Made by a program: the position numbers and the translations under genes. Below, piece by piece: positions 1 to 39,365 of a stretch of 39,365 nt of DNA. Positions within the stretch are counted from its first letter, which is position 1, and each line of letters starts with the position of its first letter. Below the pieces are notes generated by a model. The model had not been told where the DNA came from and made no database searches. It saw only the letters and a program-made list of their open reading frames with translations. The stretch is from Candidatus Latescibacterota bacterium (lineage in GTDB: Bacteria; JAAXHH01; JACQVL01), in NCBI GenBank assembly GCA_016209865.1, contig JACQVL010000272.1, positions 1 to 39,365 of the forward strand. Direction: 5' to 3'.

Positions 1-2
1 AG

Positions 3-1202
3 TCGGGCATCGGCCCGGAATTGGAGATCACGGTGGAGTGGGTCAACCACGCCATCGACGCGGCGGCGGACATCGGGGCTGAAGTCTTCTTCATCGACGC
101 GAGCTGGTATGCCCCCCCGAAGAGCAACTGGTGGTCGACTGTCGGCGACTGGTCGGTCGACCGGCAGCGGTTTCCCGACGGCCTTCAACCGTTCCGCGAC
201 CGGGTGCATCAGAAGGGGATGCTGTGGGGACTGTGGATGGACGCGGAACGCATCGCGCCGAAGAGCCGGATCGTGCAGGAGCACCCGGAGTGGGTGTCGG
301 TGGCGTACGACGGCGAGCGACGGTTGGGGGATTTGCTCGACCTGACCAACCCGGACGCAGCGCGATGGATGGAAGAGCAGATCGTCAAGGTGATTGAATC
401 CAACGAACTGGAGTTTTTCCGGCTGGACTACAACGTCGGCGGCCTCGGCCCGGGCGCGAAGACGACGCGCCACGGCTACGTCGAGAACGGGTACTGGCGG
501 TATTACGAAGCTCTGTACGCGATCTACGACCGTCTGCGGACGCGCTTCCCCGATGTCGTCTTCGAGAACTGCGCGGGCGGCGGTGGACGCACGGACATCG
601 GTCTGGTGCGGCGGTTCAGCCATACCTGGGTGACCGACTGGCAGATCGCGCCACGGTCGTTCTCCATCACGAACGGGATGACGATGGCGCTCCCGCCCGA
701 GTACGTCGACCGATTAGTCGGCGGCCAGTCGGGCCACACGGCCGCGGAGCTGGATTTTCAGTTGCGCCTGTTGTTGTTCGTCCGGCCCACGATCGCCTTC
801 CTCCGCCCGTTCGAGGCGTCGTGGAACCCGCACGTGCTGGAACGGGTGAAGCATCTGGTCAGTCTGTACAAGAACGTTGTGCGTCCATTCATGAGCACGG
901 GACACATCTACCATCATACTCCGGCCTTTGAAGGCCCGGAGCCTCACGGGTGGGGGGTGCTCGAACTGGCGTCACGCGACCGCTCCCGTGCCATCTGCGG
1001 GCTGTTTCAGCTCGCCGCTCCGTCCGAGCCGGAGTACGTCCTGCGATTGCGCGGGCTGGACGTATCGAAACGGTATCGAGTGACGTTTGACAACGTCGGC
1101 CGGTCGTGTGAGATGGACGGGGTTGCGTTGATGACGCAGGGCCTCACCGTCCGGCTGGCCGGGCCGCTCACGTCCGAGTTGCTGCTGTGTGAGGCGGTGT
1201 GA
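3..1202 (+). CDS. GH36-like alpha-galactosidase, 5' end outside the window
   Basis: The reading frame is open to the left edge (codons run from base 3), so the TTG at 21 is not a credible start and the N-terminal beta-sandwich is missing. What remains is a clan GH-D TIM barrel and C-terminal domain. An early strand reads FFIDASWY. The nucleophile region is FFRLDYN with Asp at bases 426-428. The ENCAGGGGR turn follows, and the acid/base candidate is the Asp of WVTDWQ at bases 636-638. These match GH36 alpha-galactosidases, retaining enzymes that release terminal alpha-galactose. Substrate specificity cannot be read from the sequence; alpha-N-acetylgalactosaminidase activity is an alternative. 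A second, different GH36-like gene lies at the other end of the window. A hairpin repeat follows the stop. Confidence 0.85.
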   Translation, partial: SGIGPELEITVEWVNHAIDAAADIGAEVFFIDASWYAPPKSNWWSTVGDWSVDRQRFPDGLQPFRDRVHQKGMLWGLWMDAERIAPKSRIVQEHPEWVSVAYDGERRLGDLLDLTNPDAARWMEEQIVKVIESNELEFFRLDYNVGGLGPGAKTTRHGYVENGYWRYYEALYAIYDRLRTRFPDVVFENCAGGGGRTDIGLVRRFSHTWVTDWQIAPRSFSITNGMTMALPPEYVDRLVGGQSGHTAAELDFQLRLLLFVRPTIAFLRPFEASWNPHVLERVKHLVSLYKNVVRPFMSTGHIYHHTPAFEGPEPHGWGVLELASRDRSRAICGLFQLAAPSEPEYVLRLRGLDVSKRYRVTFDNVGRSCEMDGVALMTQGLTVRLAGPLTSELLLCEAV

Positions 1203-1231
1203 GAGACCAACTGTCTACCCCTCACCCCCGG

Positions 1232-1257
1232 CCCCTCTCCCACGATGGGGAGAGGGG
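1232..1257. repeat. Short hairpin repeat between genes
   Basis: A perfect 10-bp inverted repeat, CCCCTCTCCC and GGGAGAGGGG, with a 6-base loop. It is preceded by a C-rich run (CCCCTCACCCCCGG) of the type scattered between genes in several bacterial phyla. No T tract follows, so it is not a classical terminator. The ATG at 1245 lies in its loop and right arm, which argues against that ATG as the start of the next gene. Confidence 0.7.
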
Positions 1258-1286
1258 AGACAGCAGCGCTCGGAAGAGAAGCTCCC

Positions 1287-2330
1287 ATGCTGCCCCGTGA
1301 ACGGGTTTTTGAGGCACTCAACCATCGGGAACCGGATAGGGTTCCGCTCTACCTGTGGGTCTTCAAGCAACCAGGCGTGACTCAGGCGATCGAAGCGAAG
1401 TACGGCAGTATGGAAGCGTTCTACGACGCGCTGTCCCTCGACATGTGCCAGACATTCCCACGAAAAGGGTTGCTCAAGGAAGCGCCAGCGCGGTCAACCG
1501 TGACCGAGGAATCGGATGACGTGGGACGGAATGTCTACGGCGACCTCTTGGGAAAGACGCGCAAGAGCTGTTACGACAATGTCCTGACGCTCGACGAGGC
1601 GCTGGAGGCTGAATTCACCGACCCTGACGATGAGGGGATCTACACGGAAATCCGGTACGAGGTGGAGCATCACAAGGGGCGGAAAGGCCGGGCGATTTTC
1701 GTTCAGACTCCCGGGGTCTTCGAGGCGGCGAACGGGATCATCGGACTGGAGCAGAATTTGATGGAGATGGCGCTCCGGCCAGAGCTGGTCGCGCGCCTGT
1801 ACGAGCGGATCGCCCGATGGAATCACCGGTACATCGAGCATGTCGTCGAGATCGGGGTGGATGTGATCCATGTATCGGACGACTGGGGGATGAATGACGC
1901 CCTGCTCTTCAGCCCGGAGATGTGGTGGGAATTGGTCTACCCGGCGGAGCGCATCACGACCGAGTTCGTTCAGCGGCTCGGAGTGCCTCTCTCCCTCCAC
2001 AGTGATGGGAACATCAAAGCTGTCCTGGATGGCGTAGTGACGTTAGGGTTCCGATGTTTCCATCCTGTGCAGGAGTCGGCAGGGATGAGACAGGCGGATG
2101 TCAAACGACGGTACGGGCATGACCTGACGCTGTATTGCGGCCTGGATGTGCGCACGACGTTGGGACGAGGAGAACCAGCGAAGGTCAGGGATGAAGTCCG
2201 GCGGGTTATGCGAGAACTGAAACCCGGCGGCGGGTTTATTTTCTGCACGTCGCACATGGTTCAGCCTGGAACCCCTCTTGAGGAAGTGGAAATGGCCTAC
2301 CAGGTGGCGCTGGAGGAAAGCCGCTATTGA
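1287..2330 (+). CDS. URO-D superfamily protein (methyltransferase-like), paralogue 1
   Basis: 347 residues from the ATG at 1287, preceded by GGAAGAGAAG; the in-frame ATG at 1245 sits inside a hairpin and would add a low-complexity leader. The start (LPRERVFEALNHREPDRVPLYLW) is typical of the expanded URO-D/MtaA-like TIM-barrel family rather than HemE. At the position of the methyltransferase zinc site it has His238 in HSDGN, and near the C-terminus Cys320 and His323 in FCTSH. The His-x-Cys pair is therefore not conserved. Family members include methylcobamide methyltransferases and many proteins of unknown function; the substrate here is unknown. It is the closest full-length relative in this window of the internally deleted gene at 25955. 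No haem biosynthesis gene is nearby. Confidence 0.85.
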   Translation: MLPRERVFEALNHREPDRVPLYLWVFKQPGVTQAIEAKYGSMEAFYDALSLDMCQTFPRKGLLKEAPARSTVTEESDDVGRNVYGDLLGKTRKSCYDNVLTLDEALEAEFTDPDDEGIYTEIRYEVEHHKGRKGRAIFVQTPGVFEAANGIIGLEQNLMEMALRPELVARLYERIARWNHRYIEHVVEIGVDVIHVSDDWGMNDALLFSPEMWWELVYPAERITTEFVQRLGVPLSLHSDGNIKAVLDGVVTLGFRCFHPVQESAGMRQADVKRRYGHDLTLYCGLDVRTTLGRGEPAKVRDEVRRVMRELKPGGGFIFCTSHMVQPGTPLEEVEMAYQVALEESRY

Positions 2331-2398
2331 GGTGACAGAGGCCACATCATCCGTGGGAGACCTCAGGATGGAGCAGACTTCAGTGGAGTGGTGGTGAC

Positions 2399-3478
2399 AT
2401 GACGATTTCCACGATGAGAGAACGCATGCTGGCGGTCATCAACGGAGGCCAGCTCGACCGCGTCCCGTTCGTCCAGTACACGAACCTCGACGCCCCCAAT
2501 GAGGTGGTCTGGGATCGCATCGGACGCGAGCAGATGGGAATCCTCCAGTGGTGCACGGCGTACCGGTTCGAGTCTCCTCACTGCCGGTTTAAAGAAGAGG
2601 CGATCATCCGGGATGGACTGCCCGGCCGGCGCCGGACCCTGATCACCCCCGCAGGGAACCTGACGGAGGAACGGACGCTGGTCCCCAACATGGGCGGCGT
2701 GACCGCCATACGAAAGCGCTTCATCGCGGAACCGGATGATTATCCCATCCTGATGAGCTACCTCCGTGATATCACGGTGAACGAGAATCGGCTCACCCTT
2801 CAGAACATCGTCAAGGCGATCGGGGACGATGGCCTGCCCCTGGTGCACTTTCCCCGCACGCCGTTCCAGCAGCTCTGGGTGGAGTGGGTGCCGATCGAGG
2901 ACCTCTGTCTGCATCTGGTCGACGACCCGGAACTGGTTGAAGAATGTATCGACTGTCTTGACAGCATCCAGCGGCGCACGTGGGAGGTGACGTATCGGGT
3001 CGCCGACAGTGTGGACATCCCGTTCGTTGACTTTCCCGATAACATCACCGCCCCGGTCATCGGGAAAGCCTATTTCCGGCGATACTGCCTGCCGTACTAC
3101 AACGAAGCCGCTGAGATGATGGCAGAAAAAGGAATTCCGGTTTACGTCCACATGGACGGCGATCTCAAACCCCTCTGGGACGCCATCGGCGAATCCAGGG
3201 TCAAGGGGATCGATTCCCTGTCACCGGCGCCGGACAACGACACCCGGGTCGCGGACGCGGTGACAGTATGGCCGGAGAAGAGACTGCTCGTCAACTTCCC
3301 GTCCTCCGTCCATCTGGCCGACCAGGAGACGATCTACCGGCAGGCCGCCCAGATTCTCCAGGAGGGCGGCCACACCGGCCGGCTCTGGATCCAGATTTCG
3401 GAGAACATCCCGCCCGGTGCCTGGGAAAAGAGTTATCCGGCCATCGTTCAGGCGATCCAGGATTTTGGTGTGCCTTAG
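2399..3478 (+). CDS. URO-D superfamily protein, paralogue 2
   Basis: 359 residues. The family start is recognisable (STMRERMLAVINGGQLDRVPFVQY). A later segment, VDIPFVDFPDNITAPVIGKAYFRRY, is the family's substrate-pocket and subunit-contact region (shown here only in part as a landmark). The metal-site position reads VHMDGD with His251, so Cys is replaced by Asp, and the C-terminal segment reads ISENIPPGAW instead of a Cys-containing loop. The ATG at 2399 follows a GA-rich stretch (GGAGTGGTGG); an in-frame ATG at 2414 is an alternative. It follows paralogue 1 by 68 bases with no gene between and is probably co-transcribed. Enzymatic activity is unknown; a role in methyl transfer or decarboxylation is inferred from the fold only. 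Confidence 0.82.
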   Translation: MTISTMRERMLAVINGGQLDRVPFVQYTNLDAPNEVVWDRIGREQMGILQWCTAYRFESPHCRFKEEAIIRDGLPGRRRTLITPAGNLTEERTLVPNMGGVTAIRKRFIAEPDDYPILMSYLRDITVNENRLTLQNIVKAIGDDGLPLVHFPRTPFQQLWVEWVPIEDLCLHLVDDPELVEECIDCLDSIQRRTWEVTYRVADSVDIPFVDFPDNITAPVIGKAYFRRYCLPYYNEAAEMMAEKGIPVYVHMDGDLKPLWDAIGESRVKGIDSLSPAPDNDTRVADAVTVWPEKRLLVNFPSSVHLADQETIYRQAAQILQEGGHTGRLWIQISENIPPGAWEKSYPAIVQAIQDFGVP

Positions 3479-3533
3479 CCGAGACAGGTCCTCCGCGGGG
3501 ACAAGTTCCGTGGGAATAACAACTGGTTTTTCT

Positions 3534-3576
3534 CGTCACTCGTCACTGTTCTTGCCCGACTACCGACCACTGACGT
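3534..3576. repeat. Degenerate heptanucleotide repeats upstream of the xylanase gene
   Basis: CGTCACT occurs twice in tandem at 3534-3547. CCGACTA and CCGACCA follow at 3556-3569, and CTGACGT completes the phase at 3570-3576. The same CCGACCA-type heptamer recurs inside the kinase gene near 10409. This looks like a dispersed short tandem repeat rather than a regulatory site. The rest of the 3479-3591 gap shows nothing else recognisable. Confidence 0.6.
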
Positions 3577-3591
3577 CATGAGGAAACTGTG

Positions 3592-4842
3592 ATGGATAGC
3601 GCTGACCTGATCGCATCCGCCCCTGAACGAATCCGGCAATGCCGGACCGCCGAGGTCGAACTCCGTCTCTCCGACGAAACCGGACGCATCATCCCCCATG
3701 CGACGGTCGATGTGCAACTGGTCCGTCACGAGTTCAAGTTCGGCTGCAACGCCTTTCTCGTCGGCCAGCTCGCCGATGAGACACTTCAACAAGGGTATGG
3801 GGAGCGATTGACGGCGCTCCTCAACTACGCGACGCTCCCGTTCTACTGGGGATCGTATGAGCAGTCAAAAGACGTGACTAGGGAACAAGCGCTCGACACG
3901 ATGGCAGAATGGTGTGGACACCACCAGATCGCTACAAAGGGACATCCGCTGATCTGGCATGAGACGTTCCCTGAATGGGGCCATCAGTGCCCGGATGATG
4001 AAATCCTCACGCGACTCGAACGCCGGGTCAAGCAGGTCGTCTCCCGGTTTAAGGACTGCGTACACCTGTGGGATGTCGTCAACGAAGCGACCGTCTCACA
4101 CACGTTCGACAACGCGATCGGACGATGGATCGCGCGGCACGGCGCCGCGGCCTGCGTCGAACAGGCGCTGCGCTGGGCACGCGAGGCGAACCCGTCAGCC
4201 ACGTTGCTCTATAACGATTTTAACGTCTCCCCGGATTTTGAAGCCCTGGTCGGTGCGCTGCGCGACCGGGACGCCCCCCTGGATGTGATCGGCATCCAGA
4301 GCCACATGCATAAAGGACGCTGGCCGTTAGAAAGAGTGTGGCAGGTCTGCGAGACGTATGCGCGGTATGGACTCCCGTTGCACTGGACAGAATTGACCAT
4401 CCTGTCTGGCAGGCTGAAGGCCGCCGATGACAACGACTGGCATACCCCGCGCACGGATTGGAAGAGCACCCACGACGGGGAGATGACCCAGGCTGAATAT
4501 GGAGAGCAGCTCTCTACCTTGCTCTTCAGCCATCCGTCGGTCGAGGCGATCACCTGGTGGGATTTCTCGGATTACGGAAGCTGGCAGGGCGCACCAGCCG
4601 GTCTTGTGCGAGAGGACATGACGCCCAAACCCCTGTATGAACGGCTGCTCAACCTCGTGAAGAAAGAATGGTGCACGGACGTCCACACGACCAGTGATGG
4701 CGAAGGACGGACGCGGCTGCGCTGCGTCTTTGGCACGCATCGCGTCAGGGCGATACTCGACACTGGACGCACCCTCAGTGGGGAATTCACTGTAAGTCGA
4801 AAGGGCCATCGAGCCATGACTGTGGCGCTGGCGGAGGGTTAG
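3592..4842 (+). CDS. GH10 endo-1,4-beta-xylanase-like enzyme, no signal peptide
   Basis: 416 residues. The ATG at 3592 is chosen over the overlapping GTG at 3589; GAGGAAA lies about nine bases upstream. An N-terminal beta-rich segment of about 45 residues leads into the GH10 barrel (FKFGCNAF, then KGHPLIWHE for the sugar-binding strand). The acid/base is Glu165 in LWDVVNEA and the nucleophile is Glu267 in LHWTELTI, a spacing typical of GH10. A C-terminal segment of about 60 residues after the barrel appears beta-rich. GH10 enzymes cleave internal beta-1,4-xylosidic bonds. The lack of a secretion signal suggests an intracellular xylanase acting on imported xylo-oligosaccharides. Exact substrate is inferred from the family. 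Confidence 0.9.
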   Translation: MDSADLIASAPERIRQCRTAEVELRLSDETGRIIPHATVDVQLVRHEFKFGCNAFLVGQLADETLQQGYGERLTALLNYATLPFYWGSYEQSKDVTREQALDTMAEWCGHHQIATKGHPLIWHETFPEWGHQCPDDEILTRLERRVKQVVSRFKDCVHLWDVVNEATVSHTFDNAIGRWIARHGAAACVEQALRWAREANPSATLLYNDFNVSPDFEALVGALRDRDAPLDVIGIQSHMHKGRWPLERVWQVCETYARYGLPLHWTELTILSGRLKAADDNDWHTPRTDWKSTHDGEMTQAEYGEQLSTLLFSHPSVEAITWWDFSDYGSWQGAPAGLVREDMTPKPLYERLLNLVKKEWCTDVHTTSDGEGRTRLRCVFGTHRVRAILDTGRTLSGEFTVSRKGHRAMTVALAEG

Positions 4843-4878
4843 TTCCAGAGGCCCTTACTGGAAGGGAGGAGAACTACG

Positions 4879-6684
4879 ATGCTCGATCATCACCCGACCG
4901 CACGCTGTACGACGGGCGAACATTACGAAGCAGAAGCGCCGGACACTTTGGACCTGGCGGGCCGGATGGGCCTGGCCGTGAACGCCCTCACCGGCGTGTG
5001 GGATCCGGCTGAACGATGGGCGCTCGGCTTCGTCGTGGATTTCTCGCGCCGCCCGGCCGTCCTGTTCCCAAGCCATATCACGGATGCCTACCTGAACATC
5101 CCCCCCAAGTTTCTGGAAGCCCTCGTCGTCTGCCGCTTAGCCTCCGGGAACGCCGAGCACCTGGATGTGGATCGGGAAGTGCTCCGCACCCAGCTCAGTC
5201 TGCTGGGCGACGACGGTCTGACCTACTGTCCGACCGAGACCCTGTCCCAGTTCACCGAACCCCGCCCGTTCTCCGAGGTCTGGGGCGAGGGACGGTTGCT
5301 GCTGGCGCTGTCGATGCTGGCCCAGGTCGATGACGACCCGCGATGGGTCGAGGTCGGCAAACGAAAGATCGACCGGCTGCTGGCGCTGACGCGGGAGAAA
5401 GACGGGTTCCGGTTCCTGTGGAAAGGCAGGTTCCGGCCAGGAGAAACCGTCCCTCTCGACGCGGATGAGCCAGCGAAAGGCATTGAAGGAGGCTCCCTCG
5501 CCGATGGGAACCCGGTTTTCAGCATGATCTACTCGGTGGGCGCGCTGGGACACGGTTCCGGCCTGTTCGCCCGCGTGACGGGCTACGAGCCCGCCCTGGA
5601 ATTGTCGAGAGGTCTGGCGCGCTGGGCGCTGGCCCGGATGTTTATGAACGACGACGGTCGGTACACGTTTATGCACTTTCATCACGGCCTGTACGCGCTG
5701 ATGGCGGTGTGCGAATACGGCTGTGCCGCCAACGACCGGGCGGTCTTGGAACGCGTCGATGCCTGCTACCGCTGGGCGCGGGAGATGGGCGATCCCCTGA
5801 TCGGGTTCTATCCCGAAGCGATGCCGGGGTCGGACTGGTACCTGGGCCGGCCAGGGAATACCGTCGAGATTTGCGAAGTGGCTGATATGGTGTGGCTGGC
5901 TTTGTACCTGACGCGGGCCGGACTGGGCGATTACTGGGACGATGTCGACCGCTGGGTGCGCAATGTGTACGCGGAGGCGCAGGTCTGCGATACCCGCTTC
6001 CTTGACCATATCCCGGAGGGTTACTTTGCGACAGAACCGAGTCAGCGTTCCCATCAGGATACCCGCGATATTCCCCAACGGTCGGTCGGGTCGTTCTTAG
6101 GCTGGATGCGCGCAAACGACGGGCTCACGGTCACGAAAACCGAGCAGGGACCGAAGCTGTCCGACCATGCCATCATGCACTGCTGTACGGCCAACGGCGC
6201 GCGGACGCTGTACTGTGTCTGGGACAGTATCGTGACTCGTAACGGGGACGAAGTACGAGTGAATCTCCTGCTGAACCGGGCGTCGCCGTGGGTGGACGTG
6301 GACAGTTATCTGCCGGCAGAAGGCAGGGTCGTCTTGCGCATCAAAGATGCCTCAAAAGTCTCAGTGAGAATACCAGAGTGGGGCGACCCGTGGGAGGTTC
6401 GGGTGAGTGTGGGGGACCAGCGCCGGCGAGTGCGGGTTGAGGGACGGTGGGTGCGGGTCGCCCGGCTGAAGCCCGGCGATCAGGTGACGCTCACCTTCCC
6501 TCTGCCCGAACGCGTCGTCCATCGGGTGATCGGGGAAATCCCATACAAACTCGTCCTGCGCGGCTCGAACGTGGTTTCCATCGACCCGAAAGGGATCGCG
6601 CTCCCGCTGTACGAGCATCAGCCCACCGGAAAGTTGATGAGGACAACGCGGTTTATGCCCCAAGTGAGACAGGTGGTCTGGTAG
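4879..6684 (+). CDS. GH127-like (DUF1680-type) glycoside hydrolase
   Basis: 601 residues; ATG at 4879 preceded by GGAAGGGAGGAG. The first two thirds read as an alpha/alpha barrel and the C-terminal part as beta-sandwich (from about residue 465). The four zinc-site residues known from the GH127 beta-L-arabinofuranosidase HypBA1 have clear counterparts: Glu330-x-Cys332 in VEICEVAD and Cys435-Cys436 in MHCCTANGAR. In GH127 one of these cysteines is the nucleophile. Spacing between the pairs is about 103 residues, longer than in HypBA1, and overall similarity looks distant, so it may belong to a related family rather than GH127 proper. Removal of arabinofuranose or a similar sugar is inferred. 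There is no signal peptide. It lies 36 bases after the xylanase gene. Confidence 0.75.
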   Translation: MLDHHPTARCTTGEHYEAEAPDTLDLAGRMGLAVNALTGVWDPAERWALGFVVDFSRRPAVLFPSHITDAYLNIPPKFLEALVVCRLASGNAEHLDVDREVLRTQLSLLGDDGLTYCPTETLSQFTEPRPFSEVWGEGRLLLALSMLAQVDDDPRWVEVGKRKIDRLLALTREKDGFRFLWKGRFRPGETVPLDADEPAKGIEGGSLADGNPVFSMIYSVGALGHGSGLFARVTGYEPALELSRGLARWALARMFMNDDGRYTFMHFHHGLYALMAVCEYGCAANDRAVLERVDACYRWAREMGDPLIGFYPEAMPGSDWYLGRPGNTVEICEVADMVWLALYLTRAGLGDYWDDVDRWVRNVYAEAQVCDTRFLDHIPEGYFATEPSQRSHQDTRDIPQRSVGSFLGWMRANDGLTVTKTEQGPKLSDHAIMHCCTANGARTLYCVWDSIVTRNGDEVRVNLLLNRASPWVDVDSYLPAEGRVVLRIKDASKVSVRIPEWGDPWEVRVSVGDQRRRVRVEGRWVRVARLKPGDQVTLTFPLPERVVHRVIGEIPYKLVLRGSNVVSIDPKGIALPLYEHQPTGKLMRTTRFMPQVRQVVW

Positions 6685-6713
6685 CCCGTACACGCGCTGA
6701 AGGGAGGAAGGGT

Positions 6714-7970
6714 ATGACCCATGACGCGGACGTCCTGGTCATCGGCGGTGGGGTGATCGGCATCTGTACCGCCTATTATCTGACGGAGCGAGGACGCACG
6801 GTCACCGTGATCGAGAAAGGAGAGGTCTGTTCGGGCAGTTCGTACGGCAACGCCGGACTGATCGTCCCCAGTCACAGCGTCCCCTTAGCCGCGCCAGGGA
6901 TGGTCTCCCAGGGACTGCGCTGGATGTTCAACCCGGAAAGCCCGTTCTACATCAAGCCTCGTCTCGATCGCGAGCTGTTCTCCTGGCTCTGGAAATTTCG
7001 CGGCGCCTGCAACGCGGGCCACGTGCGCAGAGCCATGCCGGTCATCCGCGACCTCAGCCTGGCCAGTCTTCGGCTGTATGAGGAATTGACCACCCGTGAT
7101 GACCTGCAGTTCGGGTTCGAGCGCCGGGGCCTGCTCGTCGTCTTTCGCAGCGCGGAACACCTGAAGGAGGGCAGCGAGGAAGTCCGTCGTCTGCAGGACA
7201 TCGGGCTTGAGGTCAGCGTCCTGAACGGGGATGAGGTCCGGGCGCTGGAGCCCCATGTGCGGATGAACACGGCCGGCGGGGTGTTTTATCATCAAGACGC
7301 CCATCTGATCCCCGCGAAGTTCGTCCGGGAATTGGCCCGCTCTGTCGAGAAAAAGGGGGCTGCCATCCACCCCTCGACCGAGGTACTTGGCTTCGAGACA
7401 GCAGGGCGTCGAGTCGCCACGGTCAAGACGACGCGCGGAGATTTTTCAGCCCAGGAGATCGTCCTGGCCAGCGGTACCTGGTCGCCCGGCATCGCCAGAG
7501 ACCTCCGGATCAACCTCCCCATGCAGCCCGCCAAAGGGTATAGCGTGACGGTCAAACGACCGGAATCATCCCCAGTGATCCCGATGGTGCTGGCCGAGGC
7601 GCGAGTCGGGGTGACACCCATGGGCGAAACCCTCCGCTTCGCCGGCACGCTCGAACTGGCCGGCCTCGACTTCTCTATCAACCGGCGGCGCGTGCAGGCC
7701 ATCCTCAGGTCGGTGCCCGAGTACCTGCCCGACCTGAACCCGGCGAACCTCGAGCTGATCGAAATCTGGCGCGGCCTGCGGCCCTGCACGCCGGACGGCC
7801 TCCCGTACCTGGGACGGGCTCGCCGGTATGACAACCTCACGATCGCCGCCGGACATGCGATGATCGGAGTGTCGCTCGGCCCGGTCACGGGCAACCTGGT
7901 CTCCCAGGTGGTCGCGGGGGAGACCCCCTGGATCGATCTCACGATGTTCAGCGTGGAGCGATTCGATTGA
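6714..7970 (+). CDS. DadA-like FAD-dependent D-amino-acid dehydrogenase/oxidoreductase
   Basis: 418 residues from the ATG at 6714, preceded by GGGAGGAAGG. The frame is open upstream inside the previous gene, but that stretch is low in similarity to anything and overlaps the hydrolase. The N-terminus carries the dinucleotide-binding motif VLVIGGGVIG and an FAD-associated GSSYGNAGLIVPSH segment characteristic of DadA/glycine-oxidase proteins. The C-terminal LRPCTPDGLPYLGRA and the GHAMIGVSLGP stretch close the FAD site. Family members oxidise D-amino acids, glycine or related amines. In this sugar-rich setting the substrate could instead be an amino sugar acid or a hydroxyproline-like compound; that is inference. 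It probably belongs to the same transcription unit as its neighbours (29- and 31-base gaps). Confidence 0.85.
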   Translation: MTHDADVLVIGGGVIGICTAYYLTERGRTVTVIEKGEVCSGSSYGNAGLIVPSHSVPLAAPGMVSQGLRWMFNPESPFYIKPRLDRELFSWLWKFRGACNAGHVRRAMPVIRDLSLASLRLYEELTTRDDLQFGFERRGLLVVFRSAEHLKEGSEEVRRLQDIGLEVSVLNGDEVRALEPHVRMNTAGGVFYHQDAHLIPAKFVRELARSVEKKGAAIHPSTEVLGFETAGRRVATVKTTRGDFSAQEIVLASGTWSPGIARDLRINLPMQPAKGYSVTVKRPESSPVIPMVLAEARVGVTPMGETLRFAGTLELAGLDFSINRRRVQAILRSVPEYLPDLNPANLELIEIWRGLRPCTPDGLPYLGRARRYDNLTIAAGHAMIGVSLGPVTGNLVSQVVAGETPWIDLTMFSVERFD

Positions 7971-8001
7971 CATAGAATTCATCCGTTGAAAGGAAACCAC
8001 T

Positions 8002-9084
8002 ATGGTATGGGAAGCTGAGAAGCCGATCCGGGTGGCGATCGCCGGGGTTGGGAACTGCTGCAGCGCATTCATCCAGGGGTTGGCGTATTACCGGACGTTC
8101 GGGGCTGACGGGCCAGGATTGATGAACGTCGAGATCGGTGGATATCAGGTCACCGATATCGTTCCGGTGGCCGCCTTTGACGTCGACGCCCGAAAGGTCG
8201 GTCTCGACCTGTCGCAGGCGATTTTCTCCGACCCGAACATCGCCTACCGCTATCCCGATGTCGAGGTCCCCTCCTGCGGCGTCACGGTCCAGATGGGGCC
8301 GGCGATGGATGGGGTCAGTCCAGACCTGACGGAGTTCGTGACGCTCGCAGACCGGCAGGCAGTGGATGTCACCCAGGTCCTGCGGGACAGCGGGGCGGAC
8401 ATGCTCCTGAACTTCCTGCCGACCGGGTCGGCCCGGGCCGCAAGGTGCTATGCAGACGCGGCCATTAAAGAGGCTCGCATCGGGTTCATCAACGGTATGC
8501 CGGAACTGATCGTCTGCGATCCTGTCTACCAGCAGACCGCTATCGAGCATGGCGTTCCGCTCATCGGGGATGACGTGAAGAGCCAGCTTGGGGGGACAGC
8601 CATCCACCGGGCGTTGCTCCAACTGCTGCGCGCGCGCGGCATCCATGTGACACGGACCTACCAGCTCAACTACGCCGGCAATACGGATTTTTACAACCTG
8701 ATCCATCGCGGCCAGTCGAAGCACAAGACCAAGCGGGAAGCCCTCGAGATGCTCATCCCGCCCGACGCGGACATCTCCACCGGGTTCTCCTACATCGACC
8801 TGATGGGAGACCGTAAGACCGCCATCTTCTACATCGACGGCAGTAACTACGGGAATGCCCCGCTCCATTTCGAGGCCAAGCTCGAGGTCGAGGACAGCTC
8901 AAACTTCGGGGGCGTCATGGTGGAGATGATCCGGTACATGAAGCTCGGCCTGGATCGCGGGGTGGCGGGCGTCCTCCAGTCCGCTTCAGCCGTGTTGACC
9001 AAGCATCCGCCGATGCCGGTGGACGACGACGCGGTGGCGATCCAGCACTTGAAAGAATTCACCGCCGGACAGCGAGAACGGTAA
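8002..9084 (+). CDS. ino1: Inositol-3-phosphate (myo-inositol-1-phosphate) synthase, actinobacterial type
   Basis: 360 residues, starting at the ATG after AAAGGAAAC. The N-terminal NAD-binding loop reads VAIAGVGNCCSAFIQG. Further landmarks are GLMNVEIGGY, AAFDVDARKVG, the GDDVKSQLGGT segment, and LNYAGNTDFYNL, all matching the short prokaryotic enzyme family that includes mycobacterial Ino1. The enzyme converts glucose-6-phosphate to inositol-phosphate through an NAD-dependent oxidation/aldol/reduction sequence in the cytoplasm. The full family length is present. It sits directly before a mannitol-phosphate dehydrogenase homologue, so either inositol-phosphate production or a related cyclisation may feed the polyol genes that follow. 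A changed substrate cannot be excluded. Confidence 0.9.
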   Translation: MVWEAEKPIRVAIAGVGNCCSAFIQGLAYYRTFGADGPGLMNVEIGGYQVTDIVPVAAFDVDARKVGLDLSQAIFSDPNIAYRYPDVEVPSCGVTVQMGPAMDGVSPDLTEFVTLADRQAVDVTQVLRDSGADMLLNFLPTGSARAARCYADAAIKEARIGFINGMPELIVCDPVYQQTAIEHGVPLIGDDVKSQLGGTAIHRALLQLLRARGIHVTRTYQLNYAGNTDFYNLIHRGQSKHKTKREALEMLIPPDADISTGFSYIDLMGDRKTAIFYIDGSNYGNAPLHFEAKLEVEDSSNFGGVMVEMIRYMKLGLDRGVAGVLQSASAVLTKHPPMPVDDDAVAIQHLKEFTAGQRER

Positions 9085-9104
9085 CATTACCGGATGGGCG
9101 TCAG

Positions 9105-10316
9105 ATGCGCACGTTCGTGCAATACGGAACGGGGAACATCGGCCGGTCGTTGATGGGGCAACTGTTCTCCCGCGCGGGCTATGAGGTGATCTTTATCGGC
9201 CGCAATCAGCGGATCATCGAAACCCTCAACCGCGAGGGACGGTACCTCGTCGAAGTCAAGGATGAACAGCCGGACGAAATCTGGGTCGAGCACGTCCGGG
9301 GCATCTTAGCGTCCGACCGGGACCGGGTGATCGAGACGATCGCGCGCGCGGACCTGATAGCCACCGCCGTCGGCCCGAACTCGCTGCCTCAGCTCTACGA
9401 CGTGATCGCGGCGGGGATCCTCAAACGGAGCCAGCCGCTCAACATCCTCATCTGCGAGAACCTCCGGTGGATGTCCCGCATCTTCAGAGCAGGATTACTG
9501 CCCTATCTGCCCGCAGATTATCCGTTCGATGAGCGAGTCGGACTGATCGAGACGAGCATCGGGAAGATGGTGCCCATCATGCCGGAGGAGATCCAGCGTG
9601 CCCATCCTACCCGCATCTGGGCGGAGGCCTATAACCTCCTGCTCGTGGACAAACGGGGGTTCGTGGGGGAGATTCCCCAGGTCGAGGGGATGATCGCCAA
9701 AGCCAATTTTGATGCCTGCGTCGATCAAAAACTGTTCGTCCACAACCTCGGCCACGCGACGATCGCCTACCTGGGCTACCTGATGGAGCCGTCGAACCCG
9801 TTCATCTGGAAAGCGATCTCTCACCCGGCCGTCGAACAGGTGGTGAGGGGCGCGATGTGGGAATCAGCCAACGCCCTGATCGACGAGTATCCGGGTGAAT
9901 TTACCACTCAGACCCAGCACACGCACATCGAAGACCTGATCCGGCGGTTCAAAAACCAGTTTCTGAACGATACCCTCTACCGCGTCGGTCGAGACCTCCC
10001 CCGCAAGTTAGGACCGGACGAACGGCTCGTCGGCGCGGCGAAGATGGCGCTCAAGCATCGCATCCCGCCTCGACACATCGCGCTCGCCATCGCCGCAGGG
10101 TTTCGGTTCCGGGCAACGGACGAACGGGGTGAACTGTTTGACGGGGACCGCTTGTTCCATGCGGAGCTTGTCAGACGAGGACTGCCGGCCCTCCTGCAGA
10201 CCGTCTGCAGCCTCGACTCGCAGCAGGACCGTGCCCTGATCGAATTGATCGAACGGAGTGATACGATGCTGAGGGAGCGGAAAACAAGCGTCGATCTCTC
10301 CCATCTTCTCGAGTGA
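9105..10316 (+). CDS. Mannitol-1-phosphate 5-dehydrogenase family protein
   Basis: 403 residues. The N-terminus YGTGNIGRSLMGQLFSRAG is the NAD-binding loop of the MtlD/polyol-specific long-chain dehydrogenase family. The catalytic segment KLFVHNLGHATIAYLGYL near residues 208-225 matches the Lys/Asn/His arrangement of that family. MtlD interconverts mannitol-1-phosphate and fructose-6-phosphate with NAD. The protein is about 20 residues longer than typical MtlD, and no mannitol transporter or PTS gene is nearby, so a different sugar or polyol phosphate is possible. The ATG at 9105 lies 20 bases after the synthase gene with only a weak ribosome binding site (GGATGGGCG), which suggests coupling to the upstream gene. 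Confidence 0.82.
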   Translation: MRTFVQYGTGNIGRSLMGQLFSRAGYEVIFIGRNQRIIETLNREGRYLVEVKDEQPDEIWVEHVRGILASDRDRVIETIARADLIATAVGPNSLPQLYDVIAAGILKRSQPLNILICENLRWMSRIFRAGLLPYLPADYPFDERVGLIETSIGKMVPIMPEEIQRAHPTRIWAEAYNLLLVDKRGFVGEIPQVEGMIAKANFDACVDQKLFVHNLGHATIAYLGYLMEPSNPFIWKAISHPAVEQVVRGAMWESANALIDEYPGEFTTQTQHTHIEDLIRRFKNQFLNDTLYRVGRDLPRKLGPDERLVGAAKMALKHRIPPRHIALAIAAGFRFRATDERGELFDGDRLFHAELVRRGLPALLQTVCSLDSQQDRALIELIERSDTMLRERKTSVDLSHLLE

Positions 10317-10334
10317 TAATCAGGAGAGTCAACG

Positions 10335-11336
10335 ATGATCACAACCCTTGATGTCAGTGAGCAGATACAGGTCGTCGAACTCGCGCCTTCTAGAAGCAGT
10401 TTACCTTTACCGACCACCGACCACCGATCACCGACCACCGACTTAGTCTGCGTCGGTCACATCATCTCGGAGATGATCCATTTCCCGTACGACGTCAAGG
10501 GCCCGTTCCTGGGCAGTCCGCCCGCTTATTGCGCCACGGCGGCGGCCCGGCAGGGCACGGCAACCGGACTGGTCACCAAGATTGGCCCCGATTTCCCGCC
10601 GGGTCTGCTTCAGCCGTTGCGTGACGCCGGGGTTGATCTGACTGGTCTCCTGACCGGCGACCGGACGACGACCACCGAGCTGATTTACGACGCGCAGGGA
10701 CATAAAGAGATCCGCTATCCCACCAAAGCGTCTCCCATCACCGCAGAGGATATCCCGTCCTCATACCACGGCTGCCGGATGGTCTACGTGTGCCCGATGG
10801 ATCTCGATGTGCTGCCCGAGAACTTAGCCGGGGTGGCGGCTTTAGGGCGGGTGAGTGCCGTCGATTTAGGGGGGTACGGCGGCGTCCACATGAGCAGAAC
10901 GACCCGTGCCGCCGTTCCCTCCCTGATCGACCTGGCCTGCGGGACGGCGGAACACTTCACCATCGTCAAAGCGTCCGATGAGGACGCGGCGGCCATCTTC
11001 GGATGGGATAACCCGGACGAGGCCGCGACACGATTCCTGGCCTGTGGCCCGGCGGTCGTCGTCATCACGATGGGCGCGAAGGGCGCGCTGGTATCTACCG
11101 TCGAACACCGCTGGCACGTGCCCCCCCTGCCGGGAACAGTGGTCGACACGACCGGAGGAGGGGACACGTTCATGGCCGGGTTCTTATCGCACTATCTCCG
11201 GTATGCCGATCCTTTTGAAGCCGCCCGATGGGGATGCGCGACCGCCATCTGGGTGATCGAGCAGAGCGGCGGGGTGCGGCCGGAGCGGATGCCCACCCAC
11301 CAGCAGGTTCAGGAGCGTGTCGCCTCATACCGGTAG
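10335..11336 (+). CDS. PfkB-family sugar kinase with repeat-derived N-terminal extension
   Basis: 333 residues; ATG preceded by AGGAGA. The PfkB fold begins at about residue 37 (LVCVGHIISEMIHFP). The C-terminal signature DTTGGGDTFMAGF holds the catalytic Asp in GGGD in place of the common GAGD. The first 36 residues have no family counterpart; residues 25-36 (LPTTDHRSPTTD) are encoded by tandem 7-bp repeats at 10409-10442. Ribokinase/PfkB members phosphorylate sugars, inositol or nucleosides with ATP. Because it follows inositol-phosphate synthase and a polyol-phosphate dehydrogenase, a sugar or cyclitol substrate is likely but unassigned. The stop codon touches a 28-bp palindrome. Confidence 0.85.
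   Translation: MITTLDVSEQIQVVELAPSRSSLPLPTTDHRSPTTDLVCVGHIISEMIHFPYDVKGPFLGSPPAYCATAAARQGTATGLVTKIGPDFPPGLLQPLRDAGVDLTGLLTGDRTTTTELIYDAQGHKEIRYPTKASPITAEDIPSSYHGCRMVYVCPMDLDVLPENLAGVAALGRVSAVDLGGYGGVHMSRTTRAAVPSLIDLACGTAEHFTIVKASDEDAAAIFGWDNPDEAATRFLACGPAVVVITMGAKGALVSTVEHRWHVPPLPGTVVDTTGGGDTFMAGFLSHYLRYADPFEAARWGCATAIWVIEQSGGVRPERMPTHQQVQERVASYR
10409..10442. repeat. Tandem 7-bp repeat inside the kinase coding region
   Basis: Almost five copies of ACCGACC (third copy ACCGATC, last copy incomplete). The array stays open in the kinase frame and supplies part of its non-conserved N-terminus. Related heptamers occur at 3556-3569. Its position just before the conserved kinase domain suggests insertion or expansion at a former intergenic or start region. 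Confidence 0.8.
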
Positions 11337-11363
11337 TAGGGGCGAATCATGATTCGCCCCTAC
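11336..11363. repeat. Perfect 28-bp palindrome
   Basis: The left half GTAGGGGCGAATCA is followed by its exact reverse complement. It begins at the last base of the kinase stop codon. It would form a 14-bp cruciform or a tight RNA hairpin. No T tract follows. Palindromes of this kind are dispersed in many Chloroflexi and cyanobacterial genomes, so I read it as an interspersed repeat that may also slow mRNA decay or transcription between the kinase and the next gene. Confidence 0.85.
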
Positions 11364-11402
11364 AGGTTTGTTTGTCAAAAATCATTAGAAAGGAGTGATA
11401 CA

Positions 11403-12578
11403 ATGACAGAGGTCAGAATGGGAATCGTCGGTTGCGGGAGCATCGCGGAGATCGCGCATCTTCCGTCGCTCACCCAGCGCAAAGAGGCGAAGCTGATCGC
11501 CGTGTGTGACCTGGATGCGGATCGTGCGCAGGCGATCGCCGCTAAATGGGGGGCGGAACAGTGGTTCACCGACTACCGGACGATGTTCGAACGGGCCACA
11601 CTCGACGCGGTGGTGATCGCCACTCCGAATAACCTTCACCGCAACCAGGCGGTGGCGGCCGCGCAGGCGGGCGTGCACATGCTCGTCGAAAAACCGTTGG
11701 CCGTGACCAACGGGGAAGCCTGGGACATCGTCAACGCCTGCAAACGCGCCGGAGTCAAGCTCATGGTCGGGTGCGACCGCCGGTTCTGGACGCACAATCA
11801 ATGGGCTAAGCAATTGATCGACGACGGGGTGATCGGGACGCTCTTGATGAGCCGGGCGTGCCTGCATGAACACTGGTATAATTACCAGAATCACGTGGCC
11901 CGGACGACGTTCCGTCTGGATTGCAGGGTGGCAGGGGGCGCCGCGCTGAACGACACCGGCGCGCACGCGATCGACCTGCTGACCTGGCTTAACGGCAGTC
12001 CGATCACACGCGCGGTCGGCGTCGCCAAACGCTTAGCGATGCCCGAAAGCTATACCCTGTGCGACGATACCGCCCTGGTCATGGTCGAGTTCGAGAACGG
12101 CGCGGTCGGGACGATCAGTTGCAATCGCTTTTCGCCCGCCGTCAACCAGGCGACCGAGCTGTGCGGCACGGAAGGGACGATCTTCACGGCGACCGACGCG
12201 ACCAACCCGTTCCAGAGCTGGCCGATGGCGGTCTACACCGACAAAGACTATACGGTCGAGACCCTGCCGCAGATTTTGAAGGATTACCGCTGGCCGCAGT
12301 TGTTCTGGGTTGAGGATATCATCGACCAGCACGTCCAAAAACGCTGGACCGCCATCTGCCCGCCGCGCAGGCCGAACAACTACGAGCGCATGACCGAGCA
12401 TTTCTTAGGTTGCATCATCAACGACACACCGCCCCTGGTCAGCGGAGAGGACGGCGCCCGCGCGGTCGAAGTGATGTGTGCGACCTGGAAGAGCGTCGAG
12501 ACCGGGGCCTGGGCGGAACTGCCTCTGACGGAAGAGGTGGTCCCTCCCTACTACGAGCCTCTGCCGAAGGAAGGGTGA
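11403..12578 (+). CDS. Gfo/Idh/MocA-family oxidoreductase 1
   Basis: 391 residues from the ATG at 11403, preceded by AAAGGAG; an earlier in-frame ATG lies inside the palindrome and is rejected. The N-terminal Rossmann domain reads MGIVGCGSIAEIAHLPSL and the characteristic catalytic-lysine loop is LVEKPLAVT. The C-terminal alpha/beta domain begins near residue 125, with GCDRRFW and the NDTGAHAIDLLTWL segment (conserved Asp and His). The family includes inositol 2-dehydrogenase, glucose-fructose oxidoreductase and many sugar 3-dehydrogenases using NAD(P). Position after Ino1, MtlD-like and PfkB genes makes a cyclitol or sugar derivative a plausible substrate. Confidence 0.88.
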   Translation: MTEVRMGIVGCGSIAEIAHLPSLTQRKEAKLIAVCDLDADRAQAIAAKWGAEQWFTDYRTMFERATLDAVVIATPNNLHRNQAVAAAQAGVHMLVEKPLAVTNGEAWDIVNACKRAGVKLMVGCDRRFWTHNQWAKQLIDDGVIGTLLMSRACLHEHWYNYQNHVARTTFRLDCRVAGGAALNDTGAHAIDLLTWLNGSPITRAVGVAKRLAMPESYTLCDDTALVMVEFENGAVGTISCNRFSPAVNQATELCGTEGTIFTATDATNPFQSWPMAVYTDKDYTVETLPQILKDYRWPQLFWVEDIIDQHVQKRWTAICPPRRPNNYERMTEHFLGCIINDTPPLVSGEDGARAVEVMCATWKSVETGAWAELPLTEEVVPPYYEPLPKEG

Positions 12579-12583
12579 GAGCC

Positions 12584-13570
12584 ATGGACACAGTCCTTGT
12601 CACCGGAGCCACCGGGTTTGTCGGCCGGGAAGTGGTGCGCCACCTGATCGAGCTGGGGAAGACCGTTACCGCCCTGGGCCGGACTCAGCCTGAGGAGCCG
12701 ATTCCCTTCATCCAGGCCGACCTGACGGACGCTGCCGGCCTGCAGCGAGCCTTGAACGGGCGCTCCTTCGACGGCATCATCCACTTAGCCTCCCTGCCGG
12801 GGGACACGGGCAACCCCATCCAGATGGTGCAAGTCAACGTCAACGGGTGCCAGAATCTCCTGGAATACGCCCGCCAGGCGGCCGTCAGCCGCTTTGTCTT
12901 AGCCAGCAGCATCTCCGCGTATGAATGGTATCCCGCGACGAAGTTCAATCCTCCAGACTCCATGCCGGTGGACGAGGACCATCCTTGCCGGCCGAAGGAC
13001 ATCTACTCGACGACCAAGCGGGTGCAGGAGCTGTTAGCCCTCACCTACTATCATCAGTACCAGCTTCCCGCCACAGTCTTACGCCTGACCGCCGTGGTCG
13101 GCCCGCATGGACGCGGAGGAGGTCGAGGCTGGCGGGAGTTCGCTGGACAATTAGCCGAAGGCAAGCGCGTGCAGGTGCCCCATTTCTCGGCGGAAGAACT
13201 CTGTCATTACGTGGATTTCAGGGACGTGGCGCGGATGCACGTCGCCGCCGCAGAGCATCCTGGCGCGGTCGGCCAGGTCTTCAACTGCTGCGGCCCCGTC
13301 CCCACACGGGGAATGGAATTCGTCGAAATCGTCAAACGCTTCGTCCCGGATATCGAGGTAGACTACGGCTTCCCCTGGAGCATGGCCCAGGGCGGGGAGA
13401 TCGCGTTCGATATGTCGAAAGCCAAACGACTCATCGATTTTGAGCCGCGTTACAACCTCTCGGATAGCATCAAAAGCATCAAGGACTGGATCGACGCTGG
13501 TGGTCTGACCGAAGCAGAGTCCGCCAGCGACCGGACCTACGGCGCTGGCGCGAAAAAAGGGCTGTCGTGA
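12584..13570 (+). CDS. NAD-dependent epimerase/dehydratase (extended SDR)
   Basis: 328 residues from the ATG at 12584, five bases after the preceding stop; the frame is open further upstream but only inside the oxidoreductase gene. The nucleotide-binding motif is VTGATGFVG, the Asp of FIQADLTD is in place, and the catalytic YSTTK (YxxxK) follows ASSISAYEW. This is the extended SDR family of UDP-sugar epimerases and related dehydratases or reductases. The C-terminal substrate-binding part (VDFRDVARMHVAAAEHP) is complete. A sugar or sugar-nucleotide substrate is likely; the exact reaction is not readable. Tight spacing implies co-translation with the Gfo/Idh/MocA gene. Confidence 0.86.
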   Translation: MDTVLVTGATGFVGREVVRHLIELGKTVTALGRTQPEEPIPFIQADLTDAAGLQRALNGRSFDGIIHLASLPGDTGNPIQMVQVNVNGCQNLLEYARQAAVSRFVLASSISAYEWYPATKFNPPDSMPVDEDHPCRPKDIYSTTKRVQELLALTYYHQYQLPATVLRLTAVVGPHGRGGGRGWREFAGQLAEGKRVQVPHFSAEELCHYVDFRDVARMHVAAAEHPGAVGQVFNCCGPVPTRGMEFVEIVKRFVPDIEVDYGFPWSMAQGGEIAFDMSKAKRLIDFEPRYNLSDSIKSIKDWIDAGGLTEAESASDRTYGAGAKKGLS

Positions 13571-13573
13571 TCC

Positions 13574-16477
13574 ATGCGTGAAGATGGGAAGAGCGAGATG
13601 GCAGACCGCAGTGCGGAACGCACGGCCGGTCCAAACGGGGACGACTACTCGCTGTGGACGGTCGATCACTTCATCCCCGGCCCGGCCGTGGCTGTTCCCC
13701 TCTACCCGAGTCCGACGAGGGAGTGCATCTCGTTGGACGGGATGTGGCAGGTGAGGATCGACCCCGACGATCGAGGGATCGCCGAACGGTGGTTTGAGCG
13801 AGAAGACGCGGCGTTCGACCATCACGTGAACGTGCCCGGTACCTGGAATGCCCAGGGACTCGGCGGCGCGGGTCTTCCACACGACGAAGGCGTCAGAAAC
13901 CCGGAATGGAGCCTGCGGTCAGCGACGTTCAAGGGGTCGTACGTCGGCCTTGCCTGGTATCGAAAGAGGGTCAGCATTCCGGCAGGTTGGCGAGACCGGC
14001 GCATCCGACTGATCTGCGGGGGAGTGTTGAGCAGTGTCCGGGTTTGGGTGAACGGGCAATTCGCGGGAGGCCGCTGGACGGACGGGAACTCGTTCTACGT
14101 TGACATCACCCGGCACGTCAGACCGGGTGAGGTGAACACGTGCGTGATGGCCATCGATAACCGGTGGAAACAGACCGCGACGCTCAGCCATCTCAACTGG
14201 TATGTCGTGGCCGGCGGACCGTTTCACCACATCGTGTTGACAGCGCTCCCTCAGCTCCATATCGAACAGGCGGTCGTGAGGCCACTCTTGCCGTCCGGGA
14301 GCCGGTCGGGGATCGCCGAAGTCCATCTCAGCGTGAGTCACAACGCTGACTCGCAGACGGTCGCACATCTTGAGATTGCCTCCCTACAAGCGACGAATCG
14401 GCGGTTTCGAGCGGCCGCCCAGATCAGCCTACGGGCTGGACAGACCGGGCACGTTGTGGTGCCCGTCACGATAGACCCTGTTGAGTTATGGTCGCCGGAG
14501 GAGCCCAACCTGTATACGCTGACCGTCGAGATGAGCGGCGGCGGTCTCACTGACCGCACGGTGGACCGGTTCGGTCTGCGGACGGTCGCCTCGGCGGGCA
14601 ACAGGTTTGCACTCAACGGTCGGCCAGTCTTCCTGCTCGGCCAGCACCTCAATTTCTTCTGGCCGCAGACACTGACCCCGCCCATCACGAAGGACGAGTA
14701 CATCAAACACCTGAAACTGATGAAGGAGTATGGGTTCAATTACCTGAGAACCCCCTGGCTAATGCCGGAAGAGTGCTATCAGGCCGCAGACGAGCTGGGC
14801 ATGATGCTGCAACTGGAGTTTCCATACGCCTTCGATGAATACACGAAGATCAAGGCGCCGCTCATCGAGCGGTTGATCGCCGAATGTCTCGCGGCCTACG
14901 GAAACCACCCTTCGCTGGTTGTGCTCTGCATGTCGAACGAAGGGTCGTGGGACGGCAGGGGTGATTTGAACCCCCGGTTCTGCGCGTTCTCGAAATCGAT
15001 CGACCCGACTCGCGTCGTCATCGATACCGACGGCATGCCGGAGGGTGGAGACGCGACGTACACTGATATCGTGAGCGTGCACAATATGAGTGCGGTGTGG
15101 TCGGACTACATGACCCAGGTTGCCCGGCAGACGAACTTAGCTCACCTGCGCCCGTGCATCGATCACGAGTTCTTAAACGTTCCTACCCTGTGCAACCCTG
15201 ACGATGACACAGGCTATCATGGCGCGATCGTCGCCCCGCCCGCAGAATGTGCCGCTCGCAGAGAACACATCCGCGATCAGGGCATGGAAGCGGAATACTC
15301 ACGGTATGTGAAGGCCAGTTACCACCACCAGGCCAACTTCATCAAAGAGGGGATGGAGCGGTCGCGAAAGAACCCCGCAAAGGCGGGCTACAGTATGTGC
15401 GCCTGGAACGACATCGGGCCAAGCATCCGTTGGGGGCTCCTCGATCAACGGATGAACCCGAAAGGGATCACGGCAGAGGAAATGCGCCGCTATAATACAC
15501 AGAGCGTGCTCCTGTTCGATTTCGTTCGATCCGGCTCCGATGAAATTGAACTCGTGCCGGACTATTGTCGCATCTGCGAGCAGCCGTTTACGGTTCAACC
15601 GTGCGTCTCTTACTTCAACCATCATCCCGTCACGAACGCGACGTTGACGTGGTGGGTTGAGACTCACTCAGGCGCGACACTGGCTCAAGGTGGAGTTGAG
15701 CACATCAACTTAGCGCTGTCTACCGTCACTCTCCTCCCACGAATCGTCATCGGGCCTCTCGCCCGGTCGAAGCCCCAGGGGGTGACCCTGAGAATGCGGT
15801 TGTCCGGTCCTGAGGTTCCCCTGGAAAACGCCTGGCCGCTGTGGCTATTCCCACGAGTTCGTCGAGAGGATGTGAAGCGAACGGTCTTCGCCAGCCAGAA
15901 CGTCATCGCGGCGCTGCGGAGAGTGTCGAACGCTGTGATGCCCCCTGGCGACAGAGAAGAAGGTGACACAGATACCGATTCACTCTGGGTCACAGACGAG
16001 GGCGGCCTGGTGCTCGACTGGTTGCGGGCAGGCAGGACGGTCCTGTTCCTGGCGACCGGCGGGACATCGTCTACTGCTTCCTCGCCGAACGTCAACCCAT
16101 TTGATCCCGGATGGTTCCAGGGAGATGGTCACATGGGGTCGATCATCCGGCCCAACCCCATCTTGGGGGATTTCCCGCACGACGGGCATGCGTCCTGGCA
16201 ATTCAGAAACCTGATCGAAAAAGGTGCGAACGTTCCCGAAGGACCGATTGCCGCCACCTGCGTCATCTCCTCCGTGTTTGGTGACAACCACCCCCGTGTG
16301 CAGCATCAATTATTCATGGTGAACACGCTGACAGGGGGACATCTGACGTACTGTCTCCTGAAGGTGACCTCCGGCCGGTGTGAAGCGGATTACCTGTTGC
16401 AGCAGTTCGTGCAGCAGATAAGACGCGTCGATGCTGACCCCGTGATGACGGACGAGGAGTTGAGACGGCACTTGTAA
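13574..16477 (+). CDS. GH2-family glycoside hydrolase, large cytoplasmic form
   Basis: 967 residues from the ATG at 13574, with an in-frame ATG at 13598 as alternative. Domain order: a sugar-binding jelly roll (about residues 45-225, with GMWQVRIDP and WYRKRVSIP), an Ig-like domain (to about 340), then the TIM barrel starting at RFALNGRPVFLLGQ. The acid/base candidate is Glu456 in VVLCMSNEGSW, and Glu532 in IDHEFLN is the likely nucleophile. About 300 C-terminal residues form beta-rich domains. The first residues are charged and no signal peptide is seen. GH2 includes beta-galactosidases, beta-glucuronidases, mannosidases and exo-arabinofuranosidases; this divergent member cannot be assigned. 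A CBM9-like gene follows after 24 bases. Confidence 0.85.
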   Translation: MREDGKSEMADRSAERTAGPNGDDYSLWTVDHFIPGPAVAVPLYPSPTRECISLDGMWQVRIDPDDRGIAERWFEREDAAFDHHVNVPGTWNAQGLGGAGLPHDEGVRNPEWSLRSATFKGSYVGLAWYRKRVSIPAGWRDRRIRLICGGVLSSVRVWVNGQFAGGRWTDGNSFYVDITRHVRPGEVNTCVMAIDNRWKQTATLSHLNWYVVAGGPFHHIVLTALPQLHIEQAVVRPLLPSGSRSGIAEVHLSVSHNADSQTVAHLEIASLQATNRRFRAAAQISLRAGQTGHVVVPVTIDPVELWSPEEPNLYTLTVEMSGGGLTDRTVDRFGLRTVASAGNRFALNGRPVFLLGQHLNFFWPQTLTPPITKDEYIKHLKLMKEYGFNYLRTPWLMPEECYQAADELGMMLQLEFPYAFDEYTKIKAPLIERLIAECLAAYGNHPSLVVLCMSNEGSWDGRGDLNPRFCAFSKSIDPTRVVIDTDGMPEGGDATYTDIVSVHNMSAVWSDYMTQVARQTNLAHLRPCIDHEFLNVPTLCNPDDDTGYHGAIVAPPAECAARREHIRDQGMEAEYSRYVKASYHHQANFIKEGMERSRKNPAKAGYSMCAWNDIGPSIRWGLLDQRMNPKGITAEEMRRYNTQSVLLFDFVRSGSDEIELVPDYCRICEQPFTVQPCVSYFNHHPVTNATLTWWVETHSGATLAQGGVEHINLALSTVTLLPRIVIGPLARSKPQGVTLRMRLSGPEVPLENAWPLWLFPRVRREDVKRTVFASQNVIAALRRVSNAVMPPGDREEGDTDTDSLWVTDEGGLVLDWLRAGRTVLFLATGGTSSTASSPNVNPFDPGWFQGDGHMGSIIRPNPILGDFPHDGHASWQFRNLIEKGANVPEGPIAATCVISSVFGDNHPRVQHQLFMVNTLTGGHLTYCLLKVTSGRCEADYLLQQFVQQIRRVDADPVMTDEELRRHL

Positions 16478-16501
16478 GGAGCAATAGATTGGAGTGACAT
16501 C

Positions 16502-17347
16502 ATGAATACACAGACAACACCGGTCCCGTTTCCCTGGCCTGACGAGAAGATTGCCCATTACACCGCCTACCGCGTGGACGCACCGCTCCGGATCGATGGG
16601 CGTTTGGATGAGCCGAGCTGGCAGGCGGCCCCTCGCTCTCCGCGGTTCGTCGATCTGATCAGCGGACAGCCGACGATTCACGACACGCACGCAGCCGTGC
16701 TCTGGGACGATGACTACCTCTACGTGGGCTTCTGGGTCGAAGAGCCGCTCGTCACAGCGACCCTCACCGAGCGTGACGCCCCCATCTATACCAACAACGA
16801 TGTCGAAGTCTTCATCGCCGGGAAGGATGCCTACTACGAGTTTGAGATCAACGCCCTGGGGACTATCTATGAGGTGCTGTTCATCTGGGAGAAGGCATAC
16901 GAACGAGGCGGGTACAGCGCGGTGCCTGAATTCCGGAGAACGAATCCCGGCGTGCGACCGTTTCACGGGGTGGGGTTCAGTCATCATCCGCGTGGACCGC
17001 GAATCGGGTTCTGGAACTGGGATTTCCCCGGCCTCAAGAGTGCCGTGTCCGTTGACGGCACGCTCAACCAGAACGAGGACCGGGACCGCGGATGGACCGT
17101 CGAACTGGCGTTTCCTTGGAACGGAATGACGTGGCTGGCTCACGCGGACCATCGATCCCTACCGCCGCAGGACGAGGATATCTGGCGCATAGATTTTTCG
17201 CGGTTCAATCAGTATAAGGAAGCCCCCCCAGCCAGCGATTCTGGCGGCTGGGCGTGGAGTGCGCACGGGGTCTGGGACTCGCACGTACCCGAGTGTTTTC
17301 CGTATATCCATTTCTCAACCCGGTCGGTGATGGCGGCAACCAGATGA
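16502..17347 (+). CDS. CBM9-like carbohydrate-binding protein
   Basis: 281 residues; the ATG follows a weak GGAGTGACATC. The family start IDGRLDEPSWQAAP, the VLWDDDYLYVGFWVEEP strand pair and NNDVEVFIA are hallmarks of the CBM9/DOMON-like sugar-binding sandwich. An FEINALGTIYEVLF strand follows and the C-terminal part reads WRIDFSRFN. The CBM9 module occupies nearly the whole chain and no catalytic domain or signal peptide is visible, which is unusual for a binding module that normally belongs to secreted enzymes. It could assist the adjacent GH2 enzyme or bind an intracellular ligand; this is inference. Confidence 0.8.
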   Translation: MNTQTTPVPFPWPDEKIAHYTAYRVDAPLRIDGRLDEPSWQAAPRSPRFVDLISGQPTIHDTHAAVLWDDDYLYVGFWVEEPLVTATLTERDAPIYTNNDVEVFIAGKDAYYEFEINALGTIYEVLFIWEKAYERGGYSAVPEFRRTNPGVRPFHGVGFSHHPRGPRIGFWNWDFPGLKSAVSVDGTLNQNEDRDRGWTVELAFPWNGMTWLAHADHRSLPPQDEDIWRIDFSRFNQYKEAPPASDSGGWAWSAHGVWDSHVPECFPYIHFSTRSVMAATR

Positions 17348-17390
17348 GGAAGCGGGGAAGTGCAGACCCATGCCACAGGAGGAGCACCTC

Positions 17391-18413
17391 ATGACACCGC
17401 GCACACGATTCCTACGCGCTCTGAAGCGCGAACCCACGGACACCGTGGCCGTCGGGAATCCCACCTCGATCATCACCACCGATCTCATGGAGCAGACAGG
17501 CAGCTATTTCCCGGAAGCGCACACCGACGCCGACACGATGGCACAGTTAGCTGCGGCGGGGTATGAGATTTTAGGCTACGACACCATCGCGCCGTACTTC
17601 TCCGTCCAACAAGAGGCGGCGGCGTTCGGCTGTCGGGTGAACTGGGAAGATAAGGAACACATGCCAACCGTGCGAGGGCATCTGTTCGAGACGCCCGACG
17701 ACATCAGCATTCCGGAGGACTATCTCACCCGTCCCCCGACGCGCGCGGTGCTCGACGCGCTGCGTATCCTCAAACGACGGTACGATGATGAGGTCGCGTT
17801 GATCGGCAAAGCGATGGGACCGTGGACGCTGGCGTACCACCTCTTCGGGCTTGAGCCGTTCCTCATCCGGATCATCGACGCGCCTGATGAGGTTCATGCC
17901 ATCCTGGAACGGCTGATGAAAGCCACCGTGATGTTTGCCCAGGCCCAGATCGAAGCCGGGGCGGATTGTATCACCCTGCCAGACCATCTGACCGGCGACC
18001 TGTGCAGTGCCGCGACATATCGGGATTTTCTGTTGCCCATCCATCAGCAGATTCGCGCCCAACTCGACATCCCGATCATCCTGCACATCTGCGGTGCGAC
18101 ACTGGATCGCTTGGATTACATCGCCCAGACCGGGTTCGACGCGTTCCATTTCGACTCGAAAAACGACCCCTACAAAACGGTGGAGATCGCCGGCGATCGC
18201 ATCGCCCTGGTCGGCCATATCAATAACCCTGAGACGCTGTATAAAGGGAAGATGGAGCAGATCGACAGAGAGGTTGCCGACGCGATCCAGGCGGGAGTGG
18301 CCGTCATCGCGCCGGAGTGTGCAGTCCCGTTGAATATGGACTCGAAAGGGCTCAAGCGGATCGTGGACGCCGCCAGAGCGTATGCGAAAGGGGTGAAGGA
18401 TGATGGGGCATGA
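17391..18413 (+). CDS. MtaA/MtbA-like methylcobamide methyltransferase homologue (URO-D superfamily)
   Basis: 340 residues from the ATG at 17391, which has an ideal AGGAGGAG upstream; the in-frame ATG at 17370 would add seven residues. The family start is TPRTRFLRALKREPTDTVAVGNP. It is the only protein here with the complete zinc site of methylcobamide:coenzyme M methyltransferases: His232-x-Cys234 in LHICGAT and Cys310 in APECAVP. Spacing and total length closely resemble archaeal MtaA. These enzymes move a methyl group from a methylated corrinoid protein to a thiol; in a bacterium the acceptor could be tetrahydrofolate or something else. No corrinoid protein is encoded in the window. It is the first gene of a tightly packed cassette that ends with a glycyl radical activase. 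Confidence 0.85.
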   Translation: MTPRTRFLRALKREPTDTVAVGNPTSIITTDLMEQTGSYFPEAHTDADTMAQLAAAGYEILGYDTIAPYFSVQQEAAAFGCRVNWEDKEHMPTVRGHLFETPDDISIPEDYLTRPPTRAVLDALRILKRRYDDEVALIGKAMGPWTLAYHLFGLEPFLIRIIDAPDEVHAILERLMKATVMFAQAQIEAGADCITLPDHLTGDLCSAATYRDFLLPIHQQIRAQLDIPIILHICGATLDRLDYIAQTGFDAFHFDSKNDPYKTVEIAGDRIALVGHINNPETLYKGKMEQIDREVADAIQAGVAVIAPECAVPLNMDSKGLKRIVDAARAYAKGVKDDGA

Positions 18414-19434
18414 TGACAGCCTGGAACAGGTCCTGCGGCGGCATCGGGCGTTCTGGACGATGGAAGATGTGGATGGACCGCTGCTGAGCGTCGGACGGTA
18501 CGAACCCCTTCAACGCCGGCAACCCTTCCGCCTGGCCGATGGTTCGCTGACGCAGGAAGGGACCCGGCTCCTTCCGGAATTCATGGATGTCCACCACCTC
18601 GCTGAACAGCAAGATCCCCCATCCGTAGTGGTGAGCGGGGGCTTTATCCAGGCCTCCGCCCCCTACGACCTGTGCTGGAACGAGGCCATCGCCGGCTGCC
18701 CCATCCGCTGGAAGACGGGACACGTCTGGTCAGAGCCGTTCCTGAACGATGTGGACGACCTGGAGCGGCTAAGGGTTGTCTCCGATAATCCCTGGCTGAA
18801 CATACTCCTGGCAATGACACGTCTTCTGGCCAAGCAGGCAGAGGGACGGTATCCCGTCTGCCAGCCGCTGCTGCGCGGGCCGATCGACATCGCGTCGGCG
18901 CTGATAGGGGATGAGTCGCTCTGCTGGACGATCTTGGACGAACCAGTCCGGTTCAAACACCTGCTCGAAGTCTGCACCCAGGTTTTTATCACGGTCGCTA
19001 AGGCATGGGCCGCTGTCGCTCCCCTATTTCAGGGGGGCTCCTGCGAATACGGCATCTGGGCACCGGGGAGAATCGTCCGCCTGCAGGCAGACAACGCGGC
19101 GTTGCTCTCGCCACGGCTGTACCGGGATTTCCTGCTCGCTTGCGATGAGCGTATCTGCGCCGCGTTCGACTACCCACTGATCCACACACATTCCGGGGTG
19201 CTCCACATCATGGTGGACGCGCTGCTGGCCCTCAACCCCCTGCGCGCCATCCAGGTGAGCATGGATTATCCAGGAGGGCCGCCGCTGGCAGAGTTGTTGC
19301 CCCTCTTCAGGCAGATCAACGCACACAAACCGCTCATCATCACGGGACCGGTGAGTCAGTCAGAGCTTGATCTTCTCCTGCAATCGTTATCGCCACGAGG
19401 GGTTTGCCTTCAGGTCACGCTGCACAGTGATTGA
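18400..19434 (+). CDS. URO-D superfamily protein, divergent, in the glycyl-radical cassette
   Basis: 344 residues; the ATGATG at 18400 overlaps the end of the MtaA-like gene by 14 bases with GGTGAAGGA upstream, indicating translational coupling. The sequence is a distant URO-D-fold relative, recognised by its length, the LYRDFLLACDERICAAFDYPLIH segment (named here only in part) and the glycine turn that follows. At the metal-site position it reads HTHSG (His262, His264), so the Cys is missing but two histidines are present. No second Cys loop is seen. Function unknown. Its inseparability from the MtaA-like gene suggests the two act on the same compound or form a pair; that is inference. Confidence 0.75.
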   Translation: MMGHDDSLEQVLRRHRAFWTMEDVDGPLLSVGRYEPLQRRQPFRLADGSLTQEGTRLLPEFMDVHHLAEQQDPPSVVVSGGFIQASAPYDLCWNEAIAGCPIRWKTGHVWSEPFLNDVDDLERLRVVSDNPWLNILLAMTRLLAKQAEGRYPVCQPLLRGPIDIASALIGDESLCWTILDEPVRFKHLLEVCTQVFITVAKAWAAVAPLFQGGSCEYGIWAPGRIVRLQADNAALLSPRLYRDFLLACDERICAAFDYPLIHTHSGVLHIMVDALLALNPLRAIQVSMDYPGGPPLAELLPLFRQINAHKPLIITGPVSQSELDLLLQSLSPRGVCLQVTLHSD

Positions 19435-19450
19435 AGCAAGGAGCGCATGG

Positions 19451-21118
19451 ATGACAGTCCGTCCCAGAGAGACTCCGGAGACCAACCTGGTCTGGCGGCT
19501 GAACGGTAGAGGGTTTGACTCCCTCGGACTGTTCAGCCTCCCCAGACCCACCATCACAGACGACCAGCTCCTGGTGCGGCAGGAAGTCGCCACGATCTGC
19601 TTTTCCAGCGTCAAGGTGATCATGGCGGGAGAGACACATCCCCGCTTGCAGGGACGAGATTTAAGCACAGCGCCGGTCGTGTTGGGGGATGAAGCGTTCG
19701 TGGTCGTGGAAGAGGTGGGACGGAATCTCCGCCATCGGTTCAAGGTGGGAGAGGGATATGCGATCATGCCCGACCTGGGGACGAACGCGTTCGGTTACGA
19801 CATCGACGGCGGGTTGCAACGGTACAACGTGTTGGAAGGAAGGATTCTCGATGCCCTCTTGCCCGTCGAGCAAGCCACGATCGCGCGAGCCGGGATGTTT
19901 GCCGTGTCGCTGTCGGAGCCGCTCGGGTGTGTTGAAAAGTCCTACCATCTGGAATACCGGACCGGGCTGAAAGAACGAGGTGCCTTGCTCATCGCCAGGA
20001 CGGGTGTTTCCACTGTCGATCAGGAGATCGTTTTCCAGCAGACGCTCACCGTTGAGATCGCCGCGAAACGCCCCAGCAGGATCGTTGGGGCAAGCCTGAC
20101 GGACGATCTGACTGAGGCGATACGGAGGCAGGCGGAACGGGCCGGCATCGACTTGATCTCCCTCGACCGCCTTGAGTCGATCTCCACTGCGGTGAGACCG
20201 TATACAGCAGCCGGGTTCGATGACATCATCCTGCTCGGCGGCGGTCAGGCTGAGACGATCGGCCGGGTTGCACGTGAGACTATAGACCTGCTTGCTCCGG
20301 CCGGCATCCTGAACCTGGTGGGGAATATCCCTTCCGGCACTCCCCTTCCCATTGACATCGGCCGGACGCACTACGACAGGACGCTGGTCGTCGGCACAGC
20401 AGAGCCTGATTTTTTACACGCGTACCGTGCGAACACGGATCACGAACTCAGGGAAGGGAGCGTAGCGGTCTTTATCGGGGCGGGCGGCCCGATGGGGCAA
20501 CTCCACCTGCTGCGCGCGATGGGCATGGACGCCCCGCCCGCGAAGATCATCGCGGTTGAAGTGGAACCAGCGCGGCTCGCCAAACTCGAACGATGGCGGC
20601 AAAAGCAGTATGCACCCGCCGGCACCGAACTGATGGTCATGAACCCGAACACCCAGCACATCGCGGACGTCCTGGCGGGCGATGCGATCAATTGCCTGGT
20701 GCTGTTGTCCCCAGTCGCGCAGATCATCGAGGAGTACACCCCCTATTTTGCTCCAAAGGCGGTGGTGAACGCATTTGCGGGACTGAAAGGACAGCAGATC
20801 ACGCTGGACGCAGCCGTTCTCTGTCAGAAACACCTCAGAGTGGTGGGACATAGCGGCGTCGATGTGGCCACACAACGGTTGGCGTTAGAGAAGATCGCCC
20901 AGGGCAAGATTTCTGTGGACCCCGTGGTGAGCGCGGTGGGAGGCATCCAGGCGGCGCGGGATGCTCTGTGGGCGACCGCTCAGAGCACGTATCCCGGCAA
21001 GATCGTCCTATATCTCAGCATCGACCTGCCCCTGACCCCGATCGAAACGATCACGGGGGAGGATGTCTGGTCGGCGGAGCATGAAAGGGCGCTGTTGAGG
21101 AAAAGCGGGGGTTGGTGA
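19451..21118 (+). CDS. MDR-family dehydrogenase resembling L-sorbose-1-phosphate reductase
   Basis: 555 residues from the ATG at 19451, preceded by AAGGAG; the open frame upstream lies in the previous gene. The N-terminal WRLNGRGFDSLGLFSLP and the GroES-like segment containing ICFSSVKVI resemble the sorbose-1-phosphate-reductase branch of zinc alcohol dehydrogenases. The Rossmann loop IGAGGPMGQLHLLRAMG is near residues 340-356, and an extra segment (about 215-320) precedes it, containing a second GGGQ nucleotide-like turn. Cys50 is kept, but the usual Gly-His-Glu zinc motif is Gly-Asp80-Glu, so the catalytic metal site is altered. It probably oxidises or reduces a sugar or polyol derivative with NAD(P). 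It lies 16 bases after the URO-D gene. Confidence 0.75.
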   Translation: MTVRPRETPETNLVWRLNGRGFDSLGLFSLPRPTITDDQLLVRQEVATICFSSVKVIMAGETHPRLQGRDLSTAPVVLGDEAFVVVEEVGRNLRHRFKVGEGYAIMPDLGTNAFGYDIDGGLQRYNVLEGRILDALLPVEQATIARAGMFAVSLSEPLGCVEKSYHLEYRTGLKERGALLIARTGVSTVDQEIVFQQTLTVEIAAKRPSRIVGASLTDDLTEAIRRQAERAGIDLISLDRLESISTAVRPYTAAGFDDIILLGGGQAETIGRVARETIDLLAPAGILNLVGNIPSGTPLPIDIGRTHYDRTLVVGTAEPDFLHAYRANTDHELREGSVAVFIGAGGPMGQLHLLRAMGMDAPPAKIIAVEVEPARLAKLERWRQKQYAPAGTELMVMNPNTQHIADVLAGDAINCLVLLSPVAQIIEEYTPYFAPKAVVNAFAGLKGQQITLDAAVLCQKHLRVVGHSGVDVATQRLALEKIAQGKISVDPVVSAVGGIQAARDALWATAQSTYPGKIVLYLSIDLPLTPIETITGEDVWSAEHERALLRKSGGW

Positions 21119-21152
21119 GAGGAACGAGGTGGATGCTCGAGGAGGAGTGGCT

Positions 21153-23444
21153 ATGGTCAGTACCCTCATTCACACATGTCTGGACACAGAACGGGTCGCA
21201 GACCTTCGTCGTCGCGTTCGTGCGGCGATGGAACGACCACCCGTGAAGTGGGAGTGTCCAGCGTGCATCGACGACCGGTTTCTGTCCGAACCGTTGCCCG
21301 TGCGGAAGTCCAGGGCGATCGCCCTGAAGCTCTCTCACATGCCCGCCGGTCTCTGGGATGGGCAAGTGTTCGCCGGTTCGATGACGCTTGAAACCCCGCG
21401 TCTGCACACCGAATGGCGTTTCCCCGACTACACCACAGACGCCGAGCGGGCAGAAGCCGCACAACGGGGTCTGAGCATCCAATCCGTGTTCGGTCACGTC
21501 GTTCCGGACTATCCCAAACTGTTGCAGAAGGGACTATCCGGCATCCTTGCCGACGTCGCCGCTCAGCGACCTCAGGCTCAGACGGCTGAAGAGCACGTGT
21601 TCCTCGATTCCGTCGTGGTCGCTGTTGAGGCGGTGATGGGGTACGCCTCACGACTGGCCGTACGCTGTGAGACAGAAGCCGCACGGCAGTCCGATCCGCA
21701 GCGCGGGGCGGAACTGCGGCAGATGGCCGCCAACCTCCACCAGGTGCCCGCTGGACCGGCTCAGACGTTCTGGCAGGCCCTTCAATCGATCTGGCTGTTG
21801 CATCTGATGTTCCATTCCACGATGGACGGCAACGCCATGGGGCGTGTGGATCAGTATGTCTGGCCCTACCTGCATGCCGATCTCCAGGCAGGACGCACTG
21901 ATCTCGAACGCGCGGCGGAACTGGTTGACTGCTTCTGTCTGAAATTCAACGAACGTGCCCAGACGACGGAGGAACAGCGTCCAGAGACGCGGGAGTCCGA
22001 ACCCATCGACCCCATCCGCCGGGGACATCATGACACGTCCTCGCAGCTTGGCCGGCAGCGAGACCGGCTGGACGCCACGAATCACTGGCTGCAGAACATC
22101 ATCATCGGCGGGCTTACCCCCGACGGCGCTGATGGGACGAATCCCCTCACCTTTTTGCTGTTGGAAAGCTACCGCCGCAACCAGATGACCAACCCGGTGA
22201 TGACCGTCCGCGTGCATCGCCGTTCGCCCGATGCGCTCGTTCGCTACACGTGCGAGGTGCTCAAGGACGGCGGCGGAATGCCCGCTCTCTTCAACGACGA
22301 AACCCTGGTGCCAGCCCTGGAACGGCTCGGTATCCCTCGACCGGATGCGCGTGATTACACGAACGACGGCTGCTGGGAGGTGATCATCCCCGGACGGACC
22401 GATTTTCGCTTTCAGCGCCTCAGCCTGATGCTCTGCCTGGAACGGGCGCTCACCCGAGGCCGCTCGCGCCTCGACGGGACGCAGCGAGGGCCGGATACCG
22501 GGGATGCGCGCGCGTTCTCCAGTTTCGAGGACATTTGGCAGGCGTTTCTGATCCAGTTGGACGCGATGATCGGGTGGACGGTCCGCCGGGTCGTGGAGAC
22601 GATCGACGACCGGTACACCATCGCGCCCGTGCCCCTGCTCAGCGCGTTGATCGACGGCGCGATCCATTCGCGTCGAGACATGACGGCGGGCGGCGCGAAG
22701 TTCCGGACGTACGGGATGCTCGCCGAGAGCGCGGCGCATACGATCGATTCGCTCACGGCCATCAAGACGGTGATCTTTGAACAGCAGAAGGCGAGCATGC
22801 CGGAATTGTGTGATGCGCTGGACGCTAATTTTGAAGGATACATCCCCTTACGGAACCAATTGCTCGCCGCCCCAAAGTATGGCAACGACGATGATCGGGC
22901 TGATGCCGTCGGTCAGGCGGTCATCGAGGCGTTCGTCACGACGGTCGGCCGGCACGCTGAAGCCCATCGCACGGTGATTCAATTTCCGTGCGGGGTGGGA
23001 ACCTTCTCATGGTACATCGGGATCGGAGAAGGGCTCGGTGCGTCCCCTGACGGACGGCCGTCCGGCGACCCCGTCTCATCAAACTTTTCTCCGGCGTTAG
23101 GACGCGACCTGGAGGGCATTCCCGGGGCGATCCTGTCGTACGCCAGGATGCCTCATCGCAGCCTGTCCGCTGGCGGCCCGCTCGACCTCCGCCTGGCACG
23201 CCGTCTGGTCGAGGGCGAAGAGGGCACCGCACGGATGGCCGCGCTCATCCGCAGTTTCGTGGAGACCGGAGGCGCGATGATGACGTTGACCGTCGCCGAC
23301 ACGGAGGAACTGCGGGCAGCCCAGCGCGAGCCCGACAAGTACCGGTCCCTCAGAGTCCGGATGGGCGGCTGGTGCGCCTACTTTACGATGCTGAGCCACG
23401 AACAGCAGGAACACCATATCCGTCGTCAAGAGGGCCGCTCATGA
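21153..23444 (+). CDS. Glycyl radical enzyme (PFL-like superfamily), unknown substrate
   Basis: 763 residues from the ATG at 21153, placed right after CGAGGAGGAG; the upstream GTG at 21129 would put the ribosome site inside the gene. The active-site thiyl residue is Cys407, followed by Glu409, in YTNDGCWEV: the Cys-x-Glu pattern found in dehydratases and C-N/C-S lyases of the family, with Trp where many have Val. The radical site near the C-terminus is RMGGWCAYF (radical Gly739) followed by [10 protein letters not shown], a variant of the usual RVxGY/F. The enzyme is oxygen-sensitive by family. It is not pyruvate formate-lyase (no Cys-Cys pair). The neighbouring MDR dehydrogenase and methyltransferase-like proteins suggest cleavage or dehydration of a sugar-derived compound, but the reaction is unassigned. 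Confidence 0.9.
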
Positions 23445-24355
23445 TCGACGCCAGCACGCTCGAAACCCCTCAGGGGACCATCTTCGATATCGACACCTTC
23501 GCCGTCCATGACGGACCCGGGATTCGGATGGCGGTCTACCTGAAAGGCTGTCCCCTGTCTTGCCAGTGGTGTCACAGTCCGGAATCGCGCCGTCCTGTAC
23601 CGGAATTGATCTTCATGCGGGATCGTTGCGTCTTGTGCGGAACCTGTGTGGACGTCTGTCCCCGTGGCGTCCATGCGGTGAACGCATCAACCCATCAGAT
23701 CCAACGGGAACTGTGCCGCGCATGTGGCCGCTGTGTCAACTTCTGTCCTCACAGCTCGCTCGCCATCAAAGGGTATACGGTTTCTGCTCTTGCTCTCGTC
23801 GCCAAAGCGGCACGGTTCAAGCCGTTCTTTGACCATTCAGGCGGCGGTATCACGCTTACTGGCGGCGAAGTGACTTACCAGACAGAGTTTGCGGAAGCGG
23901 TGCTGGCAGGCTGTCGATCTCAGGGCATTCACACCGCGATCGAGACGTGCGGAGCGTGCGGATGGCCTCAGTTGGAGCGGCTTCTGGCCCACACGAACCT
24001 TGTGCTCTACGACCTCAAGCTCATCGATGACGAAGCGCATCGTCGATCGACCGGCGCATCCAATCGACAGATTCTGCACAACGCGATGAAGCTGGCGGGT
24101 TACAACGTCCAGGTGCGCGTCCCGTTGATTCCTGGCATTACCGATACGGACAGCAACCTCCGTGGAATCTTTACCTTCATGCGTCGCGCGGGATTGCCGT
24201 CTGTGGCGCTGCTGCCGTACAACGCCTCGGCGTCTGCCAAGTACGAGTGGCTCGGTCTGACCTATCCGATTCAGGGTGAACCCCAGAACCGTGAACGTCT
24301 GAATTGTCTTGTCGAGATGGCCTGGCAGGTGGGACTCGAAGCCAGTATTGGCTAA
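23441..24355 (+). CDS. Glycyl radical enzyme activating enzyme (radical SAM)
   Basis: 304 residues. The ATG at 23441 overlaps the stop of the glycyl radical enzyme as ATGA, with AAGAGGG upstream, so the two are translationally coupled. The radical SAM cluster is Cys37-x3-Cys41-x2-Cys44 in [14 protein letters not shown]. Two ferredoxin-type 4Fe-4S motifs follow: Cys63, 66, 69, 73 and Cys92, 95, 98, 102. This is the two-extra-cluster architecture of activases for dehydratase- and decarboxylase-type glycyl radical enzymes, not of PFL activase. The SAM-binding GGE is present in LTGGEVT. It installs the glycyl radical on the upstream enzyme. Confidence 0.95.
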
Positions 24356-24377
24356 AAGACAGAGAAGGAATGAAGAG

Positions 24378-24656
24378 ATGAATGCACGAGAGCGCTTTCA
24401 TGCTACGTTTGAGTACGGTCAACCCGACCGTGTTTTTTTGATGTCGCAATGGGCGTTCAACGACACCAGACAACGATGGCTGCGCGACGGGTGCACCAGG
24501 AAGGAGATCGAGCATGAGGTGCTATCCAAAGTCCCGCAACTGGTCAAGGACGGCGGCTTCTCCCCGATGGTAGACCACGCCGTCCCGCCCGATGTCCCGT
24601 TCGACAATTTCAAGTATTACATCGACCTTGTCCATGAGGTCTGCACGTATGGATGA
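24378..24656 (+). pseudogene. Internally deleted URO-D gene, 92 codons, still open
   Basis: The start (NARERFHATFEYGQPDRVFLM) is the N-terminus of a URO-D-superfamily protein, and residues from about 49 (VPQLVKDGGFSPMVDHAVPP) are its extreme C-terminus. Aligned by eye to the full-length protein at 34322, residues 1-48 match its first 48 residues and the rest matches its last ~43. About 230 central codons, including the barrel core and metal site, are missing, yet the frame is kept. GAAGGAATGAAGAG lies upstream, and the stop overlaps the start of the next URO-D gene by eight bases. It may be an inert relic, a leader that sustains coupling, or a small functional protein. Confidence 0.7.
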
Positions 24657-25740
24657 ACGTTACATGGCTTTTATGGGTTTAGCTCCGAGACGGATTCCCC
24701 ACTGGGAGCATTGGTCGTGTCCGGATGCGGAAACGTATCTCGCCGGGATTGACTACTACGAGCACCCGAAGCTGTGCCGTGAACGCCTCAAAGAACTTTA
24801 CCCGATGCTGAACTTGCCAGTTCCGGCGGATGACACGCCGAAGCCACGCCCCAGCCTCGGCCTGGAAGACGAAACCACGAGCGTGGACGAGGATGGGTGT
24901 CACTTCGTTCGCTGGGGAGACGGGAAATCGTGGCATTGGGATTGGGGGAAGCGATTTGCCTCCGTAGAGGAAGCGTTCTCTTTTTCCCCTCTTGAACAGG
25001 GCGATTTTACTCACATCCCGGTGGTCGAGTCGCGTGACTACTCGGATGAGGAGCGTCTCTACCAGGAGTACCGTAGCCATTACCCGGCTGAATGGGAGGA
25101 CAAGGCCCCGGAAGGCTCCTCCGCTACTGTGGGGTTCTACAACACCATGTTTATGTGGCCACTCCTCATGTTTGGGTGGGAACTCTTCATGGAGATGTGT
25201 CTGGACGAGCGTTTTCAACGAATCATGGACGAGTTCGCGGAGATCAATCGGCGCGTATTCCGTGTTTTTGCATGCCTGCCGGTGCACTTTGTCGTCTGCC
25301 ATGACGATATCGTCACCGCACGCGGACCGGTCTGCTCGCCCAAGTGGATGCACAGGTATATCTTCCCACGGTACGAAGAGTTCTGGGGAATGCTGAAAGC
25401 CGCTGGCAAGGAAGTGCTCTTCATGGCGGATGGCTGCATGGACCGGTACGCCGACGATATCTTCGTGTGCGGCGCTCGTGGGATCATCACCGAACCGTAC
25501 ACCGATTTCAAGACGATTGCCCGCAACCACCAGGATTGCTTCCTCGCCGGGGAAGGGGACAACCGCATCCTCACGCGGAACGATCCCGACGAAATCAAGG
25601 CGATGGTGCTGAATATGCTTGAAACCGCAAACATGACGGGCGGCTACGTCATGAGTATCGGCAACCATATCCCCTGGAACGTCACACCGGAGGGTATCAA
25701 ACGGTATCTTGACCTCTCAGTAGAGCTCGCACACCGGTAG
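24649..25740 (+). CDS. URO-D superfamily protein, paralogue 5
   Basis: 363 residues from the ATG at 24649, overlapping the end of the truncated gene; an in-frame ATG at 24664 is possible. The usual RERF/PDR family opening is absent, and the protein begins MDERYMAFMGLAPRRIPHWEHW. The rest is a full barrel: HDDIVTARGPVCSPKWMHRYIFPRYEEF is the conserved central block (cited in part as a landmark), and the C-terminal GGYVMSIGNHIPWNVTPEGI closes the fold. The metal-site position reads FMADGC with Asp261, lacking His, but Cys is present two residues on. Function unknown; methyl transfer or decarboxylation is inferred from the fold only. It lies downstream of the glycyl radical operon. Confidence 0.8.
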   Translation: MDERYMAFMGLAPRRIPHWEHWSCPDAETYLAGIDYYEHPKLCRERLKELYPMLNLPVPADDTPKPRPSLGLEDETTSVDEDGCHFVRWGDGKSWHWDWGKRFASVEEAFSFSPLEQGDFTHIPVVESRDYSDEERLYQEYRSHYPAEWEDKAPEGSSATVGFYNTMFMWPLLMFGWELFMEMCLDERFQRIMDEFAEINRRVFRVFACLPVHFVVCHDDIVTARGPVCSPKWMHRYIFPRYEEFWGMLKAAGKEVLFMADGCMDRYADDIFVCGARGIITEPYTDFKTIARNHQDCFLAGEGDNRILTRNDPDEIKAMVLNMLETANMTGGYVMSIGNHIPWNVTPEGIKRYLDLSVELAHR

Positions 25741-25802
25741 AAGGGCAGTGTGGCTGGACATCGAAAGCCCCGATGAAAGAGGTTGAATACGACGTCGTCG
25801 AT

Positions 25803-25830
25803 AAGCCGATTCGGTGGTATTAGGAGGGGC
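25803..25830. repeat. Dispersed repeat, copy 1
   Basis: 27 of 28 bases are identical to 34231-34258. It begins AAGCCGATTCGGTGGT and ends TTAGGAGGGGC, with one mismatch between. Weaker similarity continues for about 45 bases in both copies. In this copy the frame ends DKPIRWY-stop after a short open stretch from an ATG at 25773; in the other it encodes the end of a DUF123 protein. Both copies lie upstream of URO-D-type genes. Confidence 0.8.
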
Positions 25831-25869
25831 GCCAATCCAGAAAGAGTCACACGAAAGCGCGAACACGCA

Positions 25870-25962
25870 CCGCATGAGGGGTTTGTCCGGTTCGTCGTAC
25901 CGGAGTTACTGGTCTACACGCTCATCATCGTGGACCTGCAAGAGGAGTCGCATCATGCTTAG
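25870..25962 (+). pseudogene. Possible C-terminal relic of a beta-rich protein
   Basis: A frame open from the repeat to a TAG at 25960 includes FVRFVVPELLVYTLIIV, alternating hydrophobic strands of the kind that end glycosidase beta-sandwich domains. No start with a ribosome binding site is present. It overlaps the first codons of the next truncated gene. The reading as a decayed gene end is by eye only; chance is possible. Apart from this and the repeat, the 25741-25954 gap shows nothing else recognisable. Confidence 0.35.
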
Positions 25963-26314
25963 CTCACGAGAACGTGTGAATCGTGCCTTACAGCACCAGG
26001 AGCCGGATCGGGTGCCGCTGGACTTGGGGGCCAGCGCGGTGACCGGCATGCAGGTGAACGTGGACGCTGCGGAACTCAAGCAACAGTATGGGGATCGCCT
26101 CGCCTTCTGGGGCGGCGGAGTGAACACCCAGCATACCCTCCCCTTCGGGACGCCGGATGAGGTGCGTCAAGAGGTCCGTGAACGGATCAAGATTTTCGGT
26201 CAAGGGGGCGGGTTTGTGTTCAACACGATCCACAATGTCCAGGCTCTGATTCCCATCGAGAACGTCCTCGCGCTCTACGAAACGGTACGCGAGTACGGGC
26301 GCTATCCCCTGTAG
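25955..26314 (+). pseudogene. Internally deleted URO-D gene, 120 codons, still open
   Basis: The ATG at 25955 has AAGAGGAG upstream. Residues 1-32 (SSRERVNRALQHQEPDRVPLDL and on) are a URO-D-superfamily N-terminus. From about residue 36 (DAAELKQQYG, AFWGGGVNTQ, GGGFVFNTIHNVQ) the sequence is the last third of such a protein. Compared with the 347-residue paralogue at 1287, which aligns at both ends, about 225 central residues are absent with no frameshift. The active-site metal ligands would be lost. This is a second case besides 24378. It may be a relic of recombination or a retained mini-protein. D-galactonate dehydratase follows after 24 bases. Confidence 0.72.
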
Positions 26315-26338
26315 AGAGGACGATAGGGAGAAACCACG

Positions 26339-27463
26339 ATGAAGATCACGAAGGTAGAGACGTTGCTCGTGAAACCTCGTTCATTATTCCTCAAGATCCA
26401 CACGGATGAGGGACTGATCGGACTGGGAGAACCCATCCTCGAGGGGCGGGCGCTGACCTGCGCGACCGCGGTCGCTGAACTCGAGCCCTACCTCCGCGGC
26501 CAGGACCCGTGCCGGGTCGTCCACCACTGGCAGGCGATGTACCGGCATGCCTTCTACCGCGGGGGGCCCATCCTGACCAGCGCGCTGTCTGGAGTGGAAC
26601 AGGCCCTCTGGGACCTGACGGGCAAAGCCGCCGGACTGCCGGTGTACCGGTTGTTGGGGGGACCGCTGCGGGAGCGGATCCGGGTCTACGGCGGCGCTGG
26701 GGGCGGCACGCCAGAAGAAGCAGCAAAGAGTGCGAAGGCTTGCGTGGAGAAGGGCTATAATGCCTTCAAGACCGGGGTGTTCGGCGGGCGCCCAGCCCGG
26801 ATCGTGGAGTCGCTGGCCTTTGTGGAGCGGGCGGTGAACATCTTCTCAGCCATGCGCGAGGCCGTGGGGCCGGAGATCGACATGGCCATCGACTTCCACG
26901 GGGCGATCGGTCCGCAGACCGCGGCCCTGCTCATCAAGGCCCTGGAGCCGTACCAGCCGATGTTCGTCGAGGAACCGGTGCAGTGCCAGAATGTCGAGGT
27001 GTTAGCAGACCTGGCGCGCAAGACCCACATCCCCATCGCCACCGGGGAGCGCATCTTCACCAAGTGGGGCTTCCGGGAGATCCTGGAGCAGCGGGCAGCC
27101 TCCATTCTCCAGCCAGACCTGTCGCACGCTGGCGGCATCTTCGAGTGCCGGCTGATCGCGGGGATGGCCGAGAGTTACTACGCCGGGATCGCGCCGCACT
27201 GCCCGCTGGGGCCGATTGCCATGGCTGCCTGCCTGCAGCTCGACGCCGCCATTCCCAACTTCCTGATTCAGGAGCAGGGCTCGCTGGGGGTCGGGTACTT
27301 GAAACAACCGTTTGTGGTCAAAGACGGGTTCATCGAGCTGCCCCAGGGGCCAGGCCTGGGGATAGAGCTGGACGAAGAGGCGATGCAGGGGCAGATCACC
27401 CAAGAGGACTGGAAGAATCCGCAGACCTACCTGCCGGATGACGGCTCGGTCGTGGACTGGTAA
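26339..27463 (+). CDS. dgoD: D-galactonate dehydratase (enolase superfamily)
   Basis: 374 residues; the ATG follows AGGGAGAAACC. It aligns throughout with E. coli DgoD, from ITKVETLLVKP through FYRGGPIL and SILQPDLSHAGGI to APHCPLGPIA. Known DgoD residues are all present with a constant two-residue offset: metal ligands Asp185, Glu211 and Glu237, and catalytic His187 and His287. The enzyme dehydrates D-galactonate to 2-keto-3-deoxy-galactonate in the De Ley-Doudoroff pathway. The 2-keto-3-deoxygalactonate kinase and aldolase are not in the window. Galactose would be supplied by the alpha-galactosidases nearby (inference). A close sugar acid dehydratase activity is the main alternative. Confidence 0.92.
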   Translation: MKITKVETLLVKPRSLFLKIHTDEGLIGLGEPILEGRALTCATAVAELEPYLRGQDPCRVVHHWQAMYRHAFYRGGPILTSALSGVEQALWDLTGKAAGLPVYRLLGGPLRERIRVYGGAGGGTPEEAAKSAKACVEKGYNAFKTGVFGGRPARIVESLAFVERAVNIFSAMREAVGPEIDMAIDFHGAIGPQTAALLIKALEPYQPMFVEEPVQCQNVEVLADLARKTHIPIATGERIFTKWGFREILEQRAASILQPDLSHAGGIFECRLIAGMAESYYAGIAPHCPLGPIAMAACLQLDAAIPNFLIQEQGSLGVGYLKQPFVVKDGFIELPQGPGLGIELDEEAMQGQITQEDWKNPQTYLPDDGSVVDW

Positions 27464-27492
27464 CACGAACACGTGAGAAATGGAGGACAACC

Positions 27493-27564
27493 ATGTCCGC
27501 GGAACTCTCGCCAAAGGAGCGCGTGTGCCGCCAGGCCAGAGGACAGGAGGTGGACCGCCCGTGA
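27493..27564 (+). pseudogene. N-terminal relic of a URO-D gene, 23 codons
   Basis: After a good GGAGGA site, the ATG at 27493 opens SPKERVCRQARGQEVDRP and then stops. The KERV...RGQEVDRP pattern is the N-terminus of the URO-D family (compare RERVFEALNHREPDRVP at 1287). Nothing of the barrel or C-terminus follows; the remaining ~60 bases before the next gene show no clear homology. It is the third URO-D fragment in 3.2 kb. Confidence 0.6.
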
Positions 27565-27627
27565 TTGCGGATACCATGGATGGGCGACGCTCGTCGAACC
27601 AGATTTCTTGAGGAAAGGACACATCCG

Positions 27628-28845
27628 ATGAGGCAGAAGCAGAGCAGCAAGGTTCGTATCGGAATTGTCGGCACAGGCGGCATGGCCAGAGCCCATTTAC
27701 AAGGCTACCGCGCCCTGGTCGATGCCGGCTATGATCAGTTTGAGATCGCCGCGCTCAGCGACGTCAACGAAGAACGCCGGAAGGCCTTTGCGGCTGTTGT
27801 CGAGGAGCTGTTCGGCCTCTCCCCGCTCCAGTTCGCCAGCGCTGAGGAGATGGCACAACGAGGGGACCTCAACGCTGCGGACATCTGCACGCCCCACGCC
27901 TTCCACCACAGTGTTGCTGTTCCCTGTCTAGAGGCCGGGCTGGACGTGATGGTGGAAAAGCCCTGCGGGATCTCCATCAAGGCGACCGACCAGATCATCA
28001 AGGCCGCATCGAAGAAGGACCGTATTGTTGCGGTTGCCGAGCAGGTACGGCGGGGCCTGAAAGCACGCTGTATGGAGTGGGCCATCAATCACGCTCAGAT
28101 GGTGGGTGCCCTTCGTTTTCTCTCTGTGACGGGTTTTTCGGAGATGGATTTTGCCGCCCAGAAGGATGCGTACGCCTGGCAGTGGCGTTTTCTGAGGCTT
28201 CTCACAGGCGGCGGCATGGCGTTCGACGCCGGCGTGCATTTTGCCGATATGATGGATTTCCTGTTCGGGGACGTTGAGGAGGTCAGCGCCTGGACGAAAA
28301 CCTTCCAGTCGGTGATGGTCGATTCGCCCGAGCTGGGGCCACAGCCGATGGATGTCGAAGATACCTGGATGGCGATCATCACCTTCAAGAGCGGTCTGGT
28401 GTGCAACTGGTCCTGGTCATTCTCTGCGTTGGGAGAGAAAGTCGCCGCGCAGATCCTGTATGGCGCTCTGGGCAGCATCCGGGACCGAGGAGGGTGGATG
28501 CACACCTTCCAGAATGGCGGTGATATCACCTATGCCGATGGCGCCAGAAAACCGTACGAAGAGATCGAAGCAGAATACCGTGCGCAACTGGAGCCCGAAG
28601 TCCGTGAGAGGCTCTTCCCCTTCGGGATCGAACATGATATCGCTCTGGAATGCTGGGATTTCATCGATTCTGTGCAGAAGCGCAGGAAGCCGGAGATCGA
28701 TGCGGAGACGGCGAAACGGACCAAGTCGCTCTGCCTGGCAATCTATGAGTCGGCCCTGGCAGGCAGACCGGTGAAGGTGGCGGACGTCTTCACCGGGAAG
28801 ATCAGCGCGTATCAGGATCCGATCAACGACTACTGGAGGATCTGA
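27628..28845 (+). CDS. Gfo/Idh/MocA-family oxidoreductase 2
   Basis: 405 residues from the ATG at 27628, with GAGGAAAGGAC upstream; the earlier in-frame methionines fall in the relic region. The Rossmann start is IGIVGTGGMARAHLQGY, and the catalytic-lysine loop reads MVEKPCGIS. The C-terminal domain contains GGGMAFDAGVHFADMMDFL (conserved Asp and His of the substrate site). Like its relatives it probably oxidises a sugar, sugar acid or cyclitol with NAD(P). It is clearly different from the other two family members in the window, so substrate overlap is unlikely. Confidence 0.88.
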   Translation: MRQKQSSKVRIGIVGTGGMARAHLQGYRALVDAGYDQFEIAALSDVNEERRKAFAAVVEELFGLSPLQFASAEEMAQRGDLNAADICTPHAFHHSVAVPCLEAGLDVMVEKPCGISIKATDQIIKAASKKDRIVAVAEQVRRGLKARCMEWAINHAQMVGALRFLSVTGFSEMDFAAQKDAYAWQWRFLRLLTGGGMAFDAGVHFADMMDFLFGDVEEVSAWTKTFQSVMVDSPELGPQPMDVEDTWMAIITFKSGLVCNWSWSFSALGEKVAAQILYGALGSIRDRGGWMHTFQNGGDITYADGARKPYEEIEAEYRAQLEPEVRERLFPFGIEHDIALECWDFIDSVQKRRKPEIDAETAKRTKSLCLAIYESALAGRPVKVADVFTGKISAYQDPINDYWRI

Positions 28846-28855
28846 TGCAGTATAA

Positions 28856-28981
28856 CGCGCGGGGGAAGCGGTACTGAATGTCCCTCTGACAGCGCACTGG
28901 CTGCAGTACCGGGCGAGGTTTGTCTCCCTGTATGGCTGCTCCTCACCCCAGTTGCGAGAGGTACGTGTGGACCTTCGATGA
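28856..28981 (+). pseudogene. C-terminal relic of a beta-sandwich protein
   Basis: A 41-codon open frame with no start codon or ribosome site encodes WLQYRARFVSL and SPQLREVRVDLR. That is the typical last two strands of a concanavalin/discoidin-like domain found at the C-terminus of Asp-box and other glycan-active proteins. Its TGA overlaps the ATGATG of the next Asp-box gene. I read it as the tail of a lost gene, perhaps a former neighbour or duplicate of the Asp-box genes. Apart from this the 28846-28977 gap is empty. Confidence 0.5.
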
Positions 28982-30270
28982 TGAGCTCCCACCCTTGCTA
29001 TACTGATGATTGGCAGCGTACCAACCCCGACCTGGTGCTCTACCTGCCACATCTGCCGGCCGGGCCGGACGGTGATAACGAGCATCTGATTATCAATGTC
29101 ATGCCCAGGTCCGGTGATCTGCTCGCGACGTGGACAACGGGCACGTATGAGTCGGCGCCAAATACCCACACGGTCGTCAGCCGTAGTCGGGACGGGGGAA
29201 TCACCTGGACGGCCCCGGAACCGATGCCCGGTACCAACGATGGGTTGATGCTGGGTGGACGATGGGGATTCCATATCGTCAGTCAATCCGGTCGGGTCTA
29301 TTTTTTCTTCAACAAGTGTACGGGTATCTGGGACACATCATACACGCTGAACGGGGTGATGCGCTGTGTCTATTCCGATGACGATGGCCATACGTGGCAG
29401 CCCGGTGGCGTTCTCCCATTCTACCGTCGCCAGCAGTACGATCACTCGGATCCACGTGTGCCGTGCGCGTGGATTGTGTGGCAGCCAGCCATCCGTGACG
29501 CCAAGGGACGATGGATTGCCGGGTTTACCCGATGGAGTAGCTTCTCTCGATTTCCTCAGCCTCAGACCGGCTGGCACTTAGATTCACGGTCCGAATTGAT
29601 ACGCTTCGACAACCTCGATGATGGACCGCATCCTCAGGACCTGCGCATGACCTGGTTACCCGAAGGTGACTCGATCAGTGTCCCCTGTCCGGTCGAGCCA
29701 GAGAAGTCCAAAGGCTACAGTTTAGCCGAGGAGCCTTCCATCGTGTTGTTGCCCGATGGAGGCCTGTTCATGGTGATGCGAACCCGCACAGGCCACATCT
29801 GGTATACGGTCAGCGACGATGATGGGACATCCTGGCGACCGGCCGACATCCTCCGCCGTTGCGACGGCGGAGCCGGGATGTTGCACCCCAAGTCGCCCTG
29901 CCCGATCTACCGTCTGACTGATGGGCGCTACCTGCTCTTCTTCCACAATCACGATGGGACAGGCTATGGGGCTGCCGGACCACACGATATGAACGCCCGT
30001 CGTCCGATCTTCGTGTCGGTCGGCGAATTCCGTTCCAACGCCCATCAGCCCATCTGGTTCAGTGAACCCCAACTCCTGTTCGATACCCACGGGGTCGCCC
30101 TGGGGCCGGGCAATGGCACCATTGAGGGGGGCCGGACGTGGCTGGCACTGTATGGTTGTCTGACCGAACACCACCATCAGCGGAGCCTGTGGTACCCTGA
30201 CCGCAAACACTTCCTGCTCGGTCGCTCCATCACCGATGAGTTACTGGCGGACATGGTGGTACCACCGTAG
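28978..30270 (+). CDS. Asp-box (BNR/sialidase-like) beta-propeller protein 1
   Basis: 430 residues; the start is ATG 28978 or 28981. Asp boxes are seen at SRDGGITWTAPE, SDDDGHTWQPG and SDDDGTSWRPAD, evenly spread over the chain, giving a six-bladed propeller as in sialidases. The sialidase Arg-Ile-Pro motif is not visible, so neuraminidase activity should not be assumed. No signal peptide is present. The protein may be an exo-glycosidase or lyase of the propeller type. It lies directly downstream of a gene relic and 19 bases upstream of the TIM-barrel enzyme, with which it is probably co-transcribed. Confidence 0.8.
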   Translation: MMSSHPCYTDDWQRTNPDLVLYLPHLPAGPDGDNEHLIINVMPRSGDLLATWTTGTYESAPNTHTVVSRSRDGGITWTAPEPMPGTNDGLMLGGRWGFHIVSQSGRVYFFFNKCTGIWDTSYTLNGVMRCVYSDDDGHTWQPGGVLPFYRRQQYDHSDPRVPCAWIVWQPAIRDAKGRWIAGFTRWSSFSRFPQPQTGWHLDSRSELIRFDNLDDGPHPQDLRMTWLPEGDSISVPCPVEPEKSKGYSLAEEPSIVLLPDGGLFMVMRTRTGHIWYTVSDDDGTSWRPADILRRCDGGAGMLHPKSPCPIYRLTDGRYLLFFHNHDGTGYGAAGPHDMNARRPIFVSVGEFRSNAHQPIWFSEPQLLFDTHGVALGPGNGTIEGGRTWLALYGCLTEHHHQRSLWYPDRKHFLLGRSITDELLADMVVPP

Positions 30271-30289
30271 TGTGTCAAAGGAGGGACGT

Positions 30290-32245
30290 ATGCCCACGAC
30301 CAGAATCGCTCACCATCACGGGGCACCGACCCTGTTCATCTTATTCGGCCAGCACATCACCCCTGTGCTGGACCATGACCTGAACCTGACTCTTTCCAGC
30401 TCCGACGGCCGGCGGCTCTGGGAAAGTTCGCGCTCCCATCCTCCGACTTTCGCGGTGGTCGCCGGGGATGGAGCGAGACAGACCCTCCCGCTGTCGAGCG
30501 CGAAGGAGATTTCCGTCACAGATTTTGCCGAGGGTGCATACCATGGTCATACCGTGCGGCTGAGCGGGTACCCCGGTGCCAACCTTGCGCTGGAGCTCAC
30601 CCTCGCCATCGACCCGCGCTCGGATGAACTCTTGATTCAGACGGCCCAGACGCATGGGCCGGATACCGTGGTCCGCATCGACCATTGCTACCGATTCGAA
30701 AAACCCATCCTGGATGGCGGGTACATGGTCCTCCCGCATGGGTCGGGGTACCTCATTCCAGCGGCCTGTCCCGACGAACTACCGGGCCAGGGACTCCAGG
30801 GCGGTCTCATCGGCGCACGCTGGACGCTCCCGCTGTTCGGGATGGTCCGCGGTCGCGATGCGCTGTGCATCATCGTGGAGACCTGGTGGGACTGTGACGT
30901 GGCCGCCCTGCACCGGCCGGGCGACGGGTCTGCGCTGGATTTCTCCTGGCTGGACAGCCTGGGTACGCTGGACTACCCGAGACGATTCCTGTTGCGGTGT
31001 GCGGAGGGTCTGGACTACGTCGGCATGGCGAAGCTCTACCGCGAGTACGCCGGACAGCGAGGCCTGCTGTGCCCCCTCGCAGAAAAGGCAGAGCAGACGC
31101 CCATCATCACCCGGTATATCCAGAATATCCTCGTCCGCTGGCCTGCCTGGAGTCCCAGCGATGCGGAGACGGTGCTCACCGATCTTCGTCGGCTCCGGAC
31201 GATGGGGTTTGGGATCAACTTCTTCTTCCCGAAATGGTCATCCTCCGGCTACGCGCCGGAACGGGCGACCGCCACCACCGCCAACGCCGGCTGGCAGGCG
31301 TTCCTGCACCCCAACCCTGTACCAGGCGGCTGGTCGGCGCTGGTCGAGTACGCCCGCGCCATCCACGAACTCGGCTGCACGGTTCAGGGGTTTATCAACC
31401 CGCGCACCCAGGTTCCGGATGGCCCCGCGTTCGATGAGACGCGGTGGCCGCATGATGCAGATGGCCATCCGATCCATGACCTGAGCGTGCATGACGCGGT
31501 CGACCGCATCCAGCGGGTGCTGGACCACGTTGAAGGACAGAGATTACAGCTTGATGTGCTGTACTACGACGGCTACTCTGCCCATCTCGGCCTGCCGCCG
31601 GACCATTCCCCTGCGCATCCGGTGACCCGGCGTCAGACCTTCGAAGGACAGAACGCCTGCTTTGCCGAAACTCGCCAGCGTGGCATCATGCCAGGAGGTG
31701 AACTTGCCCGGTTCTGGTGCATGGCTGACTGCGATTACTTCTTCTTCACCGACTGGTCGAATGATCGTCTCGTGAATACCCCAAACCAGGGTGCGCCCGC
31801 GCCCGTGGGGGAGCCCATTCCCCTGTTCCAGCTTGTGTTCCATGATTGCTGTATCGCAGGTTTCTCAGGAGGAGGGTACCGGCTGTACGCGCCGGGCTAC
31901 GACTGGTGGCCAGACCGGACCCCCCGACTCTACGAGTTGTTGTTTGCGTCTGCGCCCGCACACAACTGGTTACCGGATGGATACGTTCCGGTGAGAGACT
32001 GGGACAGCCCTGCTGCCCGGCAACGCTGGCGCTGGCTGAAGCGCTGGAGCGCGTACTACTCCACGATCGCGATGGCAGAGATGGTCTCACACCGATTCCT
32101 GTCCGCAGATTCTACGCAGCAGCGTGTCGAGTTCGCCAACGGAGTGATCGCAGAGTTCAACAGGGTCTCCAATCAGTTCCGGGTCATCGGAGTCCCCGGG
32201 TTCAGTGGAGATTGGGAGAGGCCGGATTTGGAAGGGAACGGGTGA
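30290..32245 (+). CDS. Putative TIM-barrel glycoside hydrolase (GH101/GH129- or DUF5696-like)
   Basis: 651 residues from the ATG at 30290, with AAAGGAGGG upstream. About 240 N-terminal residues are beta-sandwich. A TIM barrel follows from ILVRWPAW, with acidic candidates Asp427 in VLYYDGY and Glu471 in MPGGELARFW, then a C-terminal beta segment. The arrangement recalls the clan of alpha-N-acetylgalactosaminidases (GH101, GH129) and DUF5696 proteins, but the match is by eye and weak. It has no signal peptide. Two Asp-box genes flank it within 40 bases, so the three probably act on one glycan. A role in alpha-galactosaminide or alpha-galactoside cleavage is inference. Confidence 0.6.
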   Translation: MPTTRIAHHHGAPTLFILFGQHITPVLDHDLNLTLSSSDGRRLWESSRSHPPTFAVVAGDGARQTLPLSSAKEISVTDFAEGAYHGHTVRLSGYPGANLALELTLAIDPRSDELLIQTAQTHGPDTVVRIDHCYRFEKPILDGGYMVLPHGSGYLIPAACPDELPGQGLQGGLIGARWTLPLFGMVRGRDALCIIVETWWDCDVAALHRPGDGSALDFSWLDSLGTLDYPRRFLLRCAEGLDYVGMAKLYREYAGQRGLLCPLAEKAEQTPIITRYIQNILVRWPAWSPSDAETVLTDLRRLRTMGFGINFFFPKWSSSGYAPERATATTANAGWQAFLHPNPVPGGWSALVEYARAIHELGCTVQGFINPRTQVPDGPAFDETRWPHDADGHPIHDLSVHDAVDRIQRVLDHVEGQRLQLDVLYYDGYSAHLGLPPDHSPAHPVTRRQTFEGQNACFAETRQRGIMPGGELARFWCMADCDYFFFTDWSNDRLVNTPNQGAPAPVGEPIPLFQLVFHDCCIAGFSGGGYRLYAPGYDWWPDRTPRLYELLFASAPAHNWLPDGYVPVRDWDSPAARQRWRWLKRWSAYYSTIAMAEMVSHRFLSADSTQQRVEFANGVIAEFNRVSNQFRVIGVPGFSGDWERPDLEGNG

Positions 32246-32281
32246 ACGAAGGGACGAACAAGAGAGCAGGGAGGCACGATC

Positions 32282-33856
32282 ATGACGACACGCCTGAGGA
32301 TCGGCAATGGAACGGGCTGGACATTCCTCAACGGGCAGTGGACGGATGGAGACCGCGGGGAACTCATCCCGCCGGACGGCGGGGGGAAAGAGTACATCGC
32401 GGTTGCGCACGGGCAGGAGTACGCCGATCTGACCGCGACGTTCCGGTTCAAATTCCGGAGCGGGTTCGCCGGGGTGCGGTTGCTCTTCCGACTGCAGGAT
32501 ATGATGCGCTACTACGCGCTCGACATTCCGTGGGGCGGCCAGCAGAATCGCAACCGGCATTTCTGGGCGGGGATCGTCGTGGCGGACGGGTCCCCCCTGC
32601 AGCGGTACCTTCAGCTCGGACTCGTCCTCGGCGTCTGTCCTGAGCATGAGCGCTGGTACGAAGCACACGTCGAGTGCCGCGGCTCGCGTATCCGGACCTG
32701 GATTGAAGGCCGGCCGGTGGCGGACATTCAGGACACAACCTATACCACGGGTCGGGTGGGCCTGATGGCAGCGGTGACCGCAGTCCGGGAATCCCCTCAT
32801 TTCGTGGACCTGGAAGTCGAGGGGACGCCGTTCGGTCCCTCATCCTGGCGCGGACTGGACCCGCCACCGCAACACTGGATCACCCCATGCTGCGAAGTCG
32901 ATCCCGACGCGTATCAGAGTTATCCGAACGTGATCAAGAGTCGATCCGGCTCGCTGACGGTCCAGATCCCGTTCGGCAACCCGAATCAAGGCGAGGTCCG
33001 GCGTACGGTCACCGTCCAATCGACCGATGGCGGGCGGACCTTCTCAGCTCCCCAGCCCGCGACACTGCCGCAGGGGTTTGGCGCTCCGTTCGTCAGGCAG
33101 GACGGCACCTGGGTGTGCGTACATGGTCGGGAGAAGGTGCCGATTGATCAGGCCCTGTATACGGTCGAATCCCATGATGAAGGACACACATGGAGCGATG
33201 CGAAGCCATTGCACGTCATCGGGGAATGGCCGAAGGAGTTCTCGTTACCGGCGTACCCGTCGGGACGCCCGTTGCGCTTACGCGACGGGACGCTCCTCGT
33301 GACCGCCTACTGCACCGTGGATGGTGTCGCTACGAATTTCGTGTTCCGCAGTACGGATGATGGCATGACATGGGCCGCCCCCGTTCGCTGTGATCGCAAC
33401 AACACACGGCATGCCCAGTGGTTCTGTCCCGCCAATTTCTCCGAACTCGGCCTGGCTGAGGTCACGGACAACGTGATCCTGGGGTATGGTCGTCCCGGGC
33501 CGTGGCCGTATATGTGGCAGGTGCAGAGCCACGACGGAGGCCAGACCTGGCAGCCGGCCGCGTTCGGCTCGTTCCCGGGGTACTGTATCACGCTGACACG
33601 CACGACGAGCGGCGCGCTGGTCGCCATCCACCGGTTTCCGTACCTGACCGCCAACGTCAGTTACGATGGTGGGAGAACGTGGGCCGCGGGGACGATCATC
33701 GATTATCCCGCATGGGCCAACCATCATGCGCTCGAAGTCGAACCGGACGTCGTGCTGGTGGTGTATATGGGGCATATCGTGGAAAAAGGCCAGCCGGATA
33801 CCCGTGTGCTCCGGCTGCGTGTGACAGGACACGGGCTGGAAGTGGACCGCTCCTGA
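32282..33856 (+). CDS. LamG/DUF1080-like plus Asp-box beta-propeller protein 2
   Basis: 524 residues; the ATG follows GGGAGGCACG. Residues 1-180 form a concanavalin-like sandwich (FRSGFAGVRLLFRLQD, ending FVDLEVEGTPFG) of the type that binds or cleaves glycans. The rest is a propeller with five Asp boxes: STDGGRTFSAP, SHDEGHTWSDA, STDDGMTWAAP, SHDGGQTWQPA and SYDGGRTWAAG. The sialidase Arg-Ile-Pro motif is not seen. No signal peptide. It could be a glycosidase or a glycan-binding subunit of the neighbouring TIM-barrel enzyme. The relic ending at 28981 resembles the last strands of such a sandwich domain. Confidence 0.82.
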   Translation: MTTRLRIGNGTGWTFLNGQWTDGDRGELIPPDGGGKEYIAVAHGQEYADLTATFRFKFRSGFAGVRLLFRLQDMMRYYALDIPWGGQQNRNRHFWAGIVVADGSPLQRYLQLGLVLGVCPEHERWYEAHVECRGSRIRTWIEGRPVADIQDTTYTTGRVGLMAAVTAVRESPHFVDLEVEGTPFGPSSWRGLDPPPQHWITPCCEVDPDAYQSYPNVIKSRSGSLTVQIPFGNPNQGEVRRTVTVQSTDGGRTFSAPQPATLPQGFGAPFVRQDGTWVCVHGREKVPIDQALYTVESHDEGHTWSDAKPLHVIGEWPKEFSLPAYPSGRPLRLRDGTLLVTAYCTVDGVATNFVFRSTDDGMTWAAPVRCDRNNTRHAQWFCPANFSELGLAEVTDNVILGYGRPGPWPYMWQVQSHDGGQTWQPAAFGSFPGYCITLTRTTSGALVAIHRFPYLTANVSYDGGRTWAAGTIIDYPAWANHHALEVEPDVVLVVYMGHIVEKGQPDTRVLRLRVTGHGLEVDRS

Positions 33857-33864
33857 TTGTGGAT

Positions 33865-34251
33865 ATGACAGCTTCGGAGATCCCAGGACTGTATCAACTC
33901 GACCTCTGGCTGGCGCATCCGGTGACCATCCAGGTGGGCCGTCTCGGGCGGTTTCTGTTCCCCGCCGGCCGGTACATCTACACCGGGAGTGCCCTCAATG
34001 GCCTGGAGCGGCGGATCGCGCGACACCGCCGCCGACACAAACGCTTGTTCTGGCACATCGACTACCTGCTGGAGTACGCCCGGATTCAAGGCGCGGTGCT
34101 CTACCCGACCCGTGAACGAGGGGAATGCGCGCTCAACGCGCAAGTCCTGGCTCGTCCCGAGGCTCGGGTCGTGGTCCGGCGCTTCGGGGCCAGTGATTGC
34201 CGGTGCGCTGCCCACCTCGTCTACCTCGACAAGCCGATTCGGTGGTCTTAG
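33865..34251 (+). CDS. DUF123-type GIY-YIG nuclease family protein
   Basis: 128 residues from the ATG at 33865, eight bases after the preceding stop and without a ribosome site, so translation is probably coupled; a GTG at 33859 is an alternative. Family landmarks are GLYQLDLWL, RLGRFLFPAGRYIYTGSA, FWHIDYLL, the Cys of GECALNAQ, and FGASDCRCAAHLVYL. DUF123 proteins are small GIY-YIG-like domains, sometimes fused to endonuclease III; their function is unclear and may concern DNA. The last seven residues (DKPIRWS) lie past the conserved domain and are encoded by a repeat shared with 25803-25830. It is unrelated to the sugar genes around it. Confidence 0.85.
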   Translation: MTASEIPGLYQLDLWLAHPVTIQVGRLGRFLFPAGRYIYTGSALNGLERRIARHRRRHKRLFWHIDYLLEYARIQGAVLYPTRERGECALNAQVLARPEARVVVRRFGASDCRCAAHLVYLDKPIRWS

Positions 34252-34258
34252 GAGGGGC
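34231..34258. repeat. Dispersed repeat, copy 2
   Basis: One mismatch in 28 bases to 25803-25830. It covers the end of the DUF123 gene, its TAG stop and a GGAGGGG run. Similarity decays but is traceable for about 45 more bases (for example CGAAGGAGCAAACACGC against CGAAAGCGCGAACACGC). A URO-D gene begins 64 bases later. Confidence 0.8.
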
Positions 34259-34321
34259 AACGGTACAGGAAGGTTGCTCGAAGGAGCAAACACGCGCCCC
34301 TGGATCGCTGGAAGGGAGACC

Positions 34322-35299
34322 ATGCTGACCGCTCAACAACGGTTCCTACAGACGATGGCCTATGCTCCCGGTACCCGTCCACCTTTCTGGGAGGAAGGAA
34401 TCCGGGACGAGGTGTGGGAGACCTGGCGCCAGCAAGACGGCAGCTCGTCTGAGGAATTCTTGAAACAACACCCTTTCGACCGGTACAGCCTCGTGGAGGT
34501 CAATTTGCATCCGATCCCGGACTTCCAGGCCGATGAGGGACAGGATCGGTTCCAGCGCTTGCGGAGGCACTATCGAACCGATGCCGTCGCACGACTGCCG
34601 CACGATTGGACGGACCAGGTGCAGCGGTGGTCGCACCGCGACGAGCCCCTCGGGATGACGGTCAGCCGCGGGGTGTTTCGGTCGCTGAGGGTCGATGACT
34701 GGGGCACGCTGACGATGCTGCTCTTGACGATGGCTGACGATCCCGTCGTGATTGAGTCCATTATGGAAGACGTGACCGACCTGTCGCTGTGGGCATTGGA
34801 TCGGGTGCTTGCTGAACTGACGCTGGACTTTGCCATCTTCAACGAACCCATCGCCAGCTTCCATGCCCCGGTGCTCTCTCCGGCGTATTACCGACGGTTT
34901 GCCCTCCCTCACTACGTTCGTGTGATCGAACGCCTCCGGATGGCAGGCATCCCCGTGGTGGTGGTGCAGACGTACGGCAACGTGGAGCCATTGATCCCGC
35001 TCTGGCTGGAGGTAGGCGTCAATACGTTGTGGGGCTTCCATGCGAATCAGGCGAGGATGGATTATGTCGCGCTGCGGCAGCGGTATGGCAAGGCGCTTCG
35101 GCTCATCGGGGGCATGAACGCCGCCATGCTCCTGAAGGGCCAGGCCGCGATCGATGAGGAACTCAGGCGTACGGTCCTGCCCCTGGTCGAGGAAGGGGGC
35201 TACCTGCCGATGCTGGATGACCGGGTGCGTCCAGGAGTGCCGTATGCGCACTATCGCTACTACCGCACCCGGCTTGAGAGTCTGGTCGCAGGACAGTGA
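34322..35299 (+). CDS. URO-D superfamily protein, paralogue 6
   Basis: 325 residues from the ATG at 34322, preceded by GGAAGGGAGA; the longer open frame upstream runs through the DUF123 gene. The N-terminus LTAQQRFLQTMAYAPGTRPPFWEE and the C-terminal GGYLPMLDDRVRPGVPY are family ends; both match the deleted gene at 24378. The metal-site position reads VVQTYGN with Gln216, so neither His nor Cys of the methyltransferase zinc site remains. A zinc-dependent methyl transfer mechanism is therefore unlikely here. The barrel is otherwise complete. Substrate unknown. It is separated from the next gene by 120 bases that show nothing recognisable. Confidence 0.82.
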   Translation: MLTAQQRFLQTMAYAPGTRPPFWEEGIRDEVWETWRQQDGSSSEEFLKQHPFDRYSLVEVNLHPIPDFQADEGQDRFQRLRRHYRTDAVARLPHDWTDQVQRWSHRDEPLGMTVSRGVFRSLRVDDWGTLTMLLLTMADDPVVIESIMEDVTDLSLWALDRVLAELTLDFAIFNEPIASFHAPVLSPAYYRRFALPHYVRVIERLRMAGIPVVVVQTYGNVEPLIPLWLEVGVNTLWGFHANQARMDYVALRQRYGKALRLIGGMNAAMLLKGQAAIDEELRRTVLPLVEEGGYLPMLDDRVRPGVPYAHYRYYRTRLESLVAGQ

Positions 35300-35419
35300 G
35301 TGAGAAAGGGAGAAGGAGAGAACAGTGCGCCGGCGATTTTGCTTTTGTTTCCCGGTCGTCTGAGAGAAAGCGTCTCCTACAACGAACGCAGAGAGCGAGC
35401 AATGCTGAGGAGAAATGAG

Positions 35420-35557
35420 ATGAACAGAGGTAGACCGATACAGATAAGGAGGAAGGGTAACGATTTGATCCTCAAAAACAGATGGCTGACCGTTGATTTG
35501 AAGGTCTCGGCCAATGGGTCACGATCACGTAGTCAGACGTGGAGACAGAAGACGTGA
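35420..35557 (+). pseudogene. Detached N-terminus of the GH36-like gene (frameshift)
   Basis: From an ATG at 35420 with GAGGAGAAATGAG upstream, the frame gives LILKNRWLTVDLKVSANG, the first strands of a GH36 beta-sandwich, and then drifts into unrelated residues. If one base were added to the G run at 35516-35518, the frame would continue VTIT, hit a TAG at 35530-35532, and then join SDVETEDVIKKDLLG of the downstream open frame. So one frameshift and one nonsense codon separate the two pieces. A sequencing error could explain the frameshift but not easily both. Confidence 0.6.
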
Positions 35558-37497
35558 TAAAAAAAGACTTGCTGGGCAGCGTCGTCGAGCTTGAGTTCAC
35601 CCTGGATCATCACCGGATTGAGGACTGGGCGGTGATGAGGGATGCTCACGATGAGACAATCTACAGGAGTGGCGAGTTTACTGCACAGCTCACCGTCACG
35701 CATCGTGCTCCGCGTGTTGATCTGCTGTCTGTGCATCTGGAGAAAGGTGGAAAAGGGTTTGATGTGAATCAGTTGCACGTGACGGTCAGGAGTCCCTTGC
35801 GCGATCTCCACCGGATCTGGGTACCGCATATGCTCTTAGAAGGCACCTTGGACAGAGTTACCTTAGGAGGTGGGCCAGGCATCCTGACCTGTGCCAATCG
35901 GGCGGTTGCCTTCGTGGCCGGTCTCAACCGGTACGGACGAAACCGGGTAAGTGTGGGGCTTTTGGATCAAACTATAGAAACAGAAGTCAGAGGAGGGGGG
36001 ATAACGGACAGCGGCCGGAATCGCATCGTGGAGTTTCTCCGCCCGTTTCCGGGACTGAGCCTGTATCGGACCGTCTACGAGGAGACGATCTACCTCAACT
36101 GCGAAGAGGGGTCGTGGTTCGAGGCGATGGCAGACTTCGCGAAGTATGAGGAGGAAGCCACCGGGGCAAGACCTGCCCCACGTCACCCGGACGCCGATCA
36201 ACCGCTTTACTGCACCTGGTACGCCCACGGGCCTCACGTGACGCAGGAGAAGATTGAGGCGGAGATCGACATGGTCAGAGATCTCGGTTTCAAGAACTAT
36301 ATCATCGATGAGGGGTGGTTCGGTCGGGAACCGGAGCCGTGGACCTACCGAGGGGATTACACCCCGGATCCAAACCGGTTCCCCGACTTTCACGGGATGA
36401 TCGAGAAACTGCACCGTGCCGGCTTGAACGTGATCCTCTGGGTCTCCCCGTTCCAGATCGGGAAGGCGAGCAGCCGGTATGAAGCGATGAAGCCCTACCT
36501 GAGCTGGTGGAACCAGTTCGGTGAGGTGCCCTACTTCATGGCCACGATGTGGCCGTGGGTGATGGGCGAGTTTCAGGGGGAAGTCCTTGCCGAGCGGCTG
36601 GAACTCTGTCCGCGCACAGGGATCACAGAAACATACGTGCCGGAACTGGTGGAGCGGTTGATGCGGGACTATGAGATGGATGGACTCAAGATCGATTTCC
36701 TGGATCAGATCATGGTGATGCCCTGTCGGGCGGATCATCCCCATCGCTACGAGAATCTGGGGGAGCCGGTCATGAAGACCGTCAGGGCGATGATTGAAGC
36801 GATCCGGGGGGTGAAGTCCGATGCGATCGTCGAGTTCCGCCCGCCGTACGCCAACCTGGTCCTGCGCCCATTTGCTACGCTCTACCGCGCTCAGGACTGT
36901 CCGTGGGATGTCGATATGAATCGACGACTGTGTGCGTGGATGAAGGCATTCACTCCGCAGCCGGGGCCGCTCGTTGTTGCAGATTACCTGACCTTTCCGC
37001 CGGAGGAGACCCCCATCAATATCGCCAAATCGCTGGCGGCGGTCATCCTCTACTCTGTTCCATCCGTCGCAGAGGATTTTCGGAAGTTATCGCCGGGGCG
37101 GATGGAGCTGCTGCGACAGTGGCTGGCCTTCTATAGCGCGCACCGGCAGGAATTAGTCACTGGCCGGTGGCGGCCGCTTGAATTCGACCCGCACTACTCG
37201 ACAGTGGTGATTGAGGGGGAACAGGAGACCTTCATCGGGTTTTTCAAGGAGACGCCGGGACAGGTCGCCCTGACAGCCGCCGCACCGGAGAGGATATATC
37301 TCATCAACGCGACGGGAAGTCCCTCAGTGCGCACCCGCCTGTCCGGGATTGCGGGGCACTATGACGCGACGGTCTGCGATCCCTTTCTCCGGGAGATCGG
37401 GCCTGGCTGTGTGACCGCGACGGAGCACGGAGTCGAGATCGATGAGAAGGTCCCGGAGGGGGGAATGCTCTGTCTCTCCCGAAAGAAGGGAAGATAG
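35539..37497 (+). CDS. GH36-like alpha-galactosidase/alpha-N-acetylgalactosaminidase, N-terminus damaged
   Basis: 652 residues from the GTG at 35539, which has no ribosome binding site; the true start was probably at 35420 before the lesions noted there. The remaining beta-sandwich (residues 1-215) leads into a TIM barrel at LYCTWYAHGP. The nucleophile candidate is the Asp of GLKIDFLDQ (residue 386), and the acid/base candidates are the Asps of CPWDVDMN (residues 457 and 459). The C-terminal domain is complete. The family cleaves terminal alpha-galactosides; specificity is not readable. It has no signal peptide. If translation cannot start here, the gene is inactive despite its intact catalytic part. 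It differs clearly from the GH36-like gene at the left edge. Confidence 0.78.
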   Translation: METEDVIKKDLLGSVVELEFTLDHHRIEDWAVMRDAHDETIYRSGEFTAQLTVTHRAPRVDLLSVHLEKGGKGFDVNQLHVTVRSPLRDLHRIWVPHMLLEGTLDRVTLGGGPGILTCANRAVAFVAGLNRYGRNRVSVGLLDQTIETEVRGGGITDSGRNRIVEFLRPFPGLSLYRTVYEETIYLNCEEGSWFEAMADFAKYEEEATGARPAPRHPDADQPLYCTWYAHGPHVTQEKIEAEIDMVRDLGFKNYIIDEGWFGREPEPWTYRGDYTPDPNRFPDFHGMIEKLHRAGLNVILWVSPFQIGKASSRYEAMKPYLSWWNQFGEVPYFMATMWPWVMGEFQGEVLAERLELCPRTGITETYVPELVERLMRDYEMDGLKIDFLDQIMVMPCRADHPHRYENLGEPVMKTVRAMIEAIRGVKSDAIVEFRPPYANLVLRPFATLYRAQDCPWDVDMNRRLCAWMKAFTPQPGPLVVADYLTFPPEETPINIAKSLAAVILYSVPSVAEDFRKLSPGRMELLRQWLAFYSAHRQELVTGRWRPLEFDPHYSTVVIEGEQETFIGFFKETPGQVALTAAAPERIYLINATGSPSVRTRLSGIAGHYDATVCDPFLREIGPGCVTATEHGVEIDEKVPEGGMLCLSRKKGR

Positions 37498-37589
37498 GAG
37501 TAAAAAAGGGAGGACGAGCGGCGTGTGTGCTATTCAGCATTCGCAGTGGAGACTGCAAGGGCCCATGCAACGAGATTCGAGGGGGAGAG

Positions 37590-38651
37590 ATGGACTCGCT
37601 AAAACTGGGGTATGTGGGCTGTGGCTTCATGGCACAGAAAGTGCATATCCCGAACATCGTGACAATACCCGACTGCGAACTGCTCGCCTTGGCGGAACTC
37701 CGCCCAGCGCTCGGGCGGAAGGTCCAGGCGCGATACCGGATTCCACGGCTGTATGCCGATCATCGGGCACTGACTGACGATCCCGACGTGACCGCCGTCG
37801 TGGTGTCCGGCCATTTCAGCGGCCAGGGAGAGATCGCCCGGGACCTCTTGCTGGCAGGGAAACATGTGTTCGTAGAAAAGCCGATGGCGGTGACAGTGCC
37901 GCAGGCCGAGCGGATCCTCGCCGCCGGCCGGCAGGTCGGCGCTCGCCTGATGGTCGGCTACATGAAACGCTACGATGCGGGCAATGAGCTGGTGAAGGAG
38001 GCGATTGCCCGGTTCCGGGAAACGGAGGAACTGGGCGAGGTGACCTATGCCCGGCTTCATGGGTTCACCGGAGAGTGGATCTGCAACCTGGATACCCCGA
38101 TGGAGACGACCGAGGAGCCCGTCCCGCCCGCTGATACCATGAAGCCGGACTGGCTTCCGGACGAGTTCGTCGGCCGCTACATCGGTTATCTGCAGCAATA
38201 CACCCACAATATCAACCTCATCCGCTGGTTGCTGGATGCGGACGATCGGGTGCGGGTCAAGGCGGTCGATCTTGACGCGGACGGGCGGAACGGCGTGGTC
38301 ATCCTCGATGTGGATGGAATACGGGTCGTGCTCGAATCTGGGCGAGTCAGCTATTATGGCTGGGAAGAGCATACCCAGATCTACTTCCGGCACGGTTGGG
38401 TCCACACCTGGGCGCCGCCGCTGTTGTTGAGGAACGTGCCGGCGAAAGTGGAAATCTATCGCGGGGCGAAGGGGCATGAGTTGTCCTATCCGATTCCGTC
38501 AGAGGGATGGACGTGGTCGTACCGGCGCGAGATGGAGCACTTCATCGCCGCCCTGCGCAACGGAGAGCCGTTTCGCTCATCGGGCGAAGATACGCTGACG
38601 GATGTCCGCCTCTTTGAGGAGATCTACCAGATCTATGTGCGGCAGAGATGA
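37590..38651 (+). CDS. Gfo/Idh/MocA-family oxidoreductase 3
   Basis: 353 residues from the ATG at 37590, with GAGGGGGAGAG upstream. The Rossmann motif is LGYVGCGFMAQKVHIPN, and the lysine loop is FVEKPMAVT. The second domain has GYMKRYDAGN, and the substrate-site region QQYTHNINLIRWLL keeps His and Asn in place of the more usual Asp/His pair. It is an NAD(P)-dependent sugar or cyclitol oxidoreductase by family. It follows the GH36-like gene by 92 bases and may oxidise the sugar that enzyme releases; that is inference. Confidence 0.86.
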   Translation: MDSLKLGYVGCGFMAQKVHIPNIVTIPDCELLALAELRPALGRKVQARYRIPRLYADHRALTDDPDVTAVVVSGHFSGQGEIARDLLLAGKHVFVEKPMAVTVPQAERILAAGRQVGARLMVGYMKRYDAGNELVKEAIARFRETEELGEVTYARLHGFTGEWICNLDTPMETTEEPVPPADTMKPDWLPDEFVGRYIGYLQQYTHNINLIRWLLDADDRVRVKAVDLDADGRNGVVILDVDGIRVVLESGRVSYYGWEEHTQIYFRHGWVHTWAPPLLLRNVPAKVEIYRGAKGHELSYPIPSEGWTWSYRREMEHFIAALRNGEPFRSSGEDTLTDVRLFEEIYQIYVRQR

Positions 38652-38726
38652 AACGCCGGCCGCATAGGAACGGGTCGTCCGAGAGCGTAGCGGAGACACA
38701 TCACTCCATGGAAAGGGAGGCCTGTG

Positions 38727-39362
38727 GTGGACGAAACAGACAGCAAGAGATTTCTGGCGGCAGCGCGGCGGGGTATCGAATGGATTGCGAGGCAGCAGCG
38801 GGAGGATGGTTCGTTTGGCGATCCCCAGGACGGCATCGGTGCCTACTACAAAACCCCTTATGCTCTGGCGGTGGCAGGATGTCATCGGGAGGCACAGCGG
38901 CTGGTAGACTGGGTGGCCAGGCACCACTTCACGCCGGAAGGCGATTTTCGCGCTCCTGAGCGGAAGGCGCGAGAGCCGTTTCACGAGGCGTGGCCGGTGT
39001 ACGCCAATGCGTGGCTGGTCCAGGGCGCCCACCGCCTGGGGCGCTGGGATCTCTCCCTGCGAGGAGGAGAATTTCTGCTCCGCTATCAGACCCCCAGCGG
39101 CGGGTTCTATGCCCTCGACGGTGAAACGCCTTTTCTGGAGCCGGTTTGCACCGCCTGGGGAGGATTGGCGATGCTGGCAACAGGATGTGTTGCGCCAGCC
39201 CGCCGTGCTGGCGACCTGCTGGTGAACCTGGTGGCGGCCCAGCCCGATCCGGGGCGGTTTTACTTTCGAATGGACGTGGAGGGCCATATCATCACCGACG
39301 TCCCGGCCGGCTCTGAGTTGTTCTACTACTCGGCGCGGTACCTCAGATCGAAGGGCACATAA
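38727..39362 (+). CDS. Alpha/alpha-toroid (terpene-cyclase/prenyltransferase-like) protein
   Basis: 211 residues from the second of two consecutive GTG codons (38724, 38727); the second has the better distance to GGGAGG. Repeats such as GIEWIARQQREDGSFGD and EFLLRYQTPSGGFYAL are the helical-hairpin units of the squalene-cyclase/prenyltransferase toroid. In bacteria related proteins are often found with sugar genes and have no proven terpene chemistry. The stop at 39360 comes soon after SELFYYSARYL, and the chain seems short for a full toroid, so a truncation or frameshift at the window edge is possible. Function unknown. Confidence 0.65.
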   Translation: MDETDSKRFLAAARRGIEWIARQQREDGSFGDPQDGIGAYYKTPYALAVAGCHREAQRLVDWVARHHFTPEGDFRAPERKAREPFHEAWPVYANAWLVQGAHRLGRWDLSLRGGEFLLRYQTPSGGFYALDGETPFLEPVCTAWGGLAMLATGCVAPARRAGDLLVNLVAAQPDPGRFYFRMDVEGHIITDVPAGSELFYYSARYLRSKGT

Positions 39363-39365
39363 GAC

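Follow-up and report, generated by a model that had tools for sequence, protein, structure and literature searches.

Some of the most difficult bond cleavages of anaerobic metabolism are the work of glycyl radical enzymes (GREs), and new GRE lineages have often brought new reactions. The window considered here, a stretch of DNA of 39,365 nucleotides from a Candidatus Latescibacterota bacterium, contains genes for a GRE and its activase behind genes for a methyltransferase, a second protein of the same fold and a dehydrogenase. A preliminary description read these five genes as a tightly coupled cassette for an anaerobic pathway that joins methyl transfer with radical cleavage of a sugar-derived, perhaps O-methylated, compound. 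The locus therefore raises the question of whether the five genes form a unit and which reaction the GRE is likely to catalyze.

Gene layout of the locus

The five genes all lie on the forward strand, as do the other features of the window given below. Gene 1 (positions 17391 to 18413) encodes a 340-amino-acid methyltransferase of the MtaA/CmuA type in the URO-D family. Gene 2 (18400 to 19434) encodes a 344-amino-acid URO-D-fold protein that lacks the zinc site (Pfam URO-D, 7.5e-10) and has motif-sharing relatives in Anaerolineae. Gene 3 (19451 to 21118) encodes a long MDR-type dehydrogenase of 555 amino acids, probably a polyol or sugar oxidoreductase as judged from Pfam and its Anaerolineae relatives. 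The GRE (gene 4; 21153 to 23444; 763 amino acids) belongs to a deep, uncharacterised lineage and is a predicted eliminase, an assignment that draws on Pfam, NCBIfam, motifs, tree and fold. Gene 5 (23441 to 24355) encodes a radical SAM GRE-activating enzyme of 304 amino acids with two 4Fe-4S ferredoxin motifs (Radical_SAM and two Fer4 domains in Pfam; TIGR02494, 295 bits against a cut-off of 174), a conserved neighbor of the GRE. Pfam and NCBIfam profiles agree with the five families named in the preliminary description, and the junctions of −14, +16, +34 and −4 bases are exactly those it gave. A purine-rich stretch resembling a ribosome-binding site precedes each of the five starts. A terminator-like hairpin with a T tract follows the activase gene (24411 to 24435) and is a possible transcript end; it is a consensus match only, and such sites are no more numerous in the window than in shuffled sequence.

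The whole window is a codirectional run and is a carbohydrate island of about 29 genes on one strand, with glycoside hydrolases, GFO/IDH/MocA oxidoreductases, an inositol-phosphate-synthase-like protein, an MtlD-like dehydrogenase, a PfkB kinase, an enolase-superfamily dehydratase and seven URO-D-family open reading frames (ORFs). The junctions upstream of gene 1 (8002 to 17391) are likewise shorter than 45 bases or overlapping, so that close spacing alone does not define a five-gene cassette. The ORF at 8002 to 9084 encodes the inositol-3-phosphate-synthase-like protein, which scores 295 bits where 638 are needed for the equivalog, and the MtlD-like dehydrogenase and PfkB kinase genes follow close behind. 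The seven URO-D ORFs are spread over 1245 to 35299; a His-x-Cys...Cys site is found only in the ORF at 17391, and the others have H-x-D, M-x-D or no metal site. In one of them (25814 to 26314; 166 amino acids), about 20 N-terminal residues run straight into the final third of the domain; the internal deletion points to a pseudogene or else to a join made in assembly. An Rfam search of the window gave no match and hence no known cobalamin riboswitch, and GC content gave no sign of recent insertion.

Conservation of the GRE and its activase

Across 84,980 species, each represented by one genome, a scan recovered two close relatives of the GRE, in Planctomycetes bacterium SM23_32 (77% identity) and in an Anaerolineae bacterium (76%). 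Whole-genome searches in the groups of these two added loci at 64 to 75% identity, together with distant relatives at 33 to 41%; searches of further Anaerolineae orders added no locus. In the 15 remaining genomes of the order to which the window belongs, no GRE of this lineage appeared in the matches listed at E ≤ 1e-60, and gene 3 was absent as well. The set of orthologs comprises 13 loci from Anaerolineae and Planctomycetota with GRE identities of 64 to 77% (L023, L024, L046 to L054, L058 and L116). The activase gene directly follows the GRE gene in 11 of these; it lies 1.2 kb away in L116, and none was seen in L050. Six loci have at least 2.4 kb of sequence upstream of the GRE (L046, L048, L049, L050, L051 and L052), and none of them has a homolog of genes 1 to 3 there (E < 1e-5, 60 bits). 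Because the activase is kept and genes 1 to 3 are absent wherever their presence could be tested, the conserved unit is the GRE with its activase. The five-gene cassette is thus rejected as a conserved unit: only the last two genes travel together, and the five are not adjacent in related genomes, a finding that the preliminary description itself had named as counting against its claim. This can save work on a pathway of five enzymes that probably do not form a unit.

A block of genes 1 to 3 that occurs without the GRE was also considered and rejected. Among the best 30 relatives of gene 3, a gene 2 homolog lies near only one (L081/L107, 30% identical), and no relative of gene 1 or gene 3 lies near the 30 best gene 2 loci.

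A deep GRE lineage with altered radical loops

The gene 4 product matches the PFL-like (PF02901, 7.6e-135, 451.5 bits) and Gly_radical (PF01228, 2.5e-14, 54.1 bits) domains and belongs to the GRE superfamily, with its PFL-like barrel, thiyl cysteine, C-terminal glycyl radical domain and activase encoded nearby. It retains the elements of an active GRE: C407 and E409 in the C-x-E arrangement, H115 in a GH motif, and G739 in the glycyl loop. Both C407 and G739 are invariant within its clade. The codons of C407-W408-E409 (22371 to 22379), the thiyl cysteine and catalytic-base glutamate of the NDGCWE loop, are clade-invariant and follow the C-x-E pattern, with glutamate as base, that is common to GRE eliminases. 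The codon of the glycyl radical residue G739 is at 23367 to 23369 in the loop RVRMGGW. Catalytic motifs, family profiles and the conserved pairing all bear out the description of the last two genes as a glycyl-radical pair.

Both radical-bearing loops differ from those of the other GREs compared. The thiyl loop reads NDGCWE in this lineage and xxGCxE in the other GREs compared; the glycyl loop reads RVRMGGW, against R-[VI]-x-G-Y in 20 other aligned GREs. The residue after the radical glycine is W or V in this lineage and its relatives, whereas it is Y in the other GREs compared. A 41% relative (L055) retains both CWE and GGW; relatives at 38 to 39% (L117 and L118) retain GCWE but have GGV. The clade has 57 invariant residues that are missing from the 20 other GREs, a comparison set that excludes CutC, propanediol dehydratase and glycerol dehydratase. 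The GRE also falls below every curated NCBIfam GRE cut-off: it scores 412.5 bits against 678.2 for the PFL2-3/glycerol dehydratase subfamily TIGR01774, which L055 also fails to reach, and, among the equivalogs, 346 against 1100 for HypD, 346 against 1050 for CutC, 358 against 1000 for HpsG and 310 against 1000 for HpfG.

In a maximum-likelihood tree, the clade and L055 stand apart on a long branch with 100/100 support, separate from curated HypD (L010), curated HpsG (L012) and Escherichia coli YbiW/PflD; the tree is rooted at its midpoint only and leaves out CutC, HpfG and the propanediol and glycerol dehydratases. Family placement therefore gives a deep lineage outside those characterized families that were tested (HypD, HpsG and YbiW/PflD). 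An AlphaFold2 model built from 28 sequences was confident (pLDDT 89.2, pTM 0.90) and replaced a weak one built from 10 close sequences (pLDDT 68.5). Its fold is eliminase-like: the nearest solved structure is 1,2-propanediol dehydratase (9rcp; E 2.4e-51, TM 0.84), followed by choline TMA-lyase, glycerol dehydratase and HypD; the X-succinate synthases come further down the ranking. The GREs of gut metabolism have been divided into eliminases and decarboxylases (PMC11574389), and sequence motif together with predicted fold puts the GRE of the window provisionally with the former. The predicted substrate pocket appears to be its own. Fourteen residues after the cysteine, the Asp of 1,2-propanediol dehydratase (9rco) corresponds to Q in the GRE, and a stretch reading NHWLQ is specific to the clade. 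These are examples of how the predicted surroundings of the active site differ from those of every eliminase compared, so that the chemistry of the GRE could differ.

Genomic surroundings and a proposed reaction

The surroundings of the GRE/activase pair offer a clue to its substrate. A GH1 glycosidase gene adjoins the pair in L058 and a DUF6259 hydrolase gene in L024, and in L023 an apiosidase-like hydrolase and an epimerase are encoded beside it on the opposite strand. Genes for an MDR protein and an enolase-superfamily dehydratase lie beside the pair in the same direction in L053, an aldehyde dehydrogenase gene in L052, and genes for a D-2-hydroxyacid dehydrogenase, an aldo-keto reductase and sugar-acid metabolism beside the GRE in L050. 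D-2-hydroxyacid dehydrogenases recur at varying distances (L050, L055 and L116). In the GCWE-type relatives L117 and L118, the GRE gene follows ABC transporter genes, which are of the Rbs sugar type in L118. No carbohydrate genes adjoin the pair in L046, L047, L048 or L049. Carbohydrate-type surroundings thus recur among the loci of the GRE's relatives and favor a polyol, sugar or sugar-acid substrate, none of these specifically.

L118 comes from the same phylum as Planctomycetes bacterium SM23_32. Two different GREs are encoded near each other there (8543 to 15775 of that locus): one of the GCWE/GGV type, which with its activase follows the transporter, and a PflD-like one farther downstream. 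A zinc MDR is encoded downstream as well. Behind both GREs lies an ORF of 622 amino acids that has no Pfam match (15948 to 17816).

From motif, fold and surroundings, we infer that the GRE is probably an eliminase that cleaves a C-O bond in a compound derived from a polyol or sugar and so expels water or some other oxygen leaving group. The functional core would be a two-gene module of GRE and activase that resides in islands for carbohydrate degradation in various bacteria. With SAM, the activase would generate the radical on G739, from which it would pass to C407. C407 would then abstract a hydrogen from a hydroxyl-bearing carbon of the substrate, the hydroxyl proton would go to E409, and the neighboring substituent, most likely OH and possibly an ether oxygen, would depart, with H115 as a candidate proton donor. 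Return of the hydrogen by C407 would give a deoxy-aldehyde or deoxy-ketone from the polyol, sugar or sugar acid. Genes 1 to 3 share the stretch with this module in the present genome and are not among its conserved parts; gene 3 may act on a polyol or carbonyl compound of the same island, and the probable role of gene 1 is methyl transfer between a thiol and the corrinoid protein encoded on another contig.

A rival to this reading is ring opening. YbiW and PflD, relatives with the eliminase fold, open the ring of 1,5-anhydrohexitol 6-phosphates and have such compounds as ligands in solved complexes (8id7 and 8id0, per their PDB titles), and the GRE might likewise open a cyclic ether such as an anhydro-sugar or anhydro-polyol ring. 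The sugar context of the loci and the presence of the distant relative in L118 near a PflD-like GRE are consistent with this reaction; however, the GRE falls outside the YbiW/PflD clade and its active-site loops differ from theirs, and we regard ring opening as unlikely.

Genes 1 to 3 and corrinoid methyl transfer

The gene 1 product (Pfam URO-D, 4.8e-70) belongs to the MtaA/CmuA family: it exceeds the cut-offs of TIGR01463 (264.7 bits, cut-off 235.4) and NF004889 (269, cut-off 244). The full His-x-Cys...Cys zinc site attributed to it in the preliminary description is present (H232, C234 and C310) and aligns with that of the solved MtaA 4ay7. It reaches 251 bits against the cut-off of 400 for the MtaA equivalog NF040654. 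Since zinc sites of the His-Cys-Cys type favor sulfur or selenium partners over ethers (PMC10418091), methyl transfer between corrinoid and thiol is, on its sequence, a likelier role for gene 1 than demethylation of an ether. The window encodes no corrinoid protein or other methyl carrier and no reductive activator. A second contig of the same genome, C245, has adjacent genes for a corrinoid protein, a RACo-type activator, a DUF1638 protein, two URO-D proteins and a homocysteine S-methyltransferase (452 to 7691 of locus L100), and this complete system makes methyl transfer in the organism plausible in trans.

The gene 2 product carries the motifs PWxEAIxGCPI, WAPG and HxHSG of its family, which its Anaerolineae relatives share at 37 to 42% identity over the full length. 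Among the family members in loci L119 to L148, several are encoded beside enolase-superfamily dehydratases and others beside sugar-kinase-like genes. The gene 3 product is an unusually long and divergent MDR that falls just under the Pfam cut-off for ADH_N (9.8e-5), although both ADH domains pass in its relative L109. It has G-D-E in place of the G-H-E metal motif of its relatives, so the metal site may be altered. The relatives of gene 3, mostly at 33 to 41% identity, occur in 120 of 396 Anaerolineae genomes and adjoin MtlD-, PfkB- and SDR-like genes, pointing to polyol metabolism. Eight of the same 396 genomes bear the GRE, and seven of these eight also have a relative of gene 2 (E ≤ 1e-40; 32 genomes in all; expected 0.65, p 9e-8), with a threshold picked after the data had been seen and among related genomes. 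The association of gene 3 is weaker (7 of 8; expected 2.4, p 0.001). A shared carbohydrate lifestyle or relatedness may give a like pattern, and, together with the post hoc threshold, this makes both co-occurrences a lead, not proof, of coupling to the GRE.

The pathway first proposed, in which gene 1, with gene 2, would move the methyl group of an O-methylated sugar-derived compound while the GRE cleaves its skeleton, can draw on the tight junctions, the complete zinc site, the C245 genes and the Anaerolineae co-occurrences. We nevertheless judge it quite unlikely, given that genes 1 to 3 are missing beside the GRE in six of six testable orthologous loci, that gene 2 relatives sit elsewhere, in none of 30 loci beside a gene 1 homolog, that the window lacks a corrinoid protein, that ethers are not the favored partners of such zinc sites and that the co-occurrences have the other possible sources just named. 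The analysis supports a conserved GRE/activase pair, a GRE outside the characterized families tested, recurrent carbohydrate-type surroundings and a corrinoid methyltransferase system in the host; it does not support a single pathway that joins methyl transfer with radical cleavage. Nothing in the analysis shows O-methylation of the substrate, and our literature search found no report of corrinoid demethylation of O-methyl sugars. Some coupling of the GRE with methyl transfer is possible, with a low probability.

The divergent loops and the scores below every curated cut-off would also suit a decarboxylase, a thiol-lyase or a C-C lyase. Such a change of reaction class seems improbable, because the C-x-E motif and the fold ranking group the GRE with eliminases. 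Decarboxylase models score it at 206 against 1100 and below the HPAD cut-off of 1150. Pyruvate formate-lyase has an adjacent cysteine pair in its thiyl loop, whereas the GRE has G-C-W, and the GRE scores 74.8 against 994 bits for TIGR01255. It is very improbable that the GCWE/GGW lineage performs an undescribed reaction, such as methanol elimination or ring opening, on a sugar derivative that is O-methylated or a cyclic ether and passes the released or transferred C1 unit to the URO-D proteins of genes 1 and 2 and the corrinoid system, which would couple radical ether cleavage to corrinoid methyl transfer.

Comparison with known systems

The eliminase that we favor is encoded in uncultured Anaerolineae and Planctomycetota in surroundings rich in carbohydrate genes, and its substrate would mean one more step in anaerobic carbohydrate turnover. 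With both radical-bearing loops changed, the lineage is also a test of how far the glycyl loop can vary. A search of the literature on GREs that act on polyols or come from Anaerolineae found no matching enzyme.

On the methyl transfer side, gene 1 shares its zinc site with MtaA, the methylcobamide:CoM methyltransferase, and with the MtaA-like proteins (Mlps), and passes TIGR01463, but it fails the MtaA equivalog cut-off. By the definition of PMC10418091, the locus is not an mlp gene cluster, since the corrinoid protein and reductive activator are missing from the window. Among GREs, HypD and HpsG are of the eliminase type and have the best-scoring curated equivalog models, yet the GRE is far below their cut-offs and they form separate clades of the tree. 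YbiW and PflD are alike in fold and in their sugar-related surroundings but differ in clade and in having the canonical GCxE and RVAGY loops. The 1,2-propanediol dehydratase, glycerol dehydratase and choline TMA-lyase share with the GRE the barrel fold, the C-x-E thiyl loop, the C-terminal glycyl domain and a radical SAM activase, and the GH motif is common to the GRE and the GRE dehydratases; identity to these three enzymes is about 26% by structural alignment, and the NDGCWE and RVRMGGW loops set the GRE apart from them. The GRE/activase pair is thus an uncharacterised lineage, a variant within the GRE eliminases.
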